Below are positions 1 through 64,000 of a stretch of DNA of 64,000 nt, piece after piece; position 1 is the stretch's first letter, and every line of letters starts with the position of its first letter. Both the position numbers and the translations under genes were made by a program. The stretch is from a virus: positions 69,857 through 133,856 of the IMG/VR virus record IMGVR_UViG_3300030430_005376; one strand, written 5' to 3'. The notes beneath the pieces are model-generated. The model was not told the origin of the DNA, made no database searches, and saw only the letters and a list, made by a program, of their open reading frames with translations.

Positions 1-1520
1 ATACTAAAATCTTTTGCTTTAATAAGCTCGTTCACAGCTTGCAGCTTGTCAAAAGTTACTAACCTAGAAGGAGATGAAAGCTTATCATTTAATACTGTAG
101 ACTTTGGACGAGTCTCAGAAGCTTTTTTAACACCTTCGCCTTGCGCAGAGTTGACCGCCAAATCAATTACTCCTGCAAAAGCACTTAGACTCTGAAATAC
201 TCCAGCTCCAGAAGAAACTCTAGGAGTGACTGAACTGCTTCCTTTCGTGATGATATCAATGGTTATGTCAACAGTGTTGTCTGCCCCAAATCCGTAAGAT
301 ACATTCTTTATATTATAAGCGCTTACATTTCTTAGATTGTTTATATACTTTCCTACTGTATTTGTTGAAGTAAGCTTGCTGTCTGGATGTGTCCATCCGT
401 ATTCGATAACAAAGTGTGAGTTTGCAAACTCATCAACTGCCAACATTGGGCTTACTTGTTTAAGCCTAGACTTGTCGTGAAGCTTAAGCTTAAGAACACC
501 GTTTCTTGTTGACAGAAGACCTCCCACACCAGCGTCTTGCTCTGTTATGTCTAGCGATATTAAAGAAAGAAAAGGCTGAAATGGATCAAGCACAGCGCGA
601 TCTGCTCGAGCTCGATCTCCGTCTTCAGTGGCAAAATCAAATCCAAAACTGCTTTCTAGAATTGAGCTAAATGTGTTGTTTTCTGAATTGTAGTTTGCGT
701 TCACCATCGTTTGTGGTGAGGTAAATAAATTCATGTAAGAGTAACTCTCAAATGCAGTCTCGTTTTCATCTAAACCAGACGAGTTATTTATAGGCAATGG
801 GTTTGTAAACGTATCATTTTTGTCCTCACCGAAAAATCTCGTGTAAGACATTTTAGGATTACCCACTTGATTTGGAAAAAATCGAGCTGGATAAACAAAT
901 TTTATTTCTAAGAAAGGCTGACATCTTGACATTTCAACATCAGTTATCGCACTAAAAAATATCGGCAAGTGTTGAGACTGTCGAGAACTTGGAGAATATG
1001 CTCCTTTTCTTATCACGTGTGCTGACAAGGAAGGCGCTGAAAATTTATCTGCTTCTCCAGCTGTTGTAGCACTGTTAAGCCCTATGCTTTCTAGAGTAGT
1101 ATTCTGATTTGGGTCTGGATTTGTATCAACAAAATCTAATATGCTGATCAACTTCTCATCTGATGAATTTACATCAGAAGTGTCTGAGATTGTTATGTCG
1201 TCAACTGACTTACCGTTATAGCAGGAGAGAATCAGGTCGCTTCTATGTGTTACTTCCTTAAGAGCAGCAAAATCATTTAAAAGTTTGCTCATCCCTAAAG
1301 TTGTGTGAGCACCGACTGTGCGATCAAGTATTTTAGCTGTTAGGTTATCAGTAGCTATTTTTTCTGGATCCTCTTCCGTTTTTTCACTTTCTTTTCTTAC
1401 TTCAAGTGTGTACTGATTGTACATTTCTTTATCAAGCCCTGTAATAAATTTCTTGTACTCTTCAACAGCTGACAAGAAAACTTCAAAAGCAAGGTTGTAA
1501 TTTCTGATATCTCCACTCAT
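1..1520 (-). CDS. Large tail/baseplate protein, probable hub component (3' end outside window)
   Basis: An open frame runs without a stop from an ATG to the left edge, so only the first roughly 506 residues are seen. The ATG overlaps the stop of the LysM protein before it (ATGA), indicating translational coupling. The N-terminus is helical. A beta-rich part follows with a segment on ordered substitution of 'LKLKLHDKSRL' and 'HFVIEYGWTHPDS', a style seen in large baseplate hub proteins of myoviruses. The position, after tape measure, tube-cap candidate and gp53/LysM protein, also fits a baseplate hub or wedge. I do not recognise the exact family, and the role is inferred from place and general look. 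Confidence 0.75.
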   Translation of the reverse strand, partial: MSGDIRNYNLAFEVFLSAVEEYKKFITGLDKEMYNQYTLEVRKESEKTEEDPEKIATDNLTAKILDRTVGAHTTLGMSKLLNDFAALKEVTHRSDLILSCYNGKSVDDITISDTSDVNSSDEKLISILDFVDTNPDPNQNTTLESIGLNSATTAGEADKFSAPSLSAHVIRKGAYSPSSRQSQHLPIFFSAITDVEMSRCQPFLEIKFVYPARFFPNQVGNPKMSYTRFFGEDKNDTFTNPLPINNSSGLDENETAFESYSYMNLFTSPQTMVNANYNSENNTFSSILESSFGFDFATEDGDRARADRAVLDPFQPFLSLISLDITEQDAGVGGLLSTRNGVLKLKLHDKSRLKQVSPMLAVDEFANSHFVIEYGWTHPDSKLTSTNTVGKYINNLRNVSAYNIKNVSYGFGADNTVDITIDIITKGSSSVTPRVSSGAGVFQSLSAFAGVIDLAVNSAQGEGVKKASETRPKSTVLNDKLSSPSRLVTFDKLQAVNELIKAKDFS

Positions 1521-1807
1521 ATTATCACGCCTATGGCAGCTTCAAGACTTACAGGAATTCTAACAAGAGTTCCAGCTGGAACCTGCAAGCCCCAACCGAT
1601 GCCGCTTGCAGCAGCAATCACCCACCAGTAAGCACCGTCGCCGTAATTTTCACCAGCTAACTGATCAAGTCTTCGGCCTTCTTCTAGAACAATATTCTTT
1701 GTTTTAATTGTGCCGTTCGAAGCCGCTCTAAATATTAAAAAATTTGCATTGCTAATAGACACACCTTCAGGTATTCTTCGAGCAAAATTATATCTTGAAA
1801 TTGCCAT
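1517..1807 (-). CDS. LysM-domain baseplate protein (T4 gp53-like)
   Basis: A 96-residue protein. Residues about 46-84 form a LysM-like unit: 'LDQLAGENYGDGAYWWVIA' followed by 'GLQVPAGTLVRIP', the usual pattern in which a small repeat is tested for tight turn, aromatic pair and final IP. Small LysM proteins of this kind are the wedge or hub proteins called gp53 in T4 and gpX-like in other contractile phages, where they hold tube cap and baseplate together. Start overlaps the preceding gene by one base and its stop overlaps the next ATG, so the three genes are coupled. The family call is good; the exact place in the baseplate is inferred. Confidence 0.8.
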   Translation of the reverse strand: MAISRYNFARRIPEGVSISNANFLIFRAASNGTIKTKNIVLEEGRRLDQLAGENYGDGAYWWVIAAASGIGWGLQVPAGTLVRIPVSLEAAIGVII

Positions 1808-4800
1808 TATTTCTTACCTTTTTTATCGCCTAAGACGCGATGCTGATTTCCTGATTTATAAATACCAGTCTTTCCGGCTTTTCTAAAGTTAATTTCAGAT
1901 TCTGATATTGCCTCCTCGTACGGATCACCAGCAACACTTCTCATTATCTCGCCAACGTTGTAAAGCGGTGCTCTGTTGTATCCTGTGTGATCGATACCTG
2001 GCGGTATATCGTGTATGACGTCAAACTGAAATGTTATATCGCAACCAATTGGAGCGCGAGCATTAAAATCTGTTTCCCAAGGAATATTATCTTCTAACCA
2101 GTTGAACGAGATATTTTTCATGACACCTGCTAAACCTCTACCCCTGGTTGTCTCAAAAGCTTTTGTAAAAGGGTTGACTTCAGGTCTCATAAATGTAGAT
2201 TCTTTGTTTTCTATTAGAAGATTCACAAAACTTGTTGCAAAGTTGATTGTACCATTTAAAGCCTCAGGGGCGCTACCATCTCCAAATGCTGATCTCGCAG
2301 CGAGCGACAAAGCGCCGGCGGCATCTAGTGAACCAGCGCCGAAGATAATACCAGCGAGTGAAGAACTAAAAGTCCTGAGTGGGCTGTTTAGAATTGACTC
2401 ATGACTTACTATTAAGACTTTGTCAAATAAGGCATCCCCTGCTGTTTTATCTTTAACTTTAGCTCTGTAGAAAATCTTTCCGTCTGTATTGTTTATTGTT
2501 TTATCCACATCTACAATTAAGCGCTTTGTGGTAAAATAATTTTTACCGTCATCTTCGCAGAAATAACCGTCTATGAAATTTGGATTTAGATAGTTAAAAC
2601 CTTTTTTAAACTTAGCACCAGCATTCTCTCCAGATACGTTTGGGTCTTTAAGCACATTTATGATCTGACTGGTTAGAAGCGGGTTAGCGTATCCGTTTAC
2701 AAGAACTGTGGCAAGAGCTGAAGCAGCAGCATCTGATGCTCCTAGCGCCGCTGCTCTCCCTAGCACACTGTCGATTCCTTGCGCATCTACCGAAAGAAGC
2801 TCAATTAACCCTTGAGGAGAGCCTAAAACAGCAGCAAAAAGCAAGATCACTGCTTCTTTAATTGCATCCACTACCTTAAAGAAGCCTTGCCCAGCAAATT
2901 CAGTTTGTAAGTTAATAAATTGATCAGAAATAACTTTTGCACTGACTTCTGGATCTCCAATACCAAAAGTTCTGGCTAAATTAAATCTAGAATAGTTTGA
3001 TTTAATAATGTCACCGACTCTAAGTCTAATTACTGGAGAAGCACCGACAACTTGCGTAAAGGGCTGATAGAATTGTGACTCATCTGAGAGACTGCCTACA
3101 AAAGTTCCTTTCGTCCATTGTGGGTAAAGAAGTGTGACTAACTTATTTATTTTATACCACATCTCATCAAAATCTTCTCTGTTGGTTGCGTAAACTGTGA
3201 AGCCGAGTTGCAAAGACCTGGTTGTTCCTTGGTAAGTCTGGACAGGATCCATTCTACCAAACGACCTTGTCTGCCCATATGAGGGGGTAATAGTGTCAGA
3301 TAATTGTTTCAAAAACGCGTGGAAAGCAATAATTTCGTTTGTTCTTAGGTCGTGAAAGTAGAACGGAACATACTCGGAGTCAAGCCTATCTTCGATAATC
3401 TTAACCACTCTGTTTGGTATTCTTGCATTTGTTCCGTTTGTGTCTAGACCCGTGTAAGTATTTCTAACCATTCTGCTTCCGAGCATACCATGCATCGGGT
3501 TTTGTCCTGAAAAAGTATTGTTTAGCAGTTGAACTGATCTGATTATATTCAAGGGTAATAAATAAGTTGATGGGACGCTGCTTTGCTCCCAAGCTAGAGT
3601 CGTTTCGCTTCCCATTGTTGGATTAGAATCAGGCTGCTTACCTATTCTACTTTTTCCTACGCGATGACCTGGAAGATTTGGCAATGAGTCTGGATCTCTA
3701 ACTAAATCTACATTTTTCCTATCATCTTGCTTAACAGCATTTTTCGAATGCAGACTTTTTTCTCCAATAGTAGCGATCACGTTTATGACTCTTAAAATCT
3801 TGTCATTTTCATTTAGTATTTTTGAGATGGCAATTTTTTCAGATTCGGTGTCACCGTTGTTTGGTGCACCTACGTTTTCTAAACTCTCAGTAAAACTGTT
3901 AACAGAGTTTAAGATAGAATTAGACACTGCGTGCCAGAAGCCTGGGGCGTCTGAAAAATCTAACCTGCGTTCTTGTCTTCCTTTGCTTGTAGAATTTTTA
4001 GTCAGATTAGTCTCTGACAAGTCTTGATCTTCTTTGTTTCCAAACATTGATAGAAGACCTTCATTAAAACAGTCAAGGTAGTTAAAGTCTGTGACACTTA
4101 ACACGTTTGTTAAAAAATAATTTTTTGCTACAAATCGTGTTGATTTTCTACTTTGGCCTAATATGAGCTTACCAGCTTGTGCCTTGTCTGTCAAAGTAGC
4201 AATTTTAGGTATACTCTCAGAAATACTTTTAAACTCTGCTACATTTAATTCTTCTGTTATGGTTTCAAATAGTGTTTTTGCTGCGCTGACGACTGCAATT
4301 AGCCTAAAAGCAGTTTTTAATCTCTGTGCTCTAGAGTAATCTCCAAATCTAATTGCACTGTTGTAGCTAGAACCAAATGAGGAAGAATTTTTAGAATTTT
4401 CTTCTTCATAGTCTAAGTTTATACCTGTACCGGCTCTTACTGATTCTTCTCCGAAAGAAGCACCTAGCGCAGGAAAACCTGTTGCGTTCATACTTAATAA
4501 TCGAGTCATTACCTTTTTTTGAACATCTCGAGCTTCTTCTAAATCTCCTGCAGCAATGTTTTGAAGTGTTGATTCCACAAATGACAAGTCACCACCTGGC
4601 ACGTCTCTCACGTCATACCCAGTAGCCCTAAGTAGTAAAGATGATCCAATATTTTTTAGCTGATCAAAAGAAACGTCTGTAGTAATTCTTTGGTCTCTTC
4701 TTCCGTCGTTGCCTACATCTGGCCCTGAATAGCCAGGTATTGTCAAGTTATCTTTTTCATCTATTTCTGATCCAAAAGGTAATGTTTCACTAGCATAACT

Positions 4801-5418
4801 ATTGTCAACATTAAACCTGTTGTTTCTTTTTAGAGCCTCAATAGATGCAGCAACAAGAAAGTCTTTTGGGTCGCTAGCTTCTTCAGGGATTAAAACTTTG
4901 CCCAACAAGTCATTTGCAGTTCTAGGACCGCCAGGTTGGCCGTCTCCTCTCTCTGCACCGTCAATTTTACTTATGAGTTGATCAAGCTCGTCAACTGGAG
5001 ACGCAGCTGTTCCAGTTGAAGGATCGTCAAAATATCCGGTGTTGCTGTAACTCGACAACATTGAATCTTGAACAGATCCTTGTGTCACGAAAGGCTGACC
5101 TAAGATAAAGCCACTAGGATCTTGCAGAGGCTCTCCTCTTTTACCTGCATATGTTTCATTGTTGCCTCTTCCAAAGACATAGAGGTTTTCTTCTCTCTCA
5201 GAGATAAAGTTTAAGAACCTGCCTGTGAGGCCAGCGTCAGCGTCAGCTGCATCAAACCCAATTAGAGGTTGCCCGGTATTTGTCTCAAGTCCTAATCCTG
5301 AACTATCACCAAACGCGGCCACACCGTCAACAGTATAGCTAACCATACCTTCAGGATTTTCAAACCCGGCAGGTAAAGTTTCACCTCTTAAAAAATCTTT
5401 GAAAGTTTCTCTTGCCAT
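1807..5418 (-). CDS. Very large baseplate / tail-tube-junction protein
   Basis: A 1203-residue protein without a clear catalytic motif. The first 350 residues are polar and rich in Gly/Asp, and the middle is helical. The segment around residues 690-790 contains 'VPFYFHDLRTNEIIAFHAFL' and the last 100 residues contain 'GCDITFQFDVIHDIPPGIDH'. Such pieces resemble tail-tube cap or baseplate junction proteins that precede a LysM protein in contractile phages (functional counterparts of T4 gp48/gp54). It overlaps the preceding 82-residue gene by 31 bases and has an AAGGAA ribosome site. The far greater length than gp48/gp54 (about 320-360 residues) argues for extra domains or a fused hub function. 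Family not firmly recognised. Confidence 0.75.
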   Translation of the reverse strand: MARETFKDFLRGETLPAGFENPEGMVSYTVDGVAAFGDSSGLGLETNTGQPLIGFDAADADAGLTGRFLNFISEREENLYVFGRGNNETYAGKRGEPLQDPSGFILGQPFVTQGSVQDSMLSSYSNTGYFDDPSTGTAASPVDELDQLISKIDGAERGDGQPGGPRTANDLLGKVLIPEEASDPKDFLVAASIEALKRNNRFNVDNSYASETLPFGSEIDEKDNLTIPGYSGPDVGNDGRRDQRITTDVSFDQLKNIGSSLLLRATGYDVRDVPGGDLSFVESTLQNIAAGDLEEARDVQKKVMTRLLSMNATGFPALGASFGEESVRAGTGINLDYEEENSKNSSSFGSSYNSAIRFGDYSRAQRLKTAFRLIAVVSAAKTLFETITEELNVAEFKSISESIPKIATLTDKAQAGKLILGQSRKSTRFVAKNYFLTNVLSVTDFNYLDCFNEGLLSMFGNKEDQDLSETNLTKNSTSKGRQERRLDFSDAPGFWHAVSNSILNSVNSFTESLENVGAPNNGDTESEKIAISKILNENDKILRVINVIATIGEKSLHSKNAVKQDDRKNVDLVRDPDSLPNLPGHRVGKSRIGKQPDSNPTMGSETTLAWEQSSVPSTYLLPLNIIRSVQLLNNTFSGQNPMHGMLGSRMVRNTYTGLDTNGTNARIPNRVVKIIEDRLDSEYVPFYFHDLRTNEIIAFHAFLKQLSDTITPSYGQTRSFGRMDPVQTYQGTTRSLQLGFTVYATNREDFDEMWYKINKLVTLLYPQWTKGTFVGSLSDESQFYQPFTQVVGASPVIRLRVGDIIKSNYSRFNLARTFGIGDPEVSAKVISDQFINLQTEFAGQGFFKVVDAIKEAVILLFAAVLGSPQGLIELLSVDAQGIDSVLGRAAALGASDAAASALATVLVNGYANPLLTSQIINVLKDPNVSGENAGAKFKKGFNYLNPNFIDGYFCEDDGKNYFTTKRLIVDVDKTINNTDGKIFYRAKVKDKTAGDALFDKVLIVSHESILNSPLRTFSSSLAGIIFGAGSLDAAGALSLAARSAFGDGSAPEALNGTINFATSFVNLLIENKESTFMRPEVNPFTKAFETTRGRGLAGVMKNISFNWLEDNIPWETDFNARAPIGCDITFQFDVIHDIPPGIDHTGYNRAPLYNVGEIMRSVAGDPYEEAISESEINFRKAGKTGIYKSGNQHRVLGDKKGKK

Positions 5419-5636
5419 CCGAGTTCCTTAATCTGTTCTTTGAACAACTGACCTGCTCTTTTTCTTCTGACAGGATCGCTTGATATACTTTCCACGCTTT
5501 CAAATAAAGGTTCAAGCTCTTTCACGACCTCATCTAAGTAAATATTAATCTCTTCAATTTCTTTTTCAGACATACCTTCGCAAAAAGCATCTTTTTGCCT
5601 TGCGAGTTCATCAATAATTTCTTGGTAGTGTTTCAT
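5388..5636 (-). CDS. Small acidic helical protein between tape measure and baseplate genes
   Basis: An 82-residue, almost wholly helical, strongly acidic protein with no motif I recognise. It starts 7 bases after the tape measure stop and its 3' end overlaps the next gene by 31 bases, an overlap that is large for this operon and suggests coupled translation. By place it may be an assembly factor for the tail tip or hub, but this is inference. It is real rather than a shadow because it fills the only gap between two coupled tail genes in the right strand. Confidence 0.65.
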   Translation of the reverse strand: MKHYQEIIDELARQKDAFCEGMSEKEIEEINIYLDEVVKELEPLFESVESISSDPVRRKRAGQLFKEQIKELGWQEKLSKIF

Positions 5637-5643
5637 ATTTTTC

Positions 5644-7869
5644 CTAAGAAGTCTTTACGTAAGCAAATGATCGATTATCTGATGTTCTTGTTGAAGGTTG
5701 AAGCAAGACTTCAGCAAGCATTTTCTTGTCAATTTCAAGTGTCACGTTAGTTGTCTGATCTATGTTTTCCATGCCATTTTGAATTGCATCTACAATTGCG
5801 ACCTTAATCTCTTCAATTACTTCTGTCATAGAAAATTCTTCTTCATTTTCAGTAGCTAAATTTTTAGACAATTCTTCTAGCGCATTAATTTCTTCATTTA
5901 AGTTTACGTCAGCAGACAAAACAGTGTTGATTTCTTCAGGGGCGAGTCCCATCAAGTCTACGAGTGCTCCTTCCTGGGCACGTGTAAGTGCGTCTATTTC
6001 TAGGTTCTGTTCAGCAAGATAAGTTTTTAGAAACTCGCTTCCTTCTCCAACAGGTTTAAATACTTTAGGTAGCGATGCAGGTGACCATGACTCACTAGTC
6101 ACATCGTACAAATCTTCATAACCTTCTTTGTAGGGGTCAGATATGAACGGAGCAGTTTCTTGCATGTATCCAACAAGATATTTAGTGCCTTCTTCAATTG
6201 GTCTGTAAATTTTAGGCATCGATCTTGGCGAAAACAGATCTTGAATAAACTCAAACAGTTTATTTATTGCTTTTTCTGTCCCACCTGTCACAGAATTGAT
6301 TGATTTCTCGAGAGATCCAAGCATCTTCTCGCCAGCCTCAATACCTTTTGCTACTGTTGACAATTCTGTTTGAATAGCTCCTTCGACACCTGCTGTGTAC
6401 GTTTTAAAGCTGCCCTTTGTTGCCTCGTTGAGCACTTTACCAAATGCTGATTGGTTACCAAGCGATTTTATCACTTCGCCAGAATAGCCTGCCATGGCTT
6501 CTGAGTGTTTGTTAATCTGAGATGCGATCGTAAGGAATCTTTGATCTTCTGCGATTTGAGCTAGTCGTTCACTTGACCTCTGGTACTTGAGAGTCGTCTG
6601 GTCTAGAGTTTTTTCTCTATCTTCCTGCGTTTGAGTTGCTGCTTCTCCGGACGCCTTAAGCATGTCTGCTTGACTAGTTAAGGTGTTGTTAGCGTTCATT
6701 AGCGTCTTGAGCTCGCTCATCGGTACGCCTATCGCCTGAGAGAGTGCTCTCTGTTTTGTATTTGACATCGTCTCAAAATCTTGACCTTGGGCTAAAAGAT
6801 CCTCTCTGAGCCTTCTTGCAAATTCTTCTTCGTCTTCATTGGCTAGGTACATGTACTCTTGAGCATCGATTTGAATATCAAAAAGAGAACTCAGCAGATT
6901 TGCTTTTTCAACAGCACCCCCAAAGTCTCTAAATCCTGACACAACATTTTGGAATGTTCCGGTCTGCATACCTACTTCTTTAAGAGAAGCAGCTAATCGA
7001 GTAGCGCCAGCAACACCAATATTAGTGAAGAAGTCCATGTTCTTCACAAGTTTAGTTGTGTCATCAAGAAGATCTTGCATTGTCACACCAACTTCTCTAC
7101 CTACCATTTCTGCGTGACTTACAAGATCATCAAGAATCTCTGTGCTGACTTTTCCTGTCTGTGCAAACTGAACATTGATTAACTCTGCAACACCTTCAGC
7201 TTCAATTCCTGTTGCTTTTGAAAATTTGACAACGTCTTTCATGTTGTCACCAGTTATTTGCTTCACTGCCTGGACGTTTTGGTTTGACAATGCTGAAGAG
7301 AAATTTTGGAAATCTTCTACTAGGTCAGCTAAGTTACCAGAAGTTATCTGCATCATATCGCCGCCAGCATTAAAGTCGTCTCTTAAAGATGCAAATATCT
7401 GTAATTGACTTTTAGCAAACTCATTTGTAATACTCGAAAAATCAACTTCTGCAGACATATCCTCTATGTCTTTAAGTCCTGCACCAAATGTTTGAATGAG
7501 ACCGCGGTTCATTCTGGACATCTCGTTGTTTTGCAAGTTTGCGGCGTTATCAAAAGCTGCCTTGTTGACGGCTATCATCTGTGCACCGAGACCTATGACC
7601 TTGTTCATTATCACATTTGCTTGTGCGTCAACTTGAGCCGCAGGTACTGTCAGAGTATCTGATAAAGGCGTGAGTCCTTCAGGTGCACCACCTGCGTCAC
7701 CAGTTCCGCCTAAACGAGTTCTGGGTGGCGGCGGAGACTCATCAATTCCTCCGCGGCGGCCTCTTGCCCCAGCACCTCTTCCTGAAGAAAAATAGTCGTC
7801 AAAACCCCTTCTGATGCCTTTAGAAATAGCTTCAGTAAGATCTGCCATGTCTGAGCTGTCTAGAGCCAT
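5644..7869 (-). CDS. Tail tape measure protein
   Basis: A 741-residue protein, predicted to line the tail tube and set its length. After a basic Gly/Arg and Pro-rich linker (residues 30-65) it is long and helical with alternating small and hydrophobic residues, the usual look of tape measure proteins. It lies just after the tube and hub/chaperone genes, as tape measures do. Residues 548-571 and 597-620 are two copies of one motif, (M/L)PK(I/V)(Y/F)(R/K)Px-EG, followed by LxxY(M/L)xE. By the common estimate of about 0.15 nm per residue the tail would be near 110 nm. A CCTATTT/AAATAGG inverted repeat covers part of its ribosome site. Confidence 0.85.
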   Translation of the reverse strand: MALDSSDMADLTEAISKGIRRGFDDYFSSGRGAGARGRRGGIDESPPPPRTRLGGTGDAGGAPEGLTPLSDTLTVPAAQVDAQANVIMNKVIGLGAQMIAVNKAAFDNAANLQNNEMSRMNRGLIQTFGAGLKDIEDMSAEVDFSSITNEFAKSQLQIFASLRDDFNAGGDMMQITSGNLADLVEDFQNFSSALSNQNVQAVKQITGDNMKDVVKFSKATGIEAEGVAELINVQFAQTGKVSTEILDDLVSHAEMVGREVGVTMQDLLDDTTKLVKNMDFFTNIGVAGATRLAASLKEVGMQTGTFQNVVSGFRDFGGAVEKANLLSSLFDIQIDAQEYMYLANEDEEEFARRLREDLLAQGQDFETMSNTKQRALSQAIGVPMSELKTLMNANNTLTSQADMLKASGEAATQTQEDREKTLDQTTLKYQRSSERLAQIAEDQRFLTIASQINKHSEAMAGYSGEVIKSLGNQSAFGKVLNEATKGSFKTYTAGVEGAIQTELSTVAKGIEAGEKMLGSLEKSINSVTGGTEKAINKLFEFIQDLFSPRSMPKIYRPIEEGTKYLVGYMQETAPFISDPYKEGYEDLYDVTSESWSPASLPKVFKPVGEGSEFLKTYLAEQNLEIDALTRAQEGALVDLMGLAPEEINTVLSADVNLNEEINALEELSKNLATENEEEFSMTEVIEEIKVAIVDAIQNGMENIDQTTNVTLEIDKKMLAEVLLQPSTRTSDNRSFAYVKTS

Positions 7870-7897
7870 GTTTTCTCCTATTTTTAAATAGGTCTAC

Positions 7898-8152
7898 TTA
7901 AATTTTTTGATTAATCATTTTTTCAAACTTGTCTAAGCTTGACATGTCAGGTGAAGATTGAGAATTACTTGATCTGTTTTCCATTGCTTTTTTCTTGTCT
8001 TCAAAATGTTTTGACAGTCGTTTTACGTACCATGTTCTGTATCGAACTGGTAATCTTCGCAATTCTGTGTATGACATACCCAGGTGCATCTGGAGCAGGA
8101 AGCACTCTTCTAAGAATGCTTCTCTCCAGTTATGTACTGGGCCAAAAAAACT
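7898..8152 (-). CDS. Frameshift extension of the hub/tail-assembly protein (63-residue frame with upstream open extension)
   Basis: The first ATG in this frame is at 8087-8089 and would give 63 residues, but there is no ribosome site before it. The same frame stays open upstream for 21 more codons, into the end of the preceding gene, and encodes protein-like sequence ('FGPVHNWREAFLEE' then 'MHLGMSYTELRRLPVRYRTW'). The two frames cross at a run of seven T (minus strand; 8144-8150). A +1 or -2 slip there would replace the last four residues of the upstream protein by this domain. Arrangement of a short protein plus a frameshifted longer form just before the tape measure is the well-known layout of tail assembly chaperones. 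Either that, or a homopolymer error in the sequence, explains it. Confidence 0.7.
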   Translation of the reverse strand, partial: SFFGPVHNWREAFLEECFLLQMHLGMSYTELRRLPVRYRTWYVKRLSKHFEDKKKAMENRSSNSQSSPDMSSLDKFEKMINQKI

Positions 8153-8960
8153 CTGTAGTTATAGGAAGCGATATGTCACTAACTGTGCCGCAATTTTGGC
8201 ATGTCATGCTATGCTTCATATTGATACCTGGTTCGTTTTCAACAATAAACGCTCTCAACTTTTTTGAGTCAAAAGCTGGCATATTCTTAATAAAGTGCTT
8301 AATTTTGAGTCTGTCTCTAATACCATCAACTGATGTGATTGTGCTTTCTAAGTAAGAAGTTATGTTGTTTTCTATCTTTGAACCTAGCGCTTTCGTTTTG
8401 TTTTTGCTTTCTATCCCTCTTCTTCTTTCCTCGCCGCCTGTCAAGTATTTAAAAGTTACTTTCTTCTTTGTCACAGGTAGAATATATTCAAAATCGTTAG
8501 TACCTGGCGCTGTTGGTTCTATTTTAAGCCTATTAATTTCAAGAGAAGATAAATCTGCTTCAAATTTATTGTTATGCCCACAGTTAGGACATGATGAAGA
8601 AGCCTTATAAGAAGGTCCGTATCCGGTGACTCTAATGCCTACCATTAAAGAAATTCTATCTCCAAGTATTAGATCTTCTGGGTTTATTGATTTATCAACA
8701 AGACATGACTTAATCAATTGTGAGATAACTGTGCCTTCTTTATGAAATGCGGGTGAAGCAAGAATATCTTCTTCATGAGCAGTCATTGACTTAATTTTCA
8801 GTGTTTCTCTATTGTACAAAACTGAGTCTGGATTGTATAGTGAACCACGTGAAGGAAGAGGAATAGCTTCGACTGGCACCTCCCATCCGAAATCTTCCTT
8901 CATAATATTTTGACGCATCATACCGTCGGGTGTTTCACCCATTAACTCTGTTTTTGACAT
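8130..8960 (-). CDS. Baseplate hub / tail assembly chaperone protein, T4 gp26-like, with zinc knuckles
   Basis: A 276-residue protein starting with a flexible segment and 'AIPLPSRGSLY', a motif typical of gp26-type baseplate hub proteins of T4-like phages. Two CxxC pairs ('CPNCGH' near residue 124 and 'CQNCG' near residue 255) probably bind one zinc ion. It ends in 'TTEFFWPST'. The T7 run inside the two Phe codons before that end allows a shift into the next frame (see the extension entry). It begins just after a strong hairpin terminator whose U-run abuts its GGAG ribosome site. Assembly role follows from family and position; a structural hub role is equally possible. Confidence 0.75.
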   Translation of the reverse strand: MSKTELMGETPDGMMRQNIMKEDFGWEVPVEAIPLPSRGSLYNPDSVLYNRETLKIKSMTAHEEDILASPAFHKEGTVISQLIKSCLVDKSINPEDLILGDRISLMVGIRVTGYGPSYKASSSCPNCGHNNKFEADLSSLEINRLKIEPTAPGTNDFEYILPVTKKKVTFKYLTGGEERRRGIESKNKTKALGSKIENNITSYLESTITSVDGIRDRLKIKHFIKNMPAFDSKKLRAFIVENEPGINMKHSMTCQNCGTVSDISLPITTEFFWPST

Positions 8961-8971
8961 ACTTACTCCAT

Positions 8972-9003
8972 AAAAAAGCGATCGTACTAAATATACGATC
9001 GCT
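8972..9003 (-). terminator. Rho-independent terminator after the tail tube gene
   Basis: On the minus strand a perfect 10-bp stem AGCGATCGTA/TACGATCGCT with a 7-base loop is followed at once by six T. It stands between the tail tube gene and the hub/chaperone gene. The T-run is followed directly by ATGGAG, so the ribosome site of the next gene lies right behind the terminator. This placement would lower expression of downstream genes relative to the abundant tube and sheath. Confidence 0.85.
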
Positions 9004-9030
9004 CAGTATGTCAGTAAAACTATTTTTAAA

Positions 9031-9519
9031 TCAGAATTGCAGGACGCAGTTATCAAACTTAATTGTCATGTCAATCATCTGAACATCATCACTGTTGTAA
9101 TCAAGTGTCTGAAAATTGATGTTTGTGAGCAAGCAACCTTTAATGTCCCAGAGCTCAACAACTGTACCAATTGGATCTAGCATCTTAAGCTGAATGTCTC
9201 TCTTATAAAAGTCAGCGTATCCTGCGCGACCAGAAACAGACTCGTAGTGAGTTCTAATCCATTCCATAACCTGCTGAGCACCTGAGGGAGCGATCGGATC
9301 GTGTATGGTAACAGATAAATCGCCAAACTCAAGCTTACCTGATACTCGACGATAACTGTTGATAAAGTCTATTTTCTTATCTGTAAGCGTAATTGTAGGT
9401 CTGTTTGCCTTGGCAATTAAGAATGCGTCAATGCCTTCAATTGCAAGAACCCACCGATAATTTCTTTTAGGCTCAAATTTGTTTGGTAACATATCTGTGA
9501 CTGATAGTGTTTCTGCCAT
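9031..9519 (-). CDS. Tail tube protein (T4 gp19 family)
   Basis: A 162-residue protein that forms the inner tube by stacked hexamers. Length and pattern match the gp19 family: 'FEPKRNYRWVLAIEGIDAFL' near the N-terminus, a basic beta-strand region, 'LSVTIHDPIAPSGAQQVMEW' in the middle, and 'GCLLTNINFQTLDY' followed by a strand ending in a conserved F. It lies immediately downstream of the two sheath genes and is followed by a strong terminator, fitting high-level late expression. Ribosome site GAGGAG lies upstream of the ATG. Confidence 0.92.
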   Translation of the reverse strand: MAETLSVTDMLPNKFEPKRNYRWVLAIEGIDAFLIAKANRPTITLTDKKIDFINSYRRVSGKLEFGDLSVTIHDPIAPSGAQQVMEWIRTHYESVSGRAGYADFYKRDIQLKMLDPIGTVVELWDIKGCLLTNINFQTLDYNSDDVQMIDMTIKFDNCVLQF

Positions 9520-9550
9520 TTATAACTCCTCAATATAATATATAGGTTTT

Positions 9551-12500
9551 CTAGATAGTTGTTCCAGCATTTGTCACAACAAAGTCGAGAGCAACAAACT
9601 CGATAGCTCTTGTAGGCTGCAAGAAGATTTTTCCTCTAATCGTGTTGTTTTCAACATCTGCTTGGGTTGTTGTTGTTGTGTCGATTATCACTCTGAACCT
9701 ATCAACACCTTGTTTCTCTTGAACTGATTGAAGAATTGGGTTGACAAGACGTGAGAATCTGTCAAGTGTTTCTGATCTGTTAGGTTCGAACAGAAGCGTG
9801 TTTGCAACGCCGCGGACCTTCCTTCTAACATCTATGAGTAATCTTCTGATGTTGACTCTATCGAGTGCAGAATTAGCTGCAAGTAGTGTCTTCTGTCCCC
9901 ATATTGCTAGAGGTCTTCCTGGATATTGAGCCAGTGGGTTAATGTCTGCATCATAGAGATCATCAAGGTTTGTTCTGTTCAAACTAACGCTTGTACTTTC
10001 TACAGCGTTTAGTGCACCACGTGTAAAGCCAGCTGGAGCAAACCAAGGATGCCCTATTCTATCGTTAAGAGAGAAAGCACCAATTGTCACAACTGACGGT
10101 GGAACAGAGACAAGTGCACGAGTGTCGGGGTCGGTAACTGTTACGTCAGGGAAGTAAGCAGCTGCAAACGATGAATCAAGTGCTCTGTTCTTAAAAGCAG
10201 TAACTGTGTTTGCGACGTGAGGATTTTGAACAGAAGAAGTAATGACAGAGTTGAACTGGTCTCTCTCTTCAATATCCATAATGAGCATTGCATCAAATCT
10301 ATTTTCCATAGCGTCAATTGCAAAGTCTGTGACAGACGAGTGACGAATCCCTGGTACTGTGAGAAGTTGGATATCTACGTCAGACGTTGAAGCCATGATG
10401 TCAATAGCTTTTCTGTAAGCAGCTACTGTAGGTCCTGCAGTACCGCCTTGGTTTGTAGAGTCATCAATTTCTCGCTTAGCAGCATTATTAGTTAAGTCAC
10501 GCTTATCTTTGTTGAATATTTCAACACCATTGAAGCCGCCCTGCATAGGAACTGTAAACTTAAGGTATTTTCTATTTCCGACTATTTTCAAGTCGTCCAT
10601 GGTCAATCCTCTAGTTTTATTATCGTCGTTAGCAGATATTACTCCATTTCTAACGTATGATGCGCTTAACCACTGATCTGGGTCAGCAAAAGTATCTGAT
10701 CCTGTTCTTACAAGAATCTTTTCTAAGCTGAATCTGTTGTTGTTAAAGCGATCACTGTCTAAAACTGCACCGTTCTGGTCGACAACACCTGGGTTGTTAC
10801 CTACCGAGAAGTTAATTGCATCTTTTCTGTGATTAGGGAAGTGCTTGACAAAAGTAAACAGTGATTGGTCGAAAGGTGTATTGGCATTTGGCGTAGTTGA
10901 ATTTTCAACTCTATTGGGTTGCATGCCCCAGTAGAGTGAAGAGTCCGATCTTTTGCTCAAACCCGTGCCTTGTGCGACTGTGCTTCTGTATGGGAAAGGA
11001 GGCTCAACAATTCGTTGATGTTGACCAGAATCAGTATCTAGATCGTGCCTAGCCATTTTAACACCATTAAGAAGACTACCTGAAGTAACCAAGTGGTTGG
11101 GCCCTCTATAACCCATAGGCAAAGCATCATCAGGGACTTCGTTCTTTTTCAAAGCATCAGAAATTTGAACTCTAATAAATCTAGATCTAACAGGGTGCGT
11201 ACCATCCACTACTATTTTTTGTGATTCTGCATCAGCATCAAAATTGTAAAGTATTTCTTGATCACCAATTGCTCTTCCGACAAAGCGAGAAGACCCCGGA
11301 TCTAAAGATAGGCCTCTAAAAGACTCGAAAACTTTTCTTTCATCATCAGTATCGTTAAAGTCTCTAACTAGCAGGTCAAATGTACCGTACTCGTCACTAT
11401 CAGAAGTAGATTTTACTATGTTCTCTATTGATATTTTAAATCTAGAAGAAAGACCTTCACCTGCAGATAGTGCCTTAACTCTAAAAAGATTGTAGGGAAC
11501 CGCACCGTAACCTTGCGATATTATAAAAGGTGTCATTGCATGCGAGAAACGATCTTCAAAAGATTCATACACAGGAACTGTCGAAGAAGGCGCGCCTTCG
11601 CCGGCGGCAACTCTTTCAACTGAAGAGGTGAGCAGCATAGCAATTGGCTCCTCATCATTCTGATATTTTTCTGCAACCATAGCACCTGAACCTGTTACAG
11701 CTGCGATGTTTGGATGTATGTCGTAAGAGCCATAAAGGAAGTGACCTTTTTCTTCTATTTTAAGCGGATCTGTGTTGAAAACATTAGCAAAGTAATTGTT
11801 TGCAGTCATGTCAAATGAAGCCGTTATTACTGTCGGACTAGCAGTGGTACCCTTGTAGCCGTTCATGAGCAACACAAAGTCTTGTGCACCTGCAGTTAAC
11901 TTAACAGAACCAGACGTGAAACCTCTAACAGTTGAGGAATCTGCTGTGCTTGCCGGGGCACTGTTATCTACGCCGTTCTCGTTTCCACTTAAAGCTAAGA
12001 CGACACCGCTTGGCGCAAGAAGAACACCACGAAGGATAGGTACAGCCCGAGGAGCTGTCACACCGCCAGACAGGCTTGATGCTGCAAGTGTGGCTGCAGA
12101 AGACTCTGCCAAGGCAATGCTGTTTCCTATTGCACCTATGGACAATGCTGCTGTTAGTGTAATTGTCGTGGTTGTGGATCCTTCTGCTGCTGATAAGTTT
12201 GTTATACCTGACGTTGCAGCACCTGAGATGTTTGATCCGTACTTTACCTTTAAGGTATCAGATGACCCGTTAATTGCCAACACAATGTTATCGGTTTGTT
12301 GTGTTGTTGAACCACCTGCCATAGATACAAAGATTTGATTTGCAGTTGGTGTTCCGCCCATAGCATTTTTTATGACTATTTCAATTGTCTTGCTACTGTC
12401 TGCACCCATTCCAGCAGGAGTAGTTATCGTAATTGTTTCACCGTCTGAAAGACTACTTCCTATTGTAAGCGCATCTGTTAAAGAAGCAGCTGCTACAGCC

Positions 12501-12988
12501 TCTGGCGTAGTTTTCTGTATTCCAGCATCACTAAATATTGTCGAACCATTCGACTCAGACATGAAGCATCCGAGGAAGTATGTCCGGCCATGGCCGGCTC
12601 CACCAGTGTTAGCAAACGGGTTGTTACCAACAATTCCGTTATCTTGAACAATTGATTGTCCTACGACGAAACCTGCGTTTGTAACGTTTCCTGTCGCTGA
12701 ATCTCTCTTTTTTCCGTCACCGGCTCCTAAAACTCTGACGTAAGTTACAGCTTGCGCATTTTTTAACCATTCGTTAACCGCGATAGGTCCAAATTTTGTA
12801 CCATCAGATGCACCATACGCTAACTTGAACTCACCGTAATTTGCAAAAGTAAGAGGCACGAAAGCAGGACCTTCGAGCGCCGTACCAACAATACCTGCAG
12901 GAACACCGGTAGGACCAGTAGGAGTAGGTCCAGAAAGATCTATTTCTCTTGTGCTTACACCTGCTGATTTAAAAGTTAATTCTGCCAT
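9551..12988 (-). CDS. Contractile tail sheath protein, copy B (with inserted beta domain)
   Basis: A 1145-residue sheath protein. The N-terminal part has the sheath start pattern ('STREIDLSG', 'GIVGTALEGPAFVP'). The C-terminal 350 residues hold the conserved sheath core: 'WFAPAGFTRGALN' and 'GQKTLLAANSALDRVNIRRL', and the final strand 'TRAIEFVALDFVVTNAG'. Residues about 165-310 are a Thr/Ser/Ala-rich beta domain that the neighbouring sheath lacks. T4 gp18 has 659 residues, so this is unusually big, with extra surface domains. It is a diverged paralogue of the gene just upstream. Ribosome site GGAG. Confidence 0.92.
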   Translation of the reverse strand: MAELTFKSAGVSTREIDLSGPTPTGPTGVPAGIVGTALEGPAFVPLTFANYGEFKLAYGASDGTKFGPIAVNEWLKNAQAVTYVRVLGAGDGKKRDSATGNVTNAGFVVGQSIVQDNGIVGNNPFANTGGAGHGRTYFLGCFMSESNGSTIFSDAGIQKTTPEAVAAASLTDALTIGSSLSDGETITITTPAGMGADSSKTIEIVIKNAMGGTPTANQIFVSMAGGSTTQQTDNIVLAINGSSDTLKVKYGSNISGAATSGITNLSAAEGSTTTTITLTAALSIGAIGNSIALAESSAATLAASSLSGGVTAPRAVPILRGVLLAPSGVVLALSGNENGVDNSAPASTADSSTVRGFTSGSVKLTAGAQDFVLLMNGYKGTTASPTVITASFDMTANNYFANVFNTDPLKIEEKGHFLYGSYDIHPNIAAVTGSGAMVAEKYQNDEEPIAMLLTSSVERVAAGEGAPSSTVPVYESFEDRFSHAMTPFIISQGYGAVPYNLFRVKALSAGEGLSSRFKISIENIVKSTSDSDEYGTFDLLVRDFNDTDDERKVFESFRGLSLDPGSSRFVGRAIGDQEILYNFDADAESQKIVVDGTHPVRSRFIRVQISDALKKNEVPDDALPMGYRGPNHLVTSGSLLNGVKMARHDLDTDSGQHQRIVEPPFPYRSTVAQGTGLSKRSDSSLYWGMQPNRVENSTTPNANTPFDQSLFTFVKHFPNHRKDAINFSVGNNPGVVDQNGAVLDSDRFNNNRFSLEKILVRTGSDTFADPDQWLSASYVRNGVISANDDNKTRGLTMDDLKIVGNRKYLKFTVPMQGGFNGVEIFNKDKRDLTNNAAKREIDDSTNQGGTAGPTVAAYRKAIDIMASTSDVDIQLLTVPGIRHSSVTDFAIDAMENRFDAMLIMDIEERDQFNSVITSSVQNPHVANTVTAFKNRALDSSFAAAYFPDVTVTDPDTRALVSVPPSVVTIGAFSLNDRIGHPWFAPAGFTRGALNAVESTSVSLNRTNLDDLYDADINPLAQYPGRPLAIWGQKTLLAANSALDRVNIRRLLIDVRRKVRGVANTLLFEPNRSETLDRFSRLVNPILQSVQEKQGVDRFRVIIDTTTTTQADVENNTIRGKIFLQPTRAIEFVALDFVVTNAGTTI

Positions 12989-13015
12989 TTAGTTTCTCCA
13001 TATATCCTTTTATAA

Positions 13016-16000
13016 TTATTCAAAACTTACGCCTGAATTGGTAATAATGAAATCTATTGCAATAAATTCTGCTGCTCTTGTTGGGACAAGCACAATTCTT
13101 CCATTAAGTCTATTCTGTTCTGCGTCTTCTGCAGTGTTGTTTGAAGAATCCATTATGACTCTGAAAGAGTCAATTCCTTGATTAGATTGGATTCTTGCCA
13201 GGCGAGGCTTTGTTGAATCAATAAATCTTTGTCTAGTAACAGGTGTGTTCTGTTCAAAAATCAAACCGTTTGCAATATCTGACACAATTCTCTTAACTTC
13301 TAGCAACATTCTTCTGACGTTTACTCTATCTAGCGCAGACTTTGCTTGCTGTAGCGTTTTCTGTCCAAATATCACAAATCCTCCGTCTGGGAATGAAGCG
13401 ATAGGATTAATTCTTGTTTCATACAAAACGTTTCTATCTTCTGCGTTTAACCGAACCTCAGTGTTTAAGACCGAATCTAGTGCGCCTCTGTTAAATCCTG
13501 CAGGTGCAAACCACGGGAAAGCTACCCTGTCGTTGAAACCAAGGGCTCCGAGAGCAGCCACACTAGCTGGTACGTTTACTGCATCACCGTTAACTTCATC
13601 ATTGATAATTACATCTGGGAAGTAAACAGCTGAGTAGTTACTGTCAAGAGCTCTTCCTTCAAACTGTTCAGCAGTTTTTCTTACGTTTGGCCGAGTCGAA
13701 GCTCCATCGTAAAGCCTAGTAAGATCATCGCTAAACGGAGGAATGTCCATTAAGTATATTGCTTGGCTGTACTCTTTTGTTTTCTCCATCGCATGATCGG
13801 TAATGAAAGAACTTCTTAAACCTGGAAGTGTCACAATGTTAACTCTTGAAGCAAAAGGATCTGTAAGTATTGAGATTGCTGTTCTGTAAGAGCTCACAAT
13901 GTTGTTTTCTTTTCCAGCGCCTGGCGAAGAGACAGCTGGCAAGTTTTCATACCCAGCAGCACCTCCAGTTGCTTTGCCTCCAGAGGCAACGTCAGAAGAC
14001 TTATCATTCATAAGTCTTTGGTCTCTATCGAGAATGTTTAATCCGTCAAAGCCGCCATACATCATGTTAGTAAACTTCATGTATTCTGTAAATTTATTGA
14101 AAGCAGTGGCGGACTTAGCAGCAGCCAAGCTAGCAAATGTTAACCTATCTAGAGCACCGTCCTTAATAGTGTATCTGGGCTTTTGAACTTTACCATTTCT
14201 GATGTACGCCGCCTCTACCATGTGTGCCGAGACAGAACCTGTTATTTGATTTTGCAAAGAAACTGCGTCATCTAGGTTTTGAGTCGCAGATGCTGGCTGA
14301 TTGAAGAAGGCTACTCTTGAAAGTGTAAATTTATTGTCATTGAATAAGTCAACAGAAGAACCAGATAGTAATAAGTCTGATTTTTCTACTCCCAAGAACT
14401 TAGAGTAGGAATCTAATAATTTGTTTCTTTTACCAGATGCATTTGATTGCAAGACAGGGTTTGTAATGTCTTTTGATGAAGGAACAGTCTCAAATTTTAC
14501 ACCGAAGAAAAGCCTAGAGTCAGCTAGTTCTAAGATACCTGGGTCTCCTGTAAAGGAAGGAGAACTGTTAACTGCGCCTCTTGAAGCTTTAAACCTGAGA
14601 GGTACTGGTGGAAGTATAGATCTCTGCAATGCTGAACTACCAACGCAACCTAATCTAAGAGTTGATGCGTGGTCACTTCCTCCTGCAAGAGTTGAAGTAG
14701 AGTCTGTAAGTGAAGTCGTTGTCTTAATCAGTGGAAGCCCTCTGAATCCGAAAGGAAGCGCGTCAGCCGGGACTTCGCCGTCTTCAACAGCAGCATTCAT
14801 GACAATTCTAACAAAAGAAGATCTGTTTGGTCTCTTACCCGAAACGTTCACTCTTCTTTCAGACTCAGTCTCTGCATCAAAATTAAACACGGCTTTGAAA
14901 TCACCAATCTTGGTACCGACATAATCATCATCACCTGGATTAAGTGTGCAAAGAGGATACTGCTCCAGAATTTTCATATCAGTGTCAGTATCTGTGTAGT
15001 CTCTTACTAAAACTGTAAAAGTTCCGTATGGATTCTTAGGATCTGTTGATCTTCTTAAGTTTGATATTGAAATTTTAACTCTTCTATTTCCTGCGACACC
15101 ATCATCAATTGACTCAAAGTGAAACAAGTCATACTCAGTATCTCCAAACGGCTGTGAGATAAACGAAGTGCTTCTCGAAGGACGATATCTTGTATCAAAT
15201 CTTCCGTAGAGCTCTGTAAAGGGAGATCCTAATAATCCTCCAGACTGGACTTGAGCATCTGATCCAGATGTGATACCTACGCTACCTGCAGAAGTCTTTA
15301 CTTTTGCAAGTTCTGATTCAATTGGAAAGTCTGCATAGAGCAAGTGCTGCTCAGTGCCGAATCTGTCTGGGTTGGTGTTGAGAATTTTTCCAACAAAGTG
15401 TTGGCTTGCTGGATCTAGAGAAGCTGTGTAGATCCTAAGACCTGCTTGACCTTCATCATTTCCGTACAAGGATCCCATTGAAGAAGAAAGTACTATCTTA
15501 AAAGTACCAGCCCCAGAGCTACCGTCGTAAGCACTTATTGTTGCAATATCGTCGCTCACATTCGAGGTTGAGTAAGACTGATCATGGTCCAGAACCATGA
15601 CTCTGGATCCTGTAGCAGTAAGTATCATTGATCTTACAAAGTGCATGTCGCCTGTAGATGTTACAGAGCTGTTATCTGTAAGTACTGGATAACCTGCTGC
15701 CTCATTTGTCCCCTGTGTATGAATTGCTGTTAAAAACTGAACTGTTCCGTTGTATCTACTATCTTCAGATGCTTCTGCTCTAGAACCTGAGAGTCTGAAG
15801 CCTGCGTTTTTAACAATACCTGCAGTTTGTGTTAGAGAAATTTCTGATGTCGTAGCGTTTGCACCTGCCCCCAACACTCTAATGTATGTAAGAGCTGTTC
15901 TGTTTTTTAACCACTCGTTAGCTGCATAAGGACCAAACCTATCAGGGTCTAGAGAACCAAATTTTGATTCAAAATCAGCAAATGATCCCACAGTAACTGG

Positions 16001-16129
16001 CACAAACGCAGGTCCTTTTATTGAAGTTCCAATTACTCCTGCCGGGGTGCCTACAATCTCTGTAGTACGCTGAGTGAGATCAATCTCTCTCTCAAAAAAG
16101 CCCGGAGATCTGAAAGTTTGTTCTGCCAT
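13016..16129 (-). CDS. Contractile tail sheath protein, copy A
   Basis: A 1037-residue sheath protein from the ATG with AGGAG nine bases before it (an in-frame TTG one codon earlier is less likely). It shares with copy B the N-terminal pattern ('FEREIDLTQR', 'GVIGTSIKGPAFVPVT') and the C-terminal core ('WFAPAGFNRGALD', 'GQKTLQQAKSALDRVNVRRM', 'TRAAEFIAIDFIITNSG'). Identity over the full length is clearly modest, so the duplication is old. Order sheath-sheath-tube is like T4 18-19 with an added copy. Both copies keep the core contacts, so both are probably functional. Whether they mix in one sheath is open. Confidence 0.92.
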   Translation of the reverse strand: MAEQTFRSPGFFEREIDLTQRTTEIVGTPAGVIGTSIKGPAFVPVTVGSFADFESKFGSLDPDRFGPYAANEWLKNRTALTYIRVLGAGANATTSEISLTQTAGIVKNAGFRLSGSRAEASEDSRYNGTVQFLTAIHTQGTNEAAGYPVLTDNSSVTSTGDMHFVRSMILTATGSRVMVLDHDQSYSTSNVSDDIATISAYDGSSGAGTFKIVLSSSMGSLYGNDEGQAGLRIYTASLDPASQHFVGKILNTNPDRFGTEQHLLYADFPIESELAKVKTSAGSVGITSGSDAQVQSGGLLGSPFTELYGRFDTRYRPSRSTSFISQPFGDTEYDLFHFESIDDGVAGNRRVKISISNLRRSTDPKNPYGTFTVLVRDYTDTDTDMKILEQYPLCTLNPGDDDYVGTKIGDFKAVFNFDAETESERRVNVSGKRPNRSSFVRIVMNAAVEDGEVPADALPFGFRGLPLIKTTTSLTDSTSTLAGGSDHASTLRLGCVGSSALQRSILPPVPLRFKASRGAVNSSPSFTGDPGILELADSRLFFGVKFETVPSSKDITNPVLQSNASGKRNKLLDSYSKFLGVEKSDLLLSGSSVDLFNDNKFTLSRVAFFNQPASATQNLDDAVSLQNQITGSVSAHMVEAAYIRNGKVQKPRYTIKDGALDRLTFASLAAAKSATAFNKFTEYMKFTNMMYGGFDGLNILDRDQRLMNDKSSDVASGGKATGGAAGYENLPAVSSPGAGKENNIVSSYRTAISILTDPFASRVNIVTLPGLRSSFITDHAMEKTKEYSQAIYLMDIPPFSDDLTRLYDGASTRPNVRKTAEQFEGRALDSNYSAVYFPDVIINDEVNGDAVNVPASVAALGALGFNDRVAFPWFAPAGFNRGALDSVLNTEVRLNAEDRNVLYETRINPIASFPDGGFVIFGQKTLQQAKSALDRVNVRRMLLEVKRIVSDIANGLIFEQNTPVTRQRFIDSTKPRLARIQSNQGIDSFRVIMDSSNNTAEDAEQNRLNGRIVLVPTRAAEFIAIDFIITNSGVSFE

Positions 16130-16187
16130 CAATTTCTCCTAAATTTTCTATTATAACTATGTTTCGAATTCTTAAACATCTCTTTAA

Positions 16188-17399
16188 TTATGAATCAATT
16201 GACTCAATTTCCTCTAATAATTCAGAAGAGGCGACGGTCTCGCCTGTTCTTTGATTTCTATGTCTTACTTTTGAAAATTCAGTCTTTGTGCTATTAGTAA
16301 AAGGATTGACAATTTTGTTTTCAAGAACTTCTCTGCTTTGTCCTCTCTGCAGTTGATTTTCTTTTATGTTTGTAAGATCTTGAAGTACATGCCTTTTAAC
16401 CTTGTCTCTCTTTCTCTCAGGCTGATAATCAATTACTTCTGCTTCTCCTTGAGTTACACCAAAACTAATTTCTGGTGCAGATATGTAGCTTCTCAATAGT
16501 TTTGGCATGCCCGGGTGTTTAGGATTGATAATGTAGCCCGGAATGGTAACTGTGAAGCTGTGTTTAATAATTCTTTCACTCTCAGTAAATTCATCTAAAT
16601 TAGTGCCGGAATTTGAGAAAGGACCTGAAAAGAAAGCTACTAATTCATATCCTCCTTCTGTCAGCATTGGTATTTCTTCACCTTGCCCGGTAAAGTTAAG
16701 CAAAAGTGTTTCAATCATTTGGTTTGATTGCTTCATGTACTGTGTCCAAAAAATCACATCATAAGTCACTGCAACAAATTCTGGATAAGGTATTTCAATA
16801 ATTTCAAACATGTTGCGACCTAAGTCTTCTTTTAGCGATACTTCAGCAACACTAGAAAATCCTAAATTTGCAGAAGATCTTCTAGTAGAGACAGATTCAG
16901 GTCTTGCTGCAAAGCCCGGAGTTGGGTTGTTTAGAATAAAGTTGTTTTTTGATGATACATTTTTTTGGCTTTTGAGCCCCTGCTTGTTAATAATATTTTG
17001 ATACTTTCTATCTCTTTCGCTAAGTCTATATTTGATTATATAACTTTCTTGTTCTCTAAAAGCAATAGCAGTTCTTTTGTTTGCTTGAGATGGTGAAAAG
17101 TCAATATTTTGTCGCATTATTGAAACTAAAGGTAAAATTAGAGCGTTTTCACTGTCTCGAATTGGGTTCTTTCTTCTTGTAAGCGCGAATCTTTCACCTG
17201 ACGCAAAAATAACAGGAACTTTCTGAACAGAACCTTTGTTTTTTACTTCAAAAGAAATTTTCTCATCAAATAATTTAAATATAGCTCTGTCAATATCAGC
17301 AATTCCTATTGATGGTATGTCAAAGTCTTCTGGTGCATTATTACCATCAAAACTTCTAATTATCTTTTCACCTTTTGGATCATTTGGATTGTGAGCCAT
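16188..17399 (-). CDS. Tail sheath stabiliser / tail completion protein (T4 gp15-like, putative)
   Basis: A 403-residue protein directly between the neck proteins and the sheath genes, the place of T4 gene 15. Residues about 200-300 contain 'EIPYPEFVAVTYDVIFWTQY' and 'QMIETLLLNFTGQ', a strand-helix pattern expected of the ring that caps tail tube and sheath. The N-terminal third and the polar C-terminal tail (after residue 320, rich in Arg/Lys/Glu) are extra to gp15 (272 residues). Two bases separate it from the neck gene before it. Family call rests on pattern and gene order, not on alignment. Confidence 0.7.
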   Translation of the reverse strand: MAHNPNDPKGEKIIRSFDGNNAPEDFDIPSIGIADIDRAIFKLFDEKISFEVKNKGSVQKVPVIFASGERFALTRRKNPIRDSENALILPLVSIMRQNIDFSPSQANKRTAIAFREQESYIIKYRLSERDRKYQNIINKQGLKSQKNVSSKNNFILNNPTPGFAARPESVSTRRSSANLGFSSVAEVSLKEDLGRNMFEIIEIPYPEFVAVTYDVIFWTQYMKQSNQMIETLLLNFTGQGEEIPMLTEGGYELVAFFSGPFSNSGTNLDEFTESERIIKHSFTVTIPGYIINPKHPGMPKLLRSYISAPEISFGVTQGEAEVIDYQPERKRDKVKRHVLQDLTNIKENQLQRGQSREVLENKIVNPFTNSTKTEFSKVRHRNQRTGETVASSELLEEIESIDS

Positions 17400-17401
17400 T
17401 T

Positions 17402-18067
17402 TCAGTCCTCATCATAGAATGCAGAACCTACGTTACTAGAATCGCCTTCAGGTGAAACTTCTTTTGGTCCTGTGATTGGGCCTTCAAGTACTCCTCTCTT
17501 CTGGAGCTCTCTGACATCGCCTGTTTCGCCAAGTTTGTTATTCTTAGCACCTCTTTGTTGTACAAATGTATCTTGAACAGCATCTTCGTCTGTAAACGAT
17601 TCTGAAGTTGGACCAAACACCTTTGATATAAACTGGCCTTTTCTCGACTGTTTGCCTGTGATTGTAATATACTGCTTGTTCTCAATTTGTCCAAAAATAA
17701 CATTTGTCGCAGGGCTTTTAATGACTTCAAAAAATACAGTGCCGTACGAAAAAAAGTCCCCCTCTAATATCTCTATCCCTTTGTCAATTAAGTCTCTAGA
17801 CTGTATGTACGCTTCAACCGTGTAGTACTCTTCTGAACCGAATCTATTTGTTCTAATTTCTTGAGGAAGGTACTTAACTAAACAGTCTATTTCGATCGGG
17901 TTTTCAAAGACTTTGTCTGGTGATTCTTCATACACATCATGAACTTTAGACTTAATTTCACTAATCGGAAAATAGTAGATTCTTTGTCCTATTACGTCTT
18001 TTACAATTTCTTTAGCAACATCGTTGATGAAGTTAATTTCTCTTGGCGTTATAAAAACTCTACCCAT
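17402..18067 (-). CDS. Neck protein, T4 gp14-like
   Basis: A 221-residue protein. The first 145 residues form the conserved neck/collar domain with 'FITPREINFINDVAKEIVKD', 'YYFPIS' and 'YGTVFFEV'. The last 75 residues are polar and disordered. In T4, gp13 and gp14 join head and tail; here the pair keeps the same order (391-residue gene first, then this one) with only a 3-base gap. Reasonable family call based on motif style, length (T4 gp14 has 256) and gene order. Confidence 0.75.
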   Translation of the reverse strand: MGRVFITPREINFINDVAKEIVKDVIGQRIYYFPISEIKSKVHDVYEESPDKVFENPIEIDCLVKYLPQEIRTNRFGSEEYYTVEAYIQSRDLIDKGIEILEGDFFSYGTVFFEVIKSPATNVIFGQIENKQYITITGKQSRKGQFISKVFGPTSESFTDEDAVQDTFVQQRGAKNNKLGETGDVRELQKRGVLEGPITGPKEVSPEGDSSNVGSAFYDED

Positions 18068-18070
18068 GTA

Positions 18071-19246
18071 TTACCCCATAAATATTGCTTTACCTAGTGG
18101 CATAGGTACAAAGCGAAGTTGCTTGTTCATTTGTTCTGCCCGAGTAGACTGTATTTCTATCAGCTTGTCATATGTCATTGTTTCGAGCATTTCTTTCAGC
18201 TGTGTTTTCAACTCTTTCTGATCTTCACGCCCTTGTGATATCAAGTCTCCTCCGTTTAGTGTGACATCACCTCCAGGAATGGGTATGTTTCCAAATTTTG
18301 ATCGAACGATACCTAGTTGTTCTCTGCTCAAAGCAAGAGTGTATTGCCTTATCCACTGTCTTCCTATCGAATTAATCTTCTTGTATTCAATGTTACCAAA
18401 AGGAAGATTTGACATGTTTGATACACCTGCAATAGTTGCGTCTTTATAGGCAGGTGATGTCGGGTCTGGATATTGTCGCACTCTTATGTAAAGTTTTTTC
18501 TCAGTAAGTGAAGTAGGCGTTGGAAATATCCTAATTTTTGTGCCGCTTATTTCGTAAGAGTAGTTTGATCTTCTTACGCGGTTAGACAAATCAAGCTGTC
18601 CTGCTCTAAGAATATCTTCGAAAACAGGTAGAACATAAAATATTGTTTCTGGAGTAAATGATTCAAAAGAAAATTCATTATTCAAGTAGTTGATTGCTGA
18701 AGTTGTGTCAAAAAATCTATAAGCAGCTTGTGGGTTAAAGTGAAAAACTTCAACTATTTTAAGTTTACCCTTAGCATCGTTGAATATGGCATTGTCATTA
18801 GAATCTTTTAGCTCTGTGTACATGTCATAGTCTTGACGACCAGACTCTAGAGCAATTGAGCCTGACACTGTGTTATAAGATCCTCCGACACCTGCTTCCA
18901 TTGCGTAAGGTTCAGCAAATCTAGATAAATACTCAAGGTTGTCTCTAATGAATTTTTCTTCGCTGCCGGACGCTATGTGAGGATTATCAGCGCTTCCTGT
19001 TGGAAAACCTAAATAATTTACAAGTTGAGACTTTGCCTGGTACTGATTTAAAATTGAACTATATTCTAGCGTTGACTCTTCAAAATTTGCAAAAATTTGT
19101 TTTTTTGTGAGTTCAACACTTAAAATATCATCGCCCATCTTTCGCTTAACAAATGTGACAAGATTATCAGCCTCGCTTGAAAAAGACGAATCATCGTCGA
19201 AAATACCAAACGGTGTTGCGTTAGAAGTATTTGCAAATGTTGTCAC
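18071..19246 (-). CDS. Neck protein, T4 gp13-like
   Basis: A 391-residue protein (T4 gp13 has 309) that opens the neck-tail block. N-terminal helices carry 'LVTFVKRKMGDDILSVELTK' and 'FANFEESTLEYSSILNQY', the pattern of head-completion proteins that look like adaptor subunits. The middle includes 'YSYEISGTKIRIFPTP' beta structure, and the C-terminus is a helix ending near 'RFVPMPLGKAIFMG'. The 61-base gap before it is AT-rich ('GATATATATTATGAA' on the minus strand) and may hold a promoter, but no convincing -35/-10 pair was found. GGAG lies upstream of the ATG. Confidence 0.75.
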   Translation of the reverse strand: MTTFANTSNATPFGIFDDDSSFSSEADNLVTFVKRKMGDDILSVELTKKQIFANFEESTLEYSSILNQYQAKSQLVNYLGFPTGSADNPHIASGSEEKFIRDNLEYLSRFAEPYAMEAGVGGSYNTVSGSIALESGRQDYDMYTELKDSNDNAIFNDAKGKLKIVEVFHFNPQAAYRFFDTTSAINYLNNEFSFESFTPETIFYVLPVFEDILRAGQLDLSNRVRRSNYSYEISGTKIRIFPTPTSLTEKKLYIRVRQYPDPTSPAYKDATIAGVSNMSNLPFGNIEYKKINSIGRQWIRQYTLALSREQLGIVRSKFGNIPIPGGDVTLNGGDLISQGREDQKELKTQLKEMLETMTYDKLIEIQSTRAEQMNKQLRFVPMPLGKAIFMG

Positions 19247-19307
19247 AAAAATCTCCGACTTTTTGGTTCATAATATATATCGTCGAAAGTTTTGTTTGTC
19301 TAGAATC

Positions 19308-20630
19308 TTAAATAAGGTTTTCTATTTCAAAAAATATGTCGTCTTTCGTATCAATTCTAGACTCAAAAAGGTCAGCTAGTTTAAAATTGAGAATCATCTT
19401 TTTAATTTTTTTTGTGTCTTCTTTTATTTGATTGCTAGATTTTTTATTTTTATCCTCTTGTTTTGAGTTTGCATCACTTATATTATAAAGGTCAAGCACA
19501 TTTTTTTCAAAGTCGTCTATCAGATCACAAATTTTTTCATATTCTGCTTCTACGTTTCTATCACTCATCAGGTGCATCATCGCGGTGTCTCTGTTTTTCA
19601 TCAAGTTTTGCAAAGAAACAAGATTTGTAATAATTTCGTTTTCTCGATTAATGTAGTAATCTAAACTATCTTTTGTGTCATTGTTCTGTATGCGGGCTTG
19701 CTCTATATCATCTAACCCTTCCATTTCGCTAAAGTCGTCGTCAGGGTCTAATAGTCTTACAAGATTTGTTTCATTTATTTTTTGCTGAGGGGACACAGCG
19801 GACCAAGATTGAAACGGCGCATTAGTCGGCTCTTTATAGTCTAATATTATCACATCAATTACAGGTTTGATTTTGTCATTGTTTATAGTTTTGACGCCTT
19901 TAAATTTTGATCGCCCTGGAATTGGCCTAAAATAAAATTTGTTATTTCCCGGGTCGATTGCTATTTGTGACCTTGTCTTGTAAGATGATAAGTTTCTGTG
20001 TGCATCATACGCTGTGTGATTACCAAAGAGTTTATAATTTAGTCCATCGAGTATTTTTTCGATTGTTGCTCCTTGAGAAAACATAACTTCGCCGACTGCT
20101 TTTCTTGTTACCGAAGAGATGTAATCCATGTGATCGTCGTCTAGTGAGAAACCACCTCCGAGCAATTCAATGGAATGATTTGTTCGAACTGTAGGTGTTT
20201 TCTTTTTAGTCACATCTAAAATTTTTGGTTTGCCTCTTTTATCAAATTCTAGAAGTACTGCATTGTTCTCACTTATAATAATTGTATTGCCATATACTTC
20301 GTGATTCGGTTCACACATTAAATTTGCAGCTTGAGATGGAGTTTTTGCTTGCATGAGAGCACGCAATATATTTTTACCTTCGTCCGATTTTTCTTTATTA
20401 AAATCAGTACCGTTTTCTAAGGCGGAGTTTAATATTCCAATTCTTGTGTGTCCGTTATATCCTTCCATATAATTTGTGTCATAATCATAAAGAATAACAT
20501 ACTCTGCATCTTGACTAACTTTGTGCACAATTGAAACGCTAGGTGAATACACTCTATCTCTATTTTTTGCAATGACAAAACCGTTATCAATCTTTTTGCA
20601 GCCAACAACGCATTCTTCTATGAGAGACAT
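19308..20630 (-). CDS. Ntn-hydrolase (choloylglycine hydrolase / C45 acyltransferase-like) with coiled-coil tail
   Basis: A 440-residue protein. Residues 7-25 read CVVGCKKIDNGFVIAKNRD. Aligned with bile salt hydrolases, Cys7, Asn23 and Asp25 have the exact spacing of the catalytic N-terminal Cys, Asn and Asp of Ntn-hydrolases that cut or form linear amides. Residues 55-65 ('GYNGHTRIGILNSAL') fit the usual second motif. Residues 1-6 would be a short propeptide removed by self-cleavage. Residues 290-420 are helical and charged and are not part of the family. It ends the polyamine island, so a C-N amide substrate such as an acyl-polyamine is a reasonable guess only. Arg at the BSH Arg18 place is Lys. 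Confidence 0.7.
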   Translation of the reverse strand: MSLIEECVVGCKKIDNGFVIAKNRDRVYSPSVSIVHKVSQDAEYVILYDYDTNYMEGYNGHTRIGILNSALENGTDFNKEKSDEGKNILRALMQAKTPSQAANLMCEPNHEVYGNTIIISENNAVLLEFDKRGKPKILDVTKKKTPTVRTNHSIELLGGGFSLDDDHMDYISSVTRKAVGEVMFSQGATIEKILDGLNYKLFGNHTAYDAHRNLSSYKTRSQIAIDPGNNKFYFRPIPGRSKFKGVKTINNDKIKPVIDVIILDYKEPTNAPFQSWSAVSPQQKINETNLVRLLDPDDDFSEMEGLDDIEQARIQNNDTKDSLDYYINRENEIITNLVSLQNLMKNRDTAMMHLMSDRNVEAEYEKICDLIDDFEKNVLDLYNISDANSKQEDKNKKSSNQIKEDTKKIKKMILNFKLADLFESRIDTKDDIFFEIENLI

Positions 20631-20656
20631 TAGTTACAACCCATTTATCGTATAAG

Positions 20657-21442
20657 TTAAATATCTAGATGATCGTAAAACATCACTTGCTGATTGTATA
20701 AGTCATCAATTGTCTTGATATTACTTTCATTTGTAGTTAACTTTTTGTATAGCTCAATATCTTTTGACCAAGCTCTGCCTGTCCACCACTCAAATCCGGC
20801 GTAATTACTTTTACTTAATGCACTACACTCATAAGAAGAGCCGAGATAAATGTAATCAAAACCACTATTTTGTGCAACTTGCTGCTCTACGTAATAGCTT
20901 ATTTTTCCTAAGTTGAGTTCAGGTGAAGCATAATCCCAAGAAAATTGAGTAGCTACAACCGAGTTGTTGACAACATCTAGCAGGGAAAAAGCGACAGGTT
21001 TTTTAAAATGATAAAAGACAATTGTTATACGATCGTCACCATAGTCAGATTTTGCAAACGGGTGATCAGCCCCGTACATATCTACAAAACCTCTGGCATT
21101 TAGATAAAGGTTGTATATCTTTATCATGGTCTCGACATCAAAACTGTCATAGAGCTTATAAGATAAATTGTTATCTTTGTTTAAAAGCTTCCTGTGCCTT
21201 TTTTTAAAAACATAATCACTAGGTTTCAACCTGGCTGTCCTGCTTTGATACCACACAGGAGTTCCGCTTTCCTTACATTTTCTAAACCAACTACAGTTAG
21301 GGTTATACCAAGTAGACGTAATTAACCACCCATTTTGTAAGGCGTAATCAAACTGATCACGCTCAAATATCGCAGATACAGGAGAATGTATTATTTCATA
21401 CTCTTGAGTTTTACCAGCGACGTGATCAAAAAATAGCTGCAA
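20657..21442 (-). CDS. GNAT-fold aminoacyltransferase resembling bacterial arginyl-tRNA-protein transferase (ATE/Bpt)
   Basis: A 261-residue protein of the same length as bacterial ATE/Bpt enzymes, which move Arg or Leu from tRNA to protein N-termini. Cys50 and Cys56 stand where the N-domain cysteines occur. They are followed by 'RTARLKPSDYVFKKRHRKLL' (68-87), the basic segment before the transferase core. Then come 'IYNLYLNARG', 'LGKISYYVEQQV' and 'FDYIYLGSSYE', the core GNAT pattern of this family. It lacks the exact CxxC cluster. The substrate in this phage is unknown: a protein N-terminus, a peptide or a polyamine are all possible. It sits 3 bases after the 200-residue gene of the island. 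Confidence 0.65.
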   Translation of the reverse strand: MQLFFDHVAGKTQEYEIIHSPVSAIFERDQFDYALQNGWLITSTWYNPNCSWFRKCKESGTPVWYQSRTARLKPSDYVFKKRHRKLLNKDNNLSYKLYDSFDVETMIKIYNLYLNARGFVDMYGADHPFAKSDYGDDRITIVFYHFKKPVAFSLLDVVNNSVVATQFSWDYASPELNLGKISYYVEQQVAQNSGFDYIYLGSSYECSALSKSNYAGFEWWTGRAWSKDIELYKKLTTNESNIKTIDDLYNQQVMFYDHLDI

Positions 21443-21445
21443 GTA

Positions 21446-22048
21446 TTATTCCTGTTTTAACAAAGTAAATTCCCATCCGGCGCTTCCGGCTTCGACAGAC
21501 TTAAGCTCAACTTGGACTTTTAGAGGTGGTGCTTTAAAGTCATCCGGGACAGGATCTCGCCAAATAATCCTGTTGGAGGGCTGGGCTGCGATTTGACCGT
21601 TGTCAAGCTGGATTAGATAAGCAGACTTTCTTATCTCTGGAGACTCTCCTCCCGAACCAATGGCCCAGTCAATAGTGCAATAGTATTTTCCGGCGAAGAA
21701 GCCTTTGCCTGGTACGTATACATTGCACCGGCGACCAAACAGCATGTTGTAAACTACTGAAGTACAGTGATAAGAAAAACAATCGTAAACTTGAAGTTGC
21801 GAGAGAGACAGTTGATCTCCTTCTGGTTGTTTCCACTTGATTGCATCAATCGGTAATCTCTCATATATTGCACCGTTTTCTAACTCTACATGAAAAGATA
21901 GCACTCTGCACATAATTGAACAACCTGCAAAGATAACACCTTTAAAGTACGCTTGATCAGGATTATTTGCAATGACATTTGAATCAACAAGAACTGGAAG
22001 AGGATCCAGATTAGTGAGTAAAAAGTTTTTTTGAACTAATCTGTCCAC
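21446..22048 (-). CDS. Unknown 200-residue protein of the polyamine island
   Basis: No family recognised. The protein is mixed beta with conserved-looking aromatic and Cys residues ('GCSIMCRVLSFHVELENGAI', 'YDCFSYHCTSVVYNMLFGRR') and a Pro-rich end. It has no signal peptide or membrane segment. It starts 2 bases after the SpeE stop and ends 3 bases before the ATE-like gene, so it is certainly co-translated with the polyamine enzymes and may act on or with them. Its cytosolic beta-rich look would fit a small binding or scaffold protein. Confidence 0.65.
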   Translation of the reverse strand: MDRLVQKNFLLTNLDPLPVLVDSNVIANNPDQAYFKGVIFAGCSIMCRVLSFHVELENGAIYERLPIDAIKWKQPEGDQLSLSQLQVYDCFSYHCTSVVYNMLFGRRCNVYVPGKGFFAGKYYCTIDWAIGSGGESPEIRKSAYLIQLDNGQIAAQPSNRIIWRDPVPDDFKAPPLKVQVELKSVEAGSAGWEFTLLKQE

Positions 22049-22050
22049 AG

Positions 22051-22863
22051 CTATTCTCCTAAAGAATACAAGTCAAAAAGACTTTCTAGTCTTCTCTGAT
22101 TTAACCATTTTAGGGAGATTCCATCTTTTATTTTTCTCGTTATTCCTGGACCATTAGAAGCAGCTGTAAAATTTATAGACCCACCGTAACTTACGCAAGG
22201 TATTCCATATACTTCAATTTTTTTAAATCTCTTAGAAAATTTTTCAACCCATGTATAAGTCTGATTAGGACATAAGTCAAAGTTGTCTGACTGAGATATT
22301 ATTATTCCTCCTGGTTTGAGTAGACTAAAAATTGCGCTCATTACTTCATCTGACATTATACCTTCAGAGGGAGTATCATGTTGAGGGTCAGTAATGTCTA
22401 GAAAGATAGCGTCGTATTTTTCTTTACAGTGTAGCGCCCACTGACATGCATCTTCGACATGGAGAACGCACCTTTTATCATTAAAAGAGTCAAGGTTAAG
22501 AGAAGAGAGATACTTTTTAGAAGCTTCAATGACTTCTACGTCTATTTCTACAAGATCTACAACGATATCATCATACTTTAATATTTCTCTAACCAGGCAT
22601 CCGTCTCCTCCACCGAGAACAAGAGTTCGGCTTGGTGAGTCCAGAGAGTTCAATACTGGGTGGACCATAGACTCGTGGTATTTTGCATCATCGAGTTCTG
22701 AAAGTTGAAGTATATTATCTAAAACTAATGTCTTGCCTAAAGAGCCTAATTCAACTACTTGAAGCTTTTGAAACTTGGTTAAACTCTCGTGTAAGACTTT
22801 AATCAGAGGAAATGTGTGTGCGTGTCCTTCGTTAGAGAGTACAAAAGTCATTTGATTTGTCAT
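22051..22863 (-). CDS. speE: Spermidine synthase (polyamine aminopropyltransferase)
   Basis: A 270-residue enzyme that transfers the aminopropyl group of decarboxylated S-adenosylmethionine to putrescine. Motifs are intact: the N-terminal beta motif 'GKTLVLDNILQLSELDDAKY' (43-62), with HE after it; the Rossmann loop 'LVLGGGDGCLVRE' (81-93) with Asp87; 'VDLVEIDVEVIEASKKYL' with Glu106; Asp138 in 'HVEDACQW'; and the catalytic 'YDAIFLDITDP' (150-160). It lies 8 bases after speD. Exact acceptor (putrescine, cadaverine or other diamine) cannot be told from sequence. An alternative ATG at residue 5 is possible. Confidence 0.92.
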   Translation of the reverse strand: MTNQMTFVLSNEGHAHTFPLIKVLHESLTKFQKLQVVELGSLGKTLVLDNILQLSELDDAKYHESMVHPVLNSLDSPSRTLVLGGGDGCLVREILKYDDIVVDLVEIDVEVIEASKKYLSSLNLDSFNDKRCVLHVEDACQWALHCKEKYDAIFLDITDPQHDTPSEGIMSDEVMSAIFSLLKPGGIIISQSDNFDLCPNQTYTWVEKFSKRFKKIEVYGIPCVSYGGSINFTAASNGPGITRKIKDGISLKWLNQRRLESLFDLYSLGE

Positions 22864-22871
22864 TTTAAAAC

Positions 22872-23336
22872 CTACGGTATTCTGCGAGATGCTACTTGAG
22901 TAGTTATCTCTCTTATGTCATAAAATTTACTTATGACGGATTTTACTTTTTCTACGTCAAAACTTTTGCATGAGTAACAGTCAAATGAAAAATACTCTAA
23001 CTCAGGAAAGGTGTGGATACTCAAGTGAGATTCAGCGATCATGGCAAACGATGAGTAACCGTATGACTCATTTTTTCTTTCTTGTAGCTTATTTCTCAGG
23101 TCTTTTGCTGATTTGCTCTCGCCAAGACCTTCAGATTCAAGATCCTGCAACACTCTTTTCATTTCGCAAGTTGCGTGAGGAAACTTAACTGTCACAGGAG
23201 GCAATATCATTGTCATGTCAATTTCTTCTATGATGGCTTCGAGCATGCTCACACCAACCTCAGGAGAAACTAAAGACTCTGGGTTCTTCACGACTGCGTC
23301 TATCATCAAGTGTAAACCGTCGTATTCAAAACTCAT
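22872..23336 (-). CDS. speD: S-adenosylmethionine decarboxylase proenzyme (prokaryotic class 1B)
   Basis: A 154-residue proenzyme that makes decarboxylated SAM, the aminopropyl donor for the next gene product. The motif 'AESHLSIHTFPE' (101-112) contains the self-cleavage site Glu102-Ser103, whose serine becomes the pyruvoyl cofactor. Cys120 and Cys123 in 'FDCYSC' match the conserved Cys of the family. Residues 40-95 are a longer linker than in the shortest class 1B enzymes. ATG overlaps the stop of the upstream gene by 4 bases. SpeD homologues are known in marine cyanophages; the pairing with speE here makes the route complete. Confidence 0.92.
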   Translation of the reverse strand: MSFEYDGLHLMIDAVVKNPESLVSPEVGVSMLEAIIEEIDMTMILPPVTVKFPHATCEMKRVLQDLESEGLGESKSAKDLRNKLQERKNESYGYSSFAMIAESHLSIHTFPELEYFSFDCYSCKSFDVEKVKSVISKFYDIREITTQVASRRIP

Positions 23337-23941
23337 GTCTTAGCTCCTAACACTTTAAATAGGTTTTTTCTGCCCAAATTACCTGTCCAGTGACAAGAAG
23401 AACAGCCAAAGACCAAATCAAAACTAGGTAAGTTATCTAGATTGAAATCATAGACTTCTTCTGTTTCAAACTTTAAACTCATGCCTTTAGGAAAATTTTC
23501 AGAATCTTTGTTTCTAAACCAAGTGTACTTTATAATAGGGCTGTCTTGTAAAAAGTAAACCCAGTTACCCTCGTCTAACTCATCAATTGAATGCCATCCT
23601 TCATAGTACACGTCGTGATGATGATCAAAATTAAAAATGCTAAAAGGCTCATCTTTCGGCAAGAAAGGTAATATTTGATGGTGATGTTCTGCTATTACAA
23701 CAGGGGTGTCTATGCTGGTTTTTTCTCTAATAACACTTTTCAACAATTCTATTTTTGATTGATTTACTTCGGGTGTTGGCAGATTATTTTCTTTAAAAAT
23801 CTTCATCTGCTCTAGCAGAGATATTTTACTGCCTTCAACATAGTCTTCGTAGACGGAAATTGTAGGACTATACGCATAATCAATGTCGATAGAGAGTATA
23901 TTCACGAAACGCTTCTTTTTAATTTTAAAATTCTGATACAA
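23333..23941 (-). CDS. UPF0489-like protein with ureohydrolase-type metal motifs
   Basis: The core has an Asp-x-Asp pair ('SIDIDYAYSP'), 'IAEHHHQILPF' and 'NFDHHHDVYYEG' (residues 101-114 in the long form), then 'GNWVYFL'. Such His/Asp clusters are the metal sites of the arginase/agmatinase/deacetylase fold, and the set resembles family UPF0489. Gene order before speD and speE suggests a role in supplying or freeing a diamine, for example from agmatine. The start is uncertain: the long form begins with TTG and overlaps the upstream gene by 17 bases, while a GTG at 23903-23905 gives 190 residues beginning just before the first strand and seems more natural. Confidence 0.7.
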   Translation of the reverse strand: MYQNFKIKKKRFVNILSIDIDYAYSPTISVYEDYVEGSKISLLEQMKIFKENNLPTPEVNQSKIELLKSVIREKTSIDTPVVIAEHHHQILPFLPKDEPFSIFNFDHHHDVYYEGWHSIDELDEGNWVYFLQDSPIIKYTWFRNKDSENFPKGMSLKFETEEVYDFNLDNLPSFDLVFGCSSCHWTGNLGRKNLFKVLGAKT

Positions 23942-24254
23942 CAGAATATTGAGTGTTGCCTATTTTTTTATACTCAAGTGATTTTGTTCGCTTTAAAGTG
24001 CGGTTAACCAAATTAGGATTTTCCTCAAGATGGCGCACTATCTTTCCTCTGGCGTTAGAATCTGCAGCAGTCCTTGCCAAGCTTGTCATTCCAGGTGCAA
24101 TAGGTGCACTTCCTAAAGCCATAAGCTTACCATCTTTCTCAACAACTTCATCGGGATCATGATCCCAAAAACCTGCGAGGTCTGCATTTTGTTCGTCAAT
24201 CTTGTCTATTGTTTCAACAATAATCTGCCTTAATTGCCTACGTGTTATTTTCAT
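23925..24254 (-). CDS. Leader-family protein 1 (MKITRRQLRQIIVE leader), 109 residues
   Basis: Shares an N-terminal helix of 14 residues with the next two genes upstream. The leader ends I-V-E before Thr15, close to the (I/L)xE cleavage rule of T4 prohead protease. The rest, a polar body with 'GSAPIAPGMTSLARTAADSN', shows no known domain. I infer that it is cargo of the prohead, trimmed by the gp21-like protease of this phage. The DNA of its leader is nearly the same as that of the 139-residue gene, so these two leaders are recent copies. Gap to that gene is 7 bases. Confidence 0.7.
   Translation of the reverse strand: MKITRRQLRQIIVETIDKIDEQNADLAGFWDHDPDEVVEKDGKLMALGSAPIAPGMTSLARTAADSNARGKIVRHLEENPNLVNRTLKRTKSLEYKKIGNTQYSVVSEF
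24220..24254 (-). repeat. Leader repeat, copy 1 (35 bp)
   Basis: 35 bases covering the start of the 109-residue gene match 24647-24681 at 31 of 35 positions by direct comparison. Three of the mismatches are silent or conservative in the leader helix. This marks a recent duplication of the leader rather than convergent selection only. Confidence 0.85.
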
Positions 24255-24261
24255 TGTAAAA

Positions 24262-24681
24262 TTACTCTCCTCTCAAAGCTGATTTTTTAATCATGACTTT
24301 GACCATATCTCTGTTGTCTAGACGACTTGGATGTATCAGGAAATCAATGTCGTCGTCTTTTAAGTTGTGTCTTCGAGCAACTTGCTTAAAAATAGCGCTG
24401 AGACCTGATATGCCTCCGAGTCGGTCCCGCACTCTAGAGTCCAGTGCCCCCTGCTTTACAAAAGTTAACACAACTAATCCTCTTCCGCCAAGAAGCTTAT
24501 TAGAAGGAGGTGATCCTTTCCTATAGTTGAGCTTAGGAAGAGCAGCATCGATGGTCTTGTAAAGATCGTCTATAATAGGTTCTGCTCTTTTTTCTAATTC
24601 TTCATAGTCTGCTACACCTGTCAATCGAGTAGGGAGTGCTTCGGAAATTATCTGCCTTAATTGTCTACGTGTGATCTTCAT
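24262..24681 (-). CDS. Leader-family protein 2 (MKITRRQLRQIISE leader), 139 residues
   Basis: Leader ends I-S-E before Ala15, a perfect (I/L)xE|A site for a gp21-type protease. The mature part (about 125 residues) is a mixed alpha/beta domain with 'LLGGRGLVVLTFVKQGAL' and a basic segment 'VARRHNLKDDDIDFLIHPSR', unlike the other family members. Domain not recognised. ATG overlaps the preceding gene by 4 bases. Likely a head-internal protein injected or packaged with DNA, by analogy with T4 internal proteins that share a short targeting leader; this is inference. Confidence 0.7.
   Translation of the reverse strand: MKITRRQLRQIISEALPTRLTGVADYEELEKRAEPIIDDLYKTIDAALPKLNYRKGSPPSNKLLGGRGLVVLTFVKQGALDSRVRDRLGGISGLSAIFKQVARRHNLKDDDIDFLIHPSRLDNRDMVKVMIKKSALRGE
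24647..24681 (-). repeat. Leader repeat, copy 2 (35 bp)
   Basis: Second copy of the leader DNA, 31 of 35 bases the same as 24220-24254. The third family member at 24678-24995 has a related leader with much lower DNA identity, so it split off earlier. Confidence 0.85.
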
Positions 24682-24995
24682 TTTATTTCTGGTCCAATAT
24701 GCATTCTAATTTGAGTTACAATACCGTTGAGTCTACCTCTAACTCTTTTGCTCATTTCTTCTCTTCTTAACATAGAATCAATATCCCGCGCAATCATTTC
24801 AAGTCGCATTCTGTCGTCAACTGGAGGCTTGCGAGGTCTATCTGATTTAAAAGCTGGATCATCCAATCCGAACTGGCCACCTGGTGGAATTGCTCCGGTG
24901 TCGCTCGACAGTGGCGCTTTGTATCCAGGTCCCGGGCCGTCTCCTGGAAAAGATTCTTCAATGATCTTTCTCAACTCTTCACGCGTGATTTTCAT
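24678..24995 (-). CDS. Leader-family protein 3 (MKITREELRKIIEE leader), 105 residues
   Basis: Leader ends I-E-E before Ser15. A Gly/Pro-rich linker (15-60) follows and then a basic helical end with 'RMRLEMIARDIDSMLRREEM' and 'RVRGRLNGIVTQIRMHIG'. No known domain. It overlaps by 4 bases on both sides, so it is coupled to the secreted 77-residue gene and the 139-residue gene. A DNA-binding or core role inside the head would fit the basic helix but is not shown. Confidence 0.68.
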   Translation of the reverse strand: MKITREELRKIIEESFPGDGPGPGYKAPLSSDTGAIPPGGQFGLDDPAFKSDRPRKPPVDDRMRLEMIARDIDSMLRREEMSKRVRGRLNGIVTQIRMHIGPEIK

Positions 24996-25225
24996 TTTTT
25001 ACATCCTTTAGGTAGTTGTGATTTAAGTTCTTTTTTGTAAACTTCTAGTTTTGGTTGTTCCCACTTGAGACGCGGACAGTACTCCTTGTGATCTTCTTTG
25101 TCTTGCAGAAAAAGTTCGAGCGCTTTAGCAGATCGCTCGAGGTCGTTGGCTTGTTGAGCAAAAGTGTATGTAGCTCCAAAAAGTGTGCCTGTTAAAACAC
25201 ACGTTACAAAAGTCACAGCCCTCAT
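24992..25225 (-). CDS. Small exported protein (signal peptide), 77 residues
   Basis: Residues 1-24 are a signal peptide (MR, then a hydrophobic run 'TFVTCVLTGTLFGATYTFA' and AQQ), so the mature protein of about 53 residues would be in the periplasm. Two Cys (near residues 50 and 75) could pair. No lipobox with a correctly placed Cys is seen. It overlaps the membrane protein before it by 4 bases. This membrane plus exported pair is the layout of phage spanins, but an outer-membrane lipoprotein signal is missing, so lysis is only a possibility. Confidence 0.65.
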   Translation of the reverse strand: MRAVTFVTCVLTGTLFGATYTFAQQANDLERSAKALELFLQDKEDHKEYCPRLKWEQPKLEVYKKELKSQLPKGCKK

Positions 25226-25491
25226 TCTGTCACCAGCCTTTCAATTCTACTCAGAATTTCTCTAACGTGTCCAAGATCGCTCTGAACTTTAATAAGAGTC
25301 TTTGTTGCTTCTTCTTGCTCTTCTACAGCTTCTTCTAATTCTGCAACGTGGCGCTCAAGATCACCTAAATCATTTCTAAGCTGAGCTACTTCTACGTTGA
25401 CAGTCCACACCCAACCTGCAAGAGGCAAGACAAGTGCTGACATGAGAAGTGATACTGCCTTCCAAACATCGTCTTTAGTTATAGCTGCCAT
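25222..25491 (-). CDS. Membrane protein with periplasmic coiled coil, 89 residues
   Basis: One membrane helix (residues about 11-30, 'AVSLLMSALVLPLAGWVWTV') followed by a heptad-rich coiled coil (33-85) that would face the periplasm. Topology fits an inner-membrane spanin or a holin-associated protein, and the next gene encodes a small exported protein. It has a strong AAGGAG site six bases before the ATG. It follows the basic 70-residue gene by one base. Function is not certain since no endolysin is found nearby. Confidence 0.68.
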   Translation of the reverse strand: MAAITKDDVWKAVSLLMSALVLPLAGWVWTVNVEVAQLRNDLGDLERHVAELEEAVEEQEEATKTLIKVQSDLGHVREILSRIERLVTE

Positions 25492-25492
25492 C

Positions 25493-25705
25493 TTATTCTC
25501 CTTTTAATGCTTTGCTTCTCTCAACAGCCCGAAGCTGTTTGAGAGCTTTTTTATAAGACATAGGTTTCTTAGAAAGTGCTTTTCGAGTCTTTCTACCCTT
25601 TTGTGGTTTCTTAGGGTAGACTTTGTAACCGCCCTTGACCTTTCTTATTTCTTCATCAACAATGTTTCTTATAAGTTCCCTTAAAAGGGCTGCTGGGACC
25701 TTCAC
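25493..25705 (-). CDS. Small very basic protein with leader-like N-terminus, 70 residues
   Basis: Residues 1-19 (MKVPAALLRELIRNIVDEE) are a helix of the same kind as the MKITR leaders. The remainder is rich in Lys/Arg ('KGGYKVYPKKPQKGRKTRKA', then 'LSKKPMSYKKALKQLRAVER'). Such a basic body after a leader would suit a DNA-condensing internal head protein, like small core proteins of other viruses. The match to the (I/L)xE rule is weaker here. Function is inferred from composition only. Confidence 0.65.
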   Translation of the reverse strand: MKVPAALLRELIRNIVDEEIRKVKGGYKVYPKKPQKGRKTRKALSKKPMSYKKALKQLRAVERSKALKGE

Positions 25706-25772
25706 AGATGACTCCTGGTGAACTTAAAAACCTTTCTAATATAGATAGGCGGCAGAGATTTAAAGTACCTTG

Positions 25773-25806
25773 GAAAACAAATCAAGCAGCCTAAAGGGCT
25801 GCTTGA
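25773..25806 (-). terminator. Rho-independent terminator after the 111-residue virion protein gene
   Basis: On the minus strand a 10-bp stem TCAAGCAGCC/GGCTGCTTGA with a 5-base loop (CTTTA) is followed by TTTGTTTT. The stem is perfect; the U-run has one G. It ends the transcript of the 111-residue gene and stands in the 128-base gap before the 70-residue gene. No clear promoter pair was found in the rest of the gap. Confidence 0.8.
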
Positions 25807-25833
25807 AGTTGCGAAATTTAAGTAATTCAGAGA

Positions 25834-26169
25834 TTACGTTAAAGATCTTCCTACAATCCACTTATCAGTTTGATAAACGCAGACGGCCATGTCACCGATG
25901 TTAGTTAAAGTAAGATCTCCTGTAGATGCGTTTGTACCCTTAAGTAGAACGTTATCTGCAGTTGTTGTTATAATAATTTTAACTGCGCCGTCTTCGGCTG
26001 TTGCTGGCAAAACTAATCCGCCGCCGGCGATGGCTGCTGTAGCGATAGTTAAAAATGTTGTAGCATCTAAGTTACCTGGGGCTGCAACTGAAGTAATGCT
26101 GTTGAGCTCGACACCCGCACCAGAGGCTTGAACCAGACCTTTGGCAGCTGTATAAGTTACTTTTGGCAT
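25834..26169 (-). CDS. Small beta-rich virion protein candidate, 111 residues
   Basis: An Ala/Thr/Gly-rich beta protein with 'LPATAEDGAVKIIITTTADN', 'LTLTNIGDMAVCVY' and an ending 'TDKWIVGRSLT'. The repeated strand pattern and the final W-x-V-x motif are typical of trimeric fibre tips or head decoration proteins of phages, and I infer one of these. It has a strong AGGAGG site and is flanked by its own terminator, so it is likely a strongly expressed one-gene unit. No homologue recognised by name. Confidence 0.65.
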   Translation of the reverse strand: MPKVTYTAAKGLVQASGAGVELNSITSVAAPGNLDATTFLTIATAAIAGGGLVLPATAEDGAVKIIITTTADNVLLKGTNASTGDLTLTNIGDMAVCVYQTDKWIVGRSLT

Positions 26170-26257
26170 AATATCCTCCTAAATTGTTCGCAAGATTCCG
26201 ATACGCTGGCGAGATCAGCTTATTATGCTTGTACCGGGCCTGCTTTAAATAGGCTTT

Positions 26258-26473
26258 CTATTTTAATTTTTCATTAATAGTTTGTGCCCAAGACCAACCT
26301 GGGTTTTTTGTCAACGCTTCTATAAGTACGTCAACTCTTGGATCTCCTCCTGATGCAGGCCTCTTTGCCAATGCTGCTTTCAGAGCAGCAACTTCTTTTC
26401 TGAGTGCTGCAACATCTCTTTCACATTTTGCGCAGCACTCCTCGGCGCTCGCTGCTTGACTTTTTCTTGGCAT
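26258..26473 (-). CDS. Small coiled-coil protein with Cys cluster, 71 residues
   Basis: Residues 13-17 are CCAKC, followed by a coiled coil ('DVAALRKEVAALKAALAKRP') and a short C-terminal helix ending 'WSWAQTINEKLK'. The Cys cluster could bind metal or form disulfides between chains. It is divergent to the only plus-strand gene, and GGAGGAAAAA stands upstream of its ATG. No function recognised. Confidence 0.6.
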   Translation of the reverse strand: MPRKSQAASAEECCAKCERDVAALRKEVAALKAALAKRPASGGDPRVDVLIEALTKNPGWSWAQTINEKLK

Positions 26474-26488
26474 TTTTTCCTCCGATAT

Positions 26489-26517
26489 TTGAAATGCTTC
26501 GTTATAAGTATCATACT
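26489..26517 (+). promoter_or_regulatory. Sigma70-like promoter for the plus-strand gene
   Basis: TTGAAA (5 of 6 to consensus) at 26489-26494, a 17-base spacer, and CATACT (4 of 6) at 26512-26517. It stands 25 bases before the ATG of the only plus-strand gene. A gene turned against all neighbours needs its own promoter, which supports the call. Matches in AT-rich DNA are easily found by chance, hence the modest score. Confidence 0.45.
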
Positions 26518-26541
26518 AACCACTATTTTTCCGGAGTTAAA

Positions 26542-26871
26542 ATGATCATAAGAAACAGCAGAGTTCCCCAATGGCTTTCAATCGTGATAGATGTTTACGC
26601 AATAGCTTTGTGGCCTTTTATATTCATAAGAGACGAAGGAGATGTGACGACAGTTAACCATGAAAAAATCCACTTGCGTCAACAAGTGGAGTTATTAATC
26701 GTTGGATTTTATCTTCTGTATGCTTTTTATTGGCTTAGAAGTTATCTTAAGCAAGGTGACAAAGCCCAAGCTTACTACGACATACCTTTTGAAAAAGAAG
26801 CGTACGCTTATGACAATGATCTAAAGTACCTTGAAAAGAGAAAAAACTACGCTTGGCTTAACTTCCTGTAG
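26542..26871 (+). CDS. Membrane protein with HExxH-type motif (plus-strand moron)
   Basis: 109 residues from an ATG with GGAG six bases before it; a longer in-frame start exists upstream but would lie over the divergent gene. 'VNHEKIHLRQQVE' gives an HExxH zinc motif, followed by a membrane helix ('LLIVGFYLLYAFYWL') and 'FEKEAYAYDNDL', in which Glu may be the third ligand. A second hydrophobic segment lies at residues 10-25. From memory, proteins of this kind are common in Bacteroidota. The gene is the only one on the plus strand, and its end overlaps dUTPase by 14 bases. A small membrane metallopeptidase acting on the host envelope is a reasonable inference. Confidence 0.72.
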   Translation: MIIRNSRVPQWLSIVIDVYAIALWPFIFIRDEGDVTTVNHEKIHLRQQVELLIVGFYLLYAFYWLRSYLKQGDKAQAYYDIPFEKEAYAYDNDLKYLEKRKNYAWLNFL

Positions 26872-27286
26872 AGCCAAAACCACCAGTTCCGCGGTCTGAT
26901 TCTGAAAGTTCTTCAACTTCTTCAAGTTCGATTTGAGGTCTCTCTACTATCATGATCTGCCCAATTTTATTACCAGATACGTAACTTGGTAAACTTTTCG
27001 CCTCTTCTAACTCAAGAAATTTTAGCATTATCTCGCCTCGATAATTACTGTCAATTACGCCCACGCTGTTTCTCAAGCTTAAATTTGTTTTGGACACTGA
27101 ACTTCGAGGGAAGACTAATCCTACATGCCCAGCAGGTATCTCTATTGCGATACCTGTTCCGTACACGAAATTGCCTAAATCATCTATCTTTAACCAAGCT
27201 GCGTAAAGATCTAAACACGCATCACCCTCTAAAGAGTAGTGCGGTGTTTTTGCATTTGGGTGTAGCTTCTTAAATTTAACTTTCAT
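26858..27286 (-). CDS. dut: dUTP diphosphatase (dUTPase)
   Basis: A 142-residue trimeric dUTPase that hydrolyses dUTP to dUMP, keeping uracil out of phage DNA and feeding dTMP synthesis. All five motifs are present: I 'GDACLDLYAA' (21-30), II 'PRSSVSK' (60-66), III 'GVIDSNYRGEI' (76-86), IV 'GNKIGQIMI' (105-113) and V 'RGTGGFGSTG' (132-141). It overlaps the 79-residue gene by 11 bases and is convergent with the plus-strand gene, sharing 14 bases. Confidence 0.95.
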   Translation of the reverse strand: MKVKFKKLHPNAKTPHYSLEGDACLDLYAAWLKIDDLGNFVYGTGIAIEIPAGHVGLVFPRSSVSKTNLSLRNSVGVIDSNYRGEIMLKFLELEEAKSLPSYVSGNKIGQIMIVERPQIELEEVEELSESDRGTGGFGSTGS

Positions 27287-27515
27287 TTCGACCCATTACA
27301 AAGTTGAACATACGGTCTGCTTCTTCGATAATCTGCTGAATTGAAACATTATCGTATTGTTTGTGTGTTTCCCACTTCATAGCTGCTTTGCCTAGAAGTA
27401 TGTCCTTAGACAAGTTAAGAAGTTCCATTCTTAATGACTCTTCTGGTGTGAGAGAAGGTGGCCCAGGAACAACAACAACTTGACTTTCTTCATTTTCTAT
27501 TTGATCAATTAACAT
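27276..27515 (-). CDS. Small helical protein, paralogue of the 67-residue neighbour
   Basis: 79 residues: a Val/Pro-rich start, then 'SLRMELLNLSKDILLGKAAM' and 'SIQQIIEEADRMFNFVM'. The second half matches the 67-residue protein just upstream in pattern (II-EA-(D/E)(R/K)(M/L)(F/Y)xFV). Small proteins of this type occur next to capsid genes in T4-like phages, as I recall, without known function. It ends within dUTPase, so its translation is coupled to dut. Confidence 0.68.
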   Translation of the reverse strand: MLIDQIENEESQVVVVPGPPSLTPEESLRMELLNLSKDILLGKAAMKWETHKQYDNVSIQQIIEEADRMFNFVMGRNES

Positions 27516-27560
27516 TTAAACTCCTAAGATAATAGTAACAAGATTTTGTGACAAATACAC

Positions 27561-27587
27561 AAAAAAAAGGCACCTAAAAGGGTGCCT
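27561..27587 (-). terminator. Rho-independent terminator after the 67-residue gene
   Basis: On the minus strand the stem AGGCACC/GGTGCCT with the loop CTTTTA is followed by eight T. It lies in the 93-base gap between the 67- and 79-residue genes. The stem sequence GGCACC is the same as that of the terminator after the capsid gene. Confidence 0.88.
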
Positions 27588-27608
27588 ACAAAAGAAAAGT
27601 AAATTGTT

Positions 27609-27812
27609 CTACTTCTTTTGAACGAATGCATAAAGCTTTTCAGCTTCAGCAATAATATCCTCAGTTGTGAAAGGTGCCACTGGTTGACGTGTACCTTCTG
27701 GCTTTAGATGTTCATTTTCAAACTGACGTTGAACTCTTTCTGAGACAATTCCCATTGCCATACCGAGCAGATCTGTGCGGAGCTCGAAACCGTTTCTGTT
27801 TGCATCACCCAT
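27609..27812 (-). CDS. Small helical protein downstream of the capsid gene, 67 residues
   Basis: Helical protein with 'FELRTDLLGMAMGIVSERVQ' and a C-terminal 'TEDIIAEAEKLYAFVQKK' that is shared in pattern with the 79-residue gene product. It forms a one-gene unit between two terminators with its own promoter-like site and a strong AAAGGAG. This suggests high expression. Function unknown; a regulator or virion accessory factor is possible. Confidence 0.72.
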   Translation of the reverse strand: MGDANRNGFELRTDLLGMAMGIVSERVQRQFENEHLKPEGTRQPVAPFTTEDIIAEAEKLYAFVQKK

Positions 27813-27862
27813 TTTATTCTCCTTTGTGTGTGTATGTGTGACGAAGCCTAAGCTTCAAAAAA

Positions 27863-27891
27863 ATTATATTAATCATTCTTAAGCTCGTAAA
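27863..27891 (-). promoter_or_regulatory. Promoter candidate for the 67-residue gene
   Basis: Minus strand TTTACG (4 of 6) at 27891-27886, a 17-base spacer, and perfect TATAAT at 27868-27863. It comes right after the capsid terminator and upstream of the AAAGGAG ribosome site, so a new transcript must begin here if the terminator works well. Confidence 0.5.
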
Positions 27892-27893
27892 AC

Positions 27894-27917
27894 AAAAAAG
27901 GCACCCCGAAGGGTGCC
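27894..27917 (-). terminator. Strong Rho-independent terminator after the capsid gene
   Basis: On the minus strand GGCACCC, a TTCG loop, GGGTGCC and then six T. A C(UUCG)G loop is among the most stable RNA tetraloops. It lies 23 bases after the capsid stop codon, where a very abundant transcript must end. Confidence 0.95.
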
Positions 27918-27939
27918 TTTATAAGACCTAGAAGTTATC

Positions 27940-29877
27940 TCAGATAACGTCCATGTCGAGGCAGGTAACAGTACCGTAGAAGTCAGCGCGAACCATCTTC
28001 TTCCCGTAGCGGGTCATCACGCCCTTACGGGGTGTGAAGTCTTCGGGAGCGAAGATCGTCGGTGTGACGATGAGTGGTACGTAAGGAGCGTAGACGTAAC
28101 CAGTCTCGAGGTAGGAACCTCCCTTGTAACCAACAAGAATCTTGTTGCGGGGGAAGTATGGGTCCTTGTAGACTGTGAAACGGTTGCTCAAGCTACCGAT
28201 TGCTGCTGCACCGAGTGAGAACTCAGAACCGACCTGACCCTGACCATCGATCTTGATGGAGGGCTTGTAGAGGACAGAAGCTTCGAAGATTGTAGCAACT
28301 TCAGGTGAGCACACGATGAAGTTTGCTGAACCACGAAGTGTCTTTCTGTGGATCTCGTTTGCAACGTCGATGATGGTTTCAACGAGAGTCTCGTACCATT
28401 CGCGGACGGTACCAGTAAACTGAGGACCTGTTGCGAGTGAAGATGCGAGCTCAACGGATGCACCGCTTCTCTTGTTAACGAACTTACCGGGTGAACGTGA
28501 CCAGAAGAAGTTCGCGCCACGAGCTTCAACGAGAAGGTCGTTGAGGATCTCACGGTCAATTTCAAGAGCGATCTGCTCAGAGAGGATCTGAGTGAGCTCG
28601 ACCTCAGCGTCCATGCTGTGGTAAGCGTTCAGGTCCTGAGCGAGTTCTGGTGACCAACGAGCACGAAGCTTACGTGTGGTAGCTGTGACCGCGATGGACT
28701 CGATCTTGATGTCAATCTCAGGGATGACAGGCTGTGGTGAAGACTCAAAGTTCGACTCAAAGGTAGGAATGGTGAGTGTTCCACCAGTGCCACCTTCTGC
28801 CTCAACTCTATCAGCGACAGCGAACGAAGCTGTAAGGTTTGTCGCCGCGTTGTGAAGAGCGCTTTCGACACCCTGCATAACGAAGAGCACACCGGTGTCA
28901 AGGTTGCCTGCAGCAGTGCTGGCAAGTGGGTTTGGAGTGAACTTAACAGAGCCTGCTGCACCAGTCATGGTACCAAGCTGGTTGAGACGACGAACGTTAA
29001 GAATACCGCTACCACCCTGCACGTTTGATGCAGGAACTGAGTAGTCTGCAACTGCGCCATCATCTGTGGCAGAGAAGAGAGCGATTGACTTAACAGCAGT
29101 AGGATCAAGTCTCTTGCCAGTGCCGCCAGTAAGAACAGAAGCTGAAACGATTAAGAACTGGTAGTCGAAGTCGCGATCAACGATGTGTTGTGTAACCTGT
29201 GGGTCGAACTGGATAAGCTTTCCGTCTGAACCACTAGTGGTAATTCTACCAGTAGAATCAACAACCTGCTGTGATCCACCACCATATGCACCGTTGTAAA
29301 CAACGAACTCTGCTGATGTACCTGTCAGTCTGACTCCTTCGTGAACGCGTGAGTAGGTAGTGCCAACGAGGTCGTACTGGCCACCTGTAGCATCAGAACC
29401 TGTGCGAACGGAAGAACCTGCTGGGTTGTTGTAAAGTGAGTCGCCCTTGTTGAAAGTAGCATCAGTACCTGCGAGGTCGCGGGAGGATCCTGACTCAAGA
29501 ACGTCATCACCACCAACGTCTGAACCGTAGGTGTAGTCAAGGTAGAAGAGCAGACCGGAAGGAAGGCTCATGGGCTGAATTGAGACGAGCTCGTTTGCAA
29601 CCAGACCGCCGAAAACGCGACGAACGATTGGGAACGCGATGTTTGAGAAGCCGTCAATCTGACCGGCTGATCCGCCGCTGCCGAGAACGTTAGCTTCACG
29701 AAGAACCTGGGCTGCCTGGTTCTCGAGAAGACGTGACATAGTCTCGCGACCTTGATCGCCGAGACCACGAAGTAGACCGGTACGGGTCCACTTCTCCATC
29801 AGTCTGTTACTTTCAGCACCAACGTGACGATCACGGATGCCTTCAGTTAACTGGTTTAAAGTAAATGAACGTGACAT
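27940..29877 (-). CDS. Major capsid protein (T4 gp23-like)
   Basis: A 645-residue capsid precursor. Residues 73-115 carry the gp23 pattern ('DGFSNIAFPIVRRVFGGLVA', 'VSIQPMSLPSGLLFYLDY'). The middle has an insert rich in Gly/Thr/Ser (about 115-370). The C-terminal 260 residues have the HK97-like core ending 'RADFYGTVTCLDMDV'. Residues 59-62 read LRE|A, a proper gp21-type cleavage site at almost the same place as the T4 cut (after residue 65). The gene has a much higher G+C content and C/G-ending codons than its neighbours, and a strong GGAG site, as expected of the most expressed gene. Confidence 0.95.
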   Translation of the reverse strand: MSRSFTLNQLTEGIRDRHVGAESNRLMEKWTRTGLLRGLGDQGRETMSRLLENQAAQVLREANVLGSGGSAGQIDGFSNIAFPIVRRVFGGLVANELVSIQPMSLPSGLLFYLDYTYGSDVGGDDVLESGSSRDLAGTDATFNKGDSLYNNPAGSSVRTGSDATGGQYDLVGTTYSRVHEGVRLTGTSAEFVVYNGAYGGGSQQVVDSTGRITTSGSDGKLIQFDPQVTQHIVDRDFDYQFLIVSASVLTGGTGKRLDPTAVKSIALFSATDDGAVADYSVPASNVQGGSGILNVRRLNQLGTMTGAAGSVKFTPNPLASTAAGNLDTGVLFVMQGVESALHNAATNLTASFAVADRVEAEGGTGGTLTIPTFESNFESSPQPVIPEIDIKIESIAVTATTRKLRARWSPELAQDLNAYHSMDAEVELTQILSEQIALEIDREILNDLLVEARGANFFWSRSPGKFVNKRSGASVELASSLATGPQFTGTVREWYETLVETIIDVANEIHRKTLRGSANFIVCSPEVATIFEASVLYKPSIKIDGQGQVGSEFSLGAAAIGSLSNRFTVYKDPYFPRNKILVGYKGGSYLETGYVYAPYVPLIVTPTIFAPEDFTPRKGVMTRYGKKMVRADFYGTVTCLDMDVI

Positions 29878-29924
29878 GTTTTAACTCCTTTATGTAAAAT
29901 TATGTCTATAAGTTTGTGAACAGT

Positions 29925-31358
29925 TTATTTAAGACCTGCAAGTCTCTGCCAGCGGTCGAGCTCTGGAGCACCGTTTGCTCCTTTCTTCGGCGCTGAAGAT
30001 GTTGTGGGTCTGGATGATGAACCGCGGGTTCTTGACTCAGCGAGAGTCTTTTTGTTACCGCGAGTAAATGTCTCTGTGAGCGACTTGTACAATGACTTAG
30101 CCTCTCTAAGACTGTTAGCTTCGTCAAGAGCCTTGATAACAGATTTCTTTTCAGATTCGTTAAGGTTCTTATTTTGAAGAAGCTTATTGACGTAAAGCAA
30201 CTTGGCATTAAAGAGATTGAGATCTTCCAACTGTTCACGAAGAGTATCAACAGCACTTCTGTATTTCTTCAGTTTCTCATCAAGCGCGCGATTCTTACGG
30301 CGCTCAGTGCGGAATGCCTCCGCAAGTTTGTTCATGTCGGGTGGGTTAGTAAAGGGATCTTGCCCTTCTGCACCACCACCGAAAGATTTGCTGGCGTCGC
30401 CCTTGCCGCCGCCTTTACCACCGAAAGCACCATCGACACCTTGGTGAGGACCTTTGCCTCCAAAGTGGTGATCCATCTTGCCTTCGCGGACCATTTTTCT
30501 AATACGAAGAATTTCTTCAGCGAGCATGGTTTCATCGATTTCTACCATCTCTTCCATGCCTTCTTCTTGGTACATTTCACCGAGTGCTTGGAAGTCAACT
30601 TCTTCTTCTTCACCAGCTTCGCCTTCTGCTTCTTCACCAGCTTCTTCGGCGTCGTCAGCTTCTTCGTCTTCAAGCTCGACTTCTTCTTCGTCTTCATCAT
30701 CGTCGTCAAGCATACCACGAAGCTCTTCAGGGATCTGGTCTTCTTCGATGTCATCTCCTAAGTCAAGAACTAATCTAAGCTCTTGAAGCATCTCTTCGAT
30801 GCTAGGCTCCTGCTGCTCGTCGGCGCTTTCTCCATCTTGTTGTAAAGTTTCTGAAAGCTCGGCTTCAACAGCTTCTCTAAGAGCTTTGAGATCTACTTCG
30901 TAGTATTTGTCATCCATCACTGAATTCTCCTTTAAATTCGTATCTTTATTACTTATGTTATCAGCAGACAAAGTTCTTTTTCTGCTATTAATTTTGTTTG
31001 CTAAATTTTTTAATTCTGCTTTTTGATCTTCGTCAAGCTGCTGAAAAGCATCTCGAGTAGACTCAGATATTGCTACCTTAGAAACATCTGACACATCAGA
31101 TGACACGTCAATACCTAACAGCGTAGATAATTTTCTAAGTGAGGTTTCATCTAACGTAATTTCTTCATCTTCAGAAGAAACGTCTTCGTTAATTTCTTCT
31201 TCAACTGAATCATCTTTGCTTTCAAGAAGCTCAGATTCAATAAAATCTCTAATTTTTGGTGTAACTGCTTCGAGAATCGCTTTTTTTGCATTTTCTTCAG
31301 CAACTTCTCTCAGTTTTTTTGCATCGGCTATTGCTTCTTCAAAAACTTTGTTTGACAT
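29925..31358 (-). CDS. Prohead core scaffold protein (T4 gp22-like), with a strong internal start
   Basis: 477 residues, helical and extremely acidic (the stretch around 195-260 is almost all Asp/Glu), as in core scaffolds that are later cut up by the prohead protease. A Gly/Lys-rich linker lies at about 300-335 and helices at the end contain 'YRSAVDTLREQLEDLNLFNA'. The gene stands directly before the capsid gene. At residue 148 an in-frame ATG follows a perfect AAAGGAG nine bases before it. The 147 residues before that ATG are coded by AT-rich DNA, while the rest has the higher G+C of the capsid gene, so a 330-residue short form is likely made as well. Confidence 0.85.
   Translation of the reverse strand: MSNKVFEEAIADAKKLREVAEENAKKAILEAVTPKIRDFIESELLESKDDSVEEEINEDVSSEDEEITLDETSLRKLSTLLGIDVSSDVSDVSKVAISESTRDAFQQLDEDQKAELKNLANKINSRKRTLSADNISNKDTNLKENSVMDDKYYEVDLKALREAVEAELSETLQQDGESADEQQEPSIEEMLQELRLVLDLGDDIEEDQIPEELRGMLDDDDEDEEEVELEDEEADDAEEAGEEAEGEAGEEEEVDFQALGEMYQEEGMEEMVEIDETMLAEEILRIRKMVREGKMDHHFGGKGPHQGVDGAFGGKGGGKGDASKSFGGGAEGQDPFTNPPDMNKLAEAFRTERRKNRALDEKLKKYRSAVDTLREQLEDLNLFNAKLLYVNKLLQNKNLNESEKKSVIKALDEANSLREAKSLYKSLTETFTRGNKKTLAESRTRGSSSRPTTSSAPKKGANGAPELDRWQRLAGLK
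30915..30933 (-). promoter_or_regulatory. Internal ribosome binding site and start in the scaffold gene
   Basis: Minus strand AAAGGAG (30933-30927), nine bases, and ATG (30917-30915), in frame at codon 148. A GTG one codon before is also possible at spacing six. The Shine-Dalgarno match is as strong as that of the capsid gene. The internal start gives a C-terminal scaffold form, comparable in principle with the nested scaffold genes of lambda-like phages. Confidence 0.65.
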
Positions 31359-31414
31359 TGATTACCTCTTAAACTTAATAAATATAGCTGTTTTTTGCTA
31401 ATGTTCCTTTTTAA

Positions 31415-32062
31415 TTATTCTTTTTCAATTAAATTGACCATATTTTTAACGTTGTTGACTCTTTTTTGTTGATTTAAAAAAGCGCGCTCCATTGGATCCT
31501 TTAAATCCATGAGAGAAAATATGTTATCATCATACTCGTCGTGTCTAGGTAAGGGTGCACGAGATGATCCATACTCAGTTCCACCTTTTCTACCTGGAGC
31601 ACTTCTAATGTATTTTGCATTCGACTGTGTTCCAAAAGCTGGGCCTTTTGTGTTACGTGGTACCGGGCCTGTTGTTCTTTTCTGTCGATAAGTTATTCTT
31701 GGCGATATTCCTTGAACGACAGGAGTCGTGTAATAAGAATCTTCAGATATACCGAGTCGTGTCGCGTTACGACCGGTCAACGAACCTCTGTCAGCCCTGC
31801 CTGATTTATTAGGATTCGTGTAAACAAGGGTGTCTGTGGCGGCGTGAATAGCTCTAACTAGAGGAACATCCATGTCGTCTAGAATATCAAAATCATCGCC
31901 GTCTTCGTCTTCAGGTTCACCAAGCTCAGAGTACTGATACATAGGACGAGACTCACCTTGAGTTGCTCCCTGCGTCGGGTGCCCTGTTGATATTCTCGCA
32001 TAACCACGTCCAAGATTGCCATCATGGGCTTTAGCAATTCTTATTGTGGTTTCATAACCCAT
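31415..32062 (-). CDS. Head-region protein, 215 residues, unknown
   Basis: Polar protein with a Gly/Arg-rich first part, an acidic patch 'LGEPEDEDGDDFDILDDMDV' (48-67) and a basic middle rich in Arg, Gly and Pro. The end is helical ('FLNQQKRVNNVKNMVNLIEK'). Low complexity suggests a disordered internal or scaffold-bound protein. It lies between the protease and scaffold genes, where T4 has none. No homologue recognised. Confidence 0.65.
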   Translation of the reverse strand: MGYETTIRIAKAHDGNLGRGYARISTGHPTQGATQGESRPMYQYSELGEPEDEDGDDFDILDDMDVPLVRAIHAATDTLVYTNPNKSGRADRGSLTGRNATRLGISEDSYYTTPVVQGISPRITYRQKRTTGPVPRNTKGPAFGTQSNAKYIRSAPGRKGGTEYGSSRAPLPRHDEYDDNIFSLMDLKDPMERAFLNQQKRVNNVKNMVNLIEKE

Positions 32063-32074
32063 TATTACCTACTT

Positions 32075-32632
32075 TTATCCAGCTGAGCCTAAGTATGATC
32101 TTCCTGAAATTAGACCTGCTACTGTGTCCTGAGATGCTACCTCAGGTGAAGTTTCGTGTGGTGAAGCTTGTCCGCCCAAACCTGATCCGAATTCGCTCTG
32201 CTGGGCAGGGTCTGGTGTGACTCCTGTAAATGCAGGTTGGTCATTAGCTGATACTGAGCCCGGACCAGGTGAAGTCAAAGGTGGAATGTAGGGAGTTGTT
32301 GGCGCCCCTTGACCTGCACCAAACTCTTTTTCATCTATTGTCTTGTCGTTGCTTCCAATATCAGGTGCGTCTACAAAATCGACATTAAAACCATCTAACA
32401 TTCTATTGCCTGTACCGCTATCAACAGCGCCGCCGTATGCTTCAAATGCTGCAGTGACGTCGCCCGACTGCACATTTTGAGACCAGACTTCTCTAATAGC
32501 GTCATCTGTCATGTCGCCAGCGTGTATAGGAGAAGCTGCATATGCTGATCTTAAATTCTCATTGAATCTTTTGCCAGGGCCTCCCTCGGTCACGACGTCT
32601 GGTGTAACTAAAATATCTCCTTTTCCTGACAT
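32075..32632 (-). CDS. Head-region protein, 185 residues, Gly/Pro/Ser-rich
   Basis: Mostly disordered composition with a short ordered-looking part near residues 25-90 ('AIREVWSQNVQSGDVTAAFE') and a Pro/Gly/Ser tail. No catalytic motif. It shares one base with the previous gene (stop/ATG), so it is coupled to the 76-residue coiled coil. Packaging and head context suggests a minor virion or prohead core protein; function unknown. Confidence 0.65.
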   Translation of the reverse strand: MSGKGDILVTPDVVTEGGPGKRFNENLRSAYAASPIHAGDMTDDAIREVWSQNVQSGDVTAAFEAYGGAVDSGTGNRMLDGFNVDFVDAPDIGSNDKTIDEKEFGAGQGAPTTPYIPPLTSPGPGSVSANDQPAFTGVTPDPAQQSEFGSGLGGQASPHETSPEVASQDTVAGLISGRSYLGSAG

Positions 32633-32862
32633 TATTGCTCCTCATTCTTTTTTTGGATTAATTTAATTCTTTCAAAAAGAAATTTTTGTTGTTTCTTTAA
32701 CTGGAGAAGTGCCTTTAGTTCTTTTCTAACTTCGTAAAACCGCCTAATGTCTTTAGAGTTTTTAGCTTTTTGGACCCTATCTTTTTGGTCAGCTATTTTT
32801 TGACGTTCTTCTTCTATTATTTTTTTTAACAAATCCTTTGTAAGTTTAGTAGGTCTAGACAT
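32632..32862 (-). CDS. Small basic coiled coil with leader-like N-terminus, 76 residues
   Basis: The N-terminus (MSRPTKLTKDLLKKIIEEER) has the same helix pattern as the leader family, with I-E-E at 16-18. The rest is a single long helix of Lys/Glu/Gln heptads ('LKALLQLKKQQKFLFERIKL'). T4 has small prohead core proteins (gp67, gp68) in this part of the map, of which this may be a counterpart. A cargo or core role is inferred from position and leader. Confidence 0.65.
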   Translation of the reverse strand: MSRPTKLTKDLLKKIIEEERQKIADQKDRVQKAKNSKDIRRFYEVRKELKALLQLKKQQKFLFERIKLIQKKNEEQ

Positions 32863-32912
32863 GACAGCTCCAGAAAAAATGTTTGCAATTTAAATATCTT
32901 GCAATTATTTTT

Positions 32913-33452
32913 TTATCTATTTATTTTTGGAGCGAATGCCATATCTGCCCAGTTTCTTGCTGAGTCTCCAAATAGTTCCATAGGGTCTGACGCTTCTACA
33001 ATTCTAGCAGCTTCATCTGCAGGTGTCGAAGGCACAGCAGTGCCTCTTCTACCTTCAGCTCCTGCTTGAGCTTTTAAAGTTGAAGCAGCTGTGTCTGCAA
33101 AAATCTCACTCATAATCGGATCTTTAGTTACACTCGATATTAATTGATTTGCTCTGTTGTCTTGCTGAGGCTGTGTTCTATACACGTCTTCGTTGCTATT
33201 TTGACCATAGCTTACTTGATCTAAGTAACTTCCTCGATTTTGTCGAGCAGCAGGTGGACTTTCGTTTGTTTTGCCCATTCTTGGGTCAAGTCTTTGTCTG
33301 CCTATAACTCTACCTCGGCTTTCAACTGCTTCTTTTAGACTTCTCTTTTTTTCAATCGAGCTGCCCGGGCTCTGTATTAAACCTTCTGCCAAAATTTCAA
33401 CTAAACATTCCTTAACAATTGATTTAAGTACTTTTTTATTTACTTTGCTCAT
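32913..33452 (-). CDS. Head-region protein with leader-like N-terminus, 179 residues
   Basis: I take the ATG that gives MSKVNKKVLKSIVKECLVEI, since a GGGA site precedes it; a longer frame starts 13 codons earlier within the protease gene. The leader helix is followed by I-L-A-E|G (20-24), an excellent gp21-type site. A Gln/Arg/Pro-rich linker and a helical end ('EIFADTAASTLKAQAGAEG', 'MELFGDSARNWADMAFAP') follow. It overlaps the protease gene by 17 bases. A processed prohead core protein is the likeliest role. Confidence 0.68.
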   Translation of the reverse strand: MSKVNKKVLKSIVKECLVEILAEGLIQSPGSSIEKKRSLKEAVESRGRVIGRQRLDPRMGKTNESPPAARQNRGSYLDQVSYGQNSNEDVYRTQPQQDNRANQLISSVTKDPIMSEIFADTAASTLKAQAGAEGRRGTAVPSTPADEAARIVEASDPMELFGDSARNWADMAFAPKINR

Positions 33453-34059
33453 CTTTATCCCATGTAAGAATCTCATTAAAGATTCTATCAATCCTGTCGG
33501 TCCTGTTAAAAAAATTATTTAACTCTCTCGGTCTTATAGTTTTGCCCTCTTGAAGTCCCATAAAAGCACCAGGAGTTGATGGTTCGCTAACCATGTCAAA
33601 ACAAATTAATTGAAAATCATCTTGAACAACTTGTGTGTTACCTTGAGACGAAGTTGAACCAACACCCCTAGAGCTAATTCCTAAAGTTACACCGCTCTCG
33701 ATGAGTGATTGAATAATCTTACCGCTAGGTGTATCTAAAACTTCAATTGTCCCATAAACATCGTCACCTTGCATGTAAGCTTCTCTAACAATGTGAGATG
33801 CATTCTTTAGTTCAATTACAGAAGAATCTGGGTGATCACACTCTCCTAGCGCTCTGTTTTCTCTTATCAATTTTTGATAGTTTTCAACTTCTCTTTGAAG
33901 AATTGATCTCGGGTAAACTCTTCCATTTTGATTTAGAGTGTTAGCTCTTTGAATTATGCCTTTAAGCATAATTTTTCCGTATTTTTCTCTATTTTCTTTG
34001 ATTATTTCTTTATCACAGGTGATGGGCAACCACTCTCTAAGAACTTTAAGCTCAGACAT
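33436..34059 (-). CDS. Prohead core protease (T4 gp21-like serine protease)
   Basis: 207 residues from the ATG with GGAG nine bases before it (an in-frame start 9 codons earlier would overlap the previous gene by 34 bases). Family U9/S80-type protease: His76 in 'LGECDHPDSS', and Ser129/Ser130 in 'GVTLGISSRGVGS', with 'LKGIIQRANTLNQNGRVYPR' near the N-terminus. Length is close to T4 gp21 (212). It cuts scaffold, capsid precursor and internal proteins after (I/L)xE in T4. The many candidate sites of that form in this window's small proteins are thus meaningful. Confidence 0.92.
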   Translation of the reverse strand: MSELKVLREWLPITCDKEIIKENREKYGKIMLKGIIQRANTLNQNGRVYPRSILQREVENYQKLIRENRALGECDHPDSSVIELKNASHIVREAYMQGDDVYGTIEVLDTPSGKIIQSLIESGVTLGISSRGVGSTSSQGNTQVVQDDFQLICFDMVSEPSTPGAFMGLQEGKTIRPRELNNFFNRTDRIDRIFNEILTWDKDEQSK

Positions 34060-34915
34060 TTTCTTTCTCCGCACTCTTAAGCTCATTAATAAGCTTAGTA
34101 ATTGTTAAAAACTTAACTATTGACTCATCGTTTACATCTTGATTCTCTAATTTTTGTATCGAATTTCTAACTCTATCAACTTTCTCTATGAGTATCTTAT
34201 TGCTCTCATTTTCTTCAAAATTTTCCAACAAATCTAACGCAACTTGTCTTTTTTCTGCAAGGTAACTTGTCAGATATTCATCATTTTGAGATGAATAAAA
34301 AACATAATTGCTGATGATTTCTCTTTCTGAGTTTGATAAATTAGAATATTTGCTATTAATTTTCTCAGTCATAAGTTTTAAAATTAGCTTATCTGATTTT
34401 GAAGCATCGAGCTCGCGCTGCATGTCGTTCACGGTTTTTGTGGATTTTTCAGTAAGTAAATTTTCTCCAACTTTCTTCTCAAATTCAATCAACCTACCAA
34501 GATCAGGTGATTCTTTGCGCCACTCGTTAATGACTATTTGAATTGATCCGAGTTGTCTGTAGTTTGGAATGTTTTGATAGAAAAAATCTTTTCTGTTAAT
34601 TTTATAGTTTATATCTCTAATCAGTTTTGATTTTTCTATTGAAAGCTTTTTAGTATCAATTTTTCTAGCAGCTCTTTTAGCTTCAGTGAGCACTGACGCA
34701 ACTATGTGTGTGTCGCTTACAGTTGCATTTGCGAGAGCGTTAAAAAGTCTAAACTCTTTGTGAAGTTCACTACCTTTAGCAAAGTGTTTTTCAATTAATT
34801 TAGTACCTACGCGGGCGTCGCTTTTTCTTCCTTCGACTATGCAACTAGTAATGTGCTGTATTAATAGTTCGTACACTAAGCCTACGTTTCTTTTTTTATT
34901 GTGTTTGATGCTCAT
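34052..34915 (-). CDS. Head/core protein between portal and protease, 287 residues
   Basis: An almost wholly helical, highly charged protein that starts basic ('MSIKHNKKRNVGLVYELLIQ') and holds long heptad-like segments up to the end. It overlaps the portal stop by 4 bases and the protease ATG by 8. In T4 the small core proteins gp67 and gp68 are encoded in this place, but this one is about twice as long. I know of similar proteins in marine T4-like phages only from memory and without function. A prohead core or portal-associated role is inferred. Confidence 0.7.
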   Translation of the reverse strand: MSIKHNKKRNVGLVYELLIQHITSCIVEGRKSDARVGTKLIEKHFAKGSELHKEFRLFNALANATVSDTHIVASVLTEAKRAARKIDTKKLSIEKSKLIRDINYKINRKDFFYQNIPNYRQLGSIQIVINEWRKESPDLGRLIEFEKKVGENLLTEKSTKTVNDMQRELDASKSDKLILKLMTEKINSKYSNLSNSEREIISNYVFYSSQNDEYLTSYLAEKRQVALDLLENFEENESNKILIEKVDRVRNSIQKLENQDVNDESIVKFLTITKLINELKSAEKENV

Positions 34916-36882
34916 TTTTCCTCCTCTGATGAATTAATCTCAGAGATAACTCCTGTATAACTTTTAGGTTTTCCATAGACATTATCAAGCCTAGAGAGTG
35001 TTGATTTAATACTGTTAGTCATCTTAGTATTTTGAATAATTTTGTTATCCAAATACTCATCTATATTTATATCTTCAAACTTAAGGTTTCCTGCAGATTT
35101 TAAATTATCCATCTCTCGAGGAATACCTGTTACGTCATTTTGTCTTCGAGAGCCTGCGTCTCTTCTCAGAGAAGTAAAATCTTCAGCAAAATTAGCGTCT
35201 GATTTTCTCTGACGCTTTCTCCTTTTTTCTTCATACTCGTGTCTAAGCTCTTCTCTCTTTTCGTCGTCTGTTAGTTCATCTTTCTCGTCATCTTCAGAGA
35301 GGATAGAAGTTATGCTATCAATTTTGTTTTTGACCCGAATCGGAACATTTACATCTTCAACTGAGTCAGATTCCGAGAGACCTGCGTCTCCTTCCGGAGG
35401 TGTTATACCTAAGTCTATAGACTGTTCAATCTCTGCGCCTCCGCCACCCGGGAGGGGATCAGAAGGTCCTTCAGCTTGCGTAATCTGAGTTGACTCAATT
35501 TCAAGTTCAGAAATTTTGTCAAGTTTCTGTCCTTTCTTAATTAATCTAATCGCATCATCTGTGAGCCTGAGAATGTTTTTCTGAACCCAACTTTTATCAA
35601 CAAGCCCTGGTGTTTGCAGTGCAGCCCCAGCTGTTTCAAATTTTGATCTAAAAAGCTCTAATTTTTGTTGTTGAGCAATTGTTGAAGGGTTAGACAAAGA
35701 CAATGTGAAATCAAGCAAATCAGTGTCAGTAAATCCGTGACAGTATAAGTGAATAATTGCTATTTTGTTCATCTCTGCGATAACAGTTCTCTGAATTCTT
35801 GAAATAGTTCTTGAGAATCTTATATCTTCCATAGAGAGAGTTGCCTTAGCACCAAGACCTTCATCATAACCTAAGTACGCTTTTGGTATTTTGAGGGCTG
35901 CAAAAAGTTTTTTCTGTATGTATTCAACATCGTTAGTTTCGCCTGCAACTGTGCCACCCGCAAGTGTAACAATATCTGTGCCTGACTCAGAACCTCTAAC
36001 TGGAATAAAATAATCTTCATCGACAGACAGCGGATTGTATCTTAAATCTACCTTACCTGTGTTTTGGTCCGTAATTGATGCCCTCTTCAATGAAGACTGT
36101 GCACGCTCCATGTATGCAGGAATTTCTTCAGGTGGCACATTACCTACATCGATCTTGAAAACTCTTCTTTCTGGCGCTCTAACAATTCTGTAAACAAGCA
36201 TCGCGTCTTCTAATAAGATTAACTGGCGCCAAATTCTTCTTGCAGGTTCTAAAACAGAAGACCCATATGGGATAAAGGCATCGTTACCTAAAAGACGCAT
36301 GTGTGAAATCTGCCAATTTTCTAAAACTTGATTACCTTGTGTCACCCATCTGAAGCGTACTGCCATCGGGTCCTTTGGATCAAAACCTTCTTCTCTTTCA
36401 ACTTCAGAAATAGGAAGAGGATAGGCGTTTATGACACCAAGTTCTGGACTTACATCGTTAAACAGAAAGTGATCTCCATACTTGCACAAATTTCTGACCC
36501 AACTAGTCATGTTAAATTCTACATTTAGTGTGTCATAAAATAAGTCATCTAGTAATTTTTTAATCTTCACATTATCTGAGTGAATATGAAGAACTCTCCC
36601 ATTCTCATCTGCAGAAGCAGTTTCTTCGGCGTATATATCGAGAGCACTACCAACCTCAGGAGTGTACTCCATTTCTGAGAAATCCGAATATCTCGCCATT
36701 CTATCATAAGTTCCATAAGCCGACATAGCGTTGCTGTAGACTTTGCTCTGATTCTTTCTAAACATTTCAAATGCTGATGAAGTATACTTGTCATCTGGAT
36801 TTATAATGTTTCTTTTGACAACAGGCCCAGAACGAAAAAGCCTAGTAAGCCGCTGAAATATGTTTGATCTACTCTCTGCCAT
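34912..36882 (-). CDS. Portal protein (T4 gp20-like)
   Basis: A 656-residue portal that forms the dodecameric DNA gate. Residues 40-420 contain the gp20 pattern: 'ALDIYAEETASADENG', 'GDHFLFNDVSPELGVINAYP', 'LEDAMLVYRIVRAPERRVF' and 'MEDIRFSRTISRIQRTVIAE'. The last 200 residues are polar and charged ('EEKRRKRQRKSD'), more than in T4 gp20 (524 residues). It lies 9 bases after the terminase gene and overlaps the next gene by 4. Confidence 0.93.
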   Translation of the reverse strand: MAESRSNIFQRLTRLFRSGPVVKRNIINPDDKYTSSAFEMFRKNQSKVYSNAMSAYGTYDRMARYSDFSEMEYTPEVGSALDIYAEETASADENGRVLHIHSDNVKIKKLLDDLFYDTLNVEFNMTSWVRNLCKYGDHFLFNDVSPELGVINAYPLPISEVEREEGFDPKDPMAVRFRWVTQGNQVLENWQISHMRLLGNDAFIPYGSSVLEPARRIWRQLILLEDAMLVYRIVRAPERRVFKIDVGNVPPEEIPAYMERAQSSLKRASITDQNTGKVDLRYNPLSVDEDYFIPVRGSESGTDIVTLAGGTVAGETNDVEYIQKKLFAALKIPKAYLGYDEGLGAKATLSMEDIRFSRTISRIQRTVIAEMNKIAIIHLYCHGFTDTDLLDFTLSLSNPSTIAQQQKLELFRSKFETAGAALQTPGLVDKSWVQKNILRLTDDAIRLIKKGQKLDKISELEIESTQITQAEGPSDPLPGGGGAEIEQSIDLGITPPEGDAGLSESDSVEDVNVPIRVKNKIDSITSILSEDDEKDELTDDEKREELRHEYEEKRRKRQRKSDANFAEDFTSLRRDAGSRRQNDVTGIPREMDNLKSAGNLKFEDINIDEYLDNKIIQNTKMTNSIKSTLSRLDNVYGKPKSYTGVISEINSSEEEK

Positions 36883-36891
36883 TAAAATTTC

Positions 36892-38517
36892 CTACTTTAT
36901 TACCCACATGTAATCTTGAGGTATTATACTTCGATTTTTTGTTTTATTTAGGTCTTGCTTCACGTTACTGCCTACACTAGAGTTCTTCCCGCTATAAACT
37001 CCTGTAGGAGAAAAAACCTGATCAGGTGTATCGTTGTAATTTCTTTGATTTTTTGATATTGCGTTTAGCATTGCTTCATTTAGTCCAGAATTTGATTTTG
37101 CGTACTCTGAAGCGCCGTCGTACAACCACGACCCTATTGCTAAACTCATAACTAGGTCGTCATTGAAACCTGATCTTGCTTGCGCTCGACCTGTATTCCA
37201 AGTAAAGACTTTTAATTCTTCATAGAATCTTGAAGAATAAGACATAAGTGTTCTGTTTCTCAGAACTTCTTCCAGTTTAGCAAGAATTGTAGCACGAGAC
37301 TTACCAGAAGTTGTAAACCCGCCGACGTCGGCAGAGGCTGGTGGGACGTAATCACCTAAATACGCTTGTTTCTTTCTTCTATAGTATATTTTTGGATACT
37401 GTAGTTCTTGCAACTTTAGTATAGTTGCGTAACCATAGCTGTTGTTCTCTGGACAAACAAGTGCTTTGTTGTATTTCAATCCAAATTCATTTATAAGCTC
37501 AGCAAAAGTATCGGGTCTAATCTTACCTTTGTATTCAGCTACAATTTCACTTTTTGTCGTATCTATGATATGGAAAGTTGAGTAATCCTTTGAGTCACCT
37601 CTCGATACATCTGCAGATAAGATATACTCGTGTGAACTCATTGGGTATTTCCATATCCAGACATTTCTATCAAGCCCAGCTCTTTCTACAGGTTTTTCAA
37701 CGCAACTTCGAAGCCATTCTAGTGTGTTATTATCAAGAAAAGTTTCGCCGCTCGTAGCGAAATCGCACAAGTATTCTTGAGCAATCTGTCGCTTGTTCAT
37801 ATTTCGAGTTGTCTTCTCAAACCAGTCGTCGTCTCTCTCCGGATGAACATTCCAGGGTAGGTTTATTGCGTTAAATTCATTCAATCCTGCTTCTGCGTCG
37901 ACATACAATTTATGATACTGGCCTCCGACACCGTTGGGGGTTGACAAAATTATAACTCTACCGCCAGTAGAAATAGTCGGATATATACCAGTCCATATGG
38001 TGTCAAAGTTTCTAACAAAAGCAGCCTCATCAACAATTAGCAGAGAAAGTGCTTCAGATCTACCTGCGTCTTCTGATGTTGGTACGGCTTTTATTTCTGA
38101 TCCGTGGCTAAATCTAATTTTTTGCTTATTGTTTTCAACTATCTCTGGTAACAACAGCCACTTTGGAAGTGCTCTTATCATAGTCTTTACTTTTGTGATA
38201 AAGTTTTGTGCAACTGTCAGTTTAGTTGCAATGATAAGAATGTTCTTCTCTTTTTGAAAGATAGCCATCCAAACAGCGTATGCAGCTACCAAAGTTGATA
38301 AGCCTAACTGTCTAGACTTTAATATAATATTAAATCTGTGTTCTAGAAATTCTTCGACACAATCATCCTGAAAAGGATAAGTGTCAAAAGAAATAAGCCC
38401 TCTTACAGGATGTTGTATTTTCAAGTAATTCTTAAAGAAATAGTTAGGATCTTTGCCGCATTTGATTATTTCTTTTACTTGGAGCTGTTTGTTGTATTTC
38501 GCCATAGCAAAATACAT
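36892..38517 (-). CDS. terL: Terminase large subunit (T4 gp17-like)
   Basis: 541 residues, the ATP-driven DNA packaging motor with nuclease domain. Walker A is 'SRQLGLST' (68-75), with Leu in the usual Lys place; Walker B 'LLIVDEAAF' (159-167) and motif III 'RVIILSTPNGVGG' follow. The nuclease domain has 'ILSADVSRGDSKDY' (first Asp), 'VCPENNSYGYATI' and 'GFNDDLVMSLAI' (last Asp). Length is close to T4 gp17 (610). The start could also be the ATG at residue 5, as neither has a strong ribosome site. Confidence 0.95.
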   Translation of the reverse strand: MYFAMAKYNKQLQVKEIIKCGKDPNYFFKNYLKIQHPVRGLISFDTYPFQDDCVEEFLEHRFNIILKSRQLGLSTLVAAYAVWMAIFQKEKNILIIATKLTVAQNFITKVKTMIRALPKWLLLPEIVENNKQKIRFSHGSEIKAVPTSEDAGRSEALSLLIVDEAAFVRNFDTIWTGIYPTISTGGRVIILSTPNGVGGQYHKLYVDAEAGLNEFNAINLPWNVHPERDDDWFEKTTRNMNKRQIAQEYLCDFATSGETFLDNNTLEWLRSCVEKPVERAGLDRNVWIWKYPMSSHEYILSADVSRGDSKDYSTFHIIDTTKSEIVAEYKGKIRPDTFAELINEFGLKYNKALVCPENNSYGYATILKLQELQYPKIYYRRKKQAYLGDYVPPASADVGGFTTSGKSRATILAKLEEVLRNRTLMSYSSRFYEELKVFTWNTGRAQARSGFNDDLVMSLAIGSWLYDGASEYAKSNSGLNEAMLNAISKNQRNYNDTPDQVFSPTGVYSGKNSSVGSNVKQDLNKTKNRSIIPQDYMWVIK

Positions 38518-38527
38518 AGGTCTTAAG

Positions 38528-38908
38528 TCAGCTTATTTCAAATATATGGACCTGTCTTACAAGAGCTGTACCCTTGTCAGAGTAAATGTTCATGTTAATT
38601 AGCTCAACAGACGTATCGCTTGACACTTTTTTAGTCTTCAGAGCTCTGCCAGCCATTGCCTTGAAATCTTTTTTAATTCTCTTCAAGCATTCATTTGTAA
38701 GCTTTTGAAGCTCGGACTCAGATTCTTTGGCAGCAACTTGCATGTTAGAACGTGTCAGTAGGTTTACGACTGACATTGAAGTCATCTGCATTCTATCTTC
38801 ACCTACTATCTGAACTGAGCATTTCATAAAACCAGGCTGTGCTTCATAAGTCTGACCAAATGTGTCATTAATAACAGTGCTTAATGTATTGTAGTCTTGA
38901 AAGTTCAT
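38528..38908 (-). CDS. Unknown 126-residue protein upstream of terminase
   Basis: A mixed alpha/beta protein with 'YNTLSTVINDTFGQTYEAQP', 'CSVQIVGEDRMQMTSMSVVN' and a basic helix 'LKRIKKDFKAMAGRALKTKK'. It stands 10 bases before the large terminase gene, where the small terminase subunit is found in T4. No helix-turn-helix or coiled-coil ring pattern typical of small terminases is visible, so that role is only possible by place. It overlaps the zinc-finger gene by 4 bases. Confidence 0.65.
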   Translation of the reverse strand: MNFQDYNTLSTVINDTFGQTYEAQPGFMKCSVQIVGEDRMQMTSMSVVNLLTRSNMQVAAKESESELQKLTNECLKRIKKDFKAMAGRALKTKKVSSDTSVELINMNIYSDKGTALVRQVHIFEIS

Positions 38909-39174
38909 TTAACTCTCCCTTTAGTAGTAATTAGACGTTTCCTTCTATTTATGTACTTATTGACATCAACTTTTTTTGGACGCCAACCTTTTTTCCATTT
39001 TTCTTTTCTAGATTCTGCAAATTCTAAATAACACTCGTGGCAGCAAAAGTACTCAGAATTAAGCAGAAAGTCTTCTTGGCTTTTTAACATAAAACCACAT
39101 AAGTCACAAAAGAACTTATCACCTGCAGCCTTCTGGGTATCTCTGTTTGTCTTTATGCTATACGTTTTTAACAT
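38905..39174 (-). CDS. Zinc-ribbon protein, 89 residues
   Basis: Cys pairs 'FFCDLCGF' (near 21-27) and 'YFCCHECYLEF' (near 43-53) form a four-Cys zinc site of FCS/MYM-like type. A basic tail follows ('RKEKWKKGWRPKKVDVNKYI', 'RRKRLITTKGR'), which suggests nucleic acid binding. It overlaps the end of the Mre11-Rad50 gene by 17 bases and the next gene by 4. Possible roles are in packaging or late transcription, but nothing shows which. Confidence 0.68.
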   Translation of the reverse strand: MLKTYSIKTNRDTQKAAGDKFFCDLCGFMLKSQEDFLLNSEYFCCHECYLEFAESRKEKWKKGWRPKKVDVNKYINRRKRLITTKGRVK

Positions 39175-42100
39175 GTGAATCTACGCCTGTTTTAGTAATT
39201 TCTATTGTATTGTCAACAATGTCTTTGATTGCGTCAATATGGGATATAATGATGATGTTTTTAAACCACTTTTTAAGTGACTGTAATAGTCTACCGCAAG
39301 CTTCTAGATTTGTTTCATCTAGAGATCCAAACCCTTCGTCAATTATCAACATAGAAGATTTAGGCAAAGAAGAAACGTTAATAAGCGCTACTCTAATTGC
39401 TAAAGAAGAGATCATTTTTTCCATGCCTGACGCTAACTCAATGATTCTCTTTGAATCACCATAGTCAATAAACACGTCCATGGCGTTTGACTCAAGATCA
39501 GCTTCTAAGACAACTGTGAATGGTACGACTCCCTTTAAAATTTTTGCAATCTCTCTGTTGATTTTAGGCAACAAAGAATTGATTATTTGAACCGGAATAC
39601 CCCGCTTAGAAGTTGCTTGTATGAACAAGTCTTGAACTTTTAGTTGTGTGTTTAAAGTGTCAAACTTTTCTTTTGATTTCTCTGACTGCTCTATTGAAAG
39701 CCTCGCACCTTCGACTATTTTAATTTTGCTAATTCTTTTTTCGTCATTTTCTTTTAGAGATCTCTTTTTTGAGTCTAAAAGACGTGCTACACCAGAAGTG
39801 TCGCTGTCTTTATCTTGCCCTTCGTACTTTTGCTTAAGATCGCTGTACTCTCTTTCTAATTTCAAGAGATCGTTTTTGTGATTGGAAATATCATTGTTTA
39901 AAGATTGTATTTCAACTCGATTCTCTGAAATGCTGGAAATTAGTTTTGACTTTTTTTGGATGATGGCGTTATACTTTTCTATTTTCTCACTGTACTTTTC
40001 TTTCTCTATTTTTCGCCAAGAAGATTTTAAGTCAGATACATTTGTACTAAGCTGATTTACTTTTTCTCTCTTAGATTCGATCCTAGCCTTATCCTTGTGA
40101 GAATCTTTTATAAATTTGCAAGTAGGGAACTCATCGCCGCAGGGTACCTCTAAGAGCTTCTTTATTGACTTTTCCATGGCATTGAGCTCAGTATTTTCTG
40201 CCTTTAGGTGTCCCTCAAGCTTCCATAAGGTTTGCACTAGTTCTTTTGCAGCATCATTTTTAAGCTTTACTTCCTCTATGTCAAAAGAATCTACAAAGTC
40301 TTCGATTTTTTTAATTTTTGTTTCTGACTCAAAAATTGCATCTTTAAGAATATCTAGGCTTTCTTGCTCATCATCAATTTTCTCTCTTACAGAGTTAACT
40401 TTTCTTTCTGCACTTTCAAGATCAGTCATTGTTACAAAATTAGAGCCTGACTTTTCAAGAACTTCTTTAGTTAGTCTTTCAACATCTTTTTGCAAGTCTT
40501 CTCTTTCTTCATTAATCTTGTCTAGAAGATTCTGACTAGTGTTCATTTTTCTTTTTAGATCACTTATTTTTTTGTTCCAGCTAGTTTCTGGGGCAAACCT
40601 TTTTAATTCTGCCCTGAGTTCTGCAGTTTGTTTTTTAGCGTGATCGTTCATTAATTCAAAGACACTCATGTCTAGAAAGCTAGAAAGAATATTTTTTCTT
40701 GCTGTCGCTTTTTCTTTGATAAAGACATTCATCTCACCTTGTGATGCAAGACCTGTCATTTGAAATTCTTCAGAAGTACCAATCATAGATCTCAATATCT
40801 TTTCTGATTCTCTGCGCTGCTCTTCTGTTTTATCCTCAACTATGTTTCCTGCGTCATCAATTCTGTAAATGCTTAGATTAGTAGGTGCCCACACATTGTT
40901 TTTTGTGACTTTCTTTTTTGTTTCTCTTACTATTCTAAAAAGCGTTCCGTTTACAGATATGTCTATTTCTGTTCTACAGAAATTTTTTCTAGAGTTAATG
41001 ATGTGAATATTTTTTATAGCGCCTCTATCAGAAGAATTGAAAAGACCGTATGCTATGGTGCCGATTATTGAAGATTTTCCTCGAGCATTTTTTCCAAATA
41101 TACCTGTAATACCTGGAAGTTTATCTAGATTTATTTCATTGTCTTCACCGTAACAAAAAGTGTTATCAAACTTTATTTTATTGACACCCCACTTAATGTT
41201 TCTCAAGTCAACATTTTCTTGAGTAACTTCTGATAAGTAAGCTGAAGTCGTATTGTCAAGCTCGCACCACTCTTCTTCTAAAATATTGCTTCCAGCATAA
41301 TACTGACGCATCAATTCTTTTAGTACTTTAGGGTCTCTCAAGTTCAAAGTTGTGACTTCATTTTCTTTAATCATGTCAGAAGAAAATGAATTGTCTATCT
41401 TAAAGACTACCTCTGTAGCATTTTTTGATTTTTTAAGAGCTTTTTGAAGAGATTTTGTTTGTGCTGGCGTGATGTAGTCATTGACAGCACTTATTCTAAA
41501 TCTTGACATTCTTGGGTGTGCTGAACATGCTCTGACAGTTTTCTCAACATCGCCTTTCCACTCAACAGTCACAAACTTGTAATCGTTCTTTACAGGATAA
41601 AATTCTACATCAAAATCGTCTTTGGATCTTATGTCCCACACTAAAAATCCTTTTTCTTCATCTTCTCCGTAGTTTTGTTGAATGGTGCTGCCGCAGTAAG
41701 CGACTGTAGATTTTTGATTTAAAAACTGTCTTTTGTGTATATCACCTAACAAACCAAAGTCAAATGCATCAAAAAAGCTGACAGGGACTTCTCCATCAAG
41801 AACCCAGTCAATGTCTGTTAAGGATCCTGTTACTGCTCCATGATACAGAGCTATAGATACATTTTTTCCTGGTTTGACTTTGCTCCAGTTTTCTTCATCG
41901 AAACAAGAAAAGACACACCAGTCAAAACCTGGTATGCCTGTCGGATAAACACCTGAATCTTTGTACAGAAATATCCTATCGTTATTTATTGCTTCAATAA
42001 TAGGGGTAACTGCGTCCTGCCTATCTTTATTATGAATAAGTCCGTCGTGATTTCCAAGAATAACATGAGTAGGCGCAATCGATGCCATTTCATTAAACCA

Positions 42101-42289
42101 CCACACTAAGTTTTCTACTAGTTCTGGTGATATACCTTGGGTCTTTGAATGTACAATGTCTCCACCGACGTATATGACATCAGGTTTAATTTTTTTTGCT
42201 TGCTTAAAAAGGTCTTTAAAAGCTAAAACATATTCTTGATGTCTGGATAAGCCTCGCCAGTGAACATCAGCGATATGAAGTATTTTCAT
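39158..42289 (-). CDS. Single-chain Mre11-Rad50 (SbcD-SbcC; T4 gp47-gp46) recombination nuclease
   Basis: A 1043-residue fusion. Residues 1-350 are an Mre11-type metallophosphoesterase: 'HIADVHW' (5-11), 'GGDIVH' (42-47), 'LGNHDG' (78-83), 'LYHGAV' (148-153) and 'LGDIHKRQ' (181-188). Residues 365-1043 are a Rad50-type ATPase: Walker A 'GIFGKNARGKSS' (396-407), two long coiled coils around a Cys pair in 'VPCGDEFPTCKF' (a hook-like turn), a signature region 'LASGMEKMISSLAIR', and Walker B 'LIIDEG' at about 981-986. In T4 and most bacteria these are two genes. The enzyme processes DNA ends for recombination-dependent replication. Confidence 0.93.
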   Translation of the reverse strand: MKILHIADVHWRGLSRHQEYVLAFKDLFKQAKKIKPDVIYVGGDIVHSKTQGISPELVENLVWWFNEMASIAPTHVILGNHDGLIHNKDRQDAVTPIIEAINNDRIFLYKDSGVYPTGIPGFDWCVFSCFDEENWSKVKPGKNVSIALYHGAVTGSLTDIDWVLDGEVPVSFFDAFDFGLLGDIHKRQFLNQKSTVAYCGSTIQQNYGEDEEKGFLVWDIRSKDDFDVEFYPVKNDYKFVTVEWKGDVEKTVRACSAHPRMSRFRISAVNDYITPAQTKSLQKALKKSKNATEVVFKIDNSFSSDMIKENEVTTLNLRDPKVLKELMRQYYAGSNILEEEWCELDNTTSAYLSEVTQENVDLRNIKWGVNKIKFDNTFCYGEDNEINLDKLPGITGIFGKNARGKSSIIGTIAYGLFNSSDRGAIKNIHIINSRKNFCRTEIDISVNGTLFRIVRETKKKVTKNNVWAPTNLSIYRIDDAGNIVEDKTEEQRRESEKILRSMIGTSEEFQMTGLASQGEMNVFIKEKATARKNILSSFLDMSVFELMNDHAKKQTAELRAELKRFAPETSWNKKISDLKRKMNTSQNLLDKINEEREDLQKDVERLTKEVLEKSGSNFVTMTDLESAERKVNSVREKIDDEQESLDILKDAIFESETKIKKIEDFVDSFDIEEVKLKNDAAKELVQTLWKLEGHLKAENTELNAMEKSIKKLLEVPCGDEFPTCKFIKDSHKDKARIESKREKVNQLSTNVSDLKSSWRKIEKEKYSEKIEKYNAIIQKKSKLISSISENRVEIQSLNNDISNHKNDLLKLEREYSDLKQKYEGQDKDSDTSGVARLLDSKKRSLKENDEKRISKIKIVEGARLSIEQSEKSKEKFDTLNTQLKVQDLFIQATSKRGIPVQIINSLLPKINREIAKILKGVVPFTVVLEADLESNAMDVFIDYGDSKRIIELASGMEKMISSLAIRVALINVSSLPKSSMLIIDEGFGSLDETNLEACGRLLQSLKKWFKNIIIISHIDAIKDIVDNTIEITKTGVDSHVKNV

Positions 42290-43533
42290 GAATATCCCTT
42301 GTTCATTTTAATCACATAATCTTTACGATCAGGAGTAAATTGCAGTGATCCATTTGGACATATTACCCAGCATCTCTTAGATGTACAAGACTTAGGCTTG
42401 GGAGCGTAACCGTCAGTCATGATAATGCATCCGTCAAAATCTTTCTTGACTTTTCTAAAGTGATCTTCAACAGCATCAAAGCAGGTACCACCTGTAAGTG
42501 ATCTTCTAAAATCCGCAGTTTTTCCTTTTTTCCAAACTGTTTTAGAATCATCCTCAACTCTAGAGTCAAAATAGTAAAAGGTGAATGTGTGTGTCTTAGA
42601 AAGCTCTGCTAACCAACCTTGAAACATTGTCAGCGCTGTGCCGCCAACAGAGCCGCTTTGGTCTATGTACACAGCGAGGCTAGATGTCTTCTTGGACTTT
42701 TTACCAGCGTGAATGTAAGGATACTTTCTGTTAATTTTGCGCTGAGTCTTAAAATACCCGCTTCTCATTTTCATTCCACAGAAGTATTTAATCGCTCGCT
42801 TGGGGTCATATTCAGCCTGAGTTGCTTTTTCTATTTCTTGCCGTGTCGAGTGTGACACAGATCCCCAGCCTCTGTTATTTGCAACTTCTTTTGCATTCTT
42901 GAGGATAGTTTTTACTTGTTGTTCTGCAAGAGCTTGCTCAGATTCGGAAAGCTCGGATTCGTCGTGTTCATCTAAGATTGCAACTACTTTGTTACCGTAA
43001 AGGTCTTCGATAATGTCTTTAATCTCTTTGTTTTCTTGAATTCTTTCCATATACCACTCAGATGATTTCTTCGGAGGCATACTTTCAATGAAATTACTAA
43101 ACTTTTCAATAGACTTCACTCTATCTTCTGTTAACTTTTCTTTGTCTTCTACAGTTAGTGTGTTTTTTCTTCCTGGAATAAGGCCACACTCAGGCAATTC
43201 ATCGAGTGGAATATCACTGTTGATTGCAAGATCTGTTGCGATATTCCAATCTAGGTGAGGCTTTTGCTTTCTTGAAGTCACGTGCTTCCTGATAAGATGG
43301 TAGCATTCGTGCTTTAAAAGTCCAAACTTCTTTTTTGTGCTTAGAGAATGCATGAACTTAGGGTTCCAGTAAAGTGTCATTGTGCCTTTTTCGTAGTTGA
43401 CACCAGCAGTAGGTAAATCTTCAGACCTAACTTTACGCATAGCCCTAATAATCGTAGCAAAGAAGGGCTCGTCAAGTAGAAACTTTAAAAGAACACTATC
43501 GAAAGATTTTTGTGAAAGCTCTTCCATGATCAT
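42286..43533 (-). CDS. DUF2201-type metallopeptidase-like / VWA protein, partner of the AAA+ ATPase
   Basis: 415 residues. The N-terminal half has HExxH ('LLKHECYHLIRKH', His75, Glu76, His79) with 'WNIATDLAIN' after it, as in the putative metallopeptidase domain joined to VWA in DUF2201 proteins. The C-terminal half has the metal-dependent adhesion site 'VYIDQSGSVGG' (Asp291, Ser293, Ser295), then 'TGGTCFDAV' and 'CIIMTDGY'. VWA proteins of this kind work with MoxR ATPases, and the previous gene encodes one with ATGA overlap. The ATG two codons later has a better-spaced GGAG. Substrate unknown. Confidence 0.85.
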   Translation of the reverse strand: MIMEELSQKSFDSVLLKFLLDEPFFATIIRAMRKVRSEDLPTAGVNYEKGTMTLYWNPKFMHSLSTKKKFGLLKHECYHLIRKHVTSRKQKPHLDWNIATDLAINSDIPLDELPECGLIPGRKNTLTVEDKEKLTEDRVKSIEKFSNFIESMPPKKSSEWYMERIQENKEIKDIIEDLYGNKVVAILDEHDESELSESEQALAEQQVKTILKNAKEVANNRGWGSVSHSTRQEIEKATQAEYDPKRAIKYFCGMKMRSGYFKTQRKINRKYPYIHAGKKSKKTSSLAVYIDQSGSVGGTALTMFQGWLAELSKTHTFTFYYFDSRVEDDSKTVWKKGKTADFRRSLTGGTCFDAVEDHFRKVKKDFDGCIIMTDGYAPKPKSCTSKRCWVICPNGSLQFTPDRKDYVIKMNKGYS

Positions 43534-44585
43534 ACTCCAATTGCTGATCGTGTGGCCTCTAGAACTCTTGTCTTTAAGACTTTATGAATTGTTTTGATAT
43601 TATGCTTATTTTTAGTAGCCAAAATATTCTGCATAAAATCAACTACAACTTCATCTGACATGTGCTTCATAAACTTTTCAATGTTTAAAGCTTGACTAAC
43701 ATTGACTTCTGCTTCTTTCAAATAAAGAATAACTTGATCAACCGCTTCGTTTTTCTTGTCTGAAGGGAGCTCAGCAATGTCTGCCTCTACTTCTTCAAAG
43801 TTGTTTAGAATTTCATCTGCCCCAATCTTTAGACGGTAGTTTCTCACATAATCAAGAAATGCTGCCGTTGTAGCGCTGCCAACAAAACCAGCACAAAAGT
43901 AAAAAGCATTATCAGGTGTATCTTTGCCAGCGAAAGAAGAAGGCTTCAAGCCTGCGTGAGCTAAAGACGCGTTAAGTCGATCCCAAGAAGCTGGATAAGG
44001 GTAGACCTCACCTGGCGTCCTTTGCCCTTCGTGCATCAAGTGAGCCGGATATTTCTTGATAAACTTTTTAATCATGGGGTCAATATTGTTTTTATCAGCC
44101 CAAGATAACCAAGGCTTTGCACCAACAGAAAGTTCTGTTACCCAGAACCTTCTAGTCAATGCTGGGTCCATTTCATTTACGTCAAAGTCATTACCTTCGT
44201 TAATTGCCATAAAGATTCTGGTTTCTGGATGAAGCTTGTGACCATTAAGCTCTCTATCAAGAACGATCTGAAATGCAATTTGTTGAACTTCGTTTGTAGC
44301 TCTGTTTCCTTCGTCTAAGAAAAGCAAGTGAGGTTTGTGACAAGCAGATAAAAATCGTGCATTTGGAGCAAAGCGTGTTGTACCATCGACGAGCTCTGGA
44401 AGTCCTAAAATATCGCCTTCGCTAAAAGTGCTAAGCCTCCAGTCTAGCACTGGCAAATCTAGCATCTCGCCAATCTGCTTTACCACATCAGATTTTCCAA
44501 TACCTGTATCACCTTTGACAAGGACCGATATGTTGGCGGGTAGATTAGTAGTTACTTCAATAAATTTGTTAATGTTCATTTGCAT
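43530..44585 (-). CDS. MoxR-type AAA+ ATPase
   Basis: 351 residues. Walker A 'KGDTGIGKSD' (24-33), 'LSTFSEGDILGLPEL' after it, Walker B 'LLFLDEGNRA' (87-96), sensor 1 'IFMAINEGND' and an Arg finger 'ALTRRFW'. These are the marks of MoxR/RavA-like ATPases that drive remodelling with VWA partners. C-terminal helices follow. It has GAGG ten bases before the ATG and is coupled by ATGA overlap to the VWA/metallopeptidase gene. In phage such pairs may mature metal enzymes or rebuild host complexes; which is not shown. Confidence 0.88.
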   Translation of the reverse strand: MQMNINKFIEVTTNLPANISVLVKGDTGIGKSDVVKQIGEMLDLPVLDWRLSTFSEGDILGLPELVDGTTRFAPNARFLSACHKPHLLFLDEGNRATNEVQQIAFQIVLDRELNGHKLHPETRIFMAINEGNDFDVNEMDPALTRRFWVTELSVGAKPWLSWADKNNIDPMIKKFIKKYPAHLMHEGQRTPGEVYPYPASWDRLNASLAHAGLKPSSFAGKDTPDNAFYFCAGFVGSATTAAFLDYVRNYRLKIGADEILNNFEEVEADIAELPSDKKNEAVDQVILYLKEAEVNVSQALNIEKFMKHMSDEVVVDFMQNILATKNKHNIKTIHKVLKTRVLEATRSAIGV

Positions 44586-44640
44586 GTGTTTGTTTTCCTC
44601 TTTACTTTTATATTTTAAACTTTTTTATTTGCAAATGCAC

Positions 44641-45081
44641 TCATAATTTTTCAATAACTTCAATAGGCTTAATTTCAATTCTGCCTACCGAGGACAAGAG
44701 TGTCACAACACCAGAGTTCTTAGCCTGTTCCCTTGTCGCACACTCATTTGGGACCCACATTGACACAATCAAACCCATCTCTTCTGATCCTTTGTAATTA
44801 AAGCTAACCGTGTCGCCTGCCTCAAAAGAAAATATTGCTTGACTTTTTTGTGTACTAGAAAAATCTTCTTTTATATTTTTGAGGTTTTGTCTAGCTATTT
44901 TTTTCAACTCTTTTGGTGTATGTCCAGTTTCACTTATTTTTGACTCTTTGCCAGCTATTTTTGCTTTTCTTATTTCTTGAGCTCTGTTGGGAATTCCGTC
45001 AGGCTCAGACAAAGCTCGTTCTTCCTTGTAGCTCTTTCTTATTTTTCTTAAATCAGAAGCTGATATTTTCCTTTTTGCCAT
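44641..45081 (-). CDS. Basic N-terminal / beta C-terminal protein, 146 residues, unknown
   Basis: Residues 1-70 are helical and basic, with 'MAKRKISASDLRKIRKSYKE' recalling in a weak form the leader family. Residues 85-146 form a small beta domain ('AGDTVSFNYKGSEEMGLIVS', ending 'RIEIKPIEVIEKL') that looks like an SH3-like fold. No homologue recognised. It lies 55 bases before the MoxR gene in the same direction. Nucleic acid binding would fit the basic start but is not proven. Confidence 0.65.
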   Translation of the reverse strand: MAKRKISASDLRKIRKSYKEERALSEPDGIPNRAQEIRKAKIAGKESKISETGHTPKELKKIARQNLKNIKEDFSSTQKSQAIFSFEAGDTVSFNYKGSEEMGLIVSMWVPNECATREQAKNSGVVTLLSSVGRIEIKPIEVIEKL

Positions 45082-45128
45082 AAATTACCTCTTTTATTAT
45101 TATAGCAAGAAGATTTTTTAATTACACA

Positions 45129-46379
45129 CTACAAAATTAGCTTTTCTATCTTGTTTTCATGATAAAAATTTTCTAACATATAATCTAATTCATCCATGAT
45201 TATTTGATTTGCTATGTCAAAGTTAAAATTTGTTTCTTTTAAGAAGACAAGATTAGTTATCTTTTTATTGCCTTTTTCAAAAGGCGCTAACCAACTCATA
45301 GTTGCTAATTTAAGAAAAGGCTTGTCACGAATATCGCAGACTTTCGGTGCATACTCAACTATTTTGTTGGCAGGCGCATAAGATACACCTGACAATGTTG
45401 ATCTGTGATCGCTTCTTATTTTTGAGTGCGACTCAAGAATCTTATTCAATCTAGCGAAGTCTGAGAAAGATTCTTGCTTGACAAAGAATATGTGTGTCAT
45501 TCCTTCTAGAAGTCTTTTGATTTCAACTTCTTTTGTGCAATATTCTATCGGGTATCCTTCAATGAATGACTCGCTAGCACTTTTACATTCTGCTATCGAA
45601 ATACCTGTACATTCTTTCAAGAATGATGCCATGTCTTCAGTAAAAAAGTTTATTGCTTGTGTCTTCTTGAAAGATGACCTAGATTTAAGTGCTCGCTTTC
45701 TTAAAAATTTAACAAAAATCTTTTGATTTTGCCTACTAATGCAGTTTTCATTTAAGCTGCTCTCTTTCAGCAAAAAATTTGCTGCTTGTTCCCCTAAAAA
45801 TCTTCCGGCTGATATATCTGACGGGAAGTGCACACCGTTTTCTATTCTTGATTGCGCAATCATTTCTGCTATTGTTTGAAGCTGCATAGCTTTTTCAGGA
45901 AAAAGGTCAGAAAGATAGTTGCTTATCAAATAAGCAAAAGCTGTGTGACCACTTGGATAAGATGGTGAACCGGCTTCTGCAGTTTCAATATCTTCTCCCC
46001 TGTCTTTAAAATACTCAAAAGGGCGAGGTCTATCATATTTGAATTTCTGTCTAAGCATAATGCTGTCAAACTCTTTTAGCATGTCATCAATACTTGACCA
46101 GTCAAATTCTTCCTTTCCTAAAAATTTTTTAAATATATCTTCAGCGTCTCGGTCAGATAGTTCTAAAAATTTTTCTGAAAGAGAAGGATCTTTTACACAG
46201 CGTCTGACTTCGTCTAAGTCTTCTTCAAACTTTTCTGTGCCAAGTTCAGGGTAAGGCATCTCAGGAATTGTTGCCTCAAAACCTTCAAAGATTTTACATT
46301 TTCTAGTCAGCCTTTTTTTGTATTTTTTAGGTACACTAGTAATGTCGACATCTTCAAAAAGACGTTGAAGCGAAATCAT
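45129..46379 (-). CDS. PAP2-family phosphatase fused to a degenerate Fic-like domain
   Basis: 416 residues. The PAP2 signature is complete: 'KFKYDRPRP' (112-120), 'YPSGHTAFAY' (141-150) and 'SRIENGVHFPSD' (177-188), with catalytic His145 and His184. There are no membrane helices, so it is a soluble acid phosphatase of vanadium-haloperoxidase type. The C-terminal part (about 255-416) has 'FARLNKILESHSKIRSDHR' and 'LAPFEKGNKKITNLVF' (364-379), which looks like a Fic motif HPFxxGNGR with the catalytic His replaced by Leu. Both calls are from motifs; the Fic-like part is much less certain. Substrate unknown. Confidence 0.78.
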   Translation of the reverse strand: MISLQRLFEDVDITSVPKKYKKRLTRKCKIFEGFEATIPEMPYPELGTEKFEEDLDEVRRCVKDPSLSEKFLELSDRDAEDIFKKFLGKEEFDWSSIDDMLKEFDSIMLRQKFKYDRPRPFEYFKDRGEDIETAEAGSPSYPSGHTAFAYLISNYLSDLFPEKAMQLQTIAEMIAQSRIENGVHFPSDISAGRFLGEQAANFLLKESSLNENCISRQNQKIFVKFLRKRALKSRSSFKKTQAINFFTEDMASFLKECTGISIAECKSASESFIEGYPIEYCTKEVEIKRLLEGMTHIFFVKQESFSDFARLNKILESHSKIRSDHRSTLSGVSYAPANKIVEYAPKVCDIRDKPFLKLATMSWLAPFEKGNKKITNLVFLKETNFNFDIANQIIMDELDYMLENFYHENKIEKLIL

Positions 46380-46393
46380 AATTTCCTCTTAGT

Positions 46394-46960
46394 TTATTCT
46401 TGCTCGTGCATGTAGTCTAATTTGTGATAAACTTCACCAATATCATCTGCAGCTTGTGAAATGTGACTTCTCATCCAGTCGTCAAGGTCATGATCTTCTG
46501 GTATCATGTGCTGAAGTTTTTGAGCGTACTGGGCGATTTTGTGAAGTTGAGACTTTGCCATATATGCACCTGACTTGTGACCTTCTTCTTCGTCTTCTAA
46601 AGAAAATGTGCCGACTATAGATTCGGCGCTAGGATACATTAGCATAGGTTCGTAGTCTGAATAACTTGAAGGGGGTGAATCTCCACATCCACAGCCGCCT
46701 TCCATCATCAGAGGTCCGCCGCAAGAAGAGCAAGTTAATTTCATTACATGCTTGCTCACGCTAGGAGGTAGGGGATAATCTTCGTCATCACTGGGGCAGT
46801 CACAAGGGTCATGCTGGTGAACTGAGCATGGAGTAGATCGAGCACTAACGCTTCGGTCTCGCTTAAAACTATCGGGCACGTCTGCTGGGTTTACGAGCAA
46901 ATCTTCTTTTACTCTTGATATTTCTTGTTGGATAATTTTTCTTAAGCTTTCTCTTTTCAT
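46394..46960 (-). CDS. Leader-like protein with Cys-rich region, 188 residues
   Basis: Begins MKRESLRKIIQQEISRVKED, a helix much like the leader family though without a perfect (I/L)xE. Residues 43-56 ('CSVHQHDPCDCPSD') and 76-92 ('CSSCGG', 'GGCGCG') offer two Cys clusters that may bind zinc. The last 60 residues ('YMAKSQLHKIAQYAQKLQHM', 'DWMRSHISQAADDIGEVYHK') form a helical module that I recall in several marine phage proteins without known role. It stands 12 bases after the primase gene. Confidence 0.68.
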   Translation of the reverse strand: MKRESLRKIIQQEISRVKEDLLVNPADVPDSFKRDRSVSARSTPCSVHQHDPCDCPSDDEDYPLPPSVSKHVMKLTCSSCGGPLMMEGGCGCGDSPPSSYSDYEPMLMYPSAESIVGTFSLEDEEEGHKSGAYMAKSQLHKIAQYAQKLQHMIPEDHDLDDWMRSHISQAADDIGEVYHKLDYMHEQE

Positions 46961-46972
46961 GTCAACATGTCC

Positions 46973-47932
46973 TTAATACATGGAACCAGATTTAATTCCG
47001 CTTATTAAATATCTCATTCTTTCCATATTGTCAAAAGGTTTGGCATTCAAAATGCAATTTTGTGCTTCTTTTTTGGTCATGTCTCCTAAATCTTTCTGGA
47101 TATTAGAAACGTAACTTACGTTTATTCCGTAGTTTATTAGCCTCTTTGCTATTTTCATTTGTTTTTCTTGAACATCAGGATCAAGAGCCAAAACAACACT
47201 AGCGTTGGACTCGATAATTTTCCTAAACAATTTGTATTTTTCATCAATCCAACTACCAAGAATTGGAACAGAATTACTACCTGCTTTTAATGAATCAAAT
47301 ATTCCTTCAACAATTATGACCGGTCTGTCCCATTCTATGATGTGTTCATTAAAAATAATATCTCTTTTAGAAGCCTTGCAATTTTTGTACTGTTGATACT
47401 TTGTTTTCTCGCACACACGAGTCAAGTAAAAGTTTAAATTCAAGTTTTCGTCAAACGAAGGAAATATGACTCTGTTTTCAAAACCTGGTTCAAAACTAAA
47501 ACCAGCCTTGAATCGAAATAAGTCGTCTTCGTTAAACCCGCGTTTAAAAAGATAGTCTTTTATAAAATTAGATTGTTTAGATCTGCTCGTTGCAAGCAAT
47601 TTAAAATCATCAGGTAGTTTTAGAGAAATTTCTTGTTGTAATACTTCTTCCCTAAAACCTCCAAAATATTCTTTGAATCTATCTATCTGTTTATTGTTGG
47701 GGTAGTTAACCTGCACAAAACGTGCAATATTTTTGCCTTTGGTTTCGCAAACCCAACAGTGATACACGCCTGTTTCAATGCAAATCGAAAGCTTCTTTTT
47801 TTTCTTAACTTTTGGCGACTTTAAGCAAACAGGACAATGGACAGCAACGTCTTTTCCGTTGCTTGACACAATACCTTCACCAAAAGCAGAACTTAAAAGT
47901 TCTCTTTTTTGTTTTAAAGTTATAATGCTCAC
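46973..47932 (-). CDS. DNA primase (zinc finger plus TOPRIM)
   Basis: 319 residues. Zinc-binding Cys33, Cys36, Cys59 and Cys62 ('CPVC' and 'YHCWVC') lie in the CHC2-like N-terminal domain for template recognition. The TOPRIM catalytic site is 'IIVEGIFDSL' (206-215) and 'LALDPDVQ' (248-255). It is near T4 gp61 in size (342) and should make RNA primers for lagging-strand synthesis. The helicase partner is not in the window. It starts 9 bases after the resolvase gene. Confidence 0.9.
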   Translation of the reverse strand: MSIITLKQKRELLSSAFGEGIVSSNGKDVAVHCPVCLKSPKVKKKKKLSICIETGVYHCWVCETKGKNIARFVQVNYPNNKQIDRFKEYFGGFREEVLQQEISLKLPDDFKLLATSRSKQSNFIKDYLFKRGFNEDDLFRFKAGFSFEPGFENRVIFPSFDENLNLNFYLTRVCEKTKYQQYKNCKASKRDIIFNEHIIEWDRPVIIVEGIFDSLKAGSNSVPILGSWIDEKYKLFRKIIESNASVVLALDPDVQEKQMKIAKRLINYGINVSYVSNIQKDLGDMTKKEAQNCILNAKPFDNMERMRYLISGIKSGSMY

Positions 47933-47941
47933 ATTTAGATA

Positions 47942-48505
47942 TTATGAAGCTTTTTTACTTTTTTCAATCCAAGCAGCTTTTGCTATGACAAAAGCGTCAG
48001 CCATATCGTAAGAAACCTTGTTAGTCACTTCTTGCCCTTTGCGTGGGCCTGACTTGAGTATTTTAGTTGGAAATTCGAAAATATCACCTACGCGTTCTTT
48101 TACCTGTCTCAAGACTTGTTCTTTTGTAGGCTCTGCAGTTTTCTTTTTGGATAAAACGATAATGTTGTTTGCTTTTCGAGCGTTATTAACATTTATGGGC
48201 GACGCCTCTATGTCTAAGTCATTATAACATATCCACTGTATGATGCCATTAAACTTTGCTAATTTAAATAAAGTTCCAGACGAAGATCTTCCGCGAGCAA
48301 AACTCGTCAAATAATCTTCCACAGAAATATTATCGATAGGATATTTGATTATTAGACCTAGAATGTGATTCTTTACTTTTTTAGCTTTTTCAAAAAAGTT
48401 CTTCTCTTTTGTCAATTCAACATAAGAAAAGTGAACAGGTGTGCCTGAGTCGTTCACAACACAGAAACCTGTGCAGCTAGTAGATATGTCAATACCTAAA
48501 ATCAT
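47942..48505 (-). CDS. RuvC-like Holliday junction resolvase
   Basis: 187 residues with the RNase H-like RuvC acid set: Asp6 in 'ILGIDISTSCTGF', Glu63 in 'NISVEDYLTSFARG' and Asp167/Asp170 in 'SYDMADAFVIAKAAW'. This enzyme cuts four-way DNA junctions before packaging. T4 uses the unrelated endonuclease VII (gp49) for this, so the replacement is a difference from T4. Its ATG shares one base with the stop of the upstream structural gene. Confidence 0.88.
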   Translation of the reverse strand: MILGIDISTSCTGFCVVNDSGTPVHFSYVELTKEKNFFEKAKKVKNHILGLIIKYPIDNISVEDYLTSFARGRSSSGTLFKLAKFNGIIQWICYNDLDIEASPINVNNARKANNIIVLSKKKTAEPTKEQVLRQVKERVGDIFEFPTKILKSGPRKGQEVTNKVSYDMADAFVIAKAAWIEKSKKAS

Positions 48506-50880
48506 TAAAAGTCCTGTTTAAGTCTTATGACAAATTCGTCTTCTTCAGTTTTATTTATAGGTTGCGCAAAGTTAGCCTGCATGATCACATTAAAGTTATC
48601 ATCATGAATATTGACAGTCGATATGTGAACCGTGCTTAGTTTTTCGTTGTTGGGCGCACTGTTGGGAGGATATTTTTCATACGTCTTGTTAGAAGAAGAC
48701 ATGAAGAATCCGGCAAAGGCAGGAATGTTCATCACAAGACTGTGGAGTTGCTGCTCGCCTCTAAGCTTCATATCAAGCTTGTCCTTGCCGTAAAAGAAAA
48801 GATTAGGTGTCTTGATGACCGCCAAACCTTCTTCGTAGAGAAGCGTCCCTATGTTGTTCCAGTCTGCTTGTTTTGTTAGGCAATCTGCTCTAAACAAACC
48901 TCCGCGCTTGTTGTCTTTTATGTTTATAGAAATTCCGCCGCCAGAGCCTGTTAGATTTTCTTCAAATAGATGAAAAGACCCAGGGTGTATTTTAGAACCG
49001 TAGTACAGGTTGGATATGTCAAGCACACTAATTTCATTAGAGCTAACGTCTCTTGTTCTTTGTGCGATAGTCAAAACAGAACCCGGGGCAACACCTGGGT
49101 TTTCCGGGGATGATCCTACTATTTTCTCGAAGATAGATCCACCAGTAAAGACTAACCCTGGAAAAAGCGAAGATGTAGGTATTAAATTCTCCAAGCTAAT
49201 TATGGAGTAATCAAACGCCTTGCCGTCTTTTTTAAACATGTCACTTGATGACATGAGAGAATTTTCTAGTATGTCGTAGACAGGTCTGTGAAGACCGTTA
49301 TCGTTCGGTAAGATTGAGAAGTTTCTTTTTAAATTAGAAGCTGAGTGATAAACAAATTCATCAGCAGTTATGTTTTGAACTGTGGTGTTGATAGTTTTTG
49401 GAAACAATCCGAAATGTCTAGGCTGCTCCATGTGAACAAAATCTAGTGTATAGTTTTCTAAATTAAGTAGCTTACCTCCCACACCAAACGAAAACTGAAC
49501 ACTGAACGGGTCGTTTGTAGTTGCTTCAATTGCTTGAAATGGTGTAACAAGGACATCTCTTTTTGATGAAGAAGGAAAGAAATACGCAGGAACATAAAAC
49601 ACCATGCCCGCAGTCGTAGTTGGACTAGTGTCAGATATCTTTTCAAATTTTAATAAATTCTTGTTAATAAAACTATCGTAGAGCCTCACATCGTGTATTT
49701 CAGCATTTAACGGGTGAGACAATTGATCAATCTTGTAATTGTCAGTAGTTGTAGTGACATTTTCTGCATTATACCCTTCGATAATATCTTTCTGACCTGT
49801 GCTTGTTACTTCTTGATTTACCATGCTCGCCCAAGACTCGTTTCCGTCGTAGACTGCGTCAAGGTAATTGCCCAGGAGCAGGCAGGGCGGGCTTAAATTT
49901 CTATTAGCGGAAACAGAAGCAGAAGGGATATTAAAGAGAGTTTCTTTTTTATCAATAAAAATAGAACCGGTACTGTTATTTGTAGAATTAGACCACGCAA
50001 CAAGCACGTTGTGCCAATTATTTTTATTGAGTGTATGCGAAGAAGTGAATATTAAATCTCTTGGGTACGGCCCTGAGGGTGAATTTAAGTCAATAGAAGA
50101 GGGAGGAATATCAGCACTTTGGCTAAGCTGAAGAAGTAGTTTAAAGGTATTTTCTGCACCAAATTCATCAACTGTTGACCCGGATACGAGTGACAGAGAA
50201 ATAGAAGAAGAGATGTGTAAAATTGTTCCTGCTCGATAGTCTCTATCAGCACTTGAGTATCTAGGATTAATCCAGAAGTTAAAAGAAAAGCTATCGGGTA
50301 GGTGGTATCTTTCTCCTACACTTGGATATGCTAACACAGACCCAGTCGGTATTTTTTCATTGTCAAAAAAGTTGAGCGTGTTGTAATTTGTATACCAAAA
50401 TCCACAATTTTCGTATTTGTGTCTATGGTAAGGCATCAAAACGTTTCTAATTACGTTTTTTTCTGTGGTGTTTTTTGTAAACTTGAAAGGAGGATCAAAT
50501 CTAAAAGCATCAATTTGCTTTGAGAACCTAACATCTTTCGGCGCTTCATCAATAAGACTCAAATATCTTTCTAGTGAAACAGAAAGATCTGTTATTCCTT
50601 CTTCTGCGTCTGTGTTCGCTTTCTGCAAACTTATTGCTCTTACATAGTTGTCTATGTTATAATCGCTAACATTAGAGTCGCCATCAAGAACATCTTCGAC
50701 TAAGTTGTCAGCGGCTGTTGATAAATCTATGACTTGTTTAATTGCAGGAGATCTAACCGGGCTTACAAACTGCGACCCGGTGACTCCTGCACCTACTGAA
50801 GAAGAAACAAAATGAACACTGGGCCTTAATAAAATTGAAGTGTGTTCAAGGTTTCTATTGTCAAGTTTGACAAAAGACAT
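48505..50880 (-). CDS. Large virion protein with LamG-like domain
   Basis: 791 residues. Residues about 195-400 form a concanavalin-like/LamG domain ('DSFSFNFWINPRY', 'KNNWHNVLVAWSNSTNNSTG', 'EIHDVRLYDSFI'), a beta sandwich typical of carbohydrate-binding phage proteins. The C-terminus has 'STVNIHDDNFNVIMQANFAQ' and 'EFVIRLKQDF', a motif shared with the 396-residue protein encoded just upstream. It has a clear GGAG site. A receptor-binding or capsid/tail surface role is likely; which is not shown. Confidence 0.75.
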   Translation of the reverse strand: MSFVKLDNRNLEHTSILLRPSVHFVSSSVGAGVTGSQFVSPVRSPAIKQVIDLSTAADNLVEDVLDGDSNVSDYNIDNYVRAISLQKANTDAEEGITDLSVSLERYLSLIDEAPKDVRFSKQIDAFRFDPPFKFTKNTTEKNVIRNVLMPYHRHKYENCGFWYTNYNTLNFFDNEKIPTGSVLAYPSVGERYHLPDSFSFNFWINPRYSSADRDYRAGTILHISSSISLSLVSGSTVDEFGAENTFKLLLQLSQSADIPPSSIDLNSPSGPYPRDLIFTSSHTLNKNNWHNVLVAWSNSTNNSTGSIFIDKKETLFNIPSASVSANRNLSPPCLLLGNYLDAVYDGNESWASMVNQEVTSTGQKDIIEGYNAENVTTTTDNYKIDQLSHPLNAEIHDVRLYDSFINKNLLKFEKISDTSPTTTAGMVFYVPAYFFPSSSKRDVLVTPFQAIEATTNDPFSVQFSFGVGGKLLNLENYTLDFVHMEQPRHFGLFPKTINTTVQNITADEFVYHSASNLKRNFSILPNDNGLHRPVYDILENSLMSSSDMFKKDGKAFDYSIISLENLIPTSSLFPGLVFTGGSIFEKIVGSSPENPGVAPGSVLTIAQRTRDVSSNEISVLDISNLYYGSKIHPGSFHLFEENLTGSGGGISINIKDNKRGGLFRADCLTKQADWNNIGTLLYEEGLAVIKTPNLFFYGKDKLDMKLRGEQQLHSLVMNIPAFAGFFMSSSNKTYEKYPPNSAPNNEKLSTVHISTVNIHDDNFNVIMQANFAQPINKTEEDEFVIRLKQDF

Positions 50881-50892
50881 GGATTCTCCATT

Positions 50893-52083
50893 CTAGAAGT
50901 CTAATCTGACTCTGAATGTCAAATCTTTTTCATCGTTCTTTTCAACAGGCCTGGAAAGCTTTGCTGTTGCCAAAAGTTCTTCGTTTGCGTCGTAAAGACC
51001 GACTGATGTCACGAAAGCAAATGACTTTTGTTCACCTTGTTGTGACTCATCAATTACCAAAATCCTACCCTCAGAGTCTGTGTAAGTTGGATTTGAAGAG
51101 TAGTTAAATTCGTCTGCAGTTGCTCTACAGAAAACTAAAGTTGAGTTAATCTTTGTGTTGTTTTGAAATGTTAAGAAAGTATTACTTCCAGAACCAAACC
51201 TCTCTGTTGAAATATGCTTGATTATATCGTCCATGGAGGCAGAATTGACAAAGTTAGGTATGAAAGAAGCACTAATAGGCACAGTTGATCCGGCGCCTAC
51301 ACACTCAATTGTCCCACTCATAACTTGGTCTGATTGTAGTGCTCTATTAAGATCAAGTATGGCAATACCTTTTTGGTAAAACATTAAGCCGACTGTTTGG
51401 CTAGTATCTGAAGCCAAGACAATGTTTCCTACATCCCCTCCAAACTGTGACCTTTCTATGCTTGATGCAGCACCAACGTCTGTAAAGATAACTGACCCAG
51501 TGGATGGGTGTAGGGCCGTCTGACCAAATATATTATCAAAAGTGTCTCCAGGTTCAGGATTTGAGCACGACTGGAAGAATCTCATTGCAAAAGTTTCTCT
51601 TTTGATGCCGTCTCTAACAAACAACCTCTTGAAACATAAGAACAGGGCGTTATCCACGTTGTCTGTTGCTGTCGTGCTTGAGAAGGGTGCTCTAAATCTA
51701 GACTCTGCATCACCTAAAAGAGTTTGTGCAAACTGTCGATATATGTTTATCTTTTCTCTCATCATCAGTGACTGTGAAGGGAAAAGTAATTTCCCATTAG
51801 TGTCAATATTGGGCGAAAGTGCTGACACTGTGGTGGACCCTGAAAAGACCCCGTAAGTTACGTCAAAGAGTTCGTTCGCTGTCTGCAAGTTAAAGTTTTG
51901 ATCAAATACTGTCTGGAAAAGCGAAGAGGTTATTGAGTTTGCTCCGCTGCCTGTCACAAAAACTTGATAGCTTTTTCTAGATGTAGAACCTGATACGTCT
52001 TCTTCGACAAAGTCAATTAGCTGGTTGAGCACTGTTCTAGTTGTCTTTATGTCAGCACTCGATATTGTTTTAAAAGTTGCCAT
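50893..52083 (-). CDS. Virion structural protein, 396 residues
   Basis: Beta-rich protein with 'SYQVFVTGSGANSITSSLFQ' and, at the C-terminus, 'SVGLYDANEELLATAKLSRP' and 'LTFRVRLDF', which is the same type of end as in the next gene product. The N-terminal 30 residues are a helix ('ADIKTTRTVLNQLIDFVEED'). The repeated C-terminal motif is known to me from tail-end or baseplate-linked proteins of phages, without detailed function. It lies 12 bases from both neighbours. I infer a tail fibre or baseplate-rim position. Confidence 0.7.
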   Translation of the reverse strand: MATFKTISSADIKTTRTVLNQLIDFVEEDVSGSTSRKSYQVFVTGSGANSITSSLFQTVFDQNFNLQTANELFDVTYGVFSGSTTVSALSPNIDTNGKLLFPSQSLMMREKINIYRQFAQTLLGDAESRFRAPFSSTTATDNVDNALFLCFKRLFVRDGIKRETFAMRFFQSCSNPEPGDTFDNIFGQTALHPSTGSVIFTDVGAASSIERSQFGGDVGNIVLASDTSQTVGLMFYQKGIAILDLNRALQSDQVMSGTIECVGAGSTVPISASFIPNFVNSASMDDIIKHISTERFGSGSNTFLTFQNNTKINSTLVFCRATADEFNYSSNPTYTDSEGRILVIDESQQGEQKSFAFVTSVGLYDANEELLATAKLSRPVEKNDEKDLTFRVRLDF

Positions 52084-52095
52084 TTTTCCCTCTTA

Positions 52096-52794
52096 TTATG
52101 ATATCTGCAGTTCAATGTTTTTAGTTAAGCCTGAGTTAACTCCTGTCACTTTCACAAAAGTTCTAATGAAAGAGCCTCCTGAAACGCTATAAGTTGCAAA
52201 AGTTGTATCAGAAAAACTTTTTAAGTTGAGCGTGATAGATGCAGAAACTTCATCTCCCTGAGTGTTGAAATCTGCAGGGATTCTGTACACAGCAATGTTG
52301 TCTGTGTATACAACATCTGGTTGCTCGCCTGCAATAGTTAGAAAAAGATTGTTGACTTCTACACGAAATTCACCGTCTAGAATATCAGGATCTATTCCGA
52401 TGCCTGTCTTTGAGCTAATTGCAGCATTAACAGTCTGAGAAGTTGTTGCTGTTCTAGTAAAGTTCACAACAGTGCTAGTTAAATCTGTACCAGCAAGTGT
52501 CATGTCTAAGACAGGCAAGTGAGTTAAAAACTCATTTGATATACTAAGTAATTTATGTTTGAGACCTAAACTTCCTGCTGTAAAAGCTTCAAGCAGAGGA
52601 GTGTTTTTTTCTATTTTTTCTCTACCTACTGTTCTGCCAAACTGTCTAATAACGTTGTAGTCAACTTCGTCGTCACCTAAGGCAAATTGAAATATTTGAA
52701 ATGAGCCGTCGTTTCTAGCTAACGAACGGCGGCCTAAATCTGTCAAAACTGCATCAACGATGATGTTGTTTGTACTATGATCTAAAAATCCCAT
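52096..52794 (-). CDS. Tail-end structural protein, 232 residues
   Basis: N-terminus 'MGFLDHSTNNIIVDAVLTDL' and 'GRRSLARNDGSFQIFQFALG' followed by DDEVDY. This is a start seen in a family of phage tail/baseplate-associated proteins and also, in diverged form, in the 352-residue protein of this window. The rest (about 75-232) is beta structure of an Ig-like or fibre-domain look. GAGGAG lies seven bases before the ATG. The 48-base gap before it is AT-rich and contains no hairpin. Confidence 0.7.
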   Translation of the reverse strand: MGFLDHSTNNIIVDAVLTDLGRRSLARNDGSFQIFQFALGDDEVDYNVIRQFGRTVGREKIEKNTPLLEAFTAGSLGLKHKLLSISNEFLTHLPVLDMTLAGTDLTSTVVNFTRTATTSQTVNAAISSKTGIGIDPDILDGEFRVEVNNLFLTIAGEQPDVVYTDNIAVYRIPADFNTQGDEVSASITLNLKSFSDTTFATYSVSGGSFIRTFVKVTGVNSGLTKNIELQIS

Positions 52795-52842
52795 TATAGT
52801 CTCCTCGTATCTAAATATACACTAAAAAAAAATATTGTAATT

Positions 52843-54861
52843 CTATAAGTCAATAGAAGTAAAAGAAAATGTTGATTTACTGACGCCATCGAGCGGGGAA
52901 CCGCTAAAGTCTCCCACTCGAATGTTTAAAATTTTGTCTTTTTGCAAATCAAGATTTAAGATATGTATCTTATAAGTATCGTTATCTTTGTCAATACTTA
53001 TAAAATTTTGATCTTGTTCAATCTCGCCTCTGCCTGGTATGTTTTTTGTAACTTTATAGTACTCAGGATCAAAATAAACTCTCATTCTCTCGTACCCACT
53101 AACTTTAATTGCATCTTCAAATGAATCTTTATTTAAGAGTATGTTGGGATAAGGTTTTGGAGCGTTTGGAAAACTAATAAGTGTATTTTTAATTTTATTA
53201 AGTCTCGCAATGTATTCAAATTGAATTTGAGAACTTAAGTTTGATGACAATCCGTGTGCATCCACACACGCGACTGCATAAATTGGTTTTTGGCCACTTT
53301 CCCAAGTATTGTCAGTAAATGAAATTCTTGGCGAGCTAAATCTTACCAGATTCTCTTCTTGCGCTACTTCTGAAACTGATGTTCTTATAGTCGAATTATC
53401 AAAATCATACTCTTTAATAAGAGTAAAAGGTTCACTTGTGCTATGCCTCTTAAATATTTGAAATCTTTTTATGTCGCGCTGGGGGTTTACAGGAAACTGC
53501 CATGTCACAAAAGGCTTTCTTGACTTGTATTCAAAGGATATTTTTAAGTTTGTAGGAGGAGGTGGAGGGATGTTTTCAACGCACCTGACAGACGTGCTTG
53601 TACCTTCAGATGCTATCAAAACAGTTACGACCGAAACTGTATCTAATGAAGCGTCATTTTCGTTTCTAGTTTCAGCAATCATCTCTACTTGATATATCGA
53701 CCTAATTTCGTAAGAATAGACACCGCCGTATCTTACGTTTTTATCAATTATGAAAAGACCGTCTGGGTTGTCTGATATTAAAAATCCTCGTTCTTCATAT
53801 CTGTCATCATCAAAAACTTCAAGTTTTTTAATAATGTATCCTGCGTGTTTAATATTTGGATAACTTTTGCCTTTTGAAACAGTAGACTTTTTCTTAGCAA
53901 ACTTCTTGCCTTTTCCACTTTGCTGAATTGGTTTTATGCTGATTGGATTTACTTTTGTCACATACAAACTTTCGTTCATAGAATTTGAAGCATTACGCCT
54001 CTTCGCTCTACCTGATATTCTTGGTGACTTAGTTTTAATGAATCCAAATTCATCTTGGAAAAGTGAGTCAGGTACTCTAATTCCACTACTTATGACCTGG
54101 TCGAATAATAAGTTGTTAATTTGCATTGAAAAATTCTGTCGCCCAGCGAGGTCATCAGCAGTTTCTGCCGCGGCGTCTCCGACATCTGATGATGCGACAT
54201 TGTATCCTTTAGACTGTATTCCTTTCAGTGCTGAAGAAACAAGTTTCTTTTCTTGTCCTGTAAGTTCACCGTCAGACAGCGCTTCTAAAAGTTTGTTGTA
54301 CCCATCTTGTGGAGAGTCTTCTTCCGCGCCTGTTTCGGTAATTATTAAAGAGCTATTCATCATTTCATAAAGGTGTTTTTCAGCGCCTGTGTCAACTAAT
54401 TCAAAACTAGTGAACTCACTGCTTACACTTCCTCCCTCTACAAGTATTTTATCTAAGTTATTAGAAACTATCTGAGTGTTTCTAAGCTCTTTGATTCTTC
54501 CAAATTTTTTAGGAGGTTTAAAACTAAACTCGACGAACCTGGGTATTTTGTCGTTACTTAATTCAAAAAATATTTCATTACTTGTAGACACAGAAACGTC
54601 TATGACTTCACCGACATTATTAATAATTTCTCTTTCATTTGGTAAAAAGTAGTTGTACTTAAATGTAGCTTTTGCCTCTTGAACTTCAGGCACATTCACC
54701 CTGAGTGCAGGAATCGACGGAAATGAATCTATTACTTTTACCTCTTCGTCACCTTCGTGGTAGCTACCTTCATCTATAACGTCTTTGAGACCTGAAAGTT
54801 CTTGAGCTTCATATTGTATATCTTCAATTACTATGTACTTATCATCAGATTCTTCAGGCAT
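52843..54861 (-). CDS. Virion structural protein with FN3-like domains, 672 residues
   Basis: An N-terminal acidic part, a helical middle, and from about residue 340 on beta domains. Residues 425-530 fit a fibronectin type III-like domain ('PPPPPTNLKISFEYKSRKPF', then 'VTWQFP' and 'DIKRFQIFKR', ending 'PIYAVACVDAHGLSSNLS'). FN3 and similar domains are common on outer surfaces of phage particles, where they aid weak binding to cell surfaces. It is coupled by one base to the 1414-residue gene before it. No enzyme motif seen. Confidence 0.72.
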   Translation of the reverse strand: MPEESDDKYIVIEDIQYEAQELSGLKDVIDEGSYHEGDEEVKVIDSFPSIPALRVNVPEVQEAKATFKYNYFLPNEREIINNVGEVIDVSVSTSNEIFFELSNDKIPRFVEFSFKPPKKFGRIKELRNTQIVSNNLDKILVEGGSVSSEFTSFELVDTGAEKHLYEMMNSSLIITETGAEEDSPQDGYNKLLEALSDGELTGQEKKLVSSALKGIQSKGYNVASSDVGDAAAETADDLAGRQNFSMQINNLLFDQVISSGIRVPDSLFQDEFGFIKTKSPRISGRAKRRNASNSMNESLYVTKVNPISIKPIQQSGKGKKFAKKKSTVSKGKSYPNIKHAGYIIKKLEVFDDDRYEERGFLISDNPDGLFIIDKNVRYGGVYSYEIRSIYQVEMIAETRNENDASLDTVSVVTVLIASEGTSTSVRCVENIPPPPPTNLKISFEYKSRKPFVTWQFPVNPQRDIKRFQIFKRHSTSEPFTLIKEYDFDNSTIRTSVSEVAQEENLVRFSSPRISFTDNTWESGQKPIYAVACVDAHGLSSNLSSQIQFEYIARLNKIKNTLISFPNAPKPYPNILLNKDSFEDAIKVSGYERMRVYFDPEYYKVTKNIPGRGEIEQDQNFISIDKDNDTYKIHILNLDLQKDKILNIRVGDFSGSPLDGVSKSTFSFTSIDL

Positions 54862-57800
54862 TACTTTGTCCTATCAGGTAAAATTGTTATTGTCACATAT
54901 GTGCTGAAAACTTCTGGAAAATCTTGCCTACAATTCTTTTTGTATTTTTCAACTGTTGAAGTTTCAAGAAGTGCTGATCTAAAATTTTTTGTTGTGTCGT
55001 TCGAAGTAGAAGGTTTAAAGTCTGGTCTAATTATTTTAGAAGTGTAGCTGAAATTAGGCTTTGTTTGAAATATGTCTTCAAACTCTTGATCATAAATGGG
55101 TGTGTAAAGCACAAAGTCTTTGTCGTTATACGGTATTGATAAAACTCTATCAAACTTCTTAGGAAGAAAAACTCTTTTTGTTTTTGTACCTAGCGAATAG
55201 ATAGGTGTGGCGCCTATCGTCTTAATACCTCTAAAAAGTTCCGAAGCTAACACTTCATCGATGTTTGCCGCCGGGTATTTTGCAACTATTCGATTTATAA
55301 GATCATCATAGTTTTGTGCCATTTCTGTCCTAGCAGTACTAAAACCTCCGTCTGGCTTTCTAAAATCTATACTTCTGCCGCGAAGAACAAAACTGTATGT
55401 ATCAAAGTCAAGCCCGAGACCAAAACGATAATAGTGTTTAAGTGCATAGTCGTTTATGTGATTAATTAACAATTCTTTTGTTATGTTTCTTTTAGACAGT
55501 AGATCTGACCCTAGTTGTCGTCTCGCCCTGTATGCTTCTTTCAGTTGGTCGTAAGGGTCTCCCGGTTCATCTTCTGTCTCTGCTCTTTTGTCTGTCCATC
55601 GAGTAAACTCCATATTATTTACCACGTTGTCAAAAGTCCAACTGTCAGAGTAGTTTGCTAAGTGGTTGAGCAATTCTCCTTTCTGGTTGTAATCATTTAG
55701 CTGCAACTTTGAATCAAAAAGAAAAGTCTTTGGATAAACTACTTCTTCGGCATCAATTTCATTTCTCTTAAAAATATTTACACAAAACCTCTTACTCTCA
55801 AGAAATTCTAAATTACCTGTCATTTTAAAAGCTTCAAATCGCATTGTAGCGAGCATAGAGTTTGTGATACCGACGTGACTTACTACTAAATTACCTCTTT
55901 TCTCAGAAGACAAAAATCCATAGCCAGGATTACTTAGTATCTTAAACATAAGTTTGACTTGCTTTGGACCTATTTTGTCTTCTACAGTAAACATGCTATT
56001 TTTAACTGGTACAAACGTGTTGATGTAACTGTGATACATTTCTGACACCGATTCTTCTGAAATTAAAGACACGGTGTCTTCGAAGGCTCTGATCTTGCGA
56101 TCTTTTAACAAGTCAATGGCTGCCAAAGATCTATCTGATCCATCACCCCGCTGTACGTAATCAACAATCCTGTCTCTCTGCTTTTTTAAATTAGCAGCAT
56201 GCATAGCAGGAATTGATATAAGAGAACCTATTCTTTTTGCTCTTTCCTTTATTAATATTTGAGCCGCAATCAAGTCGTTTTTGGCGCTATTGTAAGCGTT
56301 TCTAAAAGCGTCAGATCTCTGGTTTAAATTTTCTGGCTGGGCATTTTGACCGTAAACACCTACAAACTTAAACGCGTTTGCAACACCTAGCAATTTATCT
56401 TTGTCAAATATTATTTCTATTCTTGCGTTGTTAGATCTTTTTGGGTTGAAAGATTTTGCTTTCACTGTTAGGTGCCGTTGTAATATTTTTGCAACAAAAG
56501 CATACAAGATAAACGCCCTGTGGTGTTCTGACAGCTTTAATATTGCACCTTGATTTTTAAGAGATCTTGGAAACTTTCTATTAAATCCTTCAAGTTCTAC
56601 AGTTTCACCTTTAACAAGTCCGGGTCTTTTGTTATTGAAACTATTTAGTTCACTTCTCTTGCTATCAAATAAAGTGTCTAAAAAGTGCTCATTATTAAGG
56701 AAATCACTAAGCGAATTTTTCCCGTATCTCAATCCCCTGTCGAGCAAAGCTTGTTCCTTGTTGATGTCACCCGGGCCGTCGTAACTGTATTTTTTACCAC
56801 TTTGCTTTTTAATCGTATATGTCCTCTTTTTGGACATCGATCCTGCTGATCCCGCATTAATGACTTTTGCTGACTTACCTAATTTATTAAAATTTTTATC
56901 TTTTTCTGTGTATTCTTTTTGTTTAAGTGCATCAAACTTATCGCCTCCGAGAGTTCTAAAGTCTTTATCTCTTTTCTTCTTCACTTTGGCTACATTCAAC
57001 GTGTTATCAATAAAGTCTTTAAGAAATACATCTGTTTTGTATCTTACAGCTCTTCGAAGTGCCTCAGGACGTGTAATCGAACGATCATTTTGCAAAAAAG
57101 GATCTCCTCTTTTCTTGCCGGTACCTCGGCCTGTACTCTTGTTTTTTGAGTTAAGCTTATCTCCCAAGTAACCTGACTTAAAAGCTCTTACTATTCCTTT
57201 TCTAGTTTTTGACTGCTTGACTAGCAGCGCAAGTCTTAACAGTGTATTGCTCATGTCACCCTGGGCTTGATCAAATAAATCATCTGAAATCATTCTGCAC
57301 AAAGCAAGAAACGAATCTTCAACTTCATAAATACCCAACCTGTTATCAACATCTTCTACGTAAGCGTTTGCAAAATTTTTATAATTACTCACTAGATTTG
57401 TAAACTCAGTAAATTCTTCATCTCCTCTTTGAAGCGCAACATCAATTAAAAATTCAGGCCCAGTCAAGTAGCTTTCATCAGTAGGATACTTTTGTGTAGA
57501 TTCAAAAGGTATGTATTTAGTGTTTAAACCTGTATCTGTTTTTGCTTCTAGTAGCTTAAAAATAGGCGGTGGCGCTGCTGCGCTCACTAACGGGTCGAAC
57601 TGGACATCGCCGCCTAAAGCTCCTTTAATTTTCATAGATGTTCGAGGACCTAAAAGTTTGTCGTAGTAATCTTTTATGCTGCCTCTTGGTACGTTCGACC
57701 CGTCTAGATAGCGAAAAGCATTTGCTGTTTGTGAATTCCGATGTTCTTGGATCGCCATGGCATCGTTAAATAAGCAAGCGGCCAGAAGTTCAGAGTAGAT

Positions 57801-59105
57801 AGTCATGTCATCAAGTGAATCTGGGAACTTGTTCATTATTCGACCTATTTTATTGTCTCCAAAAAAGCCATCAACACCCGGCTCTGATAAAACATCCCGA
57901 ACATCTTCTTGCTTTATTTTTTTACCATCATTGTAATAAGGATTTTTTCTCCTATCTTTATCATCCATAGCATCGATGTAAGTTGATATGAGCCACGTTT
58001 GCTGCAATTCTTCTAAAGCATCGTAGAGGGTCCCGTTATCATCAATGTCTGCATTCAGGCCGACACGGCCAATTTTTCGATTGTCTTCGTCAAATCGTCT
58101 TTGTGAAAGCGGGTAATTTAAATGAATTGTTTCATAAGCGTTGACAAAGGATTCAATTATCAAAGATGTGTCAGTGCCCATATATTTTGACGATACGTCC
58201 AAAACTTTAGCAAATTTATCAGAAGCAGGATCTCGGAAGAACTCTTGAACGTTACCACCAAGCAAACCAGAATCTTTTATGAATTGTTGAACGTTGCTAG
58301 GAAAATCAGAGTCGCCTTCGTTTATATTCTGAAGCGTTGTGTAAGATACTGACTCAAGAATTGACCAAGATTTTAGTGCTGACTCTTTTATTCTCAATAT
58401 TCCGCTTAGATACTCTATGGCTTCTTGAACTAGTACTTCGTAAATAGCATACTCAATGAGCGTCCTGTAGTATGGGTCTTCTGATCTCTCGCTATTAATG
58501 TTTTCTAGCGTAGGTTTTCTAGGTATTTGTGAAGCGAGCGTTTTATTAGCATCTGGATTTTTTTTCTTAGTTTTTCTACCTGAATTTTGTTTTCTAGACA
58601 CAACATTGACAAAATTCTCTATTGCTACATTAATATCTTTGTCAATTATGTCGTCGAAGACACTCTCTACTTTTTCTCTAATGGCACTGAGTATTTCTGA
58701 ATTGTTATAACCTTTCGCGTCGTTGAGTAAGCTTTCTGCATTTGCTAGATTGACTTTTCTTATCTGTCGCTGTATTTCAAAAAGCTTGGCAACGCTGTTG
58801 ATGTCAAGAAGGTTGCCTTCACCGAATTGCGCTTTTAAACCTGTCGAGTCAGGTGAAGTGTTGCCCTTAGCAATAGGAACAAACTCTGTGTTTGCAATCA
58901 CAACAGGTTTCATGGGGTTTAACGCTTCTCTGTTAATAATTTTAAATTTGTTTGAAGCATTCACATTATTTAGTGTATCTTGCTCTTCCTCTGACAAAGC
59001 TTCTTTTGGCGTTGTAATTGAGACAACAGCAGGGCTATTTGATGACTCTTTTGTGAGCGTATCTATTCTAAATTTTGATTTTGTAGTGTTAATAGCCACA
59101 ATCAA
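54861..59105 (-). CDS. Very large virion/baseplate protein, 1414 residues, unknown
   Basis: The longest gene of the window. Mostly helical and polar, with basic Lys-rich patches near residues 670-780, and no recognisable domain or catalytic motif. The C-terminal 150 residues turn to beta structure ('TKRVFLPKKFDRVLSIPYND', 'FSTYVTITILPDR'). Four-base overlap with the 951-residue gene and one-base overlap with the 672-residue gene show that the three form one structural set. A baseplate-periphery or fibre-network role is likely from neighbours; an internal or injected protein cannot be excluded. Confidence 0.7.
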   Translation of the reverse strand: MIVAINTTKSKFRIDTLTKESSNSPAVVSITTPKEALSEEEQDTLNNVNASNKFKIINREALNPMKPVVIANTEFVPIAKGNTSPDSTGLKAQFGEGNLLDINSVAKLFEIQRQIRKVNLANAESLLNDAKGYNNSEILSAIREKVESVFDDIIDKDINVAIENFVNVVSRKQNSGRKTKKKNPDANKTLASQIPRKPTLENINSERSEDPYYRTLIEYAIYEVLVQEAIEYLSGILRIKESALKSWSILESVSYTTLQNINEGDSDFPSNVQQFIKDSGLLGGNVQEFFRDPASDKFAKVLDVSSKYMGTDTSLIIESFVNAYETIHLNYPLSQRRFDEDNRKIGRVGLNADIDDNGTLYDALEELQQTWLISTYIDAMDDKDRRKNPYYNDGKKIKQEDVRDVLSEPGVDGFFGDNKIGRIMNKFPDSLDDMTIYSELLAACLFNDAMAIQEHRNSQTANAFRYLDGSNVPRGSIKDYYDKLLGPRTSMKIKGALGGDVQFDPLVSAAAPPPIFKLLEAKTDTGLNTKYIPFESTQKYPTDESYLTGPEFLIDVALQRGDEEFTEFTNLVSNYKNFANAYVEDVDNRLGIYEVEDSFLALCRMISDDLFDQAQGDMSNTLLRLALLVKQSKTRKGIVRAFKSGYLGDKLNSKNKSTGRGTGKKRGDPFLQNDRSITRPEALRRAVRYKTDVFLKDFIDNTLNVAKVKKKRDKDFRTLGGDKFDALKQKEYTEKDKNFNKLGKSAKVINAGSAGSMSKKRTYTIKKQSGKKYSYDGPGDINKEQALLDRGLRYGKNSLSDFLNNEHFLDTLFDSKRSELNSFNNKRPGLVKGETVELEGFNRKFPRSLKNQGAILKLSEHHRAFILYAFVAKILQRHLTVKAKSFNPKRSNNARIEIIFDKDKLLGVANAFKFVGVYGQNAQPENLNQRSDAFRNAYNSAKNDLIAAQILIKERAKRIGSLISIPAMHAANLKKQRDRIVDYVQRGDGSDRSLAAIDLLKDRKIRAFEDTVSLISEESVSEMYHSYINTFVPVKNSMFTVEDKIGPKQVKLMFKILSNPGYGFLSSEKRGNLVVSHVGITNSMLATMRFEAFKMTGNLEFLESKRFCVNIFKRNEIDAEEVVYPKTFLFDSKLQLNDYNQKGELLNHLANYSDSWTFDNVVNNMEFTRWTDKRAETEDEPGDPYDQLKEAYRARRQLGSDLLSKRNITKELLINHINDYALKHYYRFGLGLDFDTYSFVLRGRSIDFRKPDGGFSTARTEMAQNYDDLINRIVAKYPAANIDEVLASELFRGIKTIGATPIYSLGTKTKRVFLPKKFDRVLSIPYNDKDFVLYTPIYDQEFEDIFQTKPNFSYTSKIIRPDFKPSTSNDTTKNFRSALLETSTVEKYKKNCRQDFPEVFSTYVTITILPDRTK

Positions 59106-61957
59106 CCTCCAAGTACAACAGTCCCTAAGTCTTTTACAGGTCCGCGTGTTCCAATCTTAGATATAGGAACCACATAATATCTTATTATGCCTACAGATGA
59201 ACTTATACTAGATAAGTATTCGTATCTTATAAATTTTCTATCATCAGACAAGTCAGTACTGTGTATTGCACCGTCAATAATAATCTTACCATTCTGATTT
59301 TCTTGCCTAAGAACTACATAAAAGTCAACAAAGTTGTCTGACTCTCCTACAGAAAAGTTTACACGAACAATGTTCTTAGGAATAGAATTTGCACCAGAAA
59401 GATCTGTATCTAAAGTTTTTACAAGAGTTAAGCTGCTTCTTCTGATGTTAAACTGATCAAAAATTGTTTCGGACTTTGAAGCAGAGACAATTTCATATTC
59501 TATATCGCCTGTCACACCTTCTAAAAATAAATCATTTTTATTTTTTTCTACAAAAGATTTTCTACTAGAAATAGATCCTTTTCTTGTTGACGCGCTAGCA
59601 TATTTTGTTCCAATACTTGAAACTTTTTGCTGATTCAAGATCTTTTGCTTCGAAACTAAAAGCTTATTTAAAGTAGATCTAGACCTATTTTTATTTTTTA
59701 TCAGATTTTCTAAAGTCGCAGATACCTTGTCAAGTATCTGAGCCGGTGGTATCAAGTAAGGCTCAATTTTGTATATTTGATCATTTGCAGCAGGTGCACT
59801 GTCAGTAAATTTCGCTTCATATGTCTTAGGTAAATCAGTGCTCGGTTGATCTTCTGTTGACTTTTGACTAAATGCTCTAAAAGAACCCACAAATACATAG
59901 TCGCCTGTAGTTGTATCAATTCTATGTACTCTAATTCCGTAATTTAGATTTGAGGCGTCTTTTATTTCCTTCAGGTCTTCTGAAAAAAGTTGTCGATTAT
60001 CACCAAAAAGTGAGTTAAGAATTTTATCAACATCGTCTTCAAGTCTGTTTAAAGTTACATCAAAGCTAATTGTAGCAAAACTCTCTTCATCTGAGGTTGT
60101 GAAACCTTCTGTTTCACTTTCAATTTCTAAGCTTATGAGCCCTTCTCTTTCTACATTCTTTTCAAGAAATCTACTTCCTGACTTTTGAGGAGATCCTGAT
60201 TTGCCGTAGAGAATAACTGCATACTCGTATATCTGATCATTTTCTAGATCATCATCAAAAAATGTTAAAACTGGATCTGGATCGTTGGGGTCAAGAAAAG
60301 TTTTATTATTTTCTACCAGCGTGTTGTTTGATAGAAATTTAACAATTTCAAAGTTATTACCTCTCATGCCTCTCGCTTTTCTCTTGACAGGTATAACGGC
60401 TGCAACGTCTTCTGATAAGTTTGAAATAGTTATTTCTCCGCGTCCATCGATCATAGATACATACACAGCGCATGAAAGTTGATTTGATGCTGCTGCCATC
60501 CCAGAAACACCTGCAGATTTTGTGTTAGAAATTTCTCTATCTTCAAAGTTGGCAGTAACTCTCTGAAAGACTGATTTTGTTTTTGGTATTAGCGGATCAC
60601 TTATTGGGCCGTCTAGACCATCGACTAGCCGTTTTTTGTTTTTCCCTTGCACTTCGACTTCTCTTGCAAGATTAGAAAAATTTCTTCTTTTATAGTTGTT
60701 TGTTTTAGAAAATATTTTTTGATATACATTAAATTCACCTGATTCTAATTCTCTATTTGAAATCGAAGAAATAATCTGGCCCCTGTTAATTCTACTCATA
60801 GATAAATCAAAATCGATTGTAAAATTCTGCATGGTCTTAAAAAGCTGATTCAAGTTTATATTTTGACCGAAAGAGTCTATCTTAATACCATGCTGGTCAT
60901 AGGCAAAAAATACAAGTCGAAGTGCACCATTACTAGACAATCTTCTGAGTCTTCTCATCGAAATCTCAAAAGTAGTTTTGTAAACTTCGTTTCTTCTAGA
61001 CTCTTTTCTTTTAATTATTCTGATGTCATTAACATCAGGCGCTGATTCAACTTCTTCTTGTGCAGCTTTTCTAAATACTTCTCTCAATTTGTCATGAGGT
61101 CTTTTATCAATACTTGAAACACCCTTTATACTCTCTTGAAGAGAAGTGCTAACATCCTGATATTCGAATGAAGAAAGTGGGTCTTTTCCTATTTTTACTT
61201 TTTCAAAGTAAGCATTTTTAAAAGCTTTTGCAGATATGGACTCAACTGGAGGAACGTTTAAAACCGGAATGTTAACTTCTCTTTGTCTTCTGCGACCACT
61301 TCTTTTTCTTCTTGATCCAAACTGCCTTCTTCTTGAAACTTGAAAAACTTCTCTTTCTCCAAAAAGATCAATATCGTTTTGCACAACGCCCTGTATATTT
61401 TTAATCTTAGAGGCACTCAAATTTTGATTAACACTTACCTTAGTTAAAAATTTTAGCTTTTCAAACCTAGAAGCGCTTACATCTTGGCTAATTTTGTTAA
61501 TGTCAGTAACAACATTAATGTATCTTTTTTGTCTATTTGTGCTCTTACTTTTTTGTTTTTCTCTCTTTGCTGATCTTGATCTAGGCCCTCGAGATTTTTG
61601 AGAATCTTTTTGCGCTGAAGCAACACCCCTGGTAGTTTGTAGCTGCTGTCCTGGAGTAAATTCTTCTCTTGAAGCTGCAGGAAGATCATGTTTAGCAAGT
61701 ACGTTTTGTCTTATTTTAAGCGTGTTTAAAGAGACGTTACAAGAAAAAACTTTTATATCTGTTATTTCTTCTTCTAGTATCACTCTTTGATCAACAGGGC
61801 AGCTAATTTCGACTGTTACAAGCTCCTCAAATCTATTCTCTAGGGGTACTTTAGGACCTCTGCCTTTTTCAATTTTTCTTTTGCTAATTATTCTAGGTCG
61901 AGTGTCAAATCTGTTTGATCTGATAAATACTTTTTTATTTTTTACATTTGCTATCAT
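59102..61957 (-). CDS. Large virion structural protein, 951 residues, beta-domain rich
   Basis: A basic, Arg/Lys/Ser-rich first 230 residues precede several beta domains with FN3-like pattern, such as 'FFDDDLENDQIYEYAVILYG' and the C-terminal 'SSSVGIIRYYVVPISKIGTR'. There is no enzyme motif. It stands 3 bases after the 352-residue gene and overlaps the 1414-residue gene by four bases. Likely part of the baseplate or fibre complex, by domains and place. Confidence 0.7.
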   Translation of the reverse strand: MIANVKNKKVFIRSNRFDTRPRIISKRKIEKGRGPKVPLENRFEELVTVEISCPVDQRVILEEEITDIKVFSCNVSLNTLKIRQNVLAKHDLPAASREEFTPGQQLQTTRGVASAQKDSQKSRGPRSRSAKREKQKSKSTNRQKRYINVVTDINKISQDVSASRFEKLKFLTKVSVNQNLSASKIKNIQGVVQNDIDLFGEREVFQVSRRRQFGSRRKRSGRRRQREVNIPVLNVPPVESISAKAFKNAYFEKVKIGKDPLSSFEYQDVSTSLQESIKGVSSIDKRPHDKLREVFRKAAQEEVESAPDVNDIRIIKRKESRRNEVYKTTFEISMRRLRRLSSNGALRLVFFAYDQHGIKIDSFGQNINLNQLFKTMQNFTIDFDLSMSRINRGQIISSISNRELESGEFNVYQKIFSKTNNYKRRNFSNLAREVEVQGKNKKRLVDGLDGPISDPLIPKTKSVFQRVTANFEDREISNTKSAGVSGMAAASNQLSCAVYVSMIDGRGEITISNLSEDVAAVIPVKRKARGMRGNNFEIVKFLSNNTLVENNKTFLDPNDPDPVLTFFDDDLENDQIYEYAVILYGKSGSPQKSGSRFLEKNVEREGLISLEIESETEGFTTSDEESFATISFDVTLNRLEDDVDKILNSLFGDNRQLFSEDLKEIKDASNLNYGIRVHRIDTTTGDYVFVGSFRAFSQKSTEDQPSTDLPKTYEAKFTDSAPAANDQIYKIEPYLIPPAQILDKVSATLENLIKNKNRSRSTLNKLLVSKQKILNQQKVSSIGTKYASASTRKGSISSRKSFVEKNKNDLFLEGVTGDIEYEIVSASKSETIFDQFNIRRSSLTLVKTLDTDLSGANSIPKNIVRVNFSVGESDNFVDFYVVLRQENQNGKIIIDGAIHSTDLSDDRKFIRYEYLSSISSSVGIIRYYVVPISKIGTRGPVKDLGTVVLGG

Positions 61958-61960
61958 TTT

Positions 61961-63019
61961 TTACTCTAAGACTATCGTAAACAAATTAATAAAAGTTGGC
62001 ACGTTTAAGTCGTCCATGTAAATTTTGCCTGCGTAAAATATTCTTTTTTCAGGGTACATTTGACTCTTATTGTCGTGAAAAGAGCCTGCGTCAATCAAAT
62101 CAAGTTTTAGCATTTTTGATTTAGGTCCGTCTTCAAATATCTGCATGATCAGATTGTTTTGATCTGAAGTTTTATCAAAATATACTGTCTTAAATTGCCT
62201 AATGTCTCTAGTCCCGCGTGGCGGTCGTTTACTTTTTCTATTGATCACATCGAAATCACCGACTTTATCTGTTCTAAAACCTGAAGTCGACCTCCTTCTT
62301 CTTGTCCCATCTTGTGGCGCTGAATCTTCAAATCCTTCTGGACCTAATTGATCCTTAATCTGATCTAGTGTTTCTCTCTTTAGACTTCTAATATCTTCAA
62401 AAACTCCGTACGGTGAGCCGTCCATGTTTACTGGAGGTAAAAAGTCAAAAGCGCCTAAATGAGTTAGTTTTGAGTCCAAGAAAAAAGGTTCCGCGTCGTT
62501 AACATTGATTGTTTCCTTTTCTGGTCCTCGTTTAAAAGGTACGCTGTTTGATATCGCAAAATTTATTCTCTCAGTACTTAGCTCAAATTCGTTACCGTCT
62601 CTCTCAAAAGTGCTTAAAACTTGCTGTGCCCCAAAATGCTCTGTAAATGACTGCATTATTGATGTCGAGGTAGAAGTGAAAGCAGAGCCTGTCACTGCTT
62701 TTAATTTCAGTTTATTTGTAGAAGTGGCGTCCTTGTCAAATATGTCATTGCCAACAATGCTTCCTGTGGGTGAAAAGTTAAACTCTATTAATTTACCACT
62801 ATCATCTTTTTCTAAAACAATGACATTGTTAGGCGAATCCATTACCTGAAAGTAAATTCTATTAGACACTTCATCGACTTCAGACTTGTCGTAAAACACT
62901 TGAGAATCACTTAAAGAAGCATACTCAGCTCTCAGCTTTCCTGACGCTATTTGCCTCTTACCTTCTTGTGTGACTATTAAGTCAATGAAGCGAGTCTTAC
63001 TATCTAATATTCCTGCCAT
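61961..63019 (-). CDS. Tail/baseplate-associated structural protein, 352 residues
   Basis: N-terminus 'MAGILDSKTRFIDLIVTQEG' and 'KRQIASGKLRAEYASLSDSQ' resembles that of the 232-residue protein (D-x-LT-x-GR-x-LA pattern with fewer matches). The middle has a charged Arg-rich linker at about 240-275 ('DGTRRRRSTSGF'). The C-terminal strand region ends 'VPTFINLFTIVLE'. Structural role is inferred from the shared start and from its place at the head of the block of giant structural genes. GAGG stands before the ATG. Confidence 0.7.
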   Translation of the reverse strand: MAGILDSKTRFIDLIVTQEGKRQIASGKLRAEYASLSDSQVFYDKSEVDEVSNRIYFQVMDSPNNVIVLEKDDSGKLIEFNFSPTGSIVGNDIFDKDATSTNKLKLKAVTGSAFTSTSTSIMQSFTEHFGAQQVLSTFERDGNEFELSTERINFAISNSVPFKRGPEKETINVNDAEPFFLDSKLTHLGAFDFLPPVNMDGSPYGVFEDIRSLKRETLDQIKDQLGPEGFEDSAPQDGTRRRRSTSGFRTDKVGDFDVINRKSKRPPRGTRDIRQFKTVYFDKTSDQNNLIMQIFEDGPKSKMLKLDLIDAGSFHDNKSQMYPEKRIFYAGKIYMDDLNVPTFINLFTIVLE

Positions 63020-63113
63020 TTTTCCTCTCTAATAAGTATCTTCATTAAAAATTTATTTTTAAATAGTTTAAATTGAACTGGCTTGCATCTTTCAAGAGGC
63101 AGCTATAAATTGA

Positions 63114-64000
63114 TTAAGTGTCTTCGTTGACTGCCAAAGACGGGTCAGTAAATGGAGATGTTAGCTCAGAAGTTTGCGTTTTGTTTTGAGATAGCTCAGG
63201 AGGTTTGGGCACGTAAGTTTTTACTCCAATTGAGTCATCATTTGTACCGCTAACAAAATTTATTCGGATAGGTGCTTGGAGTGCAGACCCCCGGGCTTCT
63301 CGTCTAAGTCGGCCTTTTCCTGTTGCAAATTTTGAATCTTTGCCCTGGTCAATGAAGTCAATAAAGTTTCCGTATTTTTTTGAACTAAAGTAGTACCTGG
63401 GGGACAAACCTCCTCTCTGTGCTTGCATCAAGCCAAAAGTTGAATTTTCGTCGAAGAAAGCGCCTGCCGAACCCGTACTATCTGTAAAAACTCTTAACTC
63501 GTCTGTTAAGCGTACATCTCTAGAAAATGTGTTTCCCAAAATAACTTCCCCATCCGCGCCTTCAGTAAAATCTTCAGTTTCGATTGCAAAAGTTCCACCT
63601 GGTTGGCTTAAAGTAATTGGCAAATTACCTGCGGTTCCGCCGTGTTTTTGAGTTACTCTTAAACTGATGCTGTACACATTACCAAATCTAAGATTTACAG
63701 TTACGGCACCTGAGCTTGGTATCGTTTCAAAAAAGCCGCTAGAGTTAATAGAAGCTATTAGAAAAAAGATTGTAGCTACTGCGTCGTTGTAAGTTGTGGC
63801 TGTCCCTACGACCCGAAACCTGGTTGAGTCTGTTGTTGTAGCATGTGCTGTGAAAGTTTTGATACTGGTAGACCCGTCGGCGAGGAGAGCTGTTATTTTG
63901 ATCTGGTCACCTACTTCAATCCCACCTGTCTTGCCGTCGGATCGATAAGTCGTTCTAAATTTAATGAATCCACGTGCAGCTCCAGGGTCGCCTAAAATTG
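63114..64000 (-). CDS. Beta-rich structural protein (5' end outside window)
   Basis: The frame is open without a stop to the right edge, so the start is unseen; a GTG at 63675-63677 is internal. At least 295 residues. It has the pattern 'VGDQIKITALLADGS', 'YNDAVATIFFLIASIN' and 'RVTQKHGGTAGNLPIT', which is the same kind of inserted beta domain as in tail sheath copy B. The C-terminal 120 residues are polar ('FSSKKYGNFIDFIDQGKDSK'). Likely a virion protein. The 94 bases between it and the next gene are AT-rich; no clear promoter or terminator was seen there. Confidence 0.7.
   Translation of the reverse strand, partial: ILGDPGAARGFIKFRTTYRSDGKTGGIEVGDQIKITALLADGSTSIKTFTAHATTTDSTRFRVVGTATTYNDAVATIFFLIASINSSGFFETIPSSGAVTVNLRFGNVYSISLRVTQKHGGTAGNLPITLSQPGGTFAIETEDFTEGADGEVILGNTFSRDVRLTDELRVFTDSTGSAGAFFDENSTFGLMQAQRGGLSPRYYFSSKKYGNFIDFIDQGKDSKFATGKGRLRREARGSALQAPIRINFVSGTNDDSIGVKTYVPKPPELSQNKTQTSELTSPFTDPSLAVNEDT

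Follow-up and report, generated by a model that had tools for sequence, protein, structure and literature searches.

A probably protease-cleavable leader shared by unrelated proteins of large uncultured phages resembles the capsid-targeting sequence of phage T4

Phage T4 loads a small number of internal proteins into its head, and few of them have a known function. IPI blocks a restriction enzyme, and Alt modifies RNA polymerase. The internal proteins IPI, IPII, and IPIII have unrelated bodies that follow a short N-terminal segment, the proven capsid-targeting sequence (CTS) MKTYQEFIAE|A (the vertical line marks the cleavage position). Ten residues are enough for targeting, the processing determinants lie at residues 8 and 10, and the prohead protease gp21 cleaves after L/I-X-E (PMC9026906). 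In SPN3US and phiKZ, ejected internal head proteins likewise start with propeptides that a prohead protease cuts off. However, most of these propeptides exceed 100 residues and most lack a single shared short tag, an exception being the paralogs gp53 and gp54 that share 15 residues, and the cleavage motif differs, being AXE in SPN3US and SXE in phiKZ (PMC5694885).

A similar arrangement was found in a 64,000-nucleotide stretch (the window) of a 137.7-kb virus record, IMGVR_UViG_3300030430_005376. Three adjacent genes encode proteins of 109, 139, and 105 residues that start with MKITR(R/E)(Q/E)LR(Q/K)IIxE|(T/A/S) and continue into unrelated bodies (Table 1). An earlier note on this DNA had described the three, and its reading frames are indeed present, all on the minus strand. 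A Pfam search of these proteins returned no domain, and a PHROG search returned one weak match only (E = 0.04). The body of the 109-aa protein, which also contains a possible second site (IDE|Q), has a homologue in L004 that is 59% identical. A single-sequence model of the 139-aa protein consists of a leader helix at residues 5–14, a low-confidence linker at 15–24, and an alpha/beta body, with a low mean pLDDT of 58. The leader profile detected 10 leader genes in the record, including leaders beyond the window at record positions 3,404–8,458 and 38,738 on the minus strand, and had no match among reversed N-termini. The shared leader is thus real and not a product of chance.

Table 1. Leader-bearing proteins and head genes in the window. 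Scores of divergent leaders are to be read against 251 internal controls (maximum control score -10.3).
Feature	Position in window	Strand	Evidence
Leader-tagged protein, 109 aa	23925–24254	-	Leader MKITRRQLRQIIVE|T at 24213–24254; leader profile 37.1 bits
Leader-tagged protein, 139 aa	24262–24681	-	Leader MKITRRQLRQIISE|A at 24640–24681; leader profile 41.2 bits
Leader-tagged protein, 105 aa	24678–24995	-	Leader MKITREELRKIIEE|S at 24954–24995; leader profile 29.0 bits
70-aa protein	25493–25705	-	Leader not clearly set off from background; 1.6% of controls score as high
Gp23-type major capsid protein	27940–29877	-	PF07068, 5.6e-78; cleavage-position motif LRE61|A62 at 29695–29703
Probable prohead scaffold (gp22 position), 477 aa	29925–31358	-	Gene order and composition
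76-aa protein	32632–32862	-	Divergent, offset leader MSRPTKLTKDLLKKIIEE; score 11.2, above all controls
179-aa protein adjoining protease	32913–33452	-	Divergent leader MSKVNKKVLKSIVKE|C; score 10.6, above all controls
gp21-like prohead serine protease (Peptidase_S77)	33436–34086	-	PF03420, 2.4e-27; phrog_207 head maturation protease, 3.2e-53
T4-type portal protein	34912–36882	-	PF07230, 2.3e-72
Terminase large subunit	36892–38517	-	PF03237, 2.2e-16
146-aa protein	44641–45081	-	Very weak leader-like start; score 1.9, marginal, above all controls
188-aa protein	46394–46960	-	Leader unsupported; 5.6% of controls score as high

The window also encodes head proteins of the T4 type. Both the gp21-like protease and the capsid protein with LRE|A that the earlier note had pointed out were recovered by profile searches. 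The protease scored 96.2 bits in the PF03420 search against a curated cut-off of 27, and its gene lies between the portal and the scaffold and capsid genes, which is the T4 head gene order. It is the proposed enzyme for removing the leader. The protein at the scaffold position, a probable prohead scaffold judging from gene order and composition, contains 25 [LI]xE sites compared to 10.5 in shuffled sequences. Less perfect leaders had been claimed for four additional proteins. The claim held for the 76-aa and 179-aa proteins, but not for the 70-aa and 188-aa proteins, whose scores are equaled by some of the controls. The 146-aa protein was absent from that list.

How widespread is the leader? 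It turned out to be far more common than first described. A total of 603 non-redundant leader proteins were collected from IMG/VR, whereas the profile had no match in a random sample of IMG/VR loci totalling 0.79 Mb. The carriers are large uncultured phages, mostly marine. The bodies of 583 of these proteins fell into 332 unrelated BLAST families, of which 259 were singletons. Tagged genes occur in long arrays, the highest count in one genome being about 43. T4-like late promoters (TATAAATA) were not enriched upstream of them. Some bodies are enzymes or enzyme-like, including a 5'-nucleotidase, an SLT transglycosylase, several proteins with an HExxH motif, and LysM. The 5'-nucleotidase consists of the leader, six residues, and the domain, whereas the proteins homologous to it in XacN1, BUCT-ZZ01, and Phosso have no leader and begin directly with the domain. 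The leader-bearing SLT protein is probably behind two PHROG matches labelled baseplate hub and internal virion protein. Structure prediction for a conserved 82-aa cargo family was of low confidence (pLDDT 61), and this model and that of the 139-aa protein were left out of fold searches. An internal copy of the leader is present in 29 of 566 tagged proteins and in none of the reversed bodies. The idea that these proteins are polyproteins was not borne out, as an [LIVM]xE upstream of the 29 internal leaders was not significantly enriched (13 vs 9 expected, p = 0.07).

In the favored and likely model, the leader is a T4-type capsid-targeting pre-sequence cleaved in the prohead, new in sequence and expanded about tenfold over T4. 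In other words, a conserved basic segment of 14 residues (MKITRRQLRRIIKE), probably helical, is fused to many unrelated proteins. The leader would bind the prohead core and bring tagged proteins into the assembling head, where the S77 protease of the phage itself would remove it after [LIV]xE. When Glu follows the first site, the protease probably turns to a second LxE about seven residues further on. Once matured, the bodies would remain in the head together with the DNA and, on the analogy of T4, would probably be ejected into the host. The modularity of the leader, the diversity of the bodies, the agreement of its site rule with the capsid position, and the co-occurrence with S77 and Gp23 were obtained by computation. 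Cleavage by this protease, binding to the core, and packaging of tagged proteins into the head are inferred, the packaging from the T4 precedent.

A different and unlikely reading is that the leader is an assembly tag for the prohead core only. The tagged proteins would then be scaffold, core, or internal parts that are cut and either lost or kept, and few or none would be injected effectors. This reading gains from the divergent leaders of the 76-aa and 179-aa proteins, which are encoded beside the protease at the position of T4 core genes, and from the degradation of the T4 core proteins gp22, gp67, and gp68 (PMC9026906). However, more than 300 unrelated body families, mostly singletons, in arrays of such length look more like variable cargo than like indispensable scaffold, and some bodies are enzymes or enzyme-like.

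Does the prohead protease cleave the leader? Leader conservation is about 3.5 bits at E14 and drops to about 0 by residue 23. The P3 residue is I, L, or V in nearly all leaders, and E14 is present in 573 of 595 anchored leaders, a conservation partly built in by the search patterns (16 of 22 in an independent set). The leader therefore ends in the gp21 motif [L/I]-X-E, as a T4-type CTS does, although this ending too was partly ascertained by the patterns. Further evidence comes from the residue after the site (P1'). In leaders whose P1' is not Glu, it is A, S, or Q in 73% of cases, compared to 18.7% after [LIVM]xE in the bodies (p = 1e-58), and Gln at P1' of the second site makes up 20.5% vs 4.4% (p = 3e-15). 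Across 76 related phages, the capsid protein has L(R/K)E before its cleavage position and S (26), A (23), Q (23), V (3), or F (1) after it. Thus, the leader and the capsid share an unusual preference for A, S, or Q. When P1' of the first site is Glu, a second [LIVM]xE is found in 260 of 329 leaders (79%) vs 48 of 187 (26%) otherwise, on a body background of about 14% (p = 4e-33). This coupling persists with one protein per body family (p about 1e-24). In 22 independent leaders near capsid genes, a set too small to repeat the coupling, p was 0.57.

The proposal of the earlier note that the leader follows the prohead protease rule is therefore well supported by the sequences, because the module ends at E14, its P1' matches the capsid site, a compensating second site is present, and S77 accompanies the leader in every record of 135 kb or longer that carries it. 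The same features make it quite improbable that the leader is an uncut amphipathic basic helix with some other role in the infected cell, for example attachment to a membrane, to nucleic acid, or to a phage hub protein. The basic composition of the segment and a low-confidence helical model fit this idea, but such a role leaves unexplained the sharp end at E14, the capsid-like P1' preference, and the second LxE that compensates for Glu. That the leader is a DNA-level artefact, left by a mobile or recombinogenic sequence or by a single gene family that duplicated recently, and does nothing in the protein, is very improbable: tandem arrays do occur and the internal copies suggest recombination or gene fusion, but codons agree at only 51% of identical-amino-acid positions within one genome, the same protein motif recurs across divergent phages, and the P1' coupling is visible only at the protein level.

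The leader also tracks with the head genes. Each of the 17 leader-bearing records that reach 135 kb encodes S77, as do all 10 leader records with an identifiable Gp23 capsid, and an HK97-type capsid was found in none of 40 leader records. None of 50 random records contained S77, but all of these were shorter than 130 kb and are not size-matched to the long leader records. S77 was absent from 41 leader records below 100 kb and from two of the four records of 100–135 kb. Records below 135 kb are uninformative on S77, and those without it were read as probable fragments because the first 29 of the short ones also lacked both Gp23 and HK97 capsids. The earlier note had reasoned that frequent occurrence of the leader where no gp21-like protease is encoded would refute its proposal. 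Such a distribution was not observed; in addition to the capsid counts above, bacterial and archaeal genomes totalling 257 Gb contained one leader pattern on only 3 contigs. Conversely, S77 alone does not predict the leader, because the cultured S77 phages phiM12, Cr30, KVP40, Melnitz, and RaK2 lack an expanded one. None was found in HTVC008M, P-SSM4, RM378, and Mel-JY01 either. Far-T4 phages of the immuto group have a leader of different sequence, FDLKKFLVENKLTxNSxLLKE.

How close is the leader to the T4 sequence? Blind clustering of N-termini picks up both the T4 CTS and the present leader. Both are short segments on unrelated bodies, end in IxE, and occur in phages with Gp23 and S77. However, the sequences differ, the present leader having an optional LLxE after its conserved segment, and the hubs for T4 and G000 agree only in M-K and the final IxE. 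The leader thus appears to work like a CTS, but no sequence homology to the T4 CTS was found. The scale differs as well; the blind method finds 2–4 members in T4, whereas the present leader, a candidate packaging tag, heads long arrays that include enzyme cargo. A literature search found related work on T4, P1, and SPN3US and no report of the present leader, which is weak evidence of novelty as most subscription journals were outside its coverage.

Because the leader has the look of a label that addresses proteins to the head, it offers a route to listing many uncharacterized proteins that phages may inject into bacteria. If the tag does the job of its T4 counterpart, sequence would by itself name hundreds of candidate packaged proteins of uncultured phages, mostly orphans, and would yield a rule by which their mature N-termini can be predicted. 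Which proteins of large phages enter the cell before gene expression would become a directly testable question, and new targeting tags would be available for putting proteins into phage heads. A more tentative extension is that the head of this abundant clade is a loadable delivery device, in which tens of fast-changing effectors per genome carry one cleavable tag and are injected with the DNA. Some cargo would be fusions carrying internal tags, and other megaphage lineages may have acquired, by evolution or by exchange, another tag that serves this purpose. A candidate for the latter is LR756502, a 642-kb uncultured phage in which the same blind search found an N-terminal tag, MK(H/Y)LKTYK(I/L)(F/Y)E|S, that at least 30 proteins share within 200 kb. 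This putative tag is unrelated in sequence to the present leader, and the S77 match of the phage is weak (1.8e-5, below the cut-off), but it likewise ends in [LI]xE before Ser.

The 14-residue leader MKITR(R/E)(Q/E)LR(Q/K)IIxE, shared by otherwise unrelated proteins, makes a strong computational case for a T4-like capsid-targeting system. The leader sequence is new, and the repertoire of tagged proteins is roughly tenfold larger than that of T4. In T4, ten N-terminal residues are enough for head targeting, and gp21 cleaves after L/I-X-E (PMC9026906). The propeptides of phage SPN3US are longer than the present leader but have the same general use (PMC5694885). By analogy, the leader would bind the prohead core, the gp21-like S77 prohead protease would cut at Glu14 or at a second site, as convergent sequence features suggest, and the body would stay in the head after cutting.

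The three leader ORFs of the window are confirmed at the positions given in the earlier note; they follow one another head to tail on the - strand. They start with MKITRRQLRQIIVE followed by T, MKITRRQLRQIISE followed by A and MKITREELRKIIEE followed by S; none has a Pfam match, and PHROG matches are weak at best. Less perfect leaders had also been proposed on four other proteins; they are supported for those of 76 and 179 residues, but not for those of 70 and 188 residues. The source record (137,660 bases in IMG/VR, the window being bases 69,857-133,856) encodes within the window an S77 protease, a Gp23 capsid protein, a T4-type portal and a terminase in a T4-like order. The capsid N-terminus contains QAAQVLRE followed by ANVLG, which from its alignment position we take to correspond to the cleavage site of T4 gp23. 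The protein in the scaffold position has 25 [LI]xE motifs vs 10.5 in shuffles, an excess that fits a core protein expected to be chopped up. Directly downstream of the leader genes, two adjacent genes make up a phage polyamine pathway.

Further features of the window
Feature	Position	Domain match	Remark
Spermidine synthase beside S-adenosylmethionine decarboxylase	22051-23336	PF01564 (2.4e-34); PF02675 (7.6e-19)	
Arginyl-tRNA-protein transferase C-terminal domain	20657-21442	PF04377 (2.6e-7)	Unusual for a phage
416-aa protein	45129-46379	PAP2-superfamily phosphatase domain (2.7e-14)	Near replication genes

A degenerate leader DNA pattern matched 45 IMG/VR stretches, and these loci hold 154 distinct leader ORFs. 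A larger collection, assembled with the first pattern, a second pattern and a profile of the first 22 residues, comprised 603 non-redundant leader proteins in 1.94 Mb; the profile had 0 matches in 0.79 Mb of IMG/VR loci picked by random 15-mer. In some genomes the tagged genes form long arrays: record G022 (202 kb) has about 43 of them, G008 (83 kb) and G029 (135 kb) about 29 each, the source record of the window 10 and G039 (160 kb) 4. One leader pattern was also run against bacterial and archaeal genomes (257 Gb), where it occurred on only three contigs, all from metagenome bins. Their labels (Methylococcaceae TMED69, Halobacteriovorax and Candidatus Peribacter; loci L183-L188) are host hints at best, and the binning may be wrong. 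With tblastn against 50,697 annotated phage records, the leader matched only a 484-kb uncultured phage and no isolate.

Several signs of cleavage appear in the leader. Its information content is high through Glu14 and gone by residue 23. At residue 15 (P1'), the leaders have Glu, Ala, Ser, Thr, Gln, Val or Tyr; Gly, Asp, Lys, Arg, Leu, Ile and Pro are almost absent there. Of 329 leaders with Glu at P1', 260 have a second [LIVM]xE that ends at residues 19-25, as against 48 of 187 with Ala, Ser, Thr or Gly at P1' and ~14% of body windows. This dependence is significant (p = 4e-33; ~1e-24 when each body family is represented by one protein, which corrects only partly for the many leader proteins from related genomes). 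In leaders with a single site, the residue behind it is A, S or Q in 73% of cases vs 18.7% for the same motif in bodies, and Gln follows the second site in 20.5% vs 4.4%. Because the search patterns include Glu14, its conservation is partly ascertained; independent leaders near capsid genes have Glu14 in 16 of 22, too few for the second-site dependence to be reproduced. As an independent yardstick, 80 relatives of the window capsid protein were fetched, and in the 76 readable ones L(R/K)E at the cleavage position is followed by Ser (26), Ala (23), Gln (23), Val (3) or Phe (1). Thus, one unusual residue preference is common to leader and capsid.

A test for linkage between leader and gp21 homologues had also been proposed. 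In a survey of 65 leader-bearing records, S77 was found in all 17 virus records of >=135 kb, in two of four of 100-135 kb, in two of the three MAGs (searched apart) and in none of 41 below 100 kb. The short records are probably fragments, because G029 (134.7 kb) starts inside a tail-gene block that lies apart from the head genes in the window's record. Among the first 40 leader records, S77 and Gp23 occurred in an identical set of ten, and the HK97 capsid in 0. Fifty random IMG/VR records, too short for a size-matched S77 baseline, had S77 in 0; HK97 capsids were matched in 9 of them, with 3 of these above cut-off.

A blind search, made without the leader, looked for N-termini that are alike within a genome while the bodies differ. 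In T4 the top group was MKTYQEFIAE followed by A, the experimentally established capsid-targeting sequence, which validates the method. The window's record yielded the present leader, as did five genomes that carry it, and LR756508 gave a relative, M(K/R)L(T/S)ERKLRRIVKEE. The uncultured 642-kb LR756502 yielded a different tag, MK(H/Y)LKTYK(I/L)(F/Y)E followed by S, which at least 30 proteins share within 200 kb (L281, L332-L341), with conservation stopping at Glu. Internal Met windows gave almost nothing. Nine other S77 phages showed no comparable group; the method thus does not return one for every genome, and having S77 is not enough. In the far-T4 isolate Flavobacterium phage immuto (NC_055915.1; L099, L103), three proteins have a common start, FDLKKFLVENKLTxNSxLLKE or a close variant of it, which is probably a further leader specific to its lineage.

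The bodies behind the leader are highly diverse. Beyond residue 24, 583 bodies form 332 BLAST families, of which 259 are singletons, and most match nothing. Within one genome, codons for the same leader amino acid match only 51%; therefore, conservation acts on protein rather than DNA. The leader itself looks like an add-on. In a 5'-nucleotidase (L022), six residues separate Glu14 from the domain, and the homologues in XacN1, BUCT-ZZ01 and Phosso start at the domain without a leader; those in immuto and HTVC008M carry other N-terminal extensions, with LLEE or LVQE close to the end. One small family of cargo proteins, GDVILTGRFKNKR, has the present leader at seven loci and the short start MKFIKPFALFE instead in LR756502, and homology begins right after either one. 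Among the cargo that can be recognised are an SLT transglycosylase, a LysM protein encoded in the window's own record, LRV/HEAT repeats and a DUF192 protein that contains HExxH. Through its SLT domain, one of the leader-bearing proteins may match a baseplate-hub family. Several further proteins also have HExxH; the leader proteins with this metallopeptidase-like motif (L095, L064, L072, L076) are candidate packaged peptidases. Finally, 566 scanned leader proteins contain 29 internal leader copies (L069, L086, L160, L169 and others), often with Met changed to Ile or Val, which are possible gene fusions or polyproteins.
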